A DNA stretch of 64,000 bases, taken from assembly GCA_016490735.1 (NCBI GenBank), contig JAEMWC010000662.1:102501-166500 (forward strand), written 5' to 3'. The notes under the pieces are model-generated. The model saw only the letters and a list, made by a program, of their open reading frames with translations. It was not told where the DNA came from and ran no database searches. Source of the DNA: Pachyseris speciosa (Eukaryota; Cnidaria; Anthozoa; Scleractinia; Pachyseridae). This document shows, piece after piece, positions 1-64,000 of this stretch; the stretch's first letter is position 1, and each line of letters opens with the position of its first letter. The position numbers were made by a program, and so were the translations under genes.

Positions 1-161
1 TGTCTTCAGAATCCATTCCGAAAATTCAAAAGAATCATGTTCTTTCCCATCCACGAGTGAAGCATCAAAAGAGTCGCGGAATAAAATGCCTGTACCACCG
101 CCAGATCGATTTGATTGTAAGAGGAATGTAACATTATTAAGCAAAGATAGTGTTCCTTTAA

Positions 162-233
162 TAGCGGAGCGAGTTTTTGATCTTCGCACCTATGGGTTAT
201 TGGCCTAGCAGGCGCTCGCTGTGCTACTCACCG
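162..233 (-). pseudogene. Decayed initiator tRNA-Met copy
   Basis: Matches the initiator tRNA repeat over its whole length with many changes in the D and T arms, and the GGGCCC core of the anticodon arm altered to AGGCCA. Confidence 0.45.
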
Positions 234-441
234 CAATTATTTACTCTTTGATCTGTGAAGATGGTTGGAACCAGTGAAGAAATATACTATTTCTTCGGCG
301 ATCATTACGATGAAGCAATATAAAAACAATTAAACAGCCTAACTTTAAAAGAAAATGAATTCAACCCCTTTTCAAATGTAATAATTGGTTTATATCATTG
401 TAAAGCGAAGTGTAAAATGATCCAGCAAAAAGAGTGTTCCT

Positions 442-505
442 TAGCAGAGCGTGGTTTTGATCCTCGGACCTCTTGGTTATGCGCTCCCGCTGCGCCACTT
501 TTCTT
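442..505 (-). pseudogene. Initiator tRNA-Met copy with deletion
   Basis: The T arm and acceptor 3' half are intact, but about 10 bases of the anticodon arm are deleted, joining GGTTAT directly to GCGCTCCCGC. It cannot fold as a cloverleaf. Confidence 0.55.
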
Positions 506-782
506 CACGTCAGAGACTTGGAAAGAATAGTTATTTTAGAGAAACGCACCGGAACGATTGAATGGTTTATCAGGGAAGATGGTTCGCAGTAGTGAAGAAA
601 TAGGGCGTTGATGACCCTTGACGGTCAAACATCCGTGACGGACAAAACTTTCTTACGCGATCAGTACGATGAAGGAATATAAATAGAATTAAACAACCCA
701 ACTTTAAAATAAAATGAATTCACTTTTCAAATATAATGATTGGTTTATACCATGGTAATTATCGAACAAAAAGAGTGTTCCC

Positions 783-854
783 TAGCAGAACGAGGTTTTG
801 GTCCTCGGACCTCTGGGTTATGAGCCCAGCAAGGTTCCGCTGCGTCACCCTGCT
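783..854 (-). pseudogene. Initiator tRNA-Met pseudogene
   Basis: A 72-nt minus-strand copy. The anticodon is kept, but the acceptor and D arm carry several changes (GCAGGGTGACGC) and the anticodon stem reads CTGGGCTC. It sits in the repeat that also carries copies near 162 and 442. Confidence 0.6.
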
Positions 855-1049
855 TTACTTCAAGACTTGGGTATGATGCATGTAGTTATTTTAGAAACGT
901 AGTTGAAGGTAATAATGATTTACTCGTTGATGAGCTCTGCTACATGAACCAAATGACTGGCAATCCACAGACAGATATTCTTTTTTCCCAATCACATGAC
1001 TCGCTCATAAGTCCTCTTTTCTTACTGTGCCATTTTCTTTTTTTGCCAG

Positions 1050-1377
1050 GAATACATACTACTTGTGCCACAGACATCCTATTCCACTAGTCTCTTAGAA
1101 CTCCAGTCCGCCGACAGAGTGAATCAGTTCCTGCGAAACTGCGGGAAAGACCATTTTCACCTGGAGCCAGTCCAAACTGGGCGTCAGTGCCGTGAGGATG
1201 TCTTCTCCCTGACGATTCGTTTCAACAAGGAACCTTTACAATGCAGGTGCAATCTTCTCGGCTCCAAATCGACGATTTGTGAGCAGTTTGGAGGGCAGTG
1301 TCTCTGTCACGCAAATGTGGTGAGAAGGAGATGCGATAGGTGCCGGTTAGGGTACTCTGGTTTTCCACGCTGCCGGC
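1050..1377 (+). CDS. LAMA5-like: Laminin alpha exon A: end of L4b unit plus LE
   Basis: The acceptor follows a long pyrimidine tract ending TTTTGCCAG, and the donor is C|GTGAGT in phase 1. The exon reads YILLVP, the segment NQFLRNCGKDHF, then an LE module ending CDRCRLGYSGFPRC. It is paralogous to the exon at 41920-42258, with the same order of strand, cysteine and LE motifs, so this is the terminal exon of an earlier L4b unit whose other exons lie upstream of the window. Confidence 0.85.
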
Positions 1378-1773
1378 GTGAGTAGTTAAGACTGTTTTTG
1401 TTTTTCATTAGCGTCTTACATAGCTGATATGTTGAAAACACCGTATGATTGACGTCTCACGAAATAATTAACAATTATCTTGCGAGATCGAGCGGAATAT
1501 CACCTGATACTCAGTCGACAAGGCCGTAGGCCGAGTTGGCGAAAATCAGGCGATATTCCGCAAAATTGAGCAGGAGAATTGTTTTATTATTCAACGCACT
1601 GATAACAAAGCACAATTTACTGAGTTTATTGTAGAAAAAATGAAAACAAACCAAACCGCCATTTTTCTCCCTGACGCACGGAATTACGTATATCGCAGGA
1701 TATCTGTTGATTGCGCGCGACATATATCGAGTGCAACATGACCATATTTGGAAAAGTGCTACGATATGTTGAA

Positions 1774-2195
1774 TACCGTAAAAGGTCTATTAAGTCCCCC
1801 CTCTCTTTTAAGCCCCCTCTCTAATAAGCACCCCGTTGGAGAGTCGGTTTTTGTAATAAGCCCCCCCCCACTCTAATAACCCCTCCCCCCTTTTGGGACA
1901 CGAGATTTTGTAATTATTCTCTCCTATTCCCTCTTACGAAAAATACACTTTATGCGGCCCAGTTGGTTTATTTTAAACAAATATACAATAAAACACACAA
2001 TACTGTTTCCTGCTCGGTAGTAAATAATCAAGTTTTACTGCAGTTGTTTGAGATTTTTTCAGAAACTATTTAACACGAAAACGGCGTGTTCAAAGATTTG
2101 AAATAAACCCCCCTCTCCAATAAGCCCCCCCCCCCCCCTTAATAAGGCCTGAAATTAAATAAGCCCCCCGGGGGCTTAATAGAGGTTTTACGGTA
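1774..2195. mobile_element. MITE with TACCGTAAAA ends, copy 1
   Basis: The ends are inverted (TACCGTAAAAGGTCTATTAAG / CTTAATAGAGG..TTACGGTA in reverse). The inner flanks are C-rich (CCCCCTCTCTAATAAGC) and there is no gene. A second copy lies at 6742-7068. The rest of the intron 1378-3279 holds a 2414-2597 inverted repeat and otherwise nothing recognised. Confidence 0.65.
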
Positions 2196-2413
2196 ATAAC
2201 ACTTGATACGTAGCCGACGAGGCAAAGGCTGGGTGACCTTCATTTGAGTGCCGTAGAACCAAAACCAAAGCAATTACTGTGGCCATCCAAAACAGACGTA
2301 AAAAGGGCAATGAACTAATCAGAATTCAAAGAAAGTCGCATGCAGCCGGCGCCAAGCGCGGGAAAATACGCTCGTATAAATCACGATTGGTTTTGAGTTT
2401 GCTTCTCATTGTT

Positions 2414-2597
2414 TGTAGCCTGCATACAGGCTCTTCATTTCGGCAACTCAGAGAGTTTTTTGCTTCGATTAATGGCGCGTGGTCTAAAGCTACGGGATTG
2501 AGGCTTAACTTTTGACCGCGCACCATTCGGAAAGCATAATCGAGGTATAACAACCTTGAATTAATTGCCCAAGTGAAGAGCCTGTATGCAGGCTACA
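2414..2597. mobile_element. Short inverted-repeat element
   Basis: The 24-bp ends (core GTAGCCTGCATACAGGCTC) are perfect inverted copies around 136 bp without a gene. Right-hand flank sequence (CATTGGTTGAGAAAGTG) recurs at 36.52 kb, so the full repeat may be larger. Confidence 0.55.
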
Positions 2598-3279
2598 TTG
2601 GTTGAGAAAGTGACGGGAGTTTTGCCAACCAATTACAGAGGAAAGTAAAGCAAAACCAAAGTAAACCAGAAATAATTTCGACACTCAACTGAAAACTGGT
2701 TTATTTTCAAGACTTTGAATCGAAGTATCGAAGGCTTGAGTAGTAGCAGGGATGTAATGGTTTTGATTGGTTGGTTGATTGATGACTTTATTAACGTGTC
2801 GGTAGAAATCTAGCAGAGGGGATTCCCCACTGCTAATAGGGGAACTAACTATTCTAAAATGTAATCTAAAAAAAACATATTGAATCAATACAGAATCGAA
2901 ACTACAACTCTACTAAAAAATAAAATCGGAAAACAACAAATGATAGCTACTAACATACATACAACTAAAGCTCCAATCATAGTCATCAAAATTCTAAAAT
3001 CTTATCTAAAATCTAAAATCTAATCTAATCTTTTGTAAAACATGCTTTGACAGTTCTTCTGTCATCTTCAGTTCAAATTAACACAAAGTACAAACTTGAA
3101 TTTATGTTACACAAAACGCTAATTAGTCATAACAAAATGAAACATGACGGAAGCCTATTCCATAAAACCTGATAGCTGAAGGGTGTCGCTGGTTACAAGT
3201 CCATGCAACCACATTTTTGCAGTCTCTTCTCAGTGCCACTAACAATTTCACATCGCCGGCCGCTCTTTTTCTTTCCCAG

Positions 3280-3417
3280 GTTGTGGTTGTCATGAAGTAG
3301 GGTCTGTGTCGCCGACCTGCACTTCAATTGGTCGTTGCCGCTGCAAGCCTGGATTTGGAGGGTACAAGTGCGACAGATGTAAATCCTCCGGCTACTACGG
3401 CTTCCCAGACTGCAAAC
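3280..3417 (+). CDS. LAMA5-like: Laminin alpha exon B: one LE module
   Basis: This is a 138-bp phase 1-1 exon, with acceptor CTTTCCCAG and donor AAC|GTAGGT. It encodes a single LE module with the spacing CGCHEVGS...CRCKPGFGGYKCDRC and the end GYYGFPDCK. Joined to exon A it completes the codon for Arg before Cys. The symmetric phase suits insertion or duplication of LE modules. Confidence 0.85.
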
Positions 3418-4043
3418 GTAGGTGTTCAAATGTTAAAGAGGCTAAAGACACGGCCTTCAGTTAAAGGCTCTAGACAGCTCTTCTTACTGTAAAGGCCTCT
3501 GGGGAGGGAAAATAGTTATTGAAAGGGTCTTTTTGTATTATTTTCTTTGAACGACGTAAGGGGGCAGGGCCCTTCCTGATACTTCACTTAGAGACACCTT
3601 AATATGCAAATGAGGCTGTTTTTTATATGCTTCACTTAAGCAGGGAACTTGAGTCTTTACATAGACCCCATTTCCTGTCAGAATCAGGTCTTAAAGTGAA
3701 GAAAGTATATGTGATGATACTTGAATTGCTTTAGTTCATTTTGAATAACAAAATAAAGGCTTCGAAAAGCTCTCGAGAGCTGTTGATTTTATTGGCTCTG
3801 ATATGCAGCAACTGGCATTGTTTTCAGTGTGACATATTTTGATTTTTCGTTCCATTGTCCAATTCAGCGGTGGTGTTGTGTGTTGCGAGCGCCGCTAGAT
3901 CGCCCAATATTACACAACAAGAAAGGTTTTTGAATTTAAAAAGTGGTGTTAGAACACTGGCCAAGATGTGCGACGATATCGTGTTCGCAAAATCGATAAG
4001 CCGCAAACACAACATTAATCGTGAGATTATTCGCGTCCTATAG

Positions 4044-4252
4044 CCTGTGCCTGCAACAACCTGGGCTCTCTAAGCACGTTCTGTCGCTCAAGTGATGGCC
4101 AGTGCCAGTGCTTACGGAACTTCCACGGACAGAAGTGCGACGAGTGCAGAGTTGGTTTTTATGACTTCCCAAGATGCAAGGCGTGCAAGTGTAACCCCGC
4201 TGGGATCAAACTGCTACCTGGAGAGAAAAATGGGTGTGGAACTGTGAATAAT
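4044..4252 (+). CDS. LAMA5-like: Laminin alpha exon C: LE modules
   Basis: The acceptor CCTATAG joins exon B in phase (C + CC gives Pro), reading PCACNNLGS. One full LE module ends GFYDFPRCK. A second begins KCNPAGIK and stops after GCGTVNN at donor AAT|GTAAGA (phase 0). The second LE module is completed by the next exon, which begins THCRCK. Confidence 0.85.
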
Positions 4253-4889
4253 GTAAGAACATATAAATTAGTATAGGAAATTGCATGGCCTTGAGTACAA
4301 TTTAGGTACAAGTGGTTTTGAAAGTTCTCTCAGGCAAGTGCAATTTGAGAACTTTCAAAATCAGCTAAAATCGCAAGTACCCGGTTTTCAATCACGAATT
4401 GTGCTTGAAGGTTGTGTTTTTTTTTAATGTAAGAAAATTGCATATGGTATATAGTCGTGCAGCATAGTATGTTCAACAAAAGTACCAAAGAATCACTTCA
4501 CAGTGCTTTTCTTTCGCTTTGTTTATTCAACCTTTTCCATCCAACGTCACACAGATCCGTGACACATATGCGACGATAAATACCGCTTGCTTGATTGTCT
4601 CCCGTACGGGCTCAAACTAGGGTGCCCAGTCTACTCTCGACAGTACATGATGGTTGCAGCTTTTAAATAATTATAAAAGCTGCTGGGGCCCAGATGATTC
4701 CTTCTAGTGTTGTCAATTTACTGTAATGTTAAGTCTGTGCGTGTCATGCCAAAGCTTTCCCATTCCGCCGTTTAGAATTTATCGGTAGCTCTTAAAATTC
4801 TTTGGTACTGTTTGTTTTCATTTTTCCAAACTGAGACTTAGCTGCAGCGATTATTCAGAGCTACCGTAGAAGCTCTGTTAAGTCCCCGA

Positions 4890-5703
4890 GAGCTTATTAC
4901 TCGGGATACTGTAAGTATACCGAATTATAAATCATTTCATATTTCAGTCGTTTTTTTATCCTGTGCAGCAAAGTACACAACATAATTACGTGGCGGTGTT
5001 TTGATTGGCGAATGCAAAATAGAAGGCACCTGGCGGTGTTTTCATTGGTTAAAGGAAACCGCAAGGTCGAAAGGATAACATCACGCGACAGTTGTTTTGA
5101 AGTTATGTAAATTTATCGTGTAAGCCAAATATACAACCTTTGCAATAATCTTCTCATTTTGTTTTCACGAGGACTGCGCCATTTTCGGTAGGCATGTAAA
5201 AAGACGAAAATGGTATAAACTCCGATCTGCTTAGGGTTTTTCTCGGCTTCTGAAGCGTGTATTAACGAGTGAATTTATTGGTCATGTTTAGTCGAAGGTT
5301 TCAAGTTACATATTGCGGCTTTATGCAAATTGTGATTTCAGTGTCGAACTGGCTGACGAATTTAGAAAACTCATCGTTTTGTTTCCAAGAGGACTGCGCC
5401 ATTTCGATTCGTGATGACCTCAGCGCTGCTGTGTGTATTAAATAATAGCTGCATTTGTAACGCGCATCATAGGAAACGCAACGTGACGGTCAACTTACTT
5501 TTGAGCGGTGCTGGTCTGTAAGAGGTAAATGATATCACCACGTATATATATATATTTGTGTTTGGTAATCACTATCGATGGCAACTCTCAACACAGTTTT
5601 ACGCGCTTTGCTCGTATGTAAACAAATAATGTAGGTCTTGCGCGAACCCAAAAACCATTTTCAATTTTTCTCCTGCATCACGCAGTATCCCGAGTAAACG
5701 CTC
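4890..5703. mobile_element. Putative MITE, 0.8 kb
   Basis: The ends GAGCTTATTACTCGGGATAC and the inverted TATCCCGAGTAAACGCTC match over about 18 bp. The interior is noncoding and includes two copies of a segment reading AGGACTGCGCCATTT. Related sequence occurs at 29.10-29.20 kb inside the foldback element. The remainder of this intron (5704-6741) shows no recognisable feature. Confidence 0.5.
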
Positions 5704-6741
5704 CTCGTGCGTCTTGTTTAAGGTTACCGTGTACGTTCAGGGTATAAAATTTTCGATTTTTATTTTTCTCCATAAAAATGAACTTTTTGTTGTGATCTTT
5801 CAAGCAAAAAAAACCCAATTCAAAACGAGTGAATAGTCGCCGAGAGATTGGGAAAAACCTATATGCACCGGATGTAAACATGGACAATATGTTAATGCGA
5901 ATGCAGCCAACCGGAGCGATTTGCGCGGGAAATATTGCACGCGAAAAAGTTGCTTTGCTTCATGAAGGTTGTGCGCTTTTAGTTTTTCGGCTATGACGAT
6001 GGGTCAGGTAAACTTAGTCAAAGCCGGAGAATATGTAACAAAGTGATAAACCAGTGAACTGTTTGTAGCATGAGAGTTTGCGTGCAGATACAATTTCGCG
6101 CAAAATTTCCACAGTAGGTGACCGGAAGAAAAGTTAGCCTAAATTGATTGGCTGATCGTCGATAGAGGTGTTTGCGGGCGGTGTTTGTTTGTGTAGTGAA
6201 GATTTTTTTAAGCGCTGTTTTCGCAAAGTTTATTTTTGTCTTGAAGAGGACACTTTCAAGAGTTACAATTCAGGGGCGATTTGTTCGATTTCGATCAAAT
6301 TTGGACAGCCGCTAGAATAACTTATCTTCAACAAAAACGTGTTGGGGAATTAGATAATTCAAAACCGTTTTTCGCTGAGAGCCATTTCCGTGCGCTCGCT
6401 CTGTCTCTTTTTCTAGCGAATTTGAAAAAACTCTGTAACTTTTGAATGCAGTCGAATAAAGGAAAATCCCAACACGTTTTTTTAGCGTCTGGTTTCCAGA
6501 CTTCGAGAAAAATATCAATTTCCCTAAATACGAAAATCACATTTAGTTGTAGCTTTCAAAAGTTAATTTACACCTTCGAGTTTAAACTCGACGGAGCGTT
6601 CAGTAATTCACTTTCTCACAACATTAATGAAATATTCAAATAGCTAGTTCAATTAGCTTTAATTTGATATATGGTTTATGGTATCTGGGATGTAATCGGG
6701 AGCCGCTACAACACTTAGATTAGAGACACCCCTGAAGGTAC

Positions 6742-7068
6742 ACGGTAACCTTAATAAAAGGCCTCATTAACGGGGGTTAATAGAGAGGGAGTGCTTATTT
6801 CAAATCTCAAACACGCCGTCTTCGTCTTAAAATAGTTTGTATAAAACTCAAACAACTACAGTGAAGCTTTATTACTTAATGAAGAGCAGCAAACAGTCTT
6901 ATTTATTTGGGTGTATATTTGTTTGAAAACAAACTAACTGCGCCGCAAAAAGTGGATATTTTAAGAGGGAAAGGGGGGACTAATTACAAAATCTCATGCC
7001 TCAAAAGAGGGGAGCTTATTAGAGAGGGGGTTAATAGAGACGGGGTTTAATAGAGCTTTTATGGTAAC
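6742..7068. mobile_element. MITE with GGTAAC ends, copy 2
   Basis: Same family as 1774-2195. It contains the segments GGGGTTAATAGAGA, AAATAGTTTGTATAAA and CAAACAACTACAGT. It ends just 18 bases before the acceptor of laminin exon D, so the exon's polypyrimidine tract abuts the element. Confidence 0.6.
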
Positions 7069-7086
7069 TCTATTGTCTTTTTTCAG

Positions 7087-7345
7087 ACACACTGTAGGTG
7101 CAAAGATAACGTGTTGGGAGATGACTGTGACACCTGCAAACATTTTCACTTCAATCTTCAAATAAGCAACCCACTGGGCTGCCAGTCATGTCACTGCAAC
7201 ACCAACGGAACTCTGGGATCGATCAGGACGTGTCACGAGACAACTGGGCAGTGCGTGTGCAAGAGTCACGTGACGGGTCGACGGTGTGGCAGGTGCAAGG
7301 ACGGATACTACAGTCTGAAAGGCCCGGATGTGTTTGGATGTAAAC
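7087..7345 (+). CDS. LAMA5-like: Laminin alpha exon D: LE modules
   Basis: The acceptor is TTTTTTCAG and the donor AAC|GTGAGT. The exon completes an LE module (HCRCKDNVLGDDCDTC) and encodes another one, CHCNTNGTLG...CVCKSHVTGRRCGRC, ending GYYSLKGPDVFGCK. That ending (a long GYYxL...GC linker) is typical of LE modules just before a domain IV unit, which agrees with the L4b exons that follow from 23.7 kb. Confidence 0.85.
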
Positions 7346-7759
7346 GTGAGTAAATTTCAGCAACGGTAAATTTACAAAACAAGAATTCGATTTTTAGCAG
7401 TGCGTCTGAAGTACGTTATAATCGGAAGCAATCACAAACGCTGAGAGCCACGCACGTGAAGCAGAAGACATATTGATCACCGTAAAACGAATTTGAAGTA
7501 GACCTGGCTGGGGCCCGTTTCTTGAAGCTCCCGGTAATTGCCGATCCAGTTAAGCTGTTCTGTTTAGCAATCCAGATGGGAATTTCAAAAGCTTTGAAAT
7601 TTATACAGAAAAGTTTCCACTGCGCAACTATACTTCACGTCAGACATGTAAGAGACTTGAAACGAATAGTTATTTCACAAAACGCACCGAAATGGAAGAA
7701 TGATTTATTCCTTTATCAGCGTGAATAGTAAGGTAATTCGTACGATCGGGTTCACGAAA

Positions 7760-7841
7760 GTAGTCATGGCCGAGTGGTTAAGGCGATGGACTCGAAATCC
7801 ATTGGGGTCTCCCCGCGCAGGTTCGAATCCTGCCGACTACG
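7760..7841 (+). tRNA. tRNA-Ser(CGA) copy 1
   Basis: An 82-nt cloverleaf with the long variable arm (GGGGTCTCCCC) of class II tRNAs. The anticodon loop is CTCGAAA (anticodon CGA) and the T arm CAGGTTCGAATCCTG. Acceptor position 7 is A against C (GTAGTCA / CGACTAC), a mismatch shared with copy 2. A T-run follows within 20 bases. Confidence 0.85.
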
Positions 7842-8029
7842 TAATACTCATATTTTATAACTTTTCTCAAAAAAAGTGTCCGAAATGAAAATAAGGCTCA
7901 AATGAATTATTAATTAGTGCGTGTTGATGGGATATTTTATGTTGTGTTTTGTTCGATGGGTTTTGGTACCTTTGTTGAGAGAGAGGGATAAAAAAACAAA
8001 AAACAAAAAATGAATAGCCGAGCGAGGTT

Positions 8030-8720
8030 ACGCTGAAATAATATAAATAGAATTAAACAACTATACAAACATAGAAATTGAACCCACTTTTCCAGTGTAA
8101 AAATTGGTTTAGACAATGGTAAAGAAAACTATAAAATTATCGAAGAGAAAAAGTGTTCCGTAGCAGAGCGAGGTTTCGATCGTCGGACCTCTGGGTTATG
8201 GGCCCAGCTGCTCCCGCTGCGCCACTGTGCTTCACGTCGGAGACTTGGAGAGAATAGTTATTTTAGAGAAACGCATCGGAATGATTTACTCGTTTATCAG
8301 GGAAGGTGGTTCGAAGAAGTGAAGAAATATACCATTTTTTGCGCGAACAGCAAGCTGAAGAAATATAAATTGAATTAAACCACCAAACAAACAAAAAAGG
8401 AGAGATTTGGCAAGAATAGTTAGTTTAGTGAAACGCACCGGAGTGATTACTCGTTTATCAGGGAAGGTGGTCCGAAGAAGTGAAGAAATATACCATTTCT
8501 TGCGCGACCAGCAAGCTGAAGAAATATAAATTGAATTAATCCACCAAACCAAAAAAAAAGGAAGAAACTGAAACCACTTTCCAGTCTAAAAATTGCTTTA
8601 AACCATATCAATACGATGAAGGAATATAAATAGAATTAAACAACCAAACGAAAATAGAAATTGAACCCACTTTTCCAGTCTAAAAATTGGTTTAAACCGT
8701 GGTAAAGAGAAATATAAAAT
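8030..8720. repeat. Repeat block carrying initiator-tRNA copy (also at 13.06-13.79 kb)
   Basis: Nearly identical to 13060-13790, with an internal direct repeat of about 170 bp (the GAAGTGAAGAAATATACC segments). It shares a motif set with 360-900. Short open frames in it (8286-8552, 13336-13602) are identical because the DNA is repeated, not because of coding signal. Confidence 0.75.
8161..8231 (-). pseudogene. Initiator tRNA-Met copy, one base short
   Basis: Keeps the CAT anticodon and the canonical T loop ATCGAAA, but lacks one base next to the anticodon stem, and an acceptor base has changed (AGCACAG). Surrounding sequence repeats at 13.06-13.79 kb. Confidence 0.5.
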
Positions 8721-8853
8721 TATCGAGCAAAAAGAGTGGTCCTACTTCGAAGTAGTCCTACTTCTTGAGTGTGTATCAAGCTGCTTTCACACCAGAAAAG
8801 AGATAGACTTGGAGAGAAAGAGGAATTAACAAGAAACAAAAAACAAACATGTT

Positions 8854-8925
8854 TAGCAGAGAGAGGTTTTGATCCTCGGAGCTCTGGGTTATGGGCCCAG
8901 CACGCTTCCTCTGCGCCACTCTGCT
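8854..8925 (-). tRNA. Initiator tRNA-Met(CAT) copy
   Basis: A 72-nt minus-strand copy with intact acceptor ends and CAT anticodon. The D arm and T stem carry single changes (CAGAGG; CCTCT), and the variable region has AGAGCTC instead of AGAGGTC. It may be functional or slightly decayed. Confidence 0.65.
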
Positions 8926-9050
8926 TTACACGAGACATGTGAGAGACTTGAAACGAATAGTTGTTTCACAAAACGCACCGAAATGGGATAATGATTTACT
9001 CGTTTATCAGCGCGATTAGGACGGTAATTAACACGATCGGGTTCACGAAA

Positions 9051-9132
9051 GTAGTCATGGCCGAGTGGTTAAGGCGATGGACTCGAAATCCATTGGGGTC
9101 TCCCCGCGCAGGTTCGAATCCTGCCGACTACG
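9051..9132 (+). tRNA. tRNA-Ser(CGA) copy 2
   Basis: Same 82-nt sequence as the copy at 7760, including the acceptor mismatch at position 7. It shares over 200 bp of downstream flank with the copies at 7760 and 11593, so it arose by segmental duplication. Confidence 0.85.
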
Positions 9133-9448
9133 TAATACTCATATTTTATAACTTTTCTCAAAAAAAGTGTCCGAAATGAAAATAAGGCTCAAATGAATTA
9201 TTAATTAGTGCGTGTTGATGGGATATTTTATGTTGTGTTTTGTTCGATGGGTTTTGGTACCTTTGTTGTTGTTGTTGTTGTTGTTGTCGTCGTCGTCGTT
9301 TTGATTTAAGGATGCTATCGTATCGATTTTCTTATGGAGAAAGCCGTTTCATTATTTTTTGTTGCTCACCTCGGCATTTAACGCCCTCGGTTGCCGGCCG
9401 TCATTGGCCAGTTTTTCTTTGTTATTAAAAAGGTGCACCCTCACCGAG

Positions 9449-9530
9449 GTAGTCGTGGCCGAGTGGTCAAGGCGATGGACTCGAACTCCATTGGGGTCTC
9501 CCCGCGCAGGTTCGAATCCTGTCGACTACG
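9449..9530 (+). tRNA. tRNA-Ser(CGA) copy 3
   Basis: An 82-nt class II cloverleaf with a perfect acceptor (GTAGTCG / CGACTAC). The anticodon is CGA, with A to C just 3' of it in the loop (CTCGAAC). It has D-loop GGTCAAGG, a different flank from copies 1 and 2, and shares its upstream flank with the copy at 12008. Confidence 0.85.
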
Positions 9531-9839
9531 GTGTTCCAGTGCATTTTAATCCATTGATCTAAGTTTTGTTCCTGGGGATTTATTTTTATGTCTACAAACG
9601 TCCAGTGACCGTTCAAACTAATATGTAGGATGCAGGGTTTCTCAGTTCTTTCCTCATATCACACACGCGAAAAAAATTTGACAATTAAATATTTTCCATC
9701 GCATAATAACTAGTGGAAACCTCAGTGGGAAGTTCTTACTACCATATAATTACTGGTCCTTGAAACTAATTTGGCATCTTGCTTCATGAGAACAAATGTT
9801 GTGACGTAATAGAATAAATGTAAAAATAAAAAAAAAAAC

Positions 9840-9911
9840 TAGCAGAGCGAGGTTTTGATCCTCTGACCTCTGGGTTATGGGCCCAGCACGCTGCCACTGC
9901 TCCACTATATT
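9840..9911 (-). pseudogene. Initiator tRNA-Met pseudogene
   Basis: The T and anticodon arms are intact but the 5' acceptor half is lost (ATATAGTGGAGC instead of AGCAGAGTGGCGC). Confidence 0.55.
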
Positions 9912-10321
9912 TGTCGTTCGAACGAATTCGACATAGCAGTTATGTTACCTATGTCGCTTTATTACATCAGTCGTTTGATAATAGGAAGATTTTGCAAAGA
10001 CAATGCAACGTCAAATGAAAACGCAAAAGTGCACGGAAATGACTGAACGCAACTTCCGGTGCCTAATTTGCCAATCTTGCATTGGTCAAGTCACTTGTGT
10101 TTAGAACTGCGCGTTCCGTCGTCACTGTCATCGGATATTCTTTGCTAAATCTGTCCCTTTTGCATTGCTGTGGTAAAATAATTTCAGAGTTTCAGAAGAA
10201 AAGAGGCATTCAGCAAATGCAGTCCTACTTCTTGAGTGTGTATCTAAGCTGCTTTCACACCAGAAAAGTGATAGACTTGGAGAGAAAGAGGAATTAACAA
10301 GAAACAAAAAACAAACATGTT

Positions 10322-10393
10322 TAGCAGAGAGAGGTTTTGATCCTGGGACCTCTGGGTTATGGGCCCAGCACGCTTCCTCTGCGCCACTCTGCT
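10322..10393 (-). tRNA. Initiator tRNA-Met(CAT) copy in tandem unit
   Basis: A 72-nt copy with intact anticodon arm and acceptor. The T stem carries a mismatch (GTCCCAGGATC). It is head-to-head with the Ser tRNA at 10519, as at 8854/9051 and 11396/11593. Confidence 0.65.
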
Positions 10394-10518
10394 TTACACG
10401 AGACATGTGAGAGACTTGAAACGAATAGTTATTTCACAAAACGCACCGAAATGGGATAATGATTTACTCGTTTATCAGCGCGAATAGGACGGTAATTAAC
10501 ACGTTCGGGTTCACGAAA

Positions 10519-10600
10519 GTAGTCGTGGCCGAGTGGTTAAGGCGATGGACTCGAAATCCATTGGGGTCTCCCCGCGCAGGTTCGAATCCTGTCGACTACG
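10519..10600 (+). tRNA. tRNA-Ser(CGA) copy 4
   Basis: An 82-nt cloverleaf with a fully paired acceptor, anticodon CGA and T arm AGGTTCGAATCCT. It starts the second of two tandem units of about 1.07 kb (9449-10518 and 10519-11592) that also carry minus-strand initiator-tRNA copies. Confidence 0.88.
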
Positions 10601-10913
10601 GTGTTCCAGTGCATTTTAATCCATTGATCTAAGTTTTGTTCCTGGGGATTTATTTTTATGTCTACAAACGTCCAGTGACCGTTCAAACTAATATGTAGGA
10701 TGCAGGGTTTCTCAGTTCTTTCCTCATATCACACACGCGAAAAAAATTTGACAATTAAATATTTTCCATCGCATAATAACTAGTGGAAACCTCAGTGGGA
10801 AGTTCTTACTACCATATAATTACTGGTCCTTGAAACTAATTTGGCTTCTTGCTTCATGAGAACAAATGTTGTGACGTAATAGAATAAATGTAAAAAAAAA
10901 AAAAAAAACAAAC

Positions 10914-10985
10914 TAGCAGAGCGAGGTTTTGATCCTCTGACCTCTGGGTTGTGGGCCCAGCACGCTGCCGCTGCTCCACTATATT
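10914..10985 (-). pseudogene. Initiator tRNA-Met pseudogene with CAC anticodon
   Basis: Copy of the pseudogene at 9840 in the next tandem unit, with the same broken acceptor. The anticodon loop is CCCACAA, so the triplet is CAC rather than CAT. Confidence 0.55.
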
Positions 10986-11395
10986 TGTCGTTCGAACGAA
11001 TTCGACATAGCAGTTATGTTAGCTATGTCGCTTTATTACATCAGTCGTTTGATAATAGGAAGATTTTGCAAAGACAATGCAACGTCAAATGAAAACGCAA
11101 AAGTGCACGGAAATGACTGAACGCAACTTCCGGTGCCTAATTTGCCAATCTTGCATTGGTCAAGTCACTTGTGTTTAGAACTGCGCGTTCCGTCGTCACT
11201 GTCATCGGATATTCTTTGCTAAATCTGTCCCTTTTGCATTGCTGTGGTAAAATAATTTCAGAGTTTCAGAAGAAAAGAGGCATTCAGCAAATGTAGTCCT
11301 ACTTCTTGAGTGTGTATCTAAGCTGCTTTCACACCAGAAAAGTGATAGACTTGGAGAGAAAGAGGAATTAACAAGAAACAAAAAACAAACATGTT

Positions 11396-11467
11396 TAGCA
11401 GAGAGAGGTTTTGATCCTCGGACCTCTGGGTTATGGGCCCAGCACGCTTCCTCTACGCCACTCTGCT
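11396..11467 (-). tRNA. Initiator tRNA-Met(CAT) copy in tandem unit
   Basis: A 72-nt copy with CAT anticodon and intact acceptor; the D stem has GCGTAG in place of GCGCAG. Its position relative to the following Ser tRNA is the same as at 10322/10519. Confidence 0.65.
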
Positions 11468-11592
11468 TAACATGAGACATGTGAGAGACTTGAAACGAAT
11501 AGTTATTTCACAAAACGCACCGAAATGGGATAATGATTTACTCGTTTATCAGCGCGAATAGGACGGTAATTAACACGTTCGGGTTCACGAAA

Positions 11593-11674
11593 GTAGTCGT
11601 GGCCGAGTGGTTAAGGCGATGGACTCGAAATCCATTGGGGTCTCCCCGCGCAGGTTCGAATCCTGCCGACTACG
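11593..11674 (+). tRNA. tRNA-Ser(CGA) copy 5
   Basis: An 82-nt cloverleaf with GTAGTCG / CGACTAC acceptor, CGA anticodon and GC-rich variable arm. The downstream flank with a long GTT/GTC microsatellite matches those of copies 1 and 2. Confidence 0.88.
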
Positions 11675-12007
11675 TAATACTCATATTTTATAACTTTTCT
11701 CAAAAAAGTGTCCAAAATGAAAATAAGGCTCAAATGAATTATTAATTAGTGCGTGTTGATGGGATATTTTATGTTGTGTTTTGTTCGATGGGTTTTGGTA
11801 CCTTTGTTGTTGTTGTTGTTATTGTTGTTGTTGTTGTTGTTGTTGTCGTCGTCGTCGTTTTGATTTAAGGATGCTATCGTATCGATTTTCTTATGGAGAA
11901 AGCCGTTTCATTATTTTTTGTTGCTCACCTCGGCATTTAACGCCCTCGGTTGCCGGCCGTCATTGGCCAGTTTTTCTTTGTTATTAAAAAGGTGCACCCT
12001 CACCGAG

Positions 12008-12089
12008 GTAGTCGTGGCCGAGTGGTCAAGGCGATGGACTCGAAATCCATTGGGGTCTCCCCGCGCAGGTTCGAATCCTGTCGACTACG
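12008..12089 (+). tRNA. tRNA-Ser(CGA) copy 6
   Basis: An 82-nt cloverleaf identical in the anticodon arm to copies 4 and 5, with the D-loop GGTCAAGG of copy 3. The acceptor is fully paired, so it looks usable. Confidence 0.88.
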
Positions 12090-12384
12090 GTGTTCCAGTG
12101 CATTTTAATCCATTGATCTAAGTTTTGTTCCTGGGGATTTCTTTTTATGCCCACAAACGTCCAATGACCGTTCAAACTAATATGTAGGATGCAGGGTTTC
12201 TCAGTTCTTTCCTCATATCACACACGCGAAAACATTTGCCAATTAAATTTTTTCCATCGCATAATAACTAGTGGAAATCTCAGTGGGAAGTTCTTACTAC
12301 CATATAATGACTGGTCCTTGAAACTAATTTGGCTTCTTGCTTCATGAGAACAAATATAAAAAAAATTAATGTAAAAAAAAAAAT

Positions 12385-12455
12385 TAGCAGAGCGAGGTTT
12401 CGACCATCGTACCCCTGGGTTATGGCCCAGCACGCTTCCTCTGAGCCACTCTGCT
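12385..12455 (-). pseudogene. Initiator tRNA-Met pseudogene
   Basis: One base is lost in the anticodon stem (GGGCCATAACCC) and the T stem is mismatched; the acceptor is intact. Confidence 0.5.
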
Positions 12456-13209
12456 TGCCGTTGGAACGAATGCGACATAGCAGTTATGTTACCTATGTCA
12501 ATTTATTACATCAGTCGTTTGATAATAGGAAGATTTATCAGACAACGCAACGTCAAATGAAAACGCGAAAGTGGGCGGAAAGTACTGAACGCGGCATCCG
12601 GTGCCTAATTTGCTTTTCTAGCATTGGTCAAGTCAGCGTTTAGATCTGCGCGCGCCGTTGTCACTGTCGTCGAGTATTCTTTGCTAAATCTGTCTAATAT
12701 CCGACACACAAAGGTTTCTCTTTTGCATTGCTGTTTTATTTCGTCTTCATCCTATGTTTTCTTGTTCATGTATCTTGTCACTTTAATGTTTTAAGTTTAT
12801 TTTTTAATCTTGCATCATTGTAACAGCTCTTTTGGTTGTAAAGTTAATAAATAAATAAATAAATAAATAAGTAAAATAATTTTAGAGCAGGAGAAGAAAA
12901 GAGGCATTCAGCAAATGTAGTCCAACTTTTTGAGTGTGTGTCAAAGCTGCTTTCACATCAGAAAAGAGATGGACATGGAGAGATAGAGGAATGAAAATGA
13001 AAAAACAAAAAAACAAAATGAATAGCCGAGCGAGGTTTTTCAGAAGTGAAGAAATATACCATTTCTTACGCGATCAGTACGCTGAAATAATATACATAGA
13101 ATTAAACAACTAAACAAACACAGAAATTGAATCCACTTTTCCAGTGTAAAAATTGGTTTAGACAATGGTAAAGAAAACTATAAAATTATCGAAGAGAAAA
13201 AGTGTTCCG

Positions 13210-13281
13210 TAGCAGAGCGAGGTTTGGATCCTCGTACCTCTGGGTTATGGGCCCAGCAAGCTCCCGCGGCGCCACTCTGCT
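13210..13281 (-). tRNA. Initiator tRNA-Met(CAT) copy
   Basis: A 72-nt copy with intact anticodon arm and acceptor. It has D-loop change GCCGCGGGAGC and T-stem changes (ACGAGGATCCAAACC). It sits in a repeat block also present at 8.0-8.7 kb. Confidence 0.6.
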
Positions 13282-13793
13282 TCACGTCGGAGACTTGGAA
13301 AGAATAGTTATTTTAGAGAAACGCATCGGAATGATTTACTCGTTTATCAGGGAAGGTGGTTCGAAGAAGTGAAGAAATATACCATTTTTTGCGCGAACAG
13401 CAAGCTGAAGAAATATAAATTGAATTAAACCACCAAACAAACAAAAAAGGAGAGATTTGGCAAGAATAGTTAGTTTAGTGAAACGCACCGGAGTGATTAC
13501 TCGTTTATCAGGGAAGGTGGTCCGAAGAAGTGAAGAAATATACCATTTCTTGCGCGACCAGCAAGCTGAAGAAATATAAATTGAATTAATCCACCAAACC
13601 AAAAAAAAAGGAAGAAACTGAAACCACTTTCCAGTCTAAAAATTGCTTTAAACCATATCAATACGATGAAGGAATATAAATAGAATTAAACAACCAAATG
13701 AAAATAGAAATTGAACCCACTTTTCCAGTCTAAAAATTGGTTTAAACCGTGGTAAAGAGAAGTATAAAATTATCGAGCAAAGAGAGTGTTTCG

Positions 13794-13857
13794 TAGCAGA
13801 GCGAGGTTTTGATCATCGGACCTAGGTCCCAGCGCGGTTCCACTGCGCCACTCCGCT
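13794..13857 (-). pseudogene. Initiator tRNA-Met copy lacking its anticodon
   Basis: The anticodon loop is deleted (GGGACCTAGGTCC), which leaves a shortened stem. Acceptor and T arm are recognisable. Confidence 0.5.
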
Positions 13858-14283
13858 TCAGTGCTATCAGAAAGATATTTTTAAATGTCATTACTATGTA
13901 ACAACACCTGATTCACTGTTGTTGTTAACCAATTACATGGGGAAACCGGTCAGTCCATCGTTTGCGTAAGTGGTAAGCTCTGCGGTACACAAAATTCCAA
14001 ATTGCAAAATTCTGTTCGAAATTTACATTTATCATTTGTGCGATTCTCCTCCGTTCCACCATCAATGCTCCACTGGAATATTAATAAAAGATATTGGTAT
14101 GGCCACAACTATGCAACTAGTTTTCTAATTTGCCTTGTAATTTTCAACTGTTTTCACACCCACTGAAAAAGAAAAAAGTGTTATAATTGGGGTCAGAACC
14201 GCTCTCTGCTTAAAATGTCCAGTAAAGGAAGCGTTGTTACACCATAGTCCCACTTAAGAATTAATACTTTTTGTTTCGAGTGA

Positions 14284-14355
14284 AGCAGAGTGGCGCAGTG
14301 GAAGCGTGCTGGGCCCATAACCCAGAGGTCCGAGGATCAAAACCTCGCTCTGCTA
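14284..14355 (+). tRNA. Initiator tRNA-Met(CAT), best copy
   Basis: A 72-nt cloverleaf with acceptor AGCAGAG/CTCTGCT+A, where the A1-T72 end pair is the eukaryotic initiator hallmark. The anticodon stem is CTGGG/CCCAG with loop CCCATAA, and the T stem CGAGG/CCTCG. It is followed at once by a T6 run, a Pol III terminator. It lies in the left arm of a long imperfect palindrome (13.9-15.0 kb). Confidence 0.85.
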
Positions 14356-14678
14356 TTTTTTGTATACATTTACTCTTTTACGTCACAACATTTCTTCTGA
14401 TCAAGGAAGCATCCAAATTATTTTGAAAGACGGCCAGAAGTTCTGAGAACTTCTAATTCAGATTTCCACCCATAACTGTGCGATGGAAAATATTTATTTG
14501 TCAAGTTTTTCGCGTTTGACATTAAAAAACAACTGCTGCCCATTTGTAAGGAAGAACTGCATCCAACAGCAACATTAAAAAAGTTAAATAGAATAAATGA
14601 AAAACAAACGAGAAAAATTGCTAATTCAATTTAAGAACAAACAGGAGCGTATAATGTTAACAACCAGGAAAAAAATTC

Positions 14679-14750
14679 TAGCAGAGCGAGGTTTTGATCC
14701 TCGGACCTCTTGGTTATGGGCCCAGCACGCTTCCGCTGCGCCACTCTGTT
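14679..14750 (-). tRNA. Initiator tRNA-Met(CAT) copy in right palindrome arm
   Basis: A 72-nt copy, nearly a mirror of the gene at 14284. One anticodon-stem base has changed (ACCAAGAGG) and the acceptor starts AACAGAG. It lies in the right arm of the long inverted repeat. Confidence 0.6.
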
Positions 14751-15042
14751 TCAAACGAAACAACAACTATTAATTCTTAAATGTGAATATGGTGTAACAA
14801 CGCTTCCTTTACTGGACATTTTCAGCAGTGAAAACAGTTACAAGGCAAATTAGAACACTAATTCCATAGTTGTGGAAATTCAGTGGAAAATTGATGGTGG
14901 AACGATGGAGAATCGCACCAACGCGATAAATGCAAACTTCGGACAGACGTTTACAATTTAGAATTTTGTGTAGCACAGATATACCAATTAGGCAAACGAT
15001 GGACTGACCAGTTGCGCCATGTAATTGGTAAACAACCACAGT

Positions 15043-15119
15043 GAACCAGGTGGAGCGAGGAAGCGTGCTGGACCCATAACCCAGAGGTCCGAGGATCAAT
15101 TGCAAAAGCACGCTCTGCT
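15043..15119 (+). pseudogene. Initiator tRNA-Met pseudogene
   Basis: The anticodon arm (CTGGACCCATAACCCAG) is kept; the D arm and acceptor are altered and a few bases are inserted in the T arm. It lies at the outer end of the long palindrome. Confidence 0.5.
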
Positions 15120-15334
15120 AAGGAGCACTCCTTTTCCTCGATAAATTTATAGTTTTCTTTTCGTTTAAACCAATCATTAGATTTGAAAATTGGTTTCTTC
15201 ACCGTACTGAACGTGCAAAAATTGAATATATGTCTTCACTTCTGCGTACTTTTCACTCTGATAAATGAGTAAATCATTATTACATTTCTGTGCGTTTCTC
15301 TAAAATAACTATTCTTTACAACTTTCCCACGTGA

Positions 15335-15394
15335 AGCAGAATGGCGCAGCAGAGGCGTGCTGGACCCATAACCCAGAGGTCCGAGGACACTACG
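15335..15394 (+). pseudogene. Truncated initiator tRNA-Met copy
   Basis: The 5' half through the variable loop matches the initiator repeat (AGCAGAATGGCGCAGCAGAG), then the T arm and 3' acceptor are replaced by unrelated sequence. Confidence 0.5.
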
Positions 15395-15800
15395 ATGGGA
15401 TGCGAAACACACATGCATATCAAGTTAAAGTTGAACGTCAAAAAAATAAACGTCTCCAAGAGACCGAACAGTTTTCGAATGAATGTGTAAAATCAGAGAA
15501 CTTAAGATCACAGTATACGTTACCGATGTCACTTTATTGCATCAGTCATTTGATAACAACCGACACACAAAGATTTCTCTTTTGCATTTAATACTGTGGT
15601 AAAATATTTTTAGAGTTGTAGAAGGCGGAAAGAAGCATTCAGAAAATGTAGTACAAACTGCTTTCACACCAGAAAAGAGACTTGGAGAAAAAGAGATAAA
15701 AATTATTAGCAGAACGATGTTAAGATCCTCGGACCTCTGACATTATTCTCGCTAACCGAGTAAACCATCCACACCAGACATTCGTTAACTTCTCGTGTGA

Positions 15801-15872
15801 CGCAGAGTGGCGCAGTGGAAGCGTGCTGGGCCCATAACTCAGAGGTCCTAGGATCAAAACCTCGCTCTGCTA
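15801..15872 (+). pseudogene. Initiator tRNA-Met copy
   Basis: Full length with CAT anticodon, but the acceptor begins with C and the anticodon stem has a mismatch (CCCATAACTCAG). A fragment of another minus-strand copy lies at 15713-15747. Confidence 0.5.
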
Positions 15873-16414
15873 GACATTTTTTTCTTTTGATTATTTGAGT
15901 CAGTCTTAACATTACACCTTCCTGCAGCCTTAAAACAATTTTAAATTGAATCATGATAAACAAGCGCTTTCCATTTTTGTTTCATTCTAATCTATTCTAC
16001 CGTTTTGCTTACTTTGTTGTTTAACCTTTATTGCTTCTGACTGTGTTGGCAATTGAAAGAAAACATTCTTCGTTCTAGTGACATCTCGCTTAAGAAACCG
16101 AGCACACGATCATTGCAAGCTCAGTTTTCTTCATACGGAACATTTGCAATGTTTCCCTTGAAACAAATTTTTGTAGAAAAAAAAAGGTCTTCTCGCTAGA
16201 TCGTATTAAAGATTGTCTTGGCATTAATTTTGATAAAGTAAACCGGGCGTTCTAACGACATAGTGCTATTCGAAATAACTGTTTCGCTTTATGAGACACA
16301 GAGTGGCGCAGAAAAAATGTGGTGTACCCTTAACCCACCTGATCTTTGGTTTATCGGCCCTGCATGCCTCCTTCCCTCTATCGAAGCAACATCGCAAGTA
16401 AACGAGGTTTTAAA

Positions 16415-16660
16415 GCCAAGAGCCGAGCGGTTAGAGCGCCGGACTTGTAATCCGGAGGCCCCGCGGGTTCAAGTCCCGCTCTAGCTCTGCCGAGCTTGTA
16501 AATAGCCAACTAGTTCACCTTATGCCAGTTGGGTTTCTTAATCATGTTATGTTTATTTGAACTACTTGTTTCATATATATATTTGCTCGGCTCTACTAAA
16601 CTTTGTGAGCTATAAACACTGCCCCGAGGGTAAATAAAGGTCATTTATTTTTATTTGTTA
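16415..16660 (+). mobile_element. tRNA-derived SINE
   Basis: The head resembles tRNA-Thr(TGT): A box GAGCGGTTAGAGCGCC, anticodon loop CTTGTAA, B box GGGTTCAAGTCCC. The acceptor 5' half does not pair, and the body continues into TAGCCAACTAGTTCACC...GCCAGTTGGG, shared with the SINE at 38805-39088. It ends in a T-rich tail. It is therefore a SINE head, not a tRNA gene. Confidence 0.75.
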
Positions 16661-17691
16661 CTGAAGTACATGACAATTCATTTCACCTTGATTCCGTTTT
16701 GAGTTCTTTGGCCATTGTTGCATAAATAGGGCCGACCATACGTTCCAAGGACAGTTAAGAAGTTTATAAGGAAGACTAACGCGAGCTAATGAAAAGGGTT
16801 ACACTCAGAGAACCCTTGCTTGTATCTGTTGCGTCAAGCGGCAGAGGCATACACACTAGGTCCCTGCAAGAGGAAATGAGGGACAGAGAGGGAGACACCC
16901 AGTTTGTCCCTTGGGATATGTGAATTTCAGTTGTTATTTTTAGATGTCACAGAAATGGAAGTCTGTTTCCAGGGACGTCCGCAAAGTCAGCAGGCACGCT
17001 TGATTACGAGAAATTCAAAACAGCGTTCCGTGTGGAATTACACTTTGTTGACGAAAGCGAGTTTCAGAAGCAAGGAAAATGGCATATTTTAACCGAAAGC
17101 CCGGAGCTGGGATAGATTCCACGATTTCTTGTGCATCTAATGGACGAAGAATACGACTTCGAGCAAGCATTTGAGTTAGACAGTGATTCTTTAGTCCCAT
17201 TAGACCGTATACTAGACGTACGGTCAAATAGGAATCTGCTGCTCCCTCTGGTCTCACTTCGAGCGGTGGAAGCGACCGTCAGCGTTTACAGAGAGGAAGC
17301 CCCGATATTTCCAGGCGGCGCAAGAGAAGTGAAATCGACAGGGGAACAAAAACGGAAACGACTCTAGTGGTAAACAAAGGAAAAACACTCGTCCCACAGC
17401 GGGTAGAAATACCGATCCGAGCGCAGCATCGACATCGCGCAACTTGACATTGAAGAAAGAAGGCAGGAAAGGAAAAGCAACAAATCGTGGTGGGAAGAAA
17501 ACTGCGAATATGTTGACCAAAAAAGAGCTGGATGGCCTCTGTCACCATCAAGCTAGAGAAAAAGCGTCCCATGCGTTGGAATTTTGTATGAGAGCGCCTG
17601 AGTCAACAGTACATTGCAAAACATTACGAATCGCATTGAACGCTTATTCAAGAAATACTTGATGTTTGGTACAACTCTTCGGTCTGCTTGC

Positions 17692-17844
17692 TGTAATGTT
17701 TGAAGGCCACTAAGGCCACGAACTCACGGACTAAACTAAGCGTTCAACTTAACTCAACCGAACATACACAATCTCACACGCTAGGTCACATGACACCCAG
17801 TTTCCCGCGCTAAGGAAGTCCCGGATGTATGCATGAACACTACA
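17692..17844 (-). repeat. Ty3 LTR (3' LTR of element)
   Basis: A 153-bp repeat with TG/CA ends, preceded in element orientation by a purine tract. It contains AAGGCCACTAAGGCC and CGCGCTAAGGAAGTCCCGG. Confidence 0.9.
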
Positions 17845-17912
17845 CCCTTCCCCCTGTTCCGCTTTAAGACTCCTACACAGATAATGCAACTACTACAAAG
17901 TCAATGTCACAG

Positions 17913-20144
17913 TTAGCTGGTGACATAGTCACCCAGTCTTTTTGGGGGTCGGGTCACTCTCCCCGATCTCCATGGCCCAGGTTCTACCTTAGCTGGACTC
18001 CGGTTTCTCTTGTCTACATAATCTGCACCCCTCTGTTTGTGTTCTGTATCTCGGTCCCTCACCTGCTGGTAAGTCGGCTCATCAGACTTATCAAATTCGG
18101 TTAGCTCGGGCAACTTAGTTGACAGTTCCCTCCCATACAGCAGTTCTGCTGGACTCCTACCAGTCGTGGTATGTGGAGTGGAACGATAGGCTAGGAGGTA
18201 CTTGTTCAACTCAGATCTCCAATCTTTCTTCTCTGCTTGGGCTGCCCTCATGGCCTTCAACAGTGAACGGTTTTGTCTTTCAACTTCCCCATTTGCTCTT
18301 GGCCACAATGGTGTGGCCAGTCTATGTTTGATGCCCATTTCATTTAGGTACTTTTCCATCTCTGCGGATACCAGGTTAGCTCCATTGTCAATCCTCAAGG
18401 TAAAGGGAACTCCATATCTGGCAAACTGCTTGTCTAGACATTTGACAATCACCTGAGACGTCGTAGAGTGAATCACATCAGCTTCCACCCAGCGGGTGAA
18501 GTAGTCCACTAAGACTAGAAAGTGTTCTCCTGATGGTAGGGGCCCCAGTAAATCCAATGCTAAATCTTGCCATGGTTTCTCTGGCAGCTGTGTCGTTTTC
18601 ACAGGTGGAGTTACAGTCGCTTTTGTGACAGCTTGACACCCGTAACACGCTCGGCACTTCTGCTCTGCATCCTTGTCCACACCTGGCCACCACACTTTAG
18701 ACCTGAGCCTCTCCTCCATTTTCACGATTCCTTGATGGCCCTCGTGTGCCAGATCAAGGACTCTCTGTCTCAGTACTTTCGGAATAACGATTCTCGTACC
18801 GCGCAAGATGACATGACCAATAAAGGTCAGTTCGTTACGCACACACACATATAGCTTTGCGGCCCTCTCCCAGTTTCCAGTAACAAGGCAACTGCGTACC
18901 GCTTGCAACTCCTCGTCCTCTGCGGAGGCACTCTCAATTTCCTGAATCTTAAGCGCTACAGGCACGGCGTTTATGGCAACCATTCGGACATGCTCGTCAT
19001 CATAGCGATATTTCTCTGATGCGGGAATCTTTGTCAAACGTGATAGGGCGTCTGCAATGTTGTCTCGAGAGGCGACACGGCATATCTTGTAATTGTAAGG
19101 CTGCAATCTCAGTACCCAACGTTCTATGCGAGCTGAAGGTTTGGACCCTCTCAAGGCCTCATGGTCTGTCACTAAATCGAAGGTCTGCAATCCGTACAGA
19201 TATAAGTTGAAACGCTCACAAGCCCACACCAGTGCCAGGGCTTCCTTTTCTGTTTGGCTGTATCTTCTCTCCACGCTACTAAGGCTTCTGCTAGCATAAC
19301 AAACTGCCCGGCTTTCCCCATCCTTCTCCTGGACCAAAACCGCTCCTAGGCCCACAGGACTCGCATCAGCAATCACTCGTGTGTGTGCTTCTTTGTCAAA
19401 ATATGCAAGAACAGGTGCACTGGCTAACTGCTGTTTCAGTTCCTGAAATGATTTTTCTTGTTCACTGCTCCATACGAAAGGCACTCCCAGCCTAGAGATT
19501 GCTCTGAGGGATTCTGCAAGGGTTGCGAAGTTGGGGATGAAACGCGCACTAAAGCCTACCATCCTGAGGAAGCTTCTGACTTCTGTCGGCGTCGTAGGGC
19601 GACTTGCCTCAAGCACAGCACGGACCTTCTCTTCTGTCGGACCAATGCCGTATTTTGACACTAGGAGCCCTATGAAGACCACCTTATCCATGTGAAATTC
19701 GCATTTCTCAGCGTTGAGGGTTAGATTCTTCTCCTCTAATCTTTGAAACACTTTGTGAAGACTCTGGTCATGCTCTTCAATACTCTCTCCATGCACAATC
19801 AAATCATCTGCGATATTCTGGACCCCATCGCTATCTGACACTACTTGTCTTATTATCTGCTGATACTTCTCGGGGGAGGAGTTGACTCCGAAACTCAATC
19901 TCTTGTATCGAAACAAGCCATCGTGCGTGCCAAATGTGGTAATGTCTCGGGATTCCTTATCTAACTCAATCTGGTGAAAGCCCAGACGAAGATCTAGCTT
20001 TGAAAACACTGAGCTGCCGTTGAGGTTTTCCAGCAATTCGTCAACAGTTGGCATTGGTATACTCTCACGTACAATAGCTTCGTTTGCTTTACGCGTGTCC
20101 ACACACAGTCTGATATCTCCTGATGACTTTGGCGCAACCACCAC
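17913..20144 (-). CDS. pol: Ty3/gypsy Pol: RT, RNase H, integrase
   Basis: A 743-residue open frame. Reverse transcriptase includes LCVDTRKAN and SKLDLRLGFHQIELD, and the catalytic IADD (111-114) in place of the usual YADD/YVDD. RNase H follows with VIADASPVGLGAVLVQ and ADALSRL. Integrase has the HHCC zinc finger (HEGHQG...CRACYGC), then the D,D,E core (LDLLGPLP; RIDNGA, usually SDNG; ANGEVERQ). The C-terminus is a basic RPPKRLGDYV tail of the Mag/chromovirus-like type. The frame is open upstream to about 20220, where it is out of phase with the protease frame. Encodes copying and integration of the element. Antisense to the laminin gene. Confidence 0.93.
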   Translation of the reverse strand: MVVAPKSSGDIRLCVDTRKANEAIVRESIPMPTVDELLENLNGSSVFSKLDLRLGFHQIELDKESRDITTFGTHDGLFRYKRLSFGVNSSPEKYQQIIRQVVSDSDGVQNIADDLIVHGESIEEHDQSLHKVFQRLEEKNLTLNAEKCEFHMDKVVFIGLLVSKYGIGPTEEKVRAVLEASRPTTPTEVRSFLRMVGFSARFIPNFATLAESLRAISRLGVPFVWSSEQEKSFQELKQQLASAPVLAYFDKEAHTRVIADASPVGLGAVLVQEKDGESRAVCYASRSLSSVERRYSQTEKEALALVWACERFNLYLYGLQTFDLVTDHEALRGSKPSARIERWVLRLQPYNYKICRVASRDNIADALSRLTKIPASEKYRYDDEHVRMVAINAVPVALKIQEIESASAEDEELQAVRSCLVTGNWERAAKLYVCVRNELTFIGHVILRGTRIVIPKVLRQRVLDLAHEGHQGIVKMEERLRSKVWWPGVDKDAEQKCRACYGCQAVTKATVTPPVKTTQLPEKPWQDLALDLLGPLPSGEHFLVLVDYFTRWVEADVIHSTTSQVIVKCLDKQFARYGVPFTLRIDNGANLVSAEMEKYLNEMGIKHRLATPLWPRANGEVERQNRSLLKAMRAAQAEKKDWRSELNKYLLAYRSTPHTTTGRSPAELLYGRELSTKLPELTEFDKSDEPTYQQVRDRDTEHKQRGADYVDKRNRSPAKVEPGPWRSGRVTRPPKRLGDYVTS

Positions 20145-20214
20145 AGGACATATCCATGAAGTCGGCTCGTCTACCCGCTCAACAATATCTTTACTTATCA
20201 GGTCCTCAACCTTC

Positions 20215-20814
20215 TTAGTTACTTTTCTCTCGCAACGCGAAGGGGACTCTCCTCGGCTTCTGGGCTACAGGTTTCACGTCCGGGTCAACGTGTAATTTAA
20301 GCTTGTAGTCTTTCAGCTTGCCAATTCCATCGAAAACCTTTGGGTATTTTGCCTGAAGAGCTGAAGCCAAATCTTTGCCAACCACGTTACACTCTGATCC
20401 ACTGCTGACATTCAGACCAATGCGAAGAAGCCCAAGCTCCTTTGAAGTCACGTGGCCCAGAAGACACCTTCCACTCTTGGTAATCACGAAATGTGAATTT
20501 ATCTTCTTATCTCCAACCAACAGCTCAACCCTAGTTTGACCAATGACCTCCAATTCCTTTCCACCATATGAATACAACTGCTTGTGGCAGTTCTCCATTT
20601 TCAGATTAAGGCCTTGGGCCTTAAGTTCCTCGTACTTACTCAGCTCCATAAGGTTGATCATTGAGCCCGAATCAATAAGTACCTTTGTTCCAATGCCATT
20701 AACAAAAATGTCTGGTTGTATGACTGGTTGTATGACATGTTTCTTCTTGAATCTCAGTGACCGTGAATGCAAAGGCACAGTTCTCTTCATCATCTGATAC
20801 TTCTTGATTCCCAC
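20215..20814 (-). CDS. Ty3/gypsy aspartic protease region
   Basis: A 199-residue frame containing the retropepsin motif VLIDSGSMINLM (D-S-G) near residue 48, then a protease-RT linker ending KPRRVPFALREK, which normally leads into RT. The following RT frame begins in another phase, so a frameshift of one or two bases separates them near 20215-20225. On its gag side lies the 34-bp minisatellite. Confidence 0.85.
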   Translation of the reverse strand: MGIKKYQMMKRTVPLHSRSLRFKKKHVIQPVIQPDIFVNGIGTKVLIDSGSMINLMELSKYEELKAQGLNLKMENCHKQLYSYGGKELEVIGQTRVELLVGDKKINSHFVITKSGRCLLGHVTSKELGLLRIGLNVSSGSECNVVGKDLASALQAKYPKVFDGIGKLKDYKLKLHVDPDVKPVAQKPRRVPFALREKSN

Positions 20815-20853
20815 AAAGTTAACAATGTGGCGTGAGCGTCTACCAGAATCCCC

Positions 20854-21200
20854 TGTCGCTCGCTGGTTCTACCTCTAGCTGTATTACTGTCGCTCGCTGG
20901 TTCTACCTCTAGCTGTATTACTGTCGCTCGCTGGTTCTACCTCTAGCTGTATTACTGTCGCTCGCTGGTTCTACCTCTAGCTGTATTACTGTCGCTCGCT
21001 GGTTCTACCTCTAGCTGTATTACTGTCGCTCGCTGGTTCTACCTCCAGCTGTATTACTGTCGCTCGCTGGTTCTACCTCTAGCTGTATTACTGTCGCTCG
21101 CTGGTTCTACCTCTAGCTGTATTACTGTCGCTCGCTGGTTCTACCTCTAGCTGTATTACTGTCGCTCGCTGGTTCTACCTCTAGCTGTATTACTGTCGCT
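20854..21200. repeat. 34-bp minisatellite in the gag-pol junction
   Basis: About ten copies of a 34-bp unit (core CGCTCGCTGGTTCTACCTC) in direct tandem with almost no variation. Because 34 is not a multiple of three, copy number changes the gag-pol reading phase. Confidence 0.95.
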
Positions 21201-21311
21201 CTCTCCTCGACAACACAAAGCAAAATGGCCTTACCTTCCACACTTTGAACACCTTCTTCCTTTCGCGGGGCAGTTCATATCCCTGCTGAAATGTCCCTCT
21301 CTTCCGCAATT

Positions 21312-21937
21312 CTAACACTTCCTACTTCTCTCATTTGCTCTTCGCTGTTGCTCCTTGACTGCGTTGACACTGTCTCCCTCGACCTGCTGTGGGGTTGCTG
21401 TTATGTTTGTCGCCTGTCGACCAGTTGCTTCCCAAGCACGAGCTTTATCCAAAGCTTCTTCCAGCGTAATATTTCTCTGTTCTAATAGCTTCCTCTTTAG
21501 ATCGAAATCCGTTAGCTTCTCAATCAGCTGATCCCTCAAATTATCGTTTAAACTAGTCCCGAAATTGCAATGCCGAGCTTGTTTTCTTAATCGAACCATA
21601 AACTGGTCAGCGGTCTCCCCTTCCCTTGGTGTCAATTGACGAAAAACATGGCGTTCATAGGAAATATTTTCCTCCACTCGAAAGTAGGAATCTAATTTGC
21701 GAATTGCGATTTTGTACGCGTCGTCGCCAGTGTCTGGTATGGAACAGGGATCTGCCAATTCCTCGAAAATGTCCTGTACTTCCATCCCGGTGAAATCTTG
21801 CGAGCATTATCGATGCCCTTTCCCTCGGCATAGTATTCAAACGCATGCTTGCATTTGCGCCACTTCTCCGCTACCTGTGAAGCTGAGCCAGACAAATCCA
21901 TCGGCATTAAACCCTTGCCGGCCATCCTCGTCGCCAA
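21312..21937 (-). pseudogene. gag: Ty3/gypsy Gag, frameshifted
   Basis: The first part (MAGKGLMPMDLSG...KCKHAFEYYAEG) is in the frame ending near 21692. The main part, with RQLTPREGETADQFMVRLRK and DQLIEKLTDFDLKRKLLEQR typical of gypsy Gag, is in another frame at 21312-21785. A zinc-knuckle-like CGREGHFSRDMNC follows a stop just downstream. At least two disabling shifts are present, so this copy is non-autonomous. Confidence 0.8.
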
Positions 21938-22089
21938 TGTAATGGTTGAAGGCCACTAAGGCCGCGAACTCACGGACTAAACTAAGCGTTCAACTTAACT
22001 CAACCAAACATACACAATCTCACACGCTAGGTCACCTGACACCAATTTCCCGCGCTAAGGAAGTCCCGGATGTATGCATGAACACTACA
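21938..22089 (-). repeat. Ty3 LTR (5' LTR of element)
   Basis: A 152-bp copy of the LTR at 17692. The predicted primer-binding site begins directly inside it at 21937. Confidence 0.9.
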
Positions 22090-22982
22090 CTTGCGTTTTT
22101 TGACAAACATATTTTTCAACTCTTTAACCGCTATTCGAGGACTTCTTCTCCATGCTTTTCTACCAAGGTAAAAAGAAGCAGAGGTGTCATCTTTTGTTTT
22201 AGCTCAACAGCTAATCATCACAAAGCTTTCGCTTTCTCTTTTTACTTTGCGGTATGGAATTATCTGAAACATTTTCGGCAATTTCTGGGTAATTTGTACC
22301 CGGTACACTTTCACTGCGGTCATTTTCAATATTGATTCCAAAATGTGGACGCCTGAAAATTCCATTTGATAAAGCCATACTGAATATTTAACAGCCGCCA
22401 TTACACAATGCCTAGTTGGTACGCTCCGATGACTTCTGACGTCGTTCTCAATAGTTGCGGACGTCCAGGGAAACCGACTTCCGTTTTGAAGAGCACCTAA
22501 AAATAACTTAAGTGAAATTCACATATCCCGGCCAGCGCCCCTACTCTCCCTCTCTGTCCCTAATTTTCTCTTGGTCCCTAGTAACGTTTCGTACGAAATA
22601 TACCGCATATAAACGTATACACTCCCGTGAAATCCATAGTGACATTCGAAAATAACCATTTCACTTCATGGGACACGGAGTGGCTCAGTTATAATGTGGT
22701 GTACCCAGGACTTATCGGATCTGGGGTCCAAAACGATCGACATTGAAGAGACGTTTACTCAACAAATCGTGTATTGAAATGCTAATCGGGCTGATAGAAA
22801 TGGTAACTGATCCACAAAATACTGAACCAAATACTGAGTTATTTGAGTAAAAGTAATCGTTTTCGCTCTTGATATGTCAATAAGGGCTGCGAATTGGGGG
22901 AGGTGTTTGAATGAGATTGGCGTTTACTTGAGTGCATTTGATGTCTGTTACACACTTTCTGTTCTGTTTTGTACTTGCACAG

Positions 22983-23082
22983 GCTGTTCGTGTGACGCAG
23001 GTGGATCTATCAGCCAATCGTGTAACCCTATCACCGGAGCATGTACGTGTTTACGGGGTGTAGGTGGACCCCAGTGTGACAG
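22983..23082 (+). CDS. LAMA5-like: Laminin alpha exon E: LE module half before L4b
   Basis: The 100-bp exon follows a 15.6-kb intron filled with tRNA repeats and a Ty3/gypsy element. It starts after TTGCACAG and ends GACAG|GTGTGT in phase 2. It encodes CSCDAGGSISQSC...CTCLRGVGGPQCDR, the half LE module that normally leads directly into domain IV. Phases agree with exons D and F. Confidence 0.8.
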
Positions 23083-23723
23083 GTGTGTTTCAGACGTAAA
23101 CTAAGCTGACGACTTAGAGTAGAACATCTTCGGAGGTCGTAGGTTAACCTGGAAGAAATCTTGTAGCAATCAGCGCCAGCTCTTGGTTTTAAATATATCG
23201 CAGAGTGTATTGGATGATAATCTTCGGAAAGTCGTAGGTTAATCTTCGGGAATTATCAGGTAATCCACGGCAACCTTTGACTCCCGCCAGGTCTCATCTA
23301 TTAAAGTTATGTAGGTCTGTCACCCTTACAAGTCATTTTGTGGTAATATCAAGGCAGAAGTCTCACCATTTTGATCAGTCAGATTGTATAAAATTATATA
23401 TCCCTCAGTTTTCATTTCAGATCATTTTACATTGCAAAATTAAGTGCAATCAATCCACCTACTCTTGTTCCACAGTTGAGTCAGGATTGGAAGAACCGGG
23501 CTACAGACCCTCATCAAAACTTTGGGTCGTTTGTTACGGGAGCTAAACAAGGATTCGAGAGAGAATAATCTAATTGTTTTAGTATAAATATACTAGTCGT
23601 TTAACACTAAAGAAGTAAATTAATTAAATCCTCCTCGCAGACACTAGATACTTAACAGAACAAAACAAACATTAGATTTCGTTGGACTAAAATTTTTATA
23701 TCTGTCCCCGTTTTTCTCTGTAG

Positions 23724-23883
23724 GGTTTTATCAGACATCTTCTACTACCCCACACTTCACCAGTATAAAATAGAACTCGAGGACGGACGTACTGAAAATG
23801 ACAGACCAGCCTACTACAGGCACAGTGCCAGTGAGTTCCCAGGATTCTCATGGCTTGGATATGTAGTGTTTTCGCATTCTCAG
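23724..23883 (+). CDS. LAMA5-like: Laminin alpha exon F: start of L4b globule
   Basis: The acceptor is TTTTTCTCTGTAG and the donor CAG|GTAATT. The exon encodes an acidic strand (QYKIELEDG) followed by EFPGFSWLGYVVFS. The PGFSW-type segment is a hallmark of L4b units in alpha-3/5 laminins. Phase 2 at the start and phase 0 at the end match the neighbouring exons. Confidence 0.85.
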
Positions 23884-24206
23884 GTAATTGTGTGATAGTA
23901 GTAATATGGCTTTGGAATTAGCCTTTTATCTATAGAGACCATGCTGAATAGATATACTAAAACTAAATAAAATCGGCCATTTCACTGTAACCATTCACCC
24001 AATTTCATATTTACCGTTCAATTTTTGTTTTGGAACATCTTAAGCTGTCTATATTAATTCACACTCTGATAAGTCATGCTTTAGGATTAATGCATTCAAA
24101 ACATAAAATCGTCGATTTCCTTGAAGTTTAAGAGCTGGTTTTGTGGACCGGCGAAACTGTGAACTAGTCTGAAAGGGAAGCTAATCAGGGTGCATTTTTC
24201 CCACAG

Positions 24207-24330
24207 AATTCCATGTACATAATGATCGACGTTCCGCGCACAAGCAAATACCAGTTGATATTTCATTACATGCTGAGCCGGTATGCACCTGTCACGGCAT
24301 TGGTGAAATTTATCCCCACACTAGATTCTG
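24207..24330 (+). CDS. LAMA5-like: Laminin alpha exon G: L4b continuation
   Basis: The acceptor is TTTTTCCCACAG and the donor TCTG|GTAAGT (phase 1). It reads NSMYIMIDVPRTSKYQLIFH and continues with a pattern of alternating hydrophobic residues expected of beta strands in a laminin IV globule. It sits in order between exons F and H with matching phases. Confidence 0.8.
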
Positions 24331-24487
24331 GTAAGTGTCCGTCTGCTTATGTTGGTTGCCTTTTGTGTGAGTATGGTTTTATTACGAGCTGAAAACAAGC
24401 ACTCGAAATTAGCATAGCCTACAATGGCTGAATAGTCAGAAATATGTAATAAAAAGTAGGCAGAAATGGACCAAGCTACCCCCTTAA

Positions 24488-24893
24488 AGTGCACCTTACC
24501 CCAAAATATTTTTTTTCGCCTATATAAAATTCTTTTATCCTTTCCAGAAGCATGTGTCCTTTATTTCCAGTTTTGGAGTTTTTTATTGTCTTGAAAACGT
24601 ATGATATAATTTAGGGGCGTGGGTTTATTCCTGATTTGACGTTACAAACTGCTTTGTATGCATATTTACAAAGACTTACTGCGATGCAAATCAGTTTGTG
24701 ACGTCAAATCAGCCGAAATAGACCCATGCTCCTTCTGACTCGGTCGTGTGACAGTTGATGGCTAAGTTTCTTAACTTTTACAGCCTGTAAAATGTCAAGA
24801 TTTGGTTTATAATGGCGCTAAATGGCGCAATGCGTTTCAAACAGGTGCAATGATTTATTTTAGAGAAAAATATTTTGGGGTTATAGGTGCACT
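24488..24893. mobile_element. MITE with TTAA target site
   Basis: Inverted ends AGTGCACCTTACCCCAAAAT and ATTTTGGGGTTATAGGTGCA are flanked on both sides by TTAA (24484-24487, 24894-24897), as for piggyBac/Kolobok-type elements. The interior is noncoding, in a laminin intron. Confidence 0.75.
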
Positions 24894-25180
24894 TTAAGGT
24901 CTAAGCTAAACTTGGTAAGTTAGGATTATATGGGTTAACAGACGTCCTTATAGGCAAAGCGACCTCGTTATAAGGAAAGTGACTACCTTTTGGGCAAATT
25001 AAGCTGCCACAACCAGGGTAAAGAGACCTTGTACTAGTAATGATCCCCTTGTCAGTAAAGAGATCATTTTATGGACAAAGATATCAACGTATGCATACAT
25101 TTATGCCTTTGTGGACAAATCAACCTCCATCTGGCCTGGGATCATATGCACCAACTGATCGACCGCCATTTAGCAGTAAT

Positions 25181-25263
25181 AATTAATAATAATTTAGAAC
25201 TTATATAGCGCATTTTCCATGTGAATATGATCAAATGCGCTTTACAAGCAGATGAAATTGGAA
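25181..25263 (-). mobile_element. SINE 3' fragment
   Basis: Reverse complement of the 3' end of the SINE at 25908-26168: AATAATAATTTAGAACTTAT, then GCGCATTTTCCATGTG and AAATGCGCTTTACAAGC. The rest of 24.94-25.53 kb is a degenerate array of short units containing CCATnTGGGCAAATC, with no gene. Confidence 0.75.
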
Positions 25264-25614
25264 TTTGGAAAAATAAACCCTCATAGACCATATGGGAAAA
25301 TCGACAACATTATGAGCAAATCAGCCGCCATGTGGGCTACTCGATCACCATGCGGGGCGCCCTCGGGTAATTTCAGGGAAAACTGCTTTGCCCGCCTTTG
25401 CTAGCTTGCTTACATTTCACTCGTTACTCCTTGACCATTATATGGGAAATCAACTACCTTTTGGACAAATCAGAACCATCATATGGGCAAATCCACCGTC
25501 ATTTGGGCCAAGCCATCACCAATAAGGGAAGCATTAGTTTAAGGTCGAAGTAACTAAACAAAATTTTCATGAGTCACTAGGCCTCTACTAAGATTCGACT
25601 TCTTACTTTTGCAG

Positions 25615-25802
25615 CTCCATTCCCTTCTGGCCCAGCAAGAGAACAAATCCTGGATGTTCGGTTTCGATCAACAGCCTCGTGGATCTTCGCTAGCTCTGAG
25701 TTTCTAGTGGTTATGGATAACTGGGGAGATACCCAGCAAATTATGCTGAGTCGGGGAAAGTGGAAGCTGACAGTTGCGGTACCTGCGTCTGACCTCTTTG
25801 TG
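25615..25802 (+). CDS. LAMA5-like: Laminin alpha exon H: L4b continuation
   Basis: The acceptor is CTTACTTTTGCAG and the donor GTG|GTATGT (phase 0). The peptide runs APFPSGPAREQILDVRFRST and ends GKWKLTVAVPASDLFV, just before the DYLVLLP strand of the next exon. This matches the laminin L4b order in which a basic strand precedes the DYxxLLP strand. Confidence 0.8.
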
Positions 25803-25907
25803 GTATGTGTCTTGTTTGTTTGTTTGTTGATCCAAGTCGAAGATGTTCTCTTCAATTGATTTCATTTCGGCCGCCCATTTTCAATTCATTGTGTGCCTGC
25901 GGGGAGC

Positions 25908-26168
25908 AGGGATGGCACAGTGGTGAGAACACTCGCCTTCCACCAATGTGGCCCGGGTTCGATTCCCGGACTCGGCGTCATAAGTGGGTTGAGTTTGTTG
26001 CTGGTTCTCTTCTCTGCTCCGAGAGGTTATTCACCGGGTTCTCCGGTTTTCCCCTCTCCACAAAAACCAACATTTCCAATTTCATCTGCTTGTAAAGCGC
26101 ATTTGATCATATACACATGGAAAATGCGCTATATAAGTTCTAAATTACTATTATTATTATTATTATTG
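25908..26168 (+). mobile_element. tRNA-derived SINE with ATT tail
   Basis: A box GGCACAGTGGTGAGAACAC, B box GGGTTCGATTCCC, a body with CTCCGGTTTTCCCCTC, then GAAAATGCGCTATATAAG and an ATT microsatellite tail. A 3'-end fragment of the same family lies inverted at 25181-25263. It is in a laminin intron, about 100 bp after exon H. Confidence 0.8.
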
Positions 26169-26910
26169 AAATTCAAGGTTTTAGAAACAACAAACAGACA
26201 AACAAAAGAATGACAGGAGTTTGATAAATGTACTGCAACTGGATCCGAAAACCTCGTGAAAGGATTGAAAATATTTCAGAATGAAAAACGATCGGAAATC
26301 CGGAGGTTATCTTGTCTCACAAAATGTTTGGGGAAGGGGTGGGAGCGTCGGGTATATTGCTTCTCCTCTTTTTCTCGTTGCCCTTGATAACACAACGTCT
26401 TCATACAGGAAATAGCCAGCAAGATTATTTTTCGGTAACCTTTCTTTATGACATGGGTGTTATATCTGTGAATGCAATAAGGGACACCCAGGTCCTACCG
26501 AAAAAAGCGGGAGCTGTTGAAGAGCCTTTCTTAATAGTCGGGAGTAAGACGAAGGGAACTTGGGTAAGCTGAATTGCAGATAACGTTCAGGTCCGACAAG
26601 TAGGTTCCTGAATTAGTTTATTATTTATTGGAGGTTTATTTTTTCTTAGAAAACGGCTTGACCAGCGTGTTACAAAAAACATATAGGGCTTTAGAAATCA
26701 CCTTTGAAATCCATATAACTTGCGATTCTGGTGGGAAATAGTTTCTGGGGTTGGTAAGCTATGGCAATCTTGGCCAATAAATTGAACGAATTCTCCCTTC
26801 GACTGCACGAGAGTTTTGTCCGTAATGTGAACGTATAATTTACAGAAATAGCTATAGACAAATAATGTAAAAACTAAACTATTTTTGTTTCTTTCTACTG
26901 TGCATTTTAG

Positions 26911-27150
26911 GACTACCTTGTGCTTCTACCGCAAGAGTATTACAGACCTCGAAATCTGGCAATGCAAGTTTCCAAACCCTGTACGCTGAGCAGAGATGAT
27001 AAATACTGTGTTTACTTCACCTACCCTACCCTGAAGCACCCTGGGTTTGTCACCATCCAGGCAGAAGATAACTCGGTCTTTGGTGGAATACGACGAAACC
27101 AGCGAGCAGGGGATATTCCCTTTCGAGGCCTCTTATTGAGTGGCTCACGG
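26911..27150 (+). CDS. LAMA5-like: Laminin alpha exon I: L4b core
   Basis: This 240-bp phase 0-0 exon has acceptor GTGCATTTTAG and donor CGG|GTAAGT. It begins DYLVLLPQEYYRPRNLAMQV followed by SKPC, the conserved strand and first cysteine of the inner L4b repeat. It ends GLLLSGSR. The next intron (6.9 kb) contains the foldback element and an antisense GPCR gene. Confidence 0.85.
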
Positions 27151-28043
27151 GTAAGTGGCTTTAGTTAGTTTGTTAAATCACTGAAAACGTGTTTTAAAAT
27201 TAAAGGAAGGTACATAACGTGAGCGCCGGGCAAAGGCCCTGCTGAAAGTAAGGCCCACCATCGAATAAAAGAAATTCAACATCACCATCGTCATCGTCAT
27301 CAACATCATCATTACCGCCATCATCATCGTTATCATTGTCATCAAAATCCTTGTTATATGCATAAGCATAAATATTAGCAAAGACGTATGCGAAATGGTA
27401 ATAGCCGATCATTGCTCATAACTCAAACATGTTGAAACAAGACGTATCTTGCAGGGGGTGACACTTACCAGTAGTTCAACTGACAAACCTGTGGCCCTCG
27501 AAATTCCGTATCGAATATTCAACGCCGGAATAGGAATTTGCCGGAAATTGTTGGTATTTGAGGAAAGGGGAAAACCGGAGTACCCGAAGAAAAAACGGGT
27601 TTTTTTTCTAAAATTTTACAACAGAAACTAGAATTGGAAACACACGAATACCTAAATTAATTGAAACGAAACGATAAATAATATTCAGGAATATTTTATT
27701 AATATTGATGGCGGCGATTTTAATTTTAATTTAGGCACGTTTTCTTTCGCACTCGTATATTACTCTTTGCTATTAACTAATCATGCACCTGCTCCGAATT
27801 TTGGCTCGAATTTTGGTAATGCGTTTTGGAAAATTCGTCTAGAATTAGGAATGAACTTAATTTTTAATATTGGAGACGCTATACAGCACTATGGCAAGCC
27901 GTTGCTGCCAAAAGCCTATCGAGTTGTAAATCCTGGTCCAAATGTCTTTCAATATCATCGAGTTAGAAAAGTTACATGGTCAGTTTTTGAATTGCATGGT
28001 CGAGTTCTGGAGAACCATGGTTGAGTTGCATTTTGAAAGTTTG

Positions 28044-28390
28044 AGTTCTCGCTAGCGAGTTTTTATATTCTCGCTAGCGAGTTTTCAATTTCTCGCTAGC
28101 GAGTTTTTAAATTCTCGCTAGCGAGTTTTCAATTTCTCGCTAGCGAGTTTTTAAATTCTCGCTAGCGAGTTTTCAATTTCTCGCTAGCGAGTTTTGAATT
28201 TCTCGCTAGCGAGTTTTCAATTTCTCGCTAGCGAGTTTTCAATTTCTCGCTAGCGAGTTTTTAAATTCTCGCTAGCGAGTTTTCAATTTCTCGCTGGCGA
28301 GTTGTCAATTTCTCGCTAGCGAGATTTCAAATTCTCGCTAGCGAGTTTTCAATTTCTCGCTAGCGAGTTTTTCAATTTCTCCCTAGCGAC
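28044..28390 (+). repeat. Palindromic minisatellite, left arm
   Basis: About 15 units of 22-23 bp with core CTCGCTAGCGAG separated by alternating TTTTTAAATT and TTTTCAATTT spacers. One unit has a G variant (CTCGCTGGCGAG) whose complement appears in the right array. Confidence 0.95.
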
Positions 28391-29504
28391 CGACTATTGG
28401 TTCGAAAATTGATCAAAGGGCCCTTGAAGCCAGCTCATTCACGTAGTGGCTAAGTGCATGCATTCGGGTATTCATTGCTGCTGTAGTCTGATGCGATTTC
28501 AATACAGGTTTGCAACATGAGGTGAAATAGTAAGGCAGAGCAGCTTGTCGATTTCTTTCGACAAAGTGACACAAATATTCTTTGTCGGCTGGAATTTAGT
28601 TGTGATTCAGTAATTTTGCATATCTTGCACTGTAAAAAACAATGAAAGTCTTCAGGATCTAGACGTGTTTAGCATCGCATGTCACGAAAGGACATTTAAT
28701 GCACCTTCTTTTTTTCCTTCAAAACCTAGGAAAAATTATGTTAAGCCACTGTAAATTTATAATAGTCATAATAGTTGAACGATGCCAACACTGATGAACT
28801 TTGTTGTGCTTCCTGCATCACAAATAATGCTTGACTTAATGGCAAATTTTGATAATGATCTTTTTCTTGTCACGTACTGGCGCCACGGAGTCTGGCTTGT
28901 ACAGTAGTTCATTTCACAAGTAAATCAGTTTAAAATTACTTTCGATCCGTATTAAAGCGCGGGTCAGAAACTGTACTTCTCCTGAGCCGAGCTTAATTAC
29001 AGTTTAGGTCGACCCAAATTAGTTACAGTCATGAAACGATACCACGATTTCAAATAACTACAGCGAGGCTGAATTATAAAAGTAATTCAAGTGGGAGCCA
29101 GTGACATTATTTTCGCATAGCCAACTCCGAAAACAGTTTTACGTGATTCCCTCGTACAAAAACAAAGATGCATTGAGCGAACCCAAAAGCAAACCATTTT
29201 CATTTTTCATACGGATTGTTTCCGAGAATCAGAAAGCGTGCGTTCGACTTCTGCACTTCACAAGGTGTCCAAAGTGTACCGAGTTAACGCTCACAGAGCG
29301 TCTTGTTTGCATCATGTTCTTTGCGTCAATGAAATATCGGTACACTTGAACCCCGCCAGTTCGAGCCCTCAAAGAAAACAACAGTTCAAAATTGCAAAAT
29401 TTACGGCTTCCATTCGCGGCCTTCAACTTCCATCTATGTATGGTCTAAAGCTTCCGCCACCGTCTACAACATCCGTCCGCATATTGCGCTTGCGCACGAT
29501 TGTG

Positions 29505-29745
29505 AAAAACTCGCTAGCGAGAAATTGAAAAACTCGCTAGCGAGAAATTGAAAACTCGCTAGCGAGAATTTGAAATCCTCGCTAGCGAGAAATTGACAAC
29601 TCGCCAGCGAGAAATTGAAAACTCGCTAGCGAGAATTTAAAAACTCGCTAGCGAGAAATTGAAAACTCGCTAGCGAGAATTTAAAATCTCGCTAGCGAGA
29701 AATTGAAAACTCGCTAGCGAGAATATAAAAACTCGCTAGCGAGAA
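29505..29745 (-). repeat. Palindromic minisatellite, right arm
   Basis: Eleven units inverted relative to the left arm. The fifth (CTCGCCAGCGAG) is the mirror of the left variant unit, which allows unit-by-unit alignment: four units lie on one side in both arms, but 11 versus 6 on the other. Confidence 0.95.
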
Positions 29746-29987
29746 CTCAAACTTTCAAAATGCAACTCAACCATGGTTCTCCAGAACTCGACCATGCAAT
29801 TTCAAAACTGACCATGTAACTTTTCTAACTCGATGATATTGAAAGACATTTGGACCAGGATTTACAACTCGATAGGCTTTTGGCAGCAACGGCTTGCCAT
29901 ACAGCACGTAATGCGATATCTTGGTCAGTAACCAGTACATTTATTCGTCATGAAATGCCGCCTGCAAGATAATCTATTAAGGTAAAT

Positions 29988-30239
29988 ACCCGCTCCAAAA
30001 ACGACGAGGAGACTGGTACTAGTGAAGGATTGTGGAATCGTTTCGGTAGACGGAAGATGGCAAACACGTCATTTTTCGGCGTTTTCAAAGCAAGTAGCGT
30101 TGCTTTGTGAAGCAGAATTAACAAGAGCAAAGCCGCGGGCCTTGAAAACACCGAAAAATGAAATGTTTGCCATTTCCGTCTCCCAAAACGATCCCACAAT
30201 CCTTCACTAGTACCAGTCTCGTCATCGTGTTTGGAGTGG
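29988..30239. mobile_element. Foldback MITE at duplication edge
   Basis: The left arm CCGCTCCAAAAACGACGAGG...GACTGGTACTAGTGAAGG is inverted at 30185-30239, with TTTGCCATTTCCGTC inside. The copy at 53732-53911 lacks the outer left arm, so the segmental duplication begins inside this element. Confidence 0.7.
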
Positions 30240-30433
30240 GCAATAAGATGCTCATTAACATATAAAATCGATGAAATGGATATGGTTTACCATCACCACA
30301 ACTTGTAGACAGTACTTTTCTACATTTGATCCAGCACTGTTGTCAGACTGGTCCAGACTGTTTTACACAACGTTATCCTGGCAAAACACTTTCTGCCACA
30401 GCCGGAGACTTTAATATGGTAAAGAGCAACATG

Positions 30434-30594
30434 ACGTATATGTTGTGGTTCAATTTTATCTTTTGTTTAATTTTTTTCTCCCTTTGTTTGAAACTAATTA
30501 TCATACAGCATCATACATTACCATATTCAAGAACAAAGAGAGAAAAACTTAAACCAAGGATAAAATTGAACCACAACATATACGTTACATTTAT
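30434..30594. mobile_element. Inverted-repeat MITE (duplicated at 54100-54250)
   Basis: Arms of about 37 bp (core TATGTTGTGGTTCAATTTTA) are inverted around AT-rich sequence. It lies about 290 bp beyond the GPCR stop codon in both copies and may contribute to the transcript end. Confidence 0.7.
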
Positions 30595-30882
30595 GAGCCA
30601 CATTTGGTGAGATACATAAACACTAGTGATCAGTTAAAATTAGACAACTGTTTGCAGAAGAAGGTTGTTGTTTAGCAATCTTAACCCAGAAAAACAGGCT
30701 AAAAACGCAGTGAATCACCCTTGGAAACTTTTAAACAGCAGCTAATGTTCTTTACTTTGAGAGATAGATATATTACAAATATATATTAGGCTTAAAAATG
30801 GGCATTTCCCAGAAGGGACGAAATGGTAGGTGAAGGAACATCTTTGCAAGTTAGATGTTCAGGTACAAATTTGTTGTTTAAC

Positions 30883-32028
30883 CTAACAAGGCGTCAATTC
30901 TTCACCAGTGTTCCGAGGACGTGATTGAGAGCGTATCATAAACACTTTAAAATTAAGGTAATTAGCCGGTTGGCAGAGCGAAAGGAATAAATTATTTATC
31001 GCTTTACGGAACTCCTTGCTAACTACGGAATAGATCACAGGATTCGCTGAGGAGTTCAGTATTACAAAAAGCGATATTGTGTAGAGCAGTTTTCCGTAAT
31101 ATTCTCGTTGCACGATTGCCGGCCAAAGCACAATGATCAGGCGAAGAACGTTTAAAGGGAGCATTGTAACCGCAAACACGATAACGAGCGGGGTTAGAAT
31201 TTTCTTGACTCTCTTGTTGTGACTGAGGCGAACACTTTTTACGTTGGCCAGAGAAGTGCATTCTCCCTCATGGCCTCTTTCCAGTTCTTCTTGTTTCATA
31301 GCTTTGATGAATCCATCGGTCTCGTTGATTTTGCGAGTTATGAATAAACAGGTGACAGAAATGATAGTGAGAGGCAAGATATAGGAGAACAAAGTCAGCG
31401 ATCCTATATAAATTCCGCTCAATACTGAGTTACGATCCCACTCCGGCCAAACGGGGCCGCACCAGCCTGGGGGCTCACGATATTCGACAACGAAAAACAG
31501 TGGAAAGCAGAAGACGACGAACGATATCGCCCAAACGCATGCTGCAACGGCCTTCGCTCTTTGAAGCAAAGTCTTGTTCTTGCGTTTTATCATTGGCTTC
31601 ACAGTCACCACTTTGCGGTATCTCTCTATAGCGATGACCGCAATGAACCACACTGACCCGCCGTAGAATATCTCAGGGATTGGATACAGGTAGCGGCACG
31701 TAAACTCACCAAAAGGCCAGTCAAACCAGGTCTTGATAGTGAAGCGTGGAAATGTTAATAGCAATGTGCCGAGGTCGCCGATGGCTAAATTTTGTAAATA
31801 GAAGTCTCCCGGTTGTTTCTTCTTGCCCATCCTGCCGATAACGATGACCACCAGTAGGTTGCCAGCTACTCCAAACAAAGCGATTAGAACTTGAAGAGAT
31901 AGTTTGAAGACAATAAGCTCGAGAGACGCGTCCGCTCTGGGAGCGATGGCAAGAGAATCGTTTCCTAGAGAGGCGTTCGTAGTTGGACAATGCGCCGTCG
32001 AGTAGTCGTCGTTAAATTCACCTGGCAT
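30883..32028 (-). CDS. Intronless class A GPCR, copy 1
   Basis: A 381-residue seven-transmembrane receptor of the rhodopsin class, nested antisense in a laminin intron. TM1 carries GN (56-57), TM2 LAIGD (Asp85), and TM3 begins near Cys111 and ends ERY (135-137), the usual E/DRY G-protein switch. TM6 has TMLPLN in place of CWxP, and TM7 has NPVIY. A second extracellular cysteine (GWCGPVW) can pair with Cys111. The short N-terminus has NAS and NDS glycosylation-type sites and no clear signal peptide. It resembles the large cnidarian set of peptide-receptor-like GPCRs; the ligand cannot be told from sequence. It is single-exon, as is common for these. A second intact copy lies 23.7 kb downstream. 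Confidence 0.9.
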   Translation of the reverse strand: MPGEFNDDYSTAHCPTTNASLGNDSLAIAPRADASLELIVFKLSLQVLIALFGVAGNLLVVIVIGRMGKKKQPGDFYLQNLAIGDLGTLLLTFPRFTIKTWFDWPFGEFTCRYLYPIPEIFYGGSVWFIAVIAIERYRKVVTVKPMIKRKNKTLLQRAKAVAACVWAISFVVFCFPLFFVVEYREPPGWCGPVWPEWDRNSVLSGIYIGSLTLFSYILPLTIISVTCLFITRKINETDGFIKAMKQEELERGHEGECTSLANVKSVRLSHNKRVKKILTPLVIVFAVTMLPLNVLRLIIVLWPAIVQREYYGKLLYTISLFVILNSSANPVIYSVVSKEFRKAINNLFLSLCQPANYLNFKVFMIRSQSRPRNTGEELTPC

Positions 32029-34025
32029 ATTTTAAGTTCCTCAAATGTTCCTTCTTTTAGGACTTGCAGTTATTAAACGTCTCACTGATTTAATTCACGC
32101 GAGGCAGTAAGTGTAGACGCAACGTTTAAAAGTTTAGTTTTCCTACAGTTAGATCGGACCATCTTCGAAGAAAGTGAAGTTTGTTTCTTTCACGTGAAGT
32201 CCCTTAGCTTGCAATGTAGCAAGTGCGCTACTTTCTCCTTAGTTTTTCGAGGTAAAGCGCTGCCGCGATTTAAAGGTAATTAATCAGCCGGTAGTCCTTA
32301 TATCGGTGACTTCCCAAGGTGAACAAAAGGCTGTTTACGTCTGATTTTGAACCATTTAGAGGCCTCGAAAGCTTCGCAGTACCATTTACAGCGTCAAACC
32401 TTTAAATAACACGCAAATTGATGCATCGGGCCCGCTGAAGTGGTATTTTTATTTATCACAGTAAATTACAATTTGATTGGCAGCTGCTAGCAACGATCTT
32501 AACAACAAGTGAATATTTGGATAGGAGAAGTACTGACATACAATGTCATACAAGAGGCTGTCAGAACATCTGCAAATAGCTCAAGCACTGCCGGAGGAAT
32601 TTGGCGTTGTGTCGATTCTACTCGGACTGGCGTCTTTATTGCACAGAGTACTGCTCATCTTACAGATAAAACCCAAACCGGCCCACACTCTGTGTATTCA
32701 CCTTTTCGAGGAAAGATTTATTACCCGTTGTTTGCTTGGTTCTTGAGGTAATTTGCTTCGACTTTTTTTAGCCCGTTTATTTTTTTATGTTTGGACTGAT
32801 TACAGTTTACTCAAGCGAGTGACATGGCGACTTTTCAATTATCCCTCGATACTGAAGTTGCCGGGCTTTTGCGTCCAATGGCATATGTTTCACAAAAGCA
32901 CTCGATCGGATAAATGTAATTAAAAATATTATATCAGGTCTCACGGATGACATTGCAACAAGTTCACGTTAAAAAAAAAAATCTGTTTGAAGCGAAATTT
33001 GTAAACAAACATACGATTTAAAAAACAATACAAGGTTGACAGAAAACCTGTGAATGACTTTGCACATGCTCTGCGTTTTCAAAATACGAGTTAAGTAGCA
33101 ACCACTTCCAGGTTGGGAGCGAGAAAGAAGAATGCGCCGTCCTGTACCCATGTACGTTGTGCTTATTCGAACTATGAAGTTCATCATTTCATTTTGCTGT
33201 TTTGCAGATTAAGTCAAAAGATGCGCTAGTATCCAATGCACGTATGGAGCCTTACATTAGCTCTTGAAATGTCTCTCTTTATTTGACTTCCATGGTTTCC
33301 TTGTGACGGATGACTTCGCACGTTTTTCCTTCCTGTATTCAATATTTCACCGACCTTGTTTTTGTAACTACAGGATTGCATGAATTACACTGAATAAACC
33401 TTGGCAGATGGCAAGCAGGTGCTTTTGATGGGCATGTTCAAAATAATGTTGTAAAACAATTTATTCTCAAGCCATAAAAAATGCAAACGAGTCTTGGTGG
33501 GAATACATCAAGAATAAGGTTTCGCATCCAAAAAAATTGAAAACTTTTTTTCTTTTGGTCAAGCCAAAATAATAATAATAAAAAACATGATGAATGTATG
33601 AAAGGTATGTTCATAAGTACGCGCAAATCGTTGGCTAAATACATGTAGCTTTTAATTAATTAATGTCCACAGTGTTGTTAGTTCTTTAAGGGATGATTAC
33701 TACAAAGAACGGGTGTTTATTCAAAACAGTTTGTTGTACTGGAAGAAATCTGGGTCTACACATAAAATATACGTCGAAAACTAAATTCCCCTTTTTTTTG
33801 ACCGGGTTTCTGCCGCCATTTTCCCCATAGAAAATGCTACATTATGTTCTGTCATCTTTCCTTTAGACATTTATTACTGAATTCTTAATACCACTTTTAA
33901 TTATTATGTCTGTTGTCATATCATGCATTTATAAAGTTCTCTTAGAAGCACGTAAGTGAGTTTTCTACGTCCTATGATTTTTTTGCCGAATCTCTGTCTG
34001 TTCATTTCCCTTTTTTACCGCAGAG

Positions 34026-34247
34026 GACAATCTCGATTATCCGTTGGAACAGACTCTCTATACAAAACAACTTCCAATCATGTTAAGCTTGCGTGAGTTT
34101 GCATGTTTTCTGGTGCTAATTGGACTAGCTGGGGTCAAAGTTAATCTTTCCGAAGCACGATATGTTGTAAAGCAATTTGTACTTAACTCAAGGCCCGTCA
34201 AAATAGCAGAATTGGAAAAAAACTGGAATAGTCACGTCATATTTCAG
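34026..34247 (+). CDS. LAMA5-like: Laminin alpha exon J: L4b segment with odd 3' border
   Basis: The acceptor is TTTACCGCAGAG. The frame reads DNLDYPLEQTLYTKQLPIML and later EARYVVKQFVLNSRPVKIAE, which resembles the corresponding LAMA5 segment. It runs phase 0 into exon K (NVMSVRLPS). The reading frame ends at CAG directly followed by TGATCG, so a standard GT donor in the right phase is missing here. The duplicate at 57694-57912 has the same border. Confidence 0.6.
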
Positions 34248-34829
34248 TGATCGCTCTTATTTAGTGTACTGATAGCGCATTGGATGTCTGAAGTAGAGAC
34301 ACCCTACGGGTGATCTTTCCGTCTTACAAAATGATGACCATGATGATGATGATGATGACAATGACGAAAATGACGAAGATGGCGATCACGATGGCGATGA
34401 CGGTGATGTTGATGGTGGTGACCCTCTCAATGACATTTTTATCTTTAGCAAATGGAAGTTGAAAATGGGTGTTCTGTTATTGGCCATGATTAAAATTTCA
34501 GACATGTTTTGAGACGTCATCCATCGTCATGGTGACAAATAAGCCAGCTGAATGCACAGAACATGTCAAGAACTGGTGTTAGAGAAAAACTATGAGTAAT
34601 TAATAATTCAGAGTGGAAAATATATATGAATGAAGAGAACTGTTCAATAAAAAACACCCAAACAGATAAAATAGACCTAACCGTCGTTTGGTTGGCTCAC
34701 AGTAAAGTGTTCTTCCAGTCATATTTTTTTGGTGCTGGACAGTTTTGGCGTTGATGAATTTTATGGATGAACATCATTTATCAAATATCTCTCTTTATTG
34801 CAACTAATGACTTATCTTTTTTTTCCCAG

Positions 34830-34984
34830 AATGTTATGTCCGTCCGATTGCCGTCCACCATCCAAGGAAAGTTTGCATTGGTAGCGAGCTACTTTCACAA
34901 TTCTGATGATGCAGGGATCCTAAGCTTGGTTGTTACAACAGGAGCTGAGACCGTTAAAGCAAAAATGAGCATTCTTTCCTGCAG
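34830..34984 (+). CDS. LAMA5-like: Laminin alpha exon K: L4b segment
   Basis: The acceptor is TTTTTTTTCCCAG and the donor TGCAG|GTAAGA (phase 2). It encodes NVMSVRLPSTIQGKFALVAS and ends KMSILSCR. The terminal SCR joins the next exon to give the conserved double-cysteine segment SCRYRFGCR. A near-identical copy lies at 58488-58642. Confidence 0.85.
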
Positions 34985-35213
34985 GTAAGATAAAACAATG
35001 AATACGTGAGGAGATAGAGCAGGGGCACCCAACGACAAGTTTCGGTAGATATCTGTTCGGCGGAGGGTAGTTCGCCTTAGGCTTTGGGCATCGATTAAAG
35101 AGTGCTCTCGGATTTTCCGTAACTGAAACGTGGCCTGAAAGATTCACAGTGGGGAAATTATAGCCCCTGCGGTTTTTGGAAAGGTCGTAATTACTGTTTT
35201 TGGCGGTCAAAAC

Positions 35214-35988
35214 AATAGAATTGAGGAGGAGGAGGGAAAACAAAAGAATTGAGGAGGAGGAGGTAGAGGGAAAACAATAGGAGGAGGAGGAGGAGGAGGG
35301 AAAACAATACGATTGAGGAGGAGGAGGAGGAGGGAAAACAAAAGAATTTCGTAGTTGTTGGAGCTTTCGTTGTCAATAAATGTATTTTTATTCAATTCAA
35401 ATCTCTGTGTATTTGGATCATTTTTCTATTCGCTGAGAAAAGGCAATAAAGTTTGTTTCTCACTCAAGAAACGTGTAATTCATATTAGTCGCGTGTTTAT
35501 ATTGATCGTTCCAAACAACATAAGCCGTCTATTGTCGTTGTTGAATGGCAGTGGTTTTAAGGATGTCCCAAGGGCTTTTTACTGCAGAGTTCGTATGCAA
35601 ATATAGGGCAGTTTGGATCACTAGTTTTGAATAATTAGTGACTAACGGAGCGGAAAGCAAGGTTGACGCTACCAACGAAAAGCGCGTTTTTATTTTGAAC
35701 ACATAATAGATTCTACATGAGCCAATCATGGTCAAAAGAGACCGGGCACGCCTAGGCGAACCTATTGTTTTTATTGTAGAAGTGCGTCGCTGATTAGTAG
35801 ACCTCGACACTTATAAGTATGGAGGAAATCCAAATTAGTATGCAGGAAGACACTTTTGCCGAGTATCTTTATTAGTATGCAGGAAATCCAAAATGTTAGA
35901 GTGTGGAAATCCAAATTAGTATGCAGGAAATCCGAGAAAATCAGAGGAAATCCCAAATCAGGCTTATCTTTTAACATAGTATACTACT
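35214..35988. mobile_element. Polinton-type terminal repeat remnant with polypurine tract
   Basis: Begins with a GAATTGAGGAGGAGG minisatellite (35214-35345) like the one inside the element at 43409-49355, then matches that element's right inverted repeat (GAGAAAAGGCAATAAAGTTT; GATCACTAGTTTTGAATAAT). The outer part diverges and ends ATAGTATACTACT. An inverted piece of the same end lies at 59349-59545. It is followed by CACTAT. Confidence 0.75.
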
Positions 35989-36032
35989 CACTATTCACCT
36001 TCACTTAGGTGAATAATTGTTAATTAATGCGC

Positions 36033-36412
36033 CGTCTTGGCGAGTGGGCAAACAAAACAGAAATTACAGTGTTTGTATGCAAAACCTTTGTCAAAAAAAA
36101 AAAAACTGTGAAGCGCCTGTTCCTCAGCAAAAACTATATTACTAATTAATGGTGCTAGGCAAAGGGTTCCACTGACAACATTGAAGGATTTACGGCCGTG
36201 CCAGAAAACGTCCTCTAGCTTTTTGAATTTTTCCATAAAAGAATTACAGACAAATGCACTTATGGAAAGAATTAAAATGCTACCAGCGAAGGTGTCCATG
36301 AAAAATTCAGTTCATGAATATTTCAGGGCTAACGTTTTACGGCAATTATTTGACATCATATGCCCATACAAACACTGTAAATTCCTTACGCTTCGCCTAC
36401 CCGCCAAGATGG
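36033..36412. mobile_element. MITE, about 380 bp
   Basis: Ends CCGTCTTGGCGAGTGGGC and the inverted CCCGCCAAGATGG match, with ACAGTGTTTGTATG mirrored inside. No gene in the interior. Sequence like 2.57-2.69 kb (GGTTGAGAAAGTG) follows at 36.5-36.6 kb. Confidence 0.65.
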
Positions 36413-36734
36413 ATTCTATTACTGGCCTATCACAATTAACAGATTCCAGTAGCGCAGTACCCAATTCGAATTCGGGGACAAGTGCACAAGCAAGACGCGA
36501 TTTGGTTGTGTTTTGTTTGTCATTGGTTGAGAAAGTGGCGCTAGTTTTATTTTGATAAGCAATCAAAGAGCGAAATAAAGCAAAACACCAAGGCAAACGA
36601 GAACTACTTTCGACACTCAACTGGAAACCGCACAACACTCAATCAGCCATTTTATTCATCATTCAATTAGTCCATGTCAGTCATTCTGTTAGTGATTCAG
36701 TCAGGCAAAGCGAGTCTGAGTCAGTCAGTCAGTA

Positions 36735-36828
36735 GACTGTGGGGTGGGAGAAATACACGCGCGCGCGAAATTGCGAGGAGACGTCCTCGCAATTTTACCC
36801 GCGCGTGTATTTCTCCCGCCCCACAATC
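36735..36828. mobile_element. Near-perfect 94-bp hairpin element
   Basis: Arms GGGGTGGGAGAAATACACGC and the inverted counterpart pair almost fully around GAGGACGTC. It is followed by a CAGT microsatellite at 36856-36905. Confidence 0.8.
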
Positions 36829-37003
36829 CATCGCCGAAATTAGAGACTACTCGCAGTCTAGTCAGTCAGTTATTCAGTCAGTCAGTCAGTCAGTCAGTCA
36901 GTCTGACTGTCAATTATTATTTGGGTAACCACCCTATTGTTGGAAAAATACAGAAATTGAATATCACGCCCCATCATCTCTACATTGTTTTTGTTTATTT
37001 AAG

Positions 37004-37121
37004 GTATCGCTTTGGCTGCCGTCAAGTCGCGATCGATGACGGCCACGACGTCTACGTCTTCATCGCAAATCCAAAAGACGTAACCACTGTCAGCATAAGC
37101 ACCAGATTTACAGTCGCTTTG
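37004..37121 (+). CDS. LAMA5-like: Laminin alpha exon L: L4b segment
   Basis: The acceptor is TTTATTTAAG and the donor TTG|GTGAGT. It completes the Arg codon from exon K and reads YRFGCRQVAIDDGHDVYVFI. The order of cysteine, QV and ID matches alpha-5 laminins. A tandem repeat of about 100 bp starts just downstream in the intron. Confidence 0.85.
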
Positions 37122-37239
37122 GTGAGTTGAATTCAATGCACGAGTCCGATGAAAACTTCCAAACGGAAGAACGGTCACTAACAGAATAAATAATGGTTCC
37201 ATAACCAGCACCACAGCAAAAAATACTGAACAGCTCAGT

Positions 37240-37850
37240 TCCATTCGAATGATTTCTTTCTCGCATTCAAACGCTTTAACCACCTTGTACAGCACAGTAA
37301 AGCAATGCTCAGTGGCTTTCATTTGAATGGTCACAATTTGTAATTAGGTTTTGATCTCTAGAGTCAGAATCACCTTGTACAGCATAACAAACAGCTCCAC
37401 AGGGAAGTACTGCTCAGTAGCTTTCATTTGAATGGTCAAACTTTAGGTTTTGATCTCAAACGTTGGAAGCACCTTGCACAGCACAATAAACAGCATCACA
37501 GGAAAGTACTGCTCAGTAGCTTTCATTTGAATGGTCAAACTTTAGGTTTTGATCTCAAACGTCGGAAGCACCTTGCACAGCATAATAAACAGCTCAGCAG
37601 GAAAGTACTGCTCAGTGGCTTTCATTTGAATGATCACACTTTAGGTTTTGATCTCAAAAGTCAACAGCACCTTGCACAGCATAATAAACAGCTCAGCAGG
37701 AAAGTACTGCTCAGTGGCTTTCATTTGAATGATCACACTTTAGGTTTTGATCTCAAAAGTCAACAGCACCTTGTACAAAATAATTAACATGTACACTGAA
37801 AAGTACCACTCATTAGAGTTCATTTGAAAGATCAAACTGAAAGATTTCGT
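37240..37850 (+). repeat. Tandem repeat of about 100 bp in laminin intron
   Basis: Five to six units containing CTTTCATTTGAATGGTCA, TTAGGTTTTGATCTC and AGTACTGCTCAGT. Later units are 99 bp and so keep a 119-residue frame open (37428-37787). This is best read as a repeat, not a gene. Confidence 0.85.
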
Positions 37851-38804
37851 CCACGAATCACTGTTGGATCCACCTTGAGGAGCATTACCTTAATGACTGA
37901 AAATCATTATGTACAGCATTATGGAAACGAGAAAATACAGCGTATAGCTGCCAACATTTTCTGAGTCAAATGCGTGAGATTTTCGTCTTCTCATGACCAG
38001 AGTTTCCGAAAATGTTCCGGCGACTTTCGACGATTTCTCGAAGACGTCCGAACGCTACAGAATACGCCCGAAGATGTTTCGATGACTTCCAAACACTTCT
38101 GAAGCTATTTGCTACTTTTCCAGCCCCTCAAATGCGAACTAAAACGCGACATTTTAGCGCGTTCTGATACAATAAGGACTCAAACTCGTCATTCAGCGCC
38201 GTTTGTTGGTACATTTACGGGAAATATTGAATTGAATTTTTAGTTGATAATGTGTTAAAGACCAAGTCATCCGGATTTCTAAGTCAGGCGTGAGAAATTG
38301 TCCTTAATGCGTGTGATCGACGTCTTTGGTCCGCAAGCGTGAGGCTCACGCATAATGCGTGAGAGTTGGCAGGTATAACAGCGCGGTAATGAAAGTATTG
38401 CTTTGCGGTCAATTATTTGAATAGTGGGATATTTTCCACAGAGGTAATAGTTAGAGTCGCAGTAATTTCGACATGGCTTATCGGCAGTATTTGTAGCATA
38501 TTTGTATTTGCTTATCTGCAGTATTTGTAGCACACACTGGCTAGTGGGGCCGAGCAAATCCATCCAACAAATAATTACGCATCCTCCCATCACGCATTCC
38601 GTCAATCGTGGCGCTGAAACTCTTCAGTCCTTACTTACCGTGTCTTCAGGACTGGCTGGATCTTTGGAAACGTGTTCCTTATTATAGGAAAATAGAACTT
38701 TTGGTAAAATTTAAGACCCAAAAAACCTTAATTATAGATAGTGCGAGTTGAATCATGGACTTAAATCTAACTAAAATGAAATTACCGGGAGAAACACGGT
38801 AGAA

Positions 38805-39088
38805 TAATGATAAAGATAATGATCATGATCATGACTTTATAAGGGTGACACAATTACTGGTAGCCCAGTAGTTTACATTGTGGCCCACAAATAATGACAG
38901 AAACAAATAATTCAAATAAACACAGCGTGACAAGAGTCCCAACTGGCCGGAGGCAAACCAGTTGACTATTCATAAGGATAATCGAAGAGTTGAACCAGGG
39001 ACTGCCCAGAACAACACCAGCTAGCGGCCAGTGCGGGATTTGAACCGCATTGAAATCCAGCGCTCTAACCGCACGGCCATCCTGCCTC
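38805..39088 (-). mobile_element. tRNA-derived SINE
   Basis: On the minus strand the head reads A box GGCCGTGCGGTTAGAGCGC, then B box GCGGTTCAAATCCCGC. The body GTCAACTGGTTTGCCTCC and GCCAGTTGGGA matches the SINE at 16415. It ends in ATGATC-rich sequence. It lies within a laminin intron (37122-40360) that has no other gene. Confidence 0.75.
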
Positions 39089-40219
39089 ACTGAAATAGCG
39101 AGAATTAACGCGAGTGTTGTAATATCGTACTCTTTCACGAGGAAGAGTCGTGGATGATGCCAATGATAGTTTGTCAAGAAAACACGGAACCAAATGATGG
39201 TTGACTGAAAGATTCCTCTGATATCGATCAAGAATTCCTTTATGTGTTATAAATGATTTATTATTCTGATTAAAACATGTTTGACAAAAGGAGCTGGTTT
39301 TAAATTTCCTCACTGGCGTTATCAAGGTTTTGGATAATCTATCTAGTTTTATGGGAGAACATTGATGGACATTAACGTCACTGATAAAGCTCCTCTTTGT
39401 TAAGGTCGTAAAAATGTATGCTCACGAAATTATCGTAAATTAAATTTGCCTTAATTTCCTGTAATAGGGAGTACTTAATCTTTTGGTTGTCTCCGGGATT
39501 AATTATTAGGTTTCGTTTCTCTTCTGACACGGCGATTTTAATCTCCACTGTGTTCAGGTGAAAGAAGTTGAATGCTTCAAGAAACTCTCTCGTGTAAACT
39601 AAACTGAGCGGTTTTTGTAAAACTTGCGTTTAATTCCTTTCGGACGCACCAGTCAACTAAATAAACTATAAAAAATATTAGCTTTCTGTCCCAAGCACGT
39701 TTTAAAGGTATATTTATAGACACAAATGAGGCTTGATCTATTCCGTTTCTGAAGCCGAAAATTTCAGTTGCGAAAAATGTTTAGGGAAAGGATTCTTTAT
39801 CTCAAAATTTCCGAATTGCTGTCGGCTTTCCAGCTGGTGTTATTTTTCAACTTTAAATGTCGTTTTTGCCCCTCTGAAACAAAAGGAAGTAAATTTTGTG
39901 CTATCTTCGAAAATTTAAGGTAACATTTCGTTGGTTTTTCATGACAATTTTTCAAACTATCTGACCTGAGACGGGTTCATCGAAACGAGTAACCTCACTT
40001 TAGAAAGTACTGGGATCGAGAGTACTACGCAAATGATTGTGGGACTCGGCGACTCCGATGCGAGGAGTTTCCGAAGCTACTCGTTCACAACGCCACACAG
40101 TAGCTTTCATGTTTCACCATTTTCATAGTTCGCGTCCTTCCATGCTAAACAATCCCGCAATCACTTGCGCGCCCACTCTTGTTCCCAGGCTACCACTCTT
40201 TTTCAAAGTGAGCTATTGG

Positions 40220-40298
40220 CAACCTCGTTCCCAGGGTCTCTCATCTTCCCGTCTCGCTCCAGGGGACGAAAAGAGGAGGCATCCTGGGAACGAGGTTG
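40220..40298. mobile_element. Hairpin MITE with 9-bp target duplication
   Basis: The ends CAACCTCGTTCCCAGG / CCTGGGAACGAGGTTG are perfect inverted repeats. The 9-bp AGCTATTGG flanks both sides (40211-40219, 40299-40307). A 9-bp duplication is typical of Mutator-like elements. It lies 60 bp upstream of laminin exon M. Confidence 0.85.
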
Positions 40299-40360
40299 AG
40301 CTATTGGCTACAACTCTTATATGTGCCCTTCAACATTTATTTGGTTCCGCCTTTCTCTAG

Positions 40361-40579
40361 GATTTCATCACTGCTATTCCGCTGTCCGATTGGGATCAGG
40401 AGCTGCTGACACCAACCGAACAGTGTGCCAGTAACGGATATTCTTGTATCCAGACGTCGTATCCAGAACCAACGGATGCCGTGAAAATCGAGATCGAAGA
40501 TCGTTCCTCAGGCGGCGATAGAGCTCCTTATTACATTATGGACCGCAGGGCGAGGCTGAAGCATCTTAAAAAGGGCGAG
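40361..40579 (+). CDS. LAMA5-like: Laminin alpha exon M: L4b segment
   Basis: This 219-bp phase 0-0 exon has acceptor CTTTCTCTAG and donor GAG|GTAGGT. It starts DFITAIPLSDWDQELLTPTE and contains the two cysteines of GYSCIQTSYP. This corresponds to the segment between the first and second inner repeats of the L4b unit. Confidence 0.8.
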
Positions 40580-40895
40580 GTAGGTTTGAAATGTGACAAA
40601 ATAGACGCTGGTAAAACTTTGTTAAGCTAACGCTAGAGAAGCTGTAATGCTGAGTAGCTTAGATTGGAGGTGGATTTTATTCACAGCTTCAAACTATAGA
40701 GCCAACTAGCCTTGTAGAACAGAACAAGCTCCACGAAACAAATGTGCCGCGTAAAAACCTCTTAAAGCAGGCTACCTCTAAAAGAAATCTCAATTCCTGA
40801 TTTGGTACAAAATGGAAAGGTGTGGCGATCTAAAACGAATGGAATTTATGCAACGGACTGTACTTATTACTAGCTTCTATTTGAACTGTCAAACT

Positions 40896-40897
40896 CT

Positions 40898-40937
<40 letters not shown>

Positions 40938-40945
40938 AATGATGA
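40896..40945 (+). repeat. GAT microsatellite
   Basis: About fifteen GAT units with one AAT interruption, within the intron between exons M and N. Shorter GAT/ATC tracts occur at 34.34 kb, 58.00 kb and 27.28 kb. Confidence 0.95.
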
Positions 40946-41225
40946 TGCGCATGTTAACATGTAATCAACTGCGAATTACAATAAAATTACAATGTTAAAT
41001 ACAAGTAAATAGATGAAGCGACAAAAGAAAAATGAATAAATAAATAAACAAACAAACAAGTAAATAAAAATCCTCTACATAAACACAGATTAAAAAGATG
41101 GATCTTGAGATACATTTTAAAACTATTTAAAGTGGTGATTCATATCACAGGATTGTCGAAGTGATGAGTGCATGGCTGGCAAACCACCCAGTATAAATTA
41201 TATTGAATTTGTCTCTTATTTTCAG

Positions 41226-41504
41226 AAAACTGTGCACGTTTCTGGCACCGCACGTTCCGGGCGCTATTACGTCATCGTGCACTTCTACCAACCGAATTAC
41301 CTGTCGTTCCTTGGAAAGGTTGTCGTCAGTGGACAGGGCGCCGCGTCAGTTCTGCTAACCTTCCGCTACTGTCCTTACGTGTCAGGCTGCAGAGCAATAG
41401 GCACCTCACAGCACAGGGAAGGAATGAGCGAATCAGTGTACATTGGACGACAGAGCAACATTCTTATCAGCATCGTGATTCCGGGAGACAAGGGTGTTTG
41501 GATT
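41226..41504 (+). CDS. LAMA5-like: Laminin alpha exon N: L4b segment
   Basis: The acceptor is ATTTTCAG and the donor ATT|GTAAGT (phase 0-0, 279 bp). It reads SGRYYVIVHFYQPNYLSFLG and later FRYCPYVSGCRAI, closely following the alpha-5 laminin pattern RYVFVIHFYQ...CPHVLGCR. It ends GVWI directly before the DYVLLVP strand of exon O. Confidence 0.9.
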
Positions 41505-41919
41505 GTAAGTGGCTTAGAAATCAGTTATTTCTATGACTTCTAAAGTAGGCTGCACCCTGTCATCATTTTCATAAAACTGATATTCAAAGGTTCTTTAGTG
41601 GGTGCCGAAAATATGCTTTCTTGTCTGTTTTGATTTTTTTTCAGTTACCTCACTCTGTGATTTTATTGGTTAGCAAAACTCGCGCCATTTTCTCAACCAA
41701 TTGTGGCACGCGGTCAGAGGTCGACAATATGCAATTGCTTCGAATTGTGTCTGGTTGATTGCGCTGTCTACGCCATTAATCAGAATAGCTGCCAAATAGC
41801 AAGCTAATACAGGCAACGGACGGTCGGTTATGGACATAATTATGCGGTCGGCAGCATTTACGAGTGACCAGACGGTTACGAAAGCAAACAACTGGATCTT
41901 TCTTTCCTTTGCATTACAG

Positions 41920-42258
41920 GATTACGTTCTACTGGTTCCGGTGTCGTCGTTTTCTCCTTCTCTCCTCGAAATTAAACCCATTGACGTAACACAAGACTTC
42001 ATTCAAGACTGTGGCCAGCACAATTTTTACCTCAAGGAATCGTCATCACAATTCTGCCTCAGCTCTTCTTTCACCATCACTTCAAGATTCAACAATGGCG
42101 CCTTAGCCTGTGACTGTGATAGACTGGGCTCTACTCAAACAAGCTGTCAATCATTTGGCGGACAATGCGCTTGCCGGCCAAACGTGATTGGTCGAGCGTG
42201 TGACAGATGTAAAAGCGGTTACAATGGGTTTCCACACTGTCGGAAAGTTGCCTCTTGA
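41920..42258 (+). CDS. LAMA5-like: Laminin alpha exon O: end of L4b plus LE, donor lost
   Basis: The acceptor is GCATTACAG. It encodes DYVLLVPVSS, the cysteine segment FIQDCGQHNFYL, then an LE module ending CDRCKSGYNGFPHCRK. The homologous exon A leaves this point through C|GTGAGT. Here the bases are CGGAAAGTTGCC and the frame runs into TGA at 42256-42258. No further LE exon was found up to 64 kb. The chain therefore either truncates here or uses a weak donor to exons beyond the window. Confidence 0.8.
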   Translation, partial: DYVLLVPVSSFSPSLLEIKPIDVTQDFIQDCGQHNFYLKESSSQFCLSSSFTITSRFNNGALACDCDRLGSTQTSCQSFGGQCACRPNVIGRACDRCKSGYNGFPHCRKVAS

Positions 42259-43051
42259 TGATTAGGAGTAATGTGAAGTTTGAGTCCCAGAAAAAGTCTA
42301 AAGTCTCATTAATTACAGACATCAACATCTACAATATCATATTTCACAAATACAAACTAGAAATGTGTGGCGCTTGGGCATACTCCGCGCACATTTCAAA
42401 CATTTCTTTGTAAAAATCACAGTTTTTGAATGGTTTTATCACATCGAGTTGAAGTCAGATTTATAAGAAACGTCTCTTAGTTTTGATATGGCGAATCTAT
42501 CTTCGATCCCGGTTGTAGGTTTTAATCAAAATTTACAATTATTCACTCTAGCTGCACTTTTATTTAAGAAATTCAGTGAAAAACACTATCTCGCAGAGTA
42601 TCCACAAGATAACTCTACAACACAGCAGAGCTCAGAAAAGACTTCTTGCATTTTCTACTCTTCTGCAAGTGTGTGCCTTGAAGTCTCTTCTTTTTCTAAG
42701 AATCAATGGCAAAACGTGTGTTTAGGAACGCTAGGGAAAACATGGCATGTTTCAGATAGAGTAGCATCGAATGTTGTCTCACAGTTAAACGCGTAGGGAA
42801 ATTATCGCAGAAGATTTATGCAATTGCTTTCGAATATTCTCGAAGTCACTTTAGTGTTTTATACAGACTATACAAACGCAGTGTTACATTTGGTAGCTTT
42901 CTCGTACGCTTAGCAAGAAACGTTATAACCGTAAGGCTTACTTACCTCAATAAAGTATTCCAATCCCCTGACTCGTTCCCAGTCGTCCCTCTTATTTTAT
43001 ATCGTTGGAAGTGGTGGTTGATGGGAAGCAGTTTCATCCTCCTCTCAACCC
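42259..43051. other. Stretch after last laminin exon without recognised gene
   Basis: A 102-residue frame (42488-42796, MANLSSIPVVGFNQNL...) shows no domain I recognise and no splice context. From about 42890 the sequence leads into the truncated Penelope-like copy. Confidence 0.4.
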
Positions 43052-43408
43052 TTGAGGTCTCTCTCTCACTCGTATCACACTCGCTTTAATTCCTTCACGG
43101 ACGCAACACTAGGAAGTGGTTCTGCCATACGTCAAAGGCACATGGGGGCTCTTCGCCGTTGCCTACAACAACAAGACATACGGACTGTATTCAGATCTGA
43201 CACAACTCTTAGATGCCACCTAGTGCGACCTAAGGACATTGTCGATCCAGTGAAACAAGACGGAGTAGTCTACAAGATTCCCTGCGAATGTGGTAAGGTT
43301 TATATTGGAGAGACGGGAAGATCTATGCATGAACGGATTAAGGAACACGATAGAGACATGCGGCTTGCTCGAACCCAATCCTCCGCCGTTTCAGAACATA
43401 GCAACACG
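43052..43408 (+). pseudogene. Penelope-like GIY-YIG endonuclease, 5' part
   Basis: The frame contains VVYKIPCECGKVYIGETGRS, the GIY-YIG nuclease signature in its Penelope form (a CxC pair before KVYIGET), with HERIKEHDRD following. This domain sits at the C-terminus of Penelope-like retrotransposon proteins after the RT. No RT was seen upstream, so the copy is 5'-truncated. The frame is cut by the Polinton-like element and resumes at 49356. Confidence 0.85.
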
Positions 43409-44737
43409 AGTAGTTATGCTTCAGCATTTTACTCCTTGTTACTGGGTTCCCCTTGAGTTCCGTGTAGGTTCCCTCGCAAAAAGTGGGTTCCCTTTATTAA
43501 TATGCATAACGGTCGAGTCAATGACGTCACCTATTGTGATAACCTAGGGAAAAAATGGGTTCCTCCATGCTAATGAACTGTCTAGCTAGCTAGGTAAAAA
43601 TGGGTTCCTCCATACTAATAAGCGTCGCTCTAGTACAATCAAAACAATAGACCTGCCCAAACTTGCCCGGGCTCTTTTTAACCCTGATTGGTTTATTGAG
43701 AACTCTATGATATTTTCAAAATAAAAGCGGGTAGATTTCGAAAGCGCTATCGTTCTTGCAATCGCTTTGCTAAGGAAAATTTATATCCGAGATTATCGTT
43801 CGATTTTCCGAAAGTGTTAACTGTTTCGCCTATAAAAATAAAATGCGACTTAGCTAACTTTAACTTTTCCGCTGCGTTAGTCACTAATTATTCAAAACTA
43901 GTGATCCAAACTATCCTATATTTGTATTTTAATATAGCTCGCGTATCTTTTCATTGAAAGCGAGCGTGCATTATGAGAGTACAAAGCACGCAGATGACGC
44001 CATTTGTCTGCGCGTGCAGTTTCAAAATCATTAAAAATCTGGCATTTTTCACAATTCAAAGTATAAACTTCTCGATTAAAATATTACAGTCATACCATAG
44101 AACTGACGAGACGAATTCCAAGTGCTGCTTGTTTTGACTGAACGGTTTTAGCCTACCGTTAAAAATAATTTTTACAACAAGACACAGTCGGTTGACGCAA
44201 CATGTAAGATCACTGACGCCATTCCGCGCGCGCAAGCTGAGAATAAAATTTGCTCAGTTTTCACAAATTGAAACGAATTTAGCTACAAATGTGGGAAAAA
44301 CTATATTATAAACAAATAAAAAAGCCTTAACCGTGCTTTGTTCTGTTATAAGGCACGCAAGGAAGTGACGAGAGCACGAAAGAAGTAGTTAAAAGCACTC
44401 GCCTACGGCTCGTGCTTCTTCCTACTTCTTTCGTGCTCTCGTCACTTCCTTGCGTGCCTTATAACAGAACAAAGCACGGTTAAGGCTTTTATTTGTTAAA
44501 CAAACTCTAAAGTATAAAATCCCCTTCTACCATTCAACAACGACAATAGACGGCTAAGTTGTTTGGAACGATCAATATAAACATGCGACTAATATGAATT
44601 ACACTTTTCTTGAGTGACAAACATAAACTTTATTGCCTTTTCTCAGGGAATACAGAAACAATACAGAAAGTGATTTGAAATGAATAAACGTCAGTCATCC
44701 TCTTGAACTTCGTGTGGAGGAAAAATCAATCGTCTTC
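43409..44737 (+). repeat. Polinton-like left inverted repeat
   Basis: Matches the reverse complement of 48597-49355 apart from a 572-bp insertion at 43927-44498. The 3' ends of two convergent genes (stops near 44728 and 48606) lie inside the repeats. Confidence 0.9.
43927..44498. mobile_element. Insertion in left repeat with 76-bp-arm palindrome
   Basis: Absent from the right terminal repeat. Its right part (44311-44497) is a near-perfect palindrome with arms of about 76 bp (GTGCTTTGTTCTGTTATAAG and its inverse) around a loop of about 33 bases. It sits at a TA-like site (TTTGTA|ACAAAC). No gene. Confidence 0.75.
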
Positions 44738-45508
44738 ATCTTCGCTTGGAAGATAACAATCAGCGCAGCAAATAAATCCATCCGTCGAGTGTTTACTACG
44801 ATCAACAGGAATTTTGTATGCGCAAATCGGACAAGTCTTATAACCATCATGCCAGTGGCATCTTGGGCATTCCACTACTGCAGTTTGGTAGATGTTTCCT
44901 CCGTTACAATGGTAGCAAGAGCCTTTTCCTTGACGCAAAATCTCTGGACTTGCGCTCTCTTCAGAACATTCAACGTCTGAATTTCCTTCATGTTCCAGAT
45001 TTGCAGGGTTTTCGGTTTCTCTGCCATCTTCAACATCACTGCTTTCGGAAACCATTTCTTCATCACCAGCCTCACCTTCTTCATCTCGATAGGCTCGTTC
45101 TTTTTCCATTAGCTCAGCCAAAGTTTTCTTATTCTTTATATACCGTTTATTAATTCCTAACTCTGCCAACCCGTCTATAAATGTTTTGAGGGCGCGGGGT
45201 TTGACAACCTCGTCGTTATAAGGGAGTAACACATATTCAACCAGCTCTGAGATGTTGGTCACTGGTATTATTCGCTGGTTTCGAAGTAACTGTCCACAAG
45301 GTGTCCAAAACAAGATATCCTTGGAAGCCGCCATGCTGTGTAATAAATCGGAGGCCTGTTGTCTGGAAACAGCTTTGGAAAGTCCTTCTAAAACATCTTT
45401 AATTCGAGGTTCTTCGTCATCACTTTCCTCTTCACTTGTGTTAGTGTCATCATAATCACTCTCTTCCTCTTTATCCCAATCGACTTTTCTGTTCATATTG
45501 ACCAGCAC
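44726..45508 (-). CDS. Polinton-associated acidic zinc-ribbon protein
   Basis: A 260-residue intact frame. Residues 10-40 are strongly acidic (EEESDYDDTNTSEEESDDEE). The middle has a conserved-looking helical segment (WTPCGQLLRNQRIIPVTNIS then LVEYVLLPYND) and a second acidic stretch. The C-terminal third holds four CxxC pairs (CYHC, CPRC, CPIC, CCADC), two likely zinc ribbons. I recall similar proteins beside packaging ATPases in Polinton-like elements, but know no defined function; a regulator or DNA-binding role is a guess. The last residues are encoded in the terminal repeat. It is divergent from the ATPase operon-like side. Confidence 0.75.
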   Translation of the reverse strand: MLVNMNRKVDWDKEEESDYDDTNTSEEESDDEEPRIKDVLEGLSKAVSRQQASDLLHSMAASKDILFWTPCGQLLRNQRIIPVTNISELVEYVLLPYNDEVVKPRALKTFIDGLAELGINKRYIKNKKTLAELMEKERAYRDEEGEAGDEEMVSESSDVEDGRETENPANLEHEGNSDVECSEESASPEILRQGKGSCYHCNGGNIYQTAVVECPRCHWHDGYKTCPICAYKIPVDRSKHSTDGFICCADCYLPSEDEDD

Positions 45509-45559
45509 TCGCTAACGACAAGAACCAACTGAACACACTACAGAGTAGTTCGCGATTTT

Positions 45560-45892
45560 TTATAAGATTAGGGGTCCCAAGCTAGTTACAACTGGTATCA
45601 ACAAATCTTGAATAAAGCCTCCACCCTCTTGAGCAAGGGTTTGCTTCTTTGTCTTGTAAGGAATACTTGGCTCAGCAAGATTAAGAATGGCATCCTTGAA
45701 TGGAATCATTTAACGCTTATCTTCTTCAGAGACTGGAATATTTCCACGAAGCACATTATAAATAATTTGCACTAATGCGTGCATCTGTTGTGGAGTGGCT
45801 GCCTCTAGGAGAAACTGACGCTGATGTTCAGGGCAACAAGTTAAGAGTTCAAGGAAACCGTGATTGTTCTTTACTACTCGAGACATGATCAT
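45560..45892 (-). pseudogene. Small conserved Polinton-like protein with in-frame stop
   Basis: The frame from 45892 reads ELLTCCPEHQRQFLLEAATP, then QMHALVQIIYNVLRGNIPVS, and meets TAA at 45710-45712. In the same frame it resumes for about 50 codons with AQEGGGFIQDLLIPVV before a stop at 45560. The continuous frame on both sides suggests one protein of about 110 residues with a nonsense change. It has a Gly-rich, hydrophobic tail. Function unknown; it lies between the zinc-ribbon and pX-like genes on the same strand. Confidence 0.6.
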
Positions 45893-45945
45893 AGAATGAA
45901 TTAAGCATAGTAGGCGCCAGTATTTTATAGAGAGCCCAGCTCAGT

Positions 45946-46371
45946 TTACGACCAAAGTTCAAAGTCGTCTTGGTCTTGATCCAACACAACTGTTTTACGT
46001 TTCTTCCCTGGAGGTAAACCACGAAACTGCACTTTTCTTTTTGTAGAACTCTGACCACTCCCAGCCTGAGATACTAGATCACCAATAGCTTCCCTCCTTC
46101 GCTTTGCAAGCGCTGTGTTAACATGATCTCCATCCAGAACATCTTGAGCGACTTCAGCACCTGTTTGTAGTGCCTTTTTGCCGAGTACCTTAGCACCTTG
46201 TTGTAAATGAGGCATTGCCCAGCGAAACAAACCTTTAAATATGGAACCTAAGCCATATCCCTGCTGAAATCGGGATCCGTGGAAAGCCGGTAAATTACCT
46301 CCTTTTTGCTTAGCTTGGTTTAGATAATAATCTTCATACAACTTGGTATTTGGAATGTAAAGTTTCTTCAT
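45946..46371 (-). CDS. Basic pX/pVI-like virion-core-type protein
   Basis: A frame of about 141 residues from the Met at 46371 (an upstream Met at 46413 is possible). It holds a Gly-rich amphipathic segment (YGLGSIFKGLFRWAMPHLQQ) followed by GAKVLGKKALQTGAEVAQD, then a Lys/Arg-rich tail with PPGKKRKT and an acidic end. This layout resembles adenovirus-like small core or membrane-active proteins found in Polintons; that assignment is inference. It is divergently placed from the ATPase gene across a polypurine minisatellite of about 200 bp. Confidence 0.65.
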   Translation of the reverse strand: MKKLYIPNTKLYEDYYLNQAKQKGGNLPAFHGSRFQQGYGLGSIFKGLFRWAMPHLQQGAKVLGKKALQTGAEVAQDVLDGDHVNTALAKRRREAIGDLVSQAGSGQSSTKRKVQFRGLPPGKKRKTVVLDQDQDDFELWS

Positions 46372-46464
46372 TTCTACTCTGACGAAAATGAAGTGTAAGC
46401 AACACTTTCCCAAACTCGAATGACATACTTTCTCCAGTGTCTCGCTTTATATTGATTTCAATAT

Positions 46465-46668
46465 AGTGATAAAGCAAAAGAATTGAGGAGGAGGAGGAGG
46501 GAAAACAGGAGGAGGAGGAGGAAAACAATAGAATTGAGGAGGAGGAGGAGGGAAAATAATAGAATTGAGGAGGAGGGAAAATAATAGAATTGAGGAGGAG
46601 GAGGAGGAGGAGGAGGGAAAATAATAGAATTGAGGAGGAGGAGAAGGAGGAGGGAAAACAATAGAATT
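46465..46668 (+). repeat. Polypurine GGA minisatellite between divergent Polinton genes
   Basis: Units of GAATTGAGGAGGAGG..GGGAAAATAATA repeat about seven times. One strand is almost pure purine, so triplex or slipped structures are possible. The same repeat opens the remnant at 35214. Long Pro/Ser-rich or Glu-rich frames here are by-products. Confidence 0.9.
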
Positions 46669-47073
46669 CTGGTGGCTGAAACCTATATCATTGTGAAACA
46701 TTACACATTTTGTCAGTTGAAGTTAAGCTTCGATTCAGTTGACATGAGTTGGTCCTGTACTGTTTGTCAAAAGGATTTTTCCAGGAAAGATAACATGCAA
46801 AGACACTTGAACAGTAAACACAGTTATTCCGGTTTCGCTCCATTTATACCGATGTCTCAGGAAAAGTGTCAGCGGTTTCAAATGCTTCACCCATTTACCT
46901 GCATGGTTGCAGGGATGACTGGCTCGGGAAAAACGTTCTGGGTGCAATCGCTCTTGCAACAAGCTCAAACCGTGATCGATCAGCCATCGGAGAGAATAAT
47001 CTGGTGTTATTCACAGTGGCAACCCACAAGCTTTACGTTTTCATTGCTTGTTTTATTGATATGTGGGTACTTA

Positions 47074-47153
47074 AGCCTGAGCATTAGCTATGCCATGCTG
47101 ATGAGGCCTAACAAGGCCGAAACAGCTGTCCATGGGTGCTAATGCTTGGGCTC
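47074..47153 (+). ncRNA. Type I hammerhead ribozyme 1
   Basis: The core CTGATGA (47098-47104), stem II GGCC-TAACAA-GGCC, then GAAA (47119-47122), a very short stem III (CAGCTG) and cleavage triplet GTC. Cleavage is predicted after C47130. Stem I pairs GCATTAGC with GCTAATGC across an internal loop. The stem next to the core has CCATG/CATGG. A loopless stem III means activity is likely as a dimer. Confidence 0.9.
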
Positions 47154-47326
47154 AATCTTTGCTTTGGTAGATTTAAGGGGTAATGCCCGCTACCCATTGG
47201 CCTTAGTGCCTTTTGAGTGGCTTCAGCTTACTTGATCACATTAATTTGTGAAGTATCCTTGTCACTCCAGCCACATCCCACAAGCTTTACGTTTTCATTG
47301 CTTGTTTTATTGATATGTGGGTACTT

Positions 47327-47407
47327 GAGCCTGAGCATTAGCTATGCCATGCTGATGAGGCCTAACAAGGCCGAAACAGCTGTCCATGGCTGCTAATGCT
47401 TGGGCTC
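47327..47407 (+). ncRNA. Type I hammerhead ribozyme 2
   Basis: The same core as ribozyme 1, 254 bp downstream, with predicted cleavage after C47384. Stem I is better paired here (GAGCC/GGCTC, AGCATTAGC/GCTAATGCT, CCATG/CATGG). Cleavage at both sites would release a 254-nt monomer. Confidence 0.92.
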
Positions 47408-48107
47408 AATCTTTGCTTTGGTAGATTTAAGGGGTAATGCCCGCTACCTTGTGGCCTTAGTGCCTTTTGAGTGGCTTCAGCTTACTTGATCACATTAATT
47501 TGTGAAGTATCCTTGTCACTCCAGCCACATCCCACAAGCTTTACGTTTTCATTACACCCAGTTATTGATGGTGATACCGACGATTGAATTTGTCAAGGGA
47601 TTCCGCCTTCTCTAGACAATGATTCCTATTTGGATATCAACATACGCAACTTGATTGTCATCGACGACCAAATGATTGAAGCAGGAAGTGATATTCGGAT
47701 CGTAAACCTGTTTACAAAAGGATCCCATCATCGAAACCTGAGCGTTATTTACATTGTACAAAATCTGTTTCACCAAGGCAAAGGCAACCGAAGCATCAGC
47801 TTAAACAGTCATTACTTGTTCCTTTTCAAGAATCCTCGGGATAAACTGCAGATTTTGACTTTAGCCAAACAAATGTACCAAGACAAATTGCTTTGTTTTT
47901 AAAAGAGTACGAAGAAACGGTGAGAAGACCATTTGGGTATCTTTTTGTTGATCTCAAGCCAACGACTCCAGATAGTTGCAGATTCCGAACAAATGTATTA
48001 CCCGGCGAAGAAAGATTCGATAAAGGGTTCGAAGAGAGTAACATTTCCCAGAAACTGCTCCAGTATCTCAAGCAGCAAACCCAGATGGTTCCCCGGTAAT
48101 TCCGGAG

Positions 48108-48608
48108 ATGCAGCGCATTCAGAATAATATGGATAACCTTCTGTATCGTACAAACCTTGGAGACGACGAAAGAGCGAGGTAGTACATGCAGTTGCAAAAC
48201 AAGCTTTTAACATATAAACACCAGTTCAATTCCTTAACACCTGAAGCAACAATTCTGCCTCAACCTCAAGGGCGGGAACTCATTTCTAACGAGGCTATGG
48301 TAAACAATTTGCCAACAGTGCCACCAACTCCAGGTCAAGCGCCAGCACTTGAACCAACGGTAAAGGAACCAGCCCCACATCCCTTATCTACCATAACAAC
48401 CTCCACTCCCGCACCTCCCTCCCTTCCTACGTCGATCTTGACACCCCCTCCCACAGTCGAAACGCTGTCGCCAGCAAGAAAGCGTAAACGCCCACCATTA
48501 AAATTTGTAAATTACATGGACGATGAACCGAAGAAACTTTCAAGACGATCTCGACGTTTACACAGGAAGTCACCTTACAAGTATTCCAAATATCAAGAAG
48601 GCGATTGA
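48108..48608 (+). pseudogene. Polinton-like proline-rich basic protein with in-frame stop
   Basis: The frame begins MQRIQNNMDNLLYRTNLGDD and meets TAG at 48180-48182. It continues in phase MQLQNKLLTYKHQF, a Pro/Thr-rich linker (PPTPGQAPALEPTVKEP...), then a basic tail (SPARKRKRPP, RRSRRLHRKSPYK). Its end is encoded in the right terminal repeat. The function is unknown; the basic tail suggests nucleic-acid or nuclear association. Confidence 0.6.
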
Positions 48609-49355
48609 ATTTTCCTCCACACGAAGTTCAAGAGGATGACTGACGTTTATTCATTTCAAATCACTTTCTGTGTTGTTTCTGAGAAAAGGCAATAAAGTTT
48701 ATGTTTGTCACTCAAGAAAAGTGTAATTCATATTAGTCGCGTGTTTATATTGATCGTTCCAAACAACTTAAGCCGTCCATTGTCGTTGTTGAATGGTGGA
48801 AGGTTCTCCCATGGGCTTTTATACTTTAGAGTTTGTATACAAATATAGGATAGTTTGGATCACTAGTTTTGAATAATTAGTGACTAACGCAGCGGAAAAG
48901 TTAAAGTTAGCTAAGTCGCATTTTATTTTTATAGGCGAAACAGTTAACACTTTCGGAAAATCGAACGATAATCTCGGATATAAATTTTCCTTAGCAAAGC
49001 GATTGCAAGAACGATAGTGCTTTCGAAATCTACCCGCTTTTATTTTGAAAATATCATAGAGTTCTCAATAAACCAATCAGGGTTAAAAAGAGCCCGGGCA
49101 AGTTTGGGCAGGTCTATTGTTTTGATTGTACTAGAGCGACGCTTATTAGTATGGAGGAACCCATTTTTACCTAGCTAGCTAGACAGTTCATTAGCATGGA
49201 GGAACCCATTTTTTCCCTAGGTTATCACAATAGGTGACGTCATTGACTCGACCGTTATGCATATTAATAAAGGGAACCCACTTTTTGCGAGGGAACCTAC
49301 ACGGAACTCAAGGGGAACCCAGTAACAAGGAGTAAAATGCTGAAGCCCTACTACT
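48597..49355 (-). repeat. Polinton-like right inverted repeat
   Basis: An intact 759-bp terminal repeat ending CCCTACTACT. It includes the inner segment GAGAAAAGGCAATAAAGTTT shared with the remnant at 35.2-36.0 kb. Confidence 0.9.
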
Positions 49356-49555
49356 AACGCGACCGGACATTATCCGCTCTGGGACAAAGTTAAATTTATT
49401 GATCGAGAGCCACATTGGTACACATAAGACTTCACCCTAACAACATTAAAAGGGACAGTGGAATTGAAATTCCTGAAGCGTGGATGCCCATGATCAAACA
49501 ACACAACAGGCGGAGGCGCCACGCAGCTCTCGGAACAGTTCACAGGATTGGCTGA
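49356..49555 (+). pseudogene. Penelope-like GIY-YIG endonuclease, 3' part
   Basis: Starts at the second copy of the 6-bp duplication and continues the nuclease domain (TGHYPLWDKVKFIDREPHWY). A stop and a small deletion follow, then the C-terminal IRLHPNNIKRDSGIEIPEAW in a shifted frame, ending HRIG-stop. Beyond it, to about 49950, lies 3' untranslated Penelope-type sequence including CGCCTGAGGAAGACCAGCAG. Confidence 0.85.
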
Positions 49556-49954
49556 GAAAACAATAAACAAACAACAGAAACAATGGACCCTAGCCCTGAA
49601 ATAATGGAGCTGCGTGGTAATAAGAACCAATGAAATAAGAGGTTACTGAGAGGTGCGTGGCATCTGAACAGCCGATCAGTACCAAAGCGGACCGCTGAGG
49701 GAACAATTTCTAGTCTGAACGACAAGGATCGAAATCCTCCAATCAACACCAGCCTAAGCGAGGATCGAAACGCACCAATTACCACCAGCCACGGTGCTTC
49801 TTATGCTCACACGCAGCCAGTCGACACCATCGCCTGAGGAAGACCAGCAGTATAGCGGTCGAAAAGTCGCGATCCACATCTTTGCGACTCAACCGTGAGA
49901 CAAAAGATTAACTCAGCTATCATTTGAAACCACGACTAGGATGACGAACACCTT

Positions 49955-50247
49955 TCATAATAATTTTTCGTAGTTTGGCCTTTTTGCAGGCGGGTATCGT
50001 TTGTACTGGGCATCTCCTTCGTCTTTTAACTTAGCGTTGTACGCCTTACTTGCCGGAGTATCTGGGAAGTCATTTGGAAATAAAGGAACTCCTTGCTCAA
50101 GGGCTAGCGTTTGACTCTCCTGTAGGCCCCCAGTTCTTGCACTTCTGTAGATAAGGGCTATCCAAAAGGCCACGGCCCATCCAGCTGGTAATATGACGTC
50201 CCATTCAGCGCCATATCCAGCACCAACCCCAGAACCTCCGCTATTGT
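49955..50247 (-). pseudogene. POP1: POP1 exon (POPLD region), truncated
   Basis: On the minus strand, acceptor TTTCTTGTTCTAG leads to GAEWDVILPAGWAVAFWIAL, then IYRSARTGGLQESQ and YPPAKRPNYEKL. This is the conserved POPLD/C-terminal block of POP1, a protein of RNase P and RNase MRP that binds the RNA subunit. It then reads LL-stop at 49955 with no usable donor. POP1 proteins normally continue well beyond this point. Penelope 3' sequence begins within a few tens of bases, so the insertion probably truncated the exon. Confidence 0.8.
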
Positions 50248-50487
50248 CTAGAACAAGAAATAAATGGTCATGGTCAAACTTCTCTAGTCGCTTTGAAAAG
50301 AGCAGATCTGTTAAGCTCTGCTAACAATGTGTACGTCACTCTATGAAATCGTAAAGCTTGTGGGATGTGGCTGGAGTGACAAGGATACTTCACAAATTAA
50401 TGTGATCAAGTAAGCTGAAGCCACTCTAAAGGCACTAAGGCCACATGGTAGCGGGCATTACCCCTTAAATCTACCAAAGCAAAGATT

Positions 50488-50568
50488 GAGCCCAAGCATT
50501 AGCAGCCATAGACAGCTGTTTCGGCCTTGTTAGGCCTCATCAGCATGGCATAGTTAATGCTCAGGCTC
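50488..50568 (-). ncRNA. Type I hammerhead ribozyme 3 (minus strand)
   Basis: On the minus strand CTGATGA, GGCCTAACAAGGCC, GAAA, CAGCTG, GTC are all intact. Predicted cleavage lies between 50511 and 50510. Stem I carries one change (ATTAACTATG, and TATGG after the site), so the CCATG/TATGG stem has a wobble pair. Confidence 0.88.
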
Positions 50569-50724
50569 AAGTACCCACATATCAATAAAACAAGCAATGA
50601 AATCGTAAAGCTTGTGGAATGTGGCTGGAGTGACAAGGATACTTCACAAATTAATGTGATCAAGTAAGCTGAAGCCACTCTAAAGGCACTAAGGCCAATA
50701 TTTTTTATTGATATGTGGGTACTT

Positions 50725-50805
50725 GAGCCTGAGCAATAGCTATGCCATGCTGATGAGGCCTAACAAGGCCGAAACAGCTGTCCATGGCTGCTAATGCTTG
50801 GGCTC
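50725..50805 (+). ncRNA. Type I hammerhead ribozyme 4
   Basis: Core elements are identical to ribozyme 2, with predicted cleavage after C50782. Stem I has one mismatch (GAGCAATAGC). Facing ribozyme 3, a transcript through both could pair its arms. Confidence 0.88.
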
Positions 50806-51212
50806 AATCTTTGCTTTGGTAGATTTAAGGGTAATGCCCGCAACCATGTGGCCTTAGTGCCTTTAGAGTGGCTTCAGCTTACTTGATCACATTAATTTGT
50901 GAAGTTTCCTTGTACGTCACTCTAGTTCTAATCACACAATTTGTTTCCGAGGTCATATTTACTGGACATTTCACAAGGCTGGAAACAACCTGTTTTGATG
51001 CCTTATTAGTGTAGATTCCCGACCTTAAAATCTATAGCATCCTAGCTTGTAAACGAGAAAGAGAAAACTGGACATGGTCCGAAAAAAGAAGTTATCTCGA
51101 CACAAAAAATACAAGTCACTAAACCGCGCTTTGAATTTGGAATGCAAATTTCAACTTTTCCGTCTTTGTTTTTTCTTCTTCTTCACATTTTCAGCCTACA
51201 AGTTTTACTTAC

Positions 51213-51484
51213 CAGAACAGCCTGGTTGCTGTATGAGCAGCAAGGGAATATGGGAAATCTCATCCTCGCTTAGTTCCAGCCGGGAACCTGGCACTCGGAC
51301 CTCTTTTGGTTCAACTCCTGTTCGGAAATTTTGGTTTCTTTGACTTCAAGACGAACTTTTTCATCCAACACAGCTGAACTCGCAACATCTGTTGGCCAGT
51401 GGGCCAGTAAATGTTCAGAAGATGGCTTCTTGTGTTTTGTTTGAAGTGTGTCAACTGCTTCATCATCATTACAGAATGGTTCTT
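51213..51484 (-). pseudogene. POP1: POP1 upstream exon with frameshift
   Basis: The acceptor TTTGCCCCACAG begins EPFCNDDEAVDTLQTK, then KISEQELNQKRSE. Near 51289-51296 the frame shifts and continues VPGSRLELSEDEISHIPLLL, then IQQPGCS to donor G|GTAAGT. The segments SEQELN and VPGS..IPLLLIQQPG are POP1 hallmarks and adjacent in the family, so one or two bases are missing. The donor phase fits the next exon (G+AC). Either a decaying gene copy or an assembly error. No other POP1 exons were recognised up to 64 kb. Confidence 0.75.
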
Positions 51485-51541
51485 CTGTGGGGCAAACAAA
51501 ATAGCAGTAAGAAAACCGTGGGCTTGACTGAACAAATTCAA

Positions 51542-51796
51542 CAACCTCGTTCCTAGGCTCCTCTCTCTTCCTCCCTCGAGAAAGTAGCCTGATTGTGACT
51601 GGTCCCATGTCCATGTGTATTGATCAAATCCGCACAGAGAGTGGGTCCTCGACTTTCTGGAGCAAACTTAACTCTCCTGCTCCTCCCTTCAATCATTTTT
51701 TTTCTGGAATCTGCAAAAATCTAGCACACACGGTACTAGCCGCAACCAGGGTACTTTCTCGAGGGAGGAAGGAAAAGGACCCTGGAAACGAGGTTG
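51542..51796. mobile_element. Second member of the CAACCTCGTTCC MITE family
   Basis: Ends CAACCTCGTTCC.. and ..GGAAACGAGGTTG, with inner mirrored CTCTTCCTCCCTCGAGAAAG. Flanked by CAAATTCAA / CAAATTTAA (8 of 9 bases match). It is located 58 bp from the POP1 exon acceptor. Confidence 0.75.
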
Positions 51797-51805
51797 CAAA
51801 TTTAA

Positions 51806-53731
51806 ATGATTCAAGTGATCGGGATAAAAGCAGTAAAATCGAGGTTTTTCAACAGAAAATGACTCTCAAATTTAGAAAATATGCTTTACTCTTTTATATC
51901 AGCCAAAACAGATTTTTATAAGTAACTCCTAAGACTATATTGTTCTGTCATCTGCGTGGCAGGTGGTGGAGTAATGCATAGCATGACCTGGAGTGGTGCT
52001 CAAGAAAGAGGAGACCCATCAAGAGGAGAGGGAAAAGGCCATATAGTATATAGAATAGGATTATCCTGTGAATCTGTACACGGCTCAGAAGATCAGGGAT
52101 TTGACTCATCAGAGAACAGGGCTTTACAATTTTAAAGGACATAAACATGAAGTAGCTGAGGAGAACACTAGGCCACATATCAGTGCAGGAGGGCAAGAAA
52201 GCGGGGACATGATAACAGATCTTCCCACTTTTCCCTTGCACAAACACATCATCCATCCAAAACGTTACACCTTACATAATACCGTATTTCCTCGAATAAG
52301 CGCACAGGTGTTTATTTAAAATTTCAGACAAAAGGGAGGACAAATAATTTTTAGGTTTCCCTTCAACCAACTGTAACTTTATTTTGGATAATGCACCTAA
52401 AAGAACACTGCGAGCGCATGGAAATGGAAATAATTGGAAGCGATTTAACAGATAATAAACTGCTCTCTTACACGTACTGATGCCGGTCTAGGTGAAGCTT
52501 AAAAGATTAGAAAGTGACAAAATGAACAGAAGCAGGTTTTCCTTCTATCTCTATTATATAAGAAAGTGAGGTTGAGGAGGAAGGGGAGGGGGGGGGGTGG
52601 GGGTGGTGTCGAAATTCTAGTTGTGCAAATTTTAGCTTTCATGCATTCTTTGAACCATTGACTCCCAAACATTTTCCCGAAAAACACCTGTTGAAGCCCG
52701 TCGAGCCGTTCTCTGGCCAGATTCTAGCCAAAATTGCCCAAAACTCTGTTTGCTGGTGGAGTTTATCGCGCCCCTCTGTTCCTGATGCTTGCTATTAGCG
52801 TTCAAAGTTCGGGCATGCGCAGAAAGCAAAATCTTACCTTTCGCTTTCCCTCCTCGCTTTTTCTTTCGCTTTTCTTGCCTCGCTTTCTTTTTCTCTTGCT
52901 GGGCATTTCCTGGGCTTCCTTTCGGTGGGGAAAGATTTGTGGAAAACTTTTAGGATCATAGGATTAGGTGGGTAGTGGAACAAGATTTTCATTTAAATTT
53001 TCGGCTCAACGTCACTTGGTTTTTTTCGCGTTTTCTTCGGCCTGCTGGGCGGAATCGTATTCCCCCTACACATGCTACATGGAAAAGTTGTCCATGAGCA
53101 TTAAACCTAATGACGTCAAAAGCAGCACAAGGGACGTGGTTCTGCGCGGCCGGTTTTGGCCGGCACGGGTGCCAGTGGGTTAAACTTGCTGTAAGCGCTC
53201 GTTGTAAGATTAGTCAGTCGTCTCCAGCTCGCGTACGGTAGGGACTGGGACTTGTTTCAAAACATTATGAGTTATTGGGCGCTTTCCATTGAGCATAAAA
53301 TAACCGGTACAAATTTTCTGAATTTTCGCTGGTCGAATGGAAAGCGTCCGACCACGTCCCAGAATTCTAGGTCACGTGTATTGACTTGCTGAAAGTGCTT
53401 CGTCCGTTTATTGGTTTTTCCGCTTGTCCACGCCCGGTAGGGAGACTAAAACCAATATCTATCGCGAATGGAACACGAAGATTTCGGTAATTCTGTAAAT
53501 TCCGGCAAAGAGGGTGCACTCAAAACGTATTCCTAAATTTTCGGAAACTTTTCCCGGAACTTTGCCCGTTCCATTTGATTTCCAACCGGAAATCTCGAAA
53601 ATTTTGGTTGAATGGAAAGTACCCTTGGAGAGCACATGGCGAGCGAGGTTGTTTACCTGTAATCGAGGGTTCGGGCCAATTAAAACAGTTGTTTACCAGA
53701 GTGTTTGAATCAATTCGTGAGTTTATTGTCA
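51806..53731. other. Intergenic stretch without recognised gene
   Basis: I see no exon or known repeat body here apart from a fragment CCGTATTTCCTCGAATAAGCGC at 52280, a G-run near 52586-52602, and pyrimidine-rich DNA at 52830-52900. Open frames are short and in no family I know. Confidence 0.5.
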
Positions 53732-54547
53732 GGTAGACGGAAGATGGCAAACACGTCATTTTTCGGCGTTTTGTGAAGCAGGATTAACAAGAGCAAAGCC
53801 GCGGGCCTTGAAAACACCGAAAAATGAAATGTTTGCCATTTCCGTCTCCCAAAACAATCCCACAATCCTTCACTAGTACCAGTCTCGTCATCGTGTTTGG
53901 AGTGGGCAATAAGATGCTCATTAACATATAAATTCGATGAAATGGATATGGTTTACCATCACCACAACTTGTAGACAGTATTTTTCTACATTTGATCTAG
54001 CACTGTTGTCAGACTGGTCCAGACTGTTTTACACAACGTTATCCTGGCAAAGCACTTTCTGCCACAGCCGAAGACTTTAATTTGGTAAAGAGCAACATGA
54101 CGTATATGTTGTGGTTCAATTTTATCTTTTGTTTAATTTTTTCTCCCATCGTTTTAAACTAATTATCATACAGCATCATACATTACCATATTCAAGAACA
54201 AAGAGAGAAAAACTTAAACCAAGGATAAAATTGAACCACAACATAAACGTTACATTTATGAGCCACATTTGGTGAGATACATAAACACTAGTGATCAGTT
54301 AAAATTAGACAACTGTTTGCAGAAGAAGGTTGTTGTTTAGCACTCTTAACCCAGAAAAACAGGCTAAAAACGCAGTGAATCACCCTTGGAAACTTTTAAA
54401 CAGCAGCTAATGTTCTTTACTTTGAGAGATAGATATATTACAAATATATATTAGGCTTAAAAATGGGCATTTCCCAGAAGGGACGAAATGGTAGGTGAAG
54501 GAACATCTTTGCAAGTTAGATGTTCAGGTACAAATTTGTTGTTTAAC

Positions 54548-55693
54548 CTAACAAGGCGTCAATTCTTCACCAGTGTTCCGAGGACGTGATCGAGAGCGTA
54601 TCATAAACACTTTAAAATTAAGGTAATTAGCCGGTTGGCAGAGCGAAAGGAATAAATTATTCATCGCTTTACGGAACTCCTTGCTAACTACGGAATAGAT
54701 CACAGGATTCGCTGAGGAGTTCAGTATTACAAAAAGCGATATTGTGTAGAGCAGTTTTCCGTAATATTCTCGTTGCACGATTGCCGGCCAAAGCACAATG
54801 ATCAGGCGAAGAACGTTTAAAGGGAGCATTGTAACCGCAAACACGATAACGAGCGGGGTTAGAATTTTCTTGACTCTCTTGTTGTGACTGAGGCGAACAC
54901 TTTTTACGTTGGCCAGAGAAGTGCATTCTCCCTCATGGCCTCTTTCCAGTGCTTCTTGTTTCATAGCTTTGATGAATGCATCGGTCTCGTTCATTTTGCG
55001 AGTTATGAATAAACAGGTGACAGAAATGATGGTGAGAGGCAAGATATAGGAGAACAAAGTCAGCGATCCTATATAAATTCCGCTTAATACTGAGTTACGA
55101 CCCCACTCCGGCCAAACGGGGCCGCACCAGCCTGGGGGCTCACGATATTCGACAACGAAAAACAGTGGAAAGCAGAAGACGACGAACGATATCGCCCAAA
55201 CGCATGCTGCAACGGCCTTCGCTCTTTGAAGCAAAGTCTTGTTCTTGCGTTTTATCATTGGCTTCACAGTCACCACTTTGCGGTATCTCTCTATAGCGAT
55301 GACCGCAATGAACCACACTGACCCGCCGTAGAATATCTCAGGGATTGGATACAGGTAGCGGCACGTAAACTCACCAAAAGGCCAGTCAAACCAGGTCTTG
55401 ATAGTGAGGAGTGGAAATGTTAATAGCAATGTGCCGAGGTCGCCGATGGCTAAATTTTGTAAATAGAAGTCTCCCGGTTGTTTCTTCTTGCCCATCCTGC
55501 CGATAACGATAACCACCAGTAGGTTGCCAGCTACTCCAAACAAAGCGATTAATACTGGAAGAGATAGTTTGAAGACAATAAGCTCGAGAGACGCGTCCAC
55601 TCTGGGAGCGATGGCAAGAGAATCGTTTCCTAGAGAGGCGTTCGTAGTTGGACAATGCGCCGTCGAGTAGTCGTCGTTAAATTCACCTGGCAT
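54548..55693 (-). CDS. Intronless class A GPCR, copy 2
   Basis: A 381-residue paralogue of the receptor at 30883-32028, on the same strand, with the same length and no indels. By eye the two proteins differ at about ten positions, including the TM2 change FPRFTI to FPLLTI, Gln to Pro in TM1, and Asp to Gly in the second extracellular loop. ERY, NPVIY and the cysteine pair are retained. Both frames being open suggests either recent duplication with both genes usable, or two haplotypes joined in the assembly. About 0.9 kb upstream and 4 kb on the other side are duplicated with it, so regulatory sequence is probably shared. Confidence 0.9.
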   Translation of the reverse strand: MPGEFNDDYSTAHCPTTNASLGNDSLAIAPRVDASLELIVFKLSLPVLIALFGVAGNLLVVIVIGRMGKKKQPGDFYLQNLAIGDLGTLLLTFPLLTIKTWFDWPFGEFTCRYLYPIPEIFYGGSVWFIAVIAIERYRKVVTVKPMIKRKNKTLLQRAKAVAACVWAISFVVFCFPLFFVVEYREPPGWCGPVWPEWGRNSVLSGIYIGSLTLFSYILPLTIISVTCLFITRKMNETDAFIKAMKQEALERGHEGECTSLANVKSVRLSHNKRVKKILTPLVIVFAVTMLPLNVLRLIIVLWPAIVQREYYGKLLYTISLFVILNSSANPVIYSVVSKEFRKAMNNLFLSLCQPANYLNFKVFMIRSRSRPRNTGEELTPC

Positions 55694-57693
55694 ATTTTAA
55701 GTTCCTCAAATGTTCCTTCTTTTAGGACTTGCAGTTATTAAACGTCTCACTGATTTAATTCACGCGAGGCAGTAAGTGTAGACGCAACGTTTAAAAGTTT
55801 AGTTTTCCTACAGTTAGATCGGACGATCTTCGAAGAAAGTGAAGTTTTTTTTTCTTTCACGTGAAGTCCCTTAGCTTGCAATGTAGCAAGTTCGCTACTT
55901 TCTCCTTAGTTTTTCGAGGTAAAGCGCTGCCGCGATTTAAAGGTAATTAATCAGCCGGTAGTCCTTATATCGGTGACTTCCCAAGGTGAACAAAAGGCTG
56001 TTTTCGTCTGATTTTGAACCATTTAGAGGCCTCGAAAGCTTCGCAGTACCATTTACAGCGTGAAACCTTTCAATAACACGCAAATTGATGCATCGGGCCC
56101 GCTGAAGTGGCATTTTTATTTATCACAGTAAATTACAATTTGATTGGCAGCTGCTAGCAACGATCTTAACAACAAGTGAATATTTGGATAGGAGAAGTAC
56201 TGACATACAATGTCATACAAGATGCTGTCATAACATCTGCAAATAGCTCAAGCACTGCCGGAGGAATTTGGCGTTGTGTCGATTCTACTCGGACTGGCGT
56301 CGTTATTGCACAGAGTACTGCTCATCTTACAGATAAAACCCAAACCGGCCCACACTCTGTGTATTCACCTTTTCGAGGAAAGATTTATTACCCGTTGTTT
56401 GCTTGGTTCTTGAGGTAATTTGCTTCGACTTTTTTTTAGCCCGTTAATTTTTTTATGTTTGGACTGATTACAGTTTACTCAAGCGAGTGACATGGCGACT
56501 TTTCAATTATCCCTCGAAGCTGAAGTTGCCGGGCTTTTGCGTCCAATGGCATATGTTTCACAAAAGCACTCGATCGGATAAATGTAATTAAAAATATTAT
56601 ATCGGTCTCACGGATGACGTTGTAACAAGTTCGATTTAAAAAAAAATCTGTTTGAAGCGAAATTTGTAAGCAAACATACGATTTAAAAAAACAATACAAG
56701 GTTGACAGAAAACCTGTGAATGACTTTGCACATGCTCTGCGTTTTCAAAATACGAGTGAAGTAGCAACCGCTTCCAGGTTGGGAGCGAGAAAGAAGAATG
56801 CGCCGTCCTGTACCCATGTACGTTGTGCTTATTCGAACTATGAAGTTCATCATTTCATTTTGCTGTTTTGCAGATTAAGTCAAAAGATGCGCTAGTACCT
56901 AATGTACGTATGGAGCCTTACATTAGCTCTTGAAATGTCTCTCTTTATTTGACTTCCATGGTTTCCTTGTGACGGATAACTTCGCACGTTTTTCCTTCCT
57001 GTATTCAATATTTCACCGACCTTGTTTTTGTAACTACAGGATTGCATGAATTACACTGAATAAACCTTGGCAGATGGCAAGCAGGTGCTTTTGATGGGCA
57101 TGTTCAAAATAATGTTGTAAAACAATTTATTCTCAATCCATAAAAAATGCAAACGAACCTTGGTGGGAATACATCAAGAATAAGGTTTCGCATCCAAAGA
57201 GATTGACAACTGTTTTTTTTCTTTTGGTCAAGCCAAAATAATAATAATAAAAAACATGATGAATGTATGAAAGGTATCTTCATAAGTGTGCGCAAATCGT
57301 TGGCTAAATACGTGTAGCTTTTAATTAATTAATGTGCACAGTGTTGTAAGTTCTTTAAGGGATGATTACTACAAAGAAAAGGTGTTTATTCAAAACAGTT
57401 TGTTGTACTGGAAGAAATCTGGGCGTACAAGTCAAATATACGTCGAAAACTAAATTCCCCTTTTTTTGGCCAGGTTTCTGCCGCCATTTTCCCCATAGAA
57501 AATGCTATATTATGTTCTGTCATCTTTCCTTAAGACATTTATCACTGAATTCTTAATACCACTTTTAATTATTATGTCTGTTGTCATATCATGCATTTAT
57601 AAAGTTCTCTTAGAAGCACGTAAGTGAGTTTTCTACGTCCTATGATTTTTTTGCCGAATCTCTGTCTGTTCATTTCCCTTTTTTACCGCAGAG

Positions 57694-57912
57694 GACAATC
57701 TCGATTATCCGTTGGAACAGACTCTCTATACGAAACAACTTCCAATCATGTTGAGCTTGCGTGAGTTTGTATGTTTTCTGGTGCTAATTGGACTAGCTGG
57801 GGTCAAAGTCCATCTTTCCGAAGCGCGATATGTAAAGCAATTTGTATTTAACTCAAGGCCCGTCAAAATAGCAGAATTGGAAAAAAACTGGAATAGTCAT
57901 GTCATATTTCAG
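57694..57912 (+). pseudogene. Orphan duplicate of laminin exon J
   Basis: This is part of the 53.7-58.9 kb duplication. It is nearly identical to exon J but lacks one codon (RYVKQF versus RYVVKQF). The reading frame is open and the border CAG-TGATCG is shared. No upstream exon I or downstream exon L was seen nearby, so it is probably not part of a working transcript. Confidence 0.7.
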
Positions 57913-58487
57913 TGATCGCTCTTATTTAGTGTACTGACAGCGCATTGGATGTCTGAAGTAGACACCCTACGGGTGATCTTTCCGTCTTACAAAATGATGA
58001 CCATGATGATGATGATGACAATGACGATAACGACGAAGATGGCGATCACGATGGCAATGACGGTGATGTTGATGGTGGTGACCCTCTTAATGACATTTTT
58101 AACTTTAGCAAATGGAAGTTGAAAATGGGTGTTCTGTTTTTGGCCATGATTAAAATTTCGAACATGTTTTGAGACGTCATCCATCGTCATGGTGACAAAT
58201 AAGCCAGGTGAATGCACAGAACTAGTGTTAGAGAAAAACTTTGAGTAATTAATAATTCAGAGTGGAAAAATATATATGACTGAAGAGAACTGTTCAATAA
58301 AAAACACCCAAACAGATAAAATAGACCTAACCGTCGTTTGGTTGGCTCACAATAAAGTGTTCTTCCAGTACCTCTCCCATATTTTTTTGGTGCTGGACAG
58401 TTTTGGCGTTGATGAATTTTATGGATGAACATCATTTATCAAATATCTCTCTTTATTGCAACTAATGACTTATGTTGTTGTTCCCAG

Positions 58488-58642
58488 AATGTTATGTCCG
58501 TCCGATTGCCGTCCACCATCCAAGGAAGGTTTGTATTGGTAGCGAGCTACTTTCACAATTCTGATGATGCAGGGATCCTAAGCTTGGTTGTTACAACAGG
58601 AGATGAGACCGTTAAAGCAAAAATGAGCATTCTTTCCTGCAG
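58488..58642 (+). pseudogene. Orphan duplicate of laminin exon K
   Basis: This is a duplicate of 34830-34984 with intact acceptor and donor (TGCAG|GTAAGA) and an open frame. It differs at a few residues (GRFVLV for GKFALV, GDET for GAET). The matching downstream exon is absent after 58.9 kb. Confidence 0.75.
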
Positions 58643-59348
58643 GTAAGATAAAACAATGAATACGTGAGGAGATGAGCAGGGGCACCCAACGACAAATTTC
58701 GGTAGATATCTGTTCGGCGGAGGGTAGTTCGCCTTAGGCTTTCGGCATCGATTAAAGAGTGCTCTCGGATTTTCCGTAACTGAAACGTGGCCTAAAAGAT
58801 TCACAGTGGGGAAATTATAGCCCCTGCGGTTTTTGGAAAGGTCGTAATTACTGTTTTTGGCGGTCAAAACGTCAGCTAGCTTTTTCGGAAAGAAAATAGT
58901 TCCGTCAGTAGAAAGTTCGTGGAAAGTCCATTTCACCCTTTTCTCAAAGGAAGATTTTGTTCCCTAACATTTTCGGGCAATTTAACTTTCAGCTAAGGAA
59001 TCCGAATATCTAACCAAAACATCACTCATTTTAAACAGACTTCAAACACGTACCATAAGGTACTTAAAAATACCTTTCTACAGCTTTTGGTTAATTTGGC
59101 TCGTTGGGTGCCCCTGATAGAGGGATCTTCAATCGAGTGCCGTAAAATCAAGACCTTATCACGGTTTAGTATATACGATACAAATGAATAGCGGTTTCGC
59201 GCGCTATGATTGGTTAACTCGGATGTCGGTATATTGTCACACATAAAGTAATGTTTTGGACCGCTAGTGATTCAGATTGTGTGATATATATACTAAAACA
59301 ATTATTCACCTCAGTGTCGGTGAAAGTGGTGGATATATCCACCACTAT

Positions 59349-59545
59349 AGTAGTATACTATGTTAAAAGATAAGCCTCATTTGGGATTTCCTCTGATTTT
59401 CTCGGATTTCCTGCATACTAATTTGGATTTCCACACTCTAACATTTTGGATTTCCTGCATACTAATAAAGATACTCGGCAAAAAGTGTCTTCCTGCATAC
59501 TAATTTGGATTTCCTCCATACTAATAAGTGTCGAGGTTTACTAAT
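59349..59545. mobile_element. Polinton-type end fragment, inverted relative to 35.8-35.99 kb
   Basis: Starts AGTAGTATACTATGTTAAAA and matches the reverse complement of 35.80-35.99 kb, including the repeated GGATTTCCTGCATACTAAT. It stops at ACTAAT where the Ngaro tail begins. It is preceded by CACTAT. Confidence 0.75.
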
Positions 59546-59548
59546 TCT

Positions 59549-59652
59549 CTGCTATGTCCCTGCGTTCCGCCGCAGAGAAAACGTTTAAGTTCTAATCAGC
59601 AGAAAGGCAACAACACGTTGAAATAGGAAGGACACGACCAGTTGTGTTTATT
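59549..59652 (-). repeat. Ngaro split direct repeat, outer copy (B2)
   Basis: Contains TCTGCTATGTCCCTGCGTTC and AGGACACGACCAGTTGTGT. It is nearly identical to 59898-60001. Confidence 0.85.
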
Positions 59653-59897
59653 GGGGACGAGAAAAACATACAATAAGGTAGTGGCGGAGAAAAACGAATT
59701 ACATCACTGTAAACTACGAGACTAAACGTAAACAGCATACTAGAAAAAATTGAGCTCGGCAAGGTGCGAGCGGTAAAACTGGCTGTGTCGAGTGACTAAC
59801 GCGAGAGGCGCCAAGGCTTAAATACCGAGATGTGACGTAAAATCCCTAGAGGATCAAACTGCGGCCATAAATGCAAATTCCGAACATAAACACATTT

Positions 59898-60001
59898 CTC
59901 TGCTATGTCACTGCGTTCCGCCGCACAGAAAACGTTTAAGTTCTAATCAGCAGAAAAGCAACAACACGTTGAAATAGGAAGGACACGACCAGTTGTGTCG
60001 A
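59898..60001 (-). repeat. Ngaro split direct repeat, inner copy (B1)
   Basis: Direct copy of 59549-59652 with a few substitutions (GTCACTGCG, GCACAGAAAA). It lies right after the recombinase stop codon. Confidence 0.85.
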
Positions 60002-60031
60002 GAAAAACAAACGAGAGCGAGCGCGCGTAAC

Positions 60032-60835
60032 TCAGAGACCTATGCGCGAAGTAGCAAGAAGCTGTCGTCGGAGATTTTCACGGCAATATAATTCCTTGGC
60101 AGAGTCAGATTTCCACCTGCCGTGGTTTTTAGTGACGTGATCGGGAACTCCGCTATGAAGCGCAGCCGAAGCGCCCCCTATCCTAAGCGAGTGCAAACCT
60201 ATACCCGACGTATCAACACCGATGGCCCGAAACTTAGCCAAAACGACTTCCCTCGCCCTGGTGTAAGACAAACTCGTACCGGAACGAAGGGAATAACCCT
60301 TAGAAGAGGAAAAACTAAGGTTTTGAAAGACAAACTCAACCGAATCAAGATTACGCCTAGCCAGAGCGGCATAACGGAGCAGCATAGCGCAGGGGCATGT
60401 GGGGGTACCAGTACTAGCGATAACTAAAGTACACCCTTTACCCAATTGATCAACTTTGCTTTTGGAAACGTAGAGCTCAATATGATCCTGAAAGAAAGAA
60501 ATGTCAGACCACCTAAGACGACTTAATTCGTCAAAGCGCAAAAACCCAGCAAAAGCAAGCAAACAAAAACAAACGTCCCTGATATCCCCGAGGGATGCTG
60601 TGGGCGTAGCAAATCTATTAACTAACGCGACTAAATGCTCAGGCAAAATGGGTACCCTATTCAACTTAGACGGTTTCGAAGCAACGCGCTTACAACCTTC
60701 TAGAATAGCCAGAAGAAAAGCTGATTTACAAGGATTCGAGACCCCGCAAGCATTATGAAAAAAGCTTATACTGTAGAACGCCTGCTGAATGGAGGAATAT
60801 GAAGACCCTGATTGAACTAACGAAATTAAATACAA
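60032..60835 (-). CDS. Ngaro tyrosine recombinase
   Basis: A 267-residue frame. The catalytic set is Arg100 (AGFLRFDELSRLRWSD), His215/Arg218 (LHSLRIGGASAA), His238 (NHGRW) and nucleophile Tyr250 (KELYCRE), as in phage-integrase-type recombinases of DIRS/Ngaro elements. The N-terminal SAM-like part continues upstream in the same frame (HSKAPSTFKIYHGCFKR) but is cut by TGA at 60899-60901, where Trp is expected. The listed Met is therefore only the first after that stop. It would integrate a circular DNA copy without target duplication. Confidence 0.85.
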   Translation of the reverse strand: MYLISLVQSGSSYSSIQQAFYSISFFHNACGVSNPCKSAFLLAILEGCKRVASKPSKLNRVPILPEHLVALVNRFATPTASLGDIRDVCFCLLAFAGFLRFDELSRLRWSDISFFQDHIELYVSKSKVDQLGKGCTLVIASTGTPTCPCAMLLRYAALARRNLDSVEFVFQNLSFSSSKGYSLRSGTSLSYTRAREVVLAKFRAIGVDTSGIGLHSLRIGGASAALHSGVPDHVTKNHGRWKSDSAKELYCRENLRRQLLATSRIGL

Positions 60836-61317
60836 GGCTACGTGTTCCTCTTGAGCCGGGAAGTAAATAACCTCTGGGAAACCACTGGTCCAAGATTTTC
60901 AACGTTTGAAACAACCGTGGTAGATCTTGAACGTGCTAGGAGCCTTGCTGTGGGCAAGAACCGCTGGAATGTGCGCACGCAGGCTCTCCAAAGCCGGATG
61001 GTGAATGCATGATACCCTGGAACTTGTAAAGAAATAAAGGAAAAAATAAGGCATAAGAGAAAAGATGAAAAATGGTAGACGTGGAATTCCGATTGCAATT
61101 TATTAAACGTGGACAGCCAATAACGCGTACATACTAAAAATAGGCAATAACAACAATATACGGAGAAAACAAACAACCGTTAAAATTCGTACAACGTTGC
61201 CAACAAAGGCCATACGTTTACAAAAGATAAGCAAACACGATCTAGAGCGACCGTCAATAAGGCACTAGCCTGTAAAAAACTATGAAAAAACGAACCGGAA
61301 TAAACCGAAAAAAGGAA

Positions 61318-61465
61318 CTCGCTATAAAGCGCTAAATATCGTACGTGAACCGCTATAAAGCGACAAGGGTCACACCTGAACCGCTATAAAGCGCTAAACA
61401 GCGTACGTGAACCGCTATAAGGCAACGAGAGTCGTCCGTGAACCGCCAAAAAGCGCTACGTGGAA
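61318..61465. repeat. Short tandem repeat between Ngaro pol and recombinase
   Basis: About five imperfect units of around 30 bp with GAACCGCTATAAAGCGCTAA and CGTACGTG. It lies between the RT-RNase H end (61513) and the recombinase. Confidence 0.75.
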
Positions 61466-61512
61466 TAGCGCGAAAAGCTCTGCAATAAAGTACCAATGCC
61501 TGAATAACGGCT

Positions 61513-63960
61513 CTAAAGACGCGAGCTGGCGTCCAAATAAATAACAAGTACAGGAGCGCGAAAACCGAAAGCGCTAAAAATAGTAGGGAACCCCAAGTGA
61601 GAATCGTCAAAAATACCTGACGGATCGGAAAATTCTATGATTCGGGAAACCGAATCCCGAGGGTGACCTAGAGGAAAAAGGTAAGGCCAAAAACTAGCAG
61701 AAGGCCATTTGGGGGCGATAAGCACACCGCGCGCGCGAGACGTTTCCAAATGCGCCAACGTACGCGCGACAAGAAAGATTGGAGGAACCAAATAGTTGTT
61801 AACGCCGCCCCAACTGGCACTAAAAGCGTCCACGCCTTCGCAATCGGGACACCAGAACTTAGAGTAAAAACGCTCGCACTTAGCGGAAAGAGAGGATGCG
61901 AAACGATCGACGTCAAAAGGACCAAAAATACTGCTAACATGTTGGAAGAAAATAGTGGAAACAGCCTAATCATCATAATCAACAACACGACTGACCGAAT
62001 CCGCGTAAGAGTTGAGTGAGCGTGGGATCCACTCAACTTCAAGTGAAATATCATGTGCGGCACAATAGGTGAAAATTTCGAGAGCTAAAGCATGCAAACG
62101 AAGGCTGTTGCTGCCCTTGGCGGAAATAGACGCCGCATTCTTACAATCCGTAAAGACCTTGACCACTTTGCCCGTAAGGGAAGCCCGAAACGATTTCAGG
62201 CCGTAAAGAATGGCTAACAGTTCCCTGGCGTTACTATCCAAACCGGACTCCAAAGAGGAAAACACTTGAAGGAAAAGATCAAAATCCTCGCTATCAACGC
62301 GGAGGGCACGCCCACCGCAGGCGAAACTGCTGGCGTCGGAAAACACGAGAGTCACGGGAAGCGAATATCTGGTGAGAGACCTCCCATTGAGTCTGGCACA
62401 GTTAGATGGCCAGAAATCAATTTCCTGAAGGCATTCGGAGAAAAACTGATAGGACCTAAAATCCAAAGGATAATCCCACCCGCTGTGAAGTTTGACGAAT
62501 GATTGGAGGAATCTGGACATAAGGAGTGTAATGTTGCCATAACCAGGGGTGAGGGAAATAATTTGCCCTGTAACAGAAGCAACCGCGCGTGGGGTAACGG
62601 AGCGAGACCCAGATTTTAGTGATAGGAGTGCTCTAAGCAACTTGACGATGCGGCGGTGAGGAATAAATATGCGGCCACGCGAAAGATCCCAGACAATGCC
62701 CAACCATTCTAAAACCTGGGTAGGCCCCCAAATAGATTTCTCCTCATTGGCGACCACGCCCGCGTTGGCCAAATCAGATCTAACAGCCGAAGCAGTACTC
62801 TGAGCTACCGAAAAATCTTGGAGGCATCCGGCGCCGTCGTCTAAATACAAGACCAAGGGTATGCCCCGGGAGCGCCAATGCTTAACTAACGGCCTAAAAA
62901 CCTTTGTGAACACGTAAGGGGCTGACGAGAGACCAAACGGGAGCACGGCGAAAACAAAAAACCTGGGCTCTACAGAGCTACCGAGGGGCCACTGAAAGCC
63001 TAAAAATGTTTGAGATTCCTCATGAATGCTTACGTGGTGATACCCAGACTTCATATCGAATTTAAACATATAACCTGGCGAGTGTACGTAATTAAGAAAA
63101 GTCCTACCATCCTCCATTTTAAAGTTAACTTTGGGAATAAACTTATTGACGTGACGGAGGTCGAGAATAAGGCGGCACTTTCCCACAGAGCTAACGGATA
63201 CCGTTAAAGGATTGACAACCGTGGGAGGCGTAAAAACTTCGATAACAGAACCCGCAAGAAGCAGATCAGAAATAGCACTGTCAAAAAAACTGGCGTGATC
63301 TAAGGCAGACCTGTTGTTATAGAAAAAAGCTCTAGGAGGCCATGAAATAAAAGGAATGCGATAACCGAAACGGATGATATAAAGAACCCAAGGGGAGGAA
63401 CCGATACTAACCCAAAAGTCAACCTTGCTCCTGCGCCTATCCTTATAAACTATGGGCGCTGACCCCTGCTTATACTCAAAACCACGAGAGGACAAACATT
63501 GTTCGTATTCAGAGTCGAAACAGTACTTATCTTGTGAGAGTAAGTCAGCAAACTCCTCCTCCACACGGGCGTTGACATCACCCGCCTTCGAGCCACAATG
63601 CGAAGCTGAATAGTGAACGCCTAGAGCGCCGGAAGCCTCCTGCTGTAAAGACGCCATAAAAGAATTTTCAGGGACGGTTAACGGCGCCCGTGGAACTAGC
63701 TGGCAGCTGGCTAGATGAACAGCCGACGTGAAACCTTGCGAGGCGGACCGGGCACTCCTTCCGCCAGTGGCCTGAAGAACCGCAGTATCGACAAGGCCCT
63801 CGGGTGAATTCACGGTTAGGGGTGAAACTGTGTTGGTTTGTCGAAGAGGAAGCGAAGGGCTGTGAAGATTGCCAAGAACGCTGGCTCCCGTTGAACTGCC
63901 TTGAGTAAGGGGAGAAGAAAGATTGAGCTTGACGATTTCGGACCGCAAATCCCTCAACAT
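61513..63960 (-). pseudogene. Ngaro RT-RNase H polyprotein with one nonsense codon
   Basis: The open frame 63960-61966 (664 residues) holds RT motifs RLILDLRHVNKFIP, FKFDMKSGYHHVSI and catalytic YLDD. RNase H has VFSDASSFACGG, NARELLAILYGL, FTDCKNAASI and WIPRSLNSYADS. It stops at TAG (61966-61968) after VVDYDD. The same frame stays open for 150 more codons with family-typical sequence (NNYLVPPIFLVARTL; PKWPSASFWPYLFP) to 61513. In relatives this place holds Trp, so a TGG to TAG change is likely. A Gln/Ser-rich N-terminal part precedes RT; the frame is closed upstream by TGA at 63991-63993. Confidence 0.85.
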
Positions 63961-64000
63961 TACGCTTATTTCTTTGACGAGCTTGATCTCTCAGAGCCTG

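Follow-up and report, generated by a model that had tools for sequence, protein, structure and literature searches.

Paired, fixed copy ends in a coral hammerhead retrozyme suggest copying by Penelope-type enzymes

Structure of the locus

The window analyzed here is a stretch of 64,000 nucleotides from the coral Pachyseris speciosa. It carries at 47023-47553 a tandem array with a period of 254, 2.1 copies and 98% matches, made up on the plus strand of unit 1 (47023..47276, with unit position 1 at 47023), unit 2 (47277..47530) and a partial third unit of 23 bp (47531..47553), which ends at unit position 23 with the RNA 3' end of the insertion, at what we call site A. The first-pass annotation had described two exact 254-bp tandem units; the tandem arrangement is confirmed, and the units are near-identical rather than exact, differing at 5 of 254 positions (249/254 identical). 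Their GC content is 44-45%. Six-frame translation of the dimer is broken by stops and gives no long reading frame, and a protein-database search with a peptide encoded by the retrozyme returned a single match (P0241, 21 residues identical), on a contig of 633 bp. A hairpin is predicted at 47280..47305 on the plus strand (unit positions 4-29, loop 10-23), with site A (~20-30) falling in the 3' part of the loop and the arm that follows it. Copies elsewhere in the genome have their other fixed 3' end at site B (47256..47266, plus strand, unit positions 234-244). Among the unit's 25-mers, AC content is highest in the one that begins at 239-241, while other scan lengths peak elsewhere.

The array interrupts the remnant of an ATPase gene (46744..48599, plus strand) that has at least three further frame changes and belongs to a Polinton-like element of 5.9 kb including the retrozyme (43409..49355). 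Polintons have long inverted repeats, AG ends and a 6-bp target duplication. The element here shares with them long inverted repeats with AG ends (43409-43927 and 48837-49355; 519 bp, 515/519 identical), flanking sequences AACACG and AACGCG that by eye form a 6-bp duplication with one mismatch, and an ATPase with relatives that carry PF04665; it is unlike them in its short length, and Pfam recognized no polymerase, integrase or capsid gene in five reading-frame pieces of this decayed element. The N-terminal piece of the ATPase has 192 database relatives; PF04665 is annotated (precomputed) in 31 of the 120 listed, the named ones among those listed are three proteins of Oculina patagonica at 73% identity, and the QWQ motif of the insertion site and the residues following it recur in 102 of the 120. 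Pfam applied directly to the window's ATPase pieces named zinc fingers alone in the first and had no match in the second, so that it did not name the ATPase, and neither piece has relatives among the viral contigs searched. The relatives, the PF04665 annotations among those listed, the inverted repeats and the QWQ site together uphold the earlier placement of the retrozyme inside a Polinton-like ATPase gene. The left inverted repeat of the element is interrupted by about 560 bp (43928-44489) with a big inverted repeat at about 44320-44500, like a fold-back transposon.

The Polinton-like element in turn splits a Penelope-like element (PLE), the C-terminal part of which, the endonuclease region by sequence reading, lies at 43022..43408 on the plus strand and gives no Pfam match, while the 3' remainder of the same PLE including its tail lies at 49356..49961, also on the plus strand. 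Within the latter is a minimal hammerhead-like motif (49834..49868, plus strand; a pattern match only). A relative of this PLE elsewhere in the genome reads through without the Polinton-like break, and the order of nesting is PLE, then Polinton-like element, then retrozyme. Nothing special was seen in this nesting. The idea that a Polinton serves as host in some special sense is not sustained: it is one among 56 mapped insertion sites, its ATPase gene has further frame changes besides, and the landing of a retrozyme there is, as far as is visible, ordinary.

Two further hammerhead copies, absent from the first-pass annotation, lie at 50343-50913 in a second retrozyme insertion, whose two arms are arranged head to head: a minus-strand arm (50343..50700) with its 3' end at site A (position 22) and a plus-strand arm (50701..50913) with its 3' end at site B (position 240). 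It is bounded by a 14-bp target duplication, with the left copy at 50330..50343 (its last base possibly of the retrozyme) and the right copy at 50911..50924 (its first three bases possibly of the retrozyme). This insertion adjoins a reading frame with a POPLD domain (Pfam) that we take for the gene POP1. At 49950-49965 the end of the PLE tail seems by eye to give the stop and last codons of this minus-strand frame (49955-50320).

The retrozyme in the ATPase gene has a 5-bp match only and no clear target duplication, and by eye its 5' junction shows as many as 6 nt of shared sequence. The window's three RNA 3' ends are at unit positions 22-23, 21-22 and 238-240; from these two insertions, with their ends at two positions, the suggestion arose that the RNA has two internal 3' ends.

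Hammerheads and RNA fold

Type I hammerheads occupy 47071..47155 in unit 1 and 47325..47409 in unit 2, both on the plus strand, with cleavage predicted after 47130 and 47384, respectively. An IUPAC pattern of the hammerhead core, allowing at most two mismatches, has four matches in the window as against none in 100 shuffles, and both units have the core motifs in the reported order; the long complementary stem I arms noted earlier are there as well, the hammerhead pairs being kept at 31/31 in unit 2, with 2/31 lost in unit 1. In the Rfam comparison unit 2 reaches 33.9 bits with the type I hammerhead model (curated cut-off 34; E 1.3e-6 for 701 nt), and the best retained match of unit 1 is Hammerhead_HH9 at 28.3 bits (cut-off 52). 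In the covariance-model check proposed at the outset, strictly, no copy passes at its cut-off, unit 2 falling 0.1 bit under it. A scan of the whole window at the Rfam cut-offs returned tRNAs only and no hammerhead. Matches to microRNA, CRISPR, snoRNA and RAGATH models were below their own cut-offs and were taken for fold-back or chance.

Two details of the first description have to be changed. Stem III, said to be loopless, is two base pairs long and capped by a palindromic tetraloop, AGCU; stems III of such form have been likened to those of invertebrate hammerheads (NAR 2020). The proposal that the ribozymes act as dimers finds no support in the sequence, and the coral retrozyme assayed in print is described as cleaving as a monomer (PMC7229834). 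By prediction the hammerhead fold lies above the free minimum by 6.0 kcal/mol in three 90-nt pieces and by 7.6 in a fourth, and three units folded as circles are more stable than shuffled sequences (z -3.0, -5.1 and -4.7; 200 shuffles each). The CTGANGA..GAAA..GTH core is kept in 140 of 153 genomic retrozyme pieces.

Copies of the retrozyme in the genome

The genome searched comprises 984 Mb, and the two retrozyme variants of the window served as queries, giving 317 and 547 first-look candidates, with 40 scored per query. From these, 56 distinct insertions were segmented: 38 in a first set (41 loci, less L021, L025 and L029, which show the same insertion as another locus) and 18 in a second (30 loci, less 12 at the same place as another). 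One left end at position 121 of an insertion on contig C440 (seen in L029) and one at 140 of an insertion on C460 (seen in L067-L071) were left out of the count, as were the smaller retrozyme groups in L034 and L048; in L032, L033 and L063 one end is cut by the locus. Two start sites were noted from the window ahead of the genome search results; the prediction that other copies would use them was written once match ranges were known but before the ends were mapped, and the ranges for A (14-32) and B (233-244) were set after the first set had been seen. Patterns of the hammerhead have no matches in the viral contigs and none in the prokaryote genome contigs searched.

The copies end at fixed places in the RNA. 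Among 92 outer RNA 3' ends in the 56 insertions, 47 are at A and 32 at B, with 11.2 expected, and the remaining 13 lie elsewhere; the second set on its own has 28 of its 32 at A or B. Without the window's two insertions, 69 of 90 ends are within 5 nt of position 22 (A) or 239 (B), where 7.8 would be expected. Outer 5' ends fall at A or B in only one case of 17. If the ends at 121 and 140 from the dropped loci are added, 79 of 94 are at A or B, and two-ended insertions with another position number 13 of 39. Left flanks of L027 and L041 are alike and joined to unit position 93, as if a fused retrozyme piece had spread with another repeat, and because of this likeness the three ends at 93 are not independent. 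The end produced by hammerhead cleavage was considered as the usual start of reverse transcription and rejected: one end of the 92 lies there (L054, at 108).

The ends are also paired. In 37 insertions both flanks carry an RNA 3' end: 25 of these combine A with B, one has A at both, none has B at both, and 11 have another position. An earlier count, with one end of L043 uncorrected, gave 24 A+B among the 25 pairs that involve A and B only (0.48 expected under independence, p 3e-7). Target duplications follow the same division. Those of at least 8 bp flank 26 of 53 insertions (0.13 expected), with 23 of the 26 being 12-17 bp long, and they accompany 21 of 24 A+B insertions vs. 5 of 29 others; the A+B insertions that lack an exact one are L053 and L062, with none, and L036, with 12 bp including one mismatch.

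The segments are often longer than one unit (68 of 93, up to 2042 nt), and they read through the hammerhead cut site 159 times in all. Pieces within one insertion resemble each other more closely than they resemble pieces from elsewhere; this holds for 28 of 34 and for 16 of 18 insertions. Such multi-unit, internally similar segments are compatible either with repeated copying round a single circle or with a homogeneous multimer as template. Segments have their 5' ends more often at about 160-196: 19 of 80 inner ends are in 161-192, and most single-sided outer 5' ends fall in this region too. Units differ at 173-176, and the reverse transcriptase perhaps pauses here.

Penelope-like elements of the same genome

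A genome search with the endonuclease piece of the window's PLE gave 8496 first-look candidates; all 150 that were scored matched, 16 of them with stops. Twenty-three PLE 3' stretches were fetched, of which 21 could be aligned, and these have two ends: 12 are short, with ...GCTATCA as their last letters or a stop no more than 6 nt away, and nine are long, stopping 32-34 nt (about 33 nt) beyond the short end. The window's own PLE copy has the long end, with a 6-nt insertion. Six places were noted with two PLE copies head to head less than 3 kb apart, five of them scorable, with one stretch masked, and in all five one short end is paired with one long end. The duplications at these places are 12-14 bp in three; one place has none, and one has 17 bp, which says little because it is inside a simple repeat.

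The spacing is between 30 and 40 nt in the two kinds of element but is not the same, with A at about 22 and B at about 238 being 38 nt apart vs. 32-34 nt for the PLE ends. Comparison of the retrozyme's tail region with those of the genome's PLE family detected no homology, 637 of 1000 shuffled sequences giving an equal or better score, and none was found between the retrozyme unit and the PLE. What retrozyme and PLE have in common is the layout and not the letters.

In published work on a lizard PLE in vitro, reverse transcription is described as starting from two adjacent internal sites, with both strands extended; most starts fall within a stem loop rich in A and C, and the tail of 30-40 bp is what separates the two sites (PMC11167929). 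For the Penelope elements of rotifers the tail is described as an optional feature that one of the two inverted ends may carry, and the duplications as 8-10 bp (PMC3846280). With PLEs as described there, the retrozyme shares a hammerhead, two internal starts that enclose a tail, copies arranged head to head and short duplications (PMC11167929, PMC3846280). It is unlike them in being without a reading frame of its own, in having no detectable sequence in common with this genome's PLE and in having often more than one unit per arm. Having no frame for a reverse transcriptase or GIY-YIG endonuclease, it is not a PLE, though probably moved like one.

Relation to known retrozymes

Metazoan non-LTR retrozymes are built of tandem units, about 170-400 bp long, that each hold a type I hammerhead, and this is what is found here. 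As a class they are also mobile and dispersed, low in GC and stably folded as circles, and have neither coding capacity nor LTR features. The original call of a retrozyme as a mobile unit is supported by hammerhead, unit size, GC content, stable circular fold and many dispersed copies, and the animal non-LTR retrozymes thereby gain a member. Those described from the coral Acropora millepora likewise have a type I hammerhead, tandem units, GC below 50% and dispersed copies (PMC7229834), and, compared by description, a stable circular fold in a genome that has PLEs (PMC7229834); their units are 220-240 bp, against 254 here (PMC7229834). The same paper speaks of duplications larger than 4 bp "when present" (PMC7229834), and in the portions of that account available to us fixed ends, their pairing and evidence from insertions for the helper are not found (PMC7229834).

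As to that helper, papers of 2020 and a review of 2024 name LINEs or PLEs for animal retrozymes, with PLEs as a strong candidate, one of these sources stating that no conserved motif helps to deduce it. Among the papers listed in our search of the open-access literature we saw none describing retrozyme ends that are fixed and paired, nor insertion data that point to a PLE helper. The new part is how the copies end, in fixed and paired ends, while the element itself fits the known animal non-LTR retrozymes.

Proposed mechanism and alternatives

The copy ends are patterned like those of the genome's Penelope elements, which suggests that Penelope-type enzymes copy the retrozyme RNA. We put the probability of a PLE-type reaction as the route of the retrozyme's insertion at roughly 0.8, with a PLE enzyme as the presumed helper. 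Weighing against it are the lack of homology between the tails, the difference in spacing, the ends and two-ended insertions that use other positions, and the A+B insertions and the head-to-head PLE place that have no duplication. In the order of steps that we propose, the retrozyme RNA, presumably self-cleaving, would be used as a circle or a multimer, and a PLE-like reverse transcriptase with endonuclease, acting in trans, would cut both strands of the target at points usually 12-17 bp from each other. The 3' ends so freed would then prime inside the RNA, one at A (~22) and the other at B (~238). The two cDNAs, often more than one round of the unit in length, would be joined head to head, and the stagger of the cuts would become the target duplication. 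Where a single end is primed, the other side would be joined by repair, usually without a duplication, and the copy in the ATPase gene is probably an insertion of this one-sided kind, with priming at site A.

Another candidate for the helper's role is a LINE-type retrotransposon, with the inverted insertions arising by ordinary twin priming. Duplications of 12-17 bp at the target and inverted copies would suit a LINE helper also. Twin priming in LINEs, however, leaves a 3' end that is fixed and a second start that varies, whereas both starts here are fixed and different from each other, as in the genome's PLEs, and we regard a LINE helper as quite unlikely. Self-priming by fold-back of a single cDNA, in place of priming on both target strands, has been put forward for rotifer Penelope (PMC3846280), and could account for the head-to-head copies of L017 and L036, where the inner ends of the arms are no more than 3 positions apart. 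Over the whole sample the inner ends are within 10 positions of each other in 4 of 40 cases vs. 3.3 expected by chance, and such independence speaks against fold-back priming as the rule; nor would fold-back lead one to expect different sites, A and B, at the two flanks, and we hold it very improbable as an explanation.

A quite different view would make the element an ordinary satellite DNA, spread by DNA recombination and with a hammerhead kept by descent. Some arrays are indeed long, such as one of about 5 kb on contig C460, but a satellite would leave the fixed ends and the target duplications unaccounted for, and among 109 flanks of 60 bp there is one alike pair, so that the copies are not duplicates of a single event; we give this view hardly any credence. 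For the window's own array there is also the question of whether the retrozyme is a passenger that entered the Polinton-like element before the latter's last jump. The units differ from each other more (5/254) than do the inverted repeats (4/519), as an older retrozyme would, with p 0.16 and with units that were possibly unlike from the start, and such an early entry seems unlikely.

Insertion of the retrozyme by a PLE-type reaction can be carried further, with a confidence that falls a little short of even odds for the following picture taken as a whole. Animal retrozymes may parasitize the Penelope insertion complex, in which a dimeric PLE enzyme would hold one circular RNA at two sites about 38 nt apart; each active site would extend one of the cut strands, the two chasing one another round the circle, and the hammerhead would serve to make that circle and hence an endless template. 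If so, this would explain why inverted Penelope pairs have the tail on only one of their two ends. The paired ends also hint at a rule by which PLEs themselves insert, with each target strand served by its own start site, and fixed, paired ends offer a signature of the helper that makes an in vitro test of it direct.

Other features of the window

Several other repeats lie in the window. From 7760 to 16483 there are 13 tRNA matches on both strands, amid repeats of 161 bp and of 1-1.4 kb, and a Gypsy-like element with a 34-bp tandem array is found at 17913-21806. Arrays of a 22-bp repeat at 28046-28389 and 29506-29745 are in opposite orientation and lie inside longer inverted repeats. At 60032-63990 are frames for a phage-integrase-type recombinase, a reverse transcriptase and an RNase H, DIRS-like by sequence reading. 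A direct duplication of 5.2 kb (30045-35213 and 53732-58870) is 96.7% identical between its copies, each of which has an intact 7tm_1 receptor frame.
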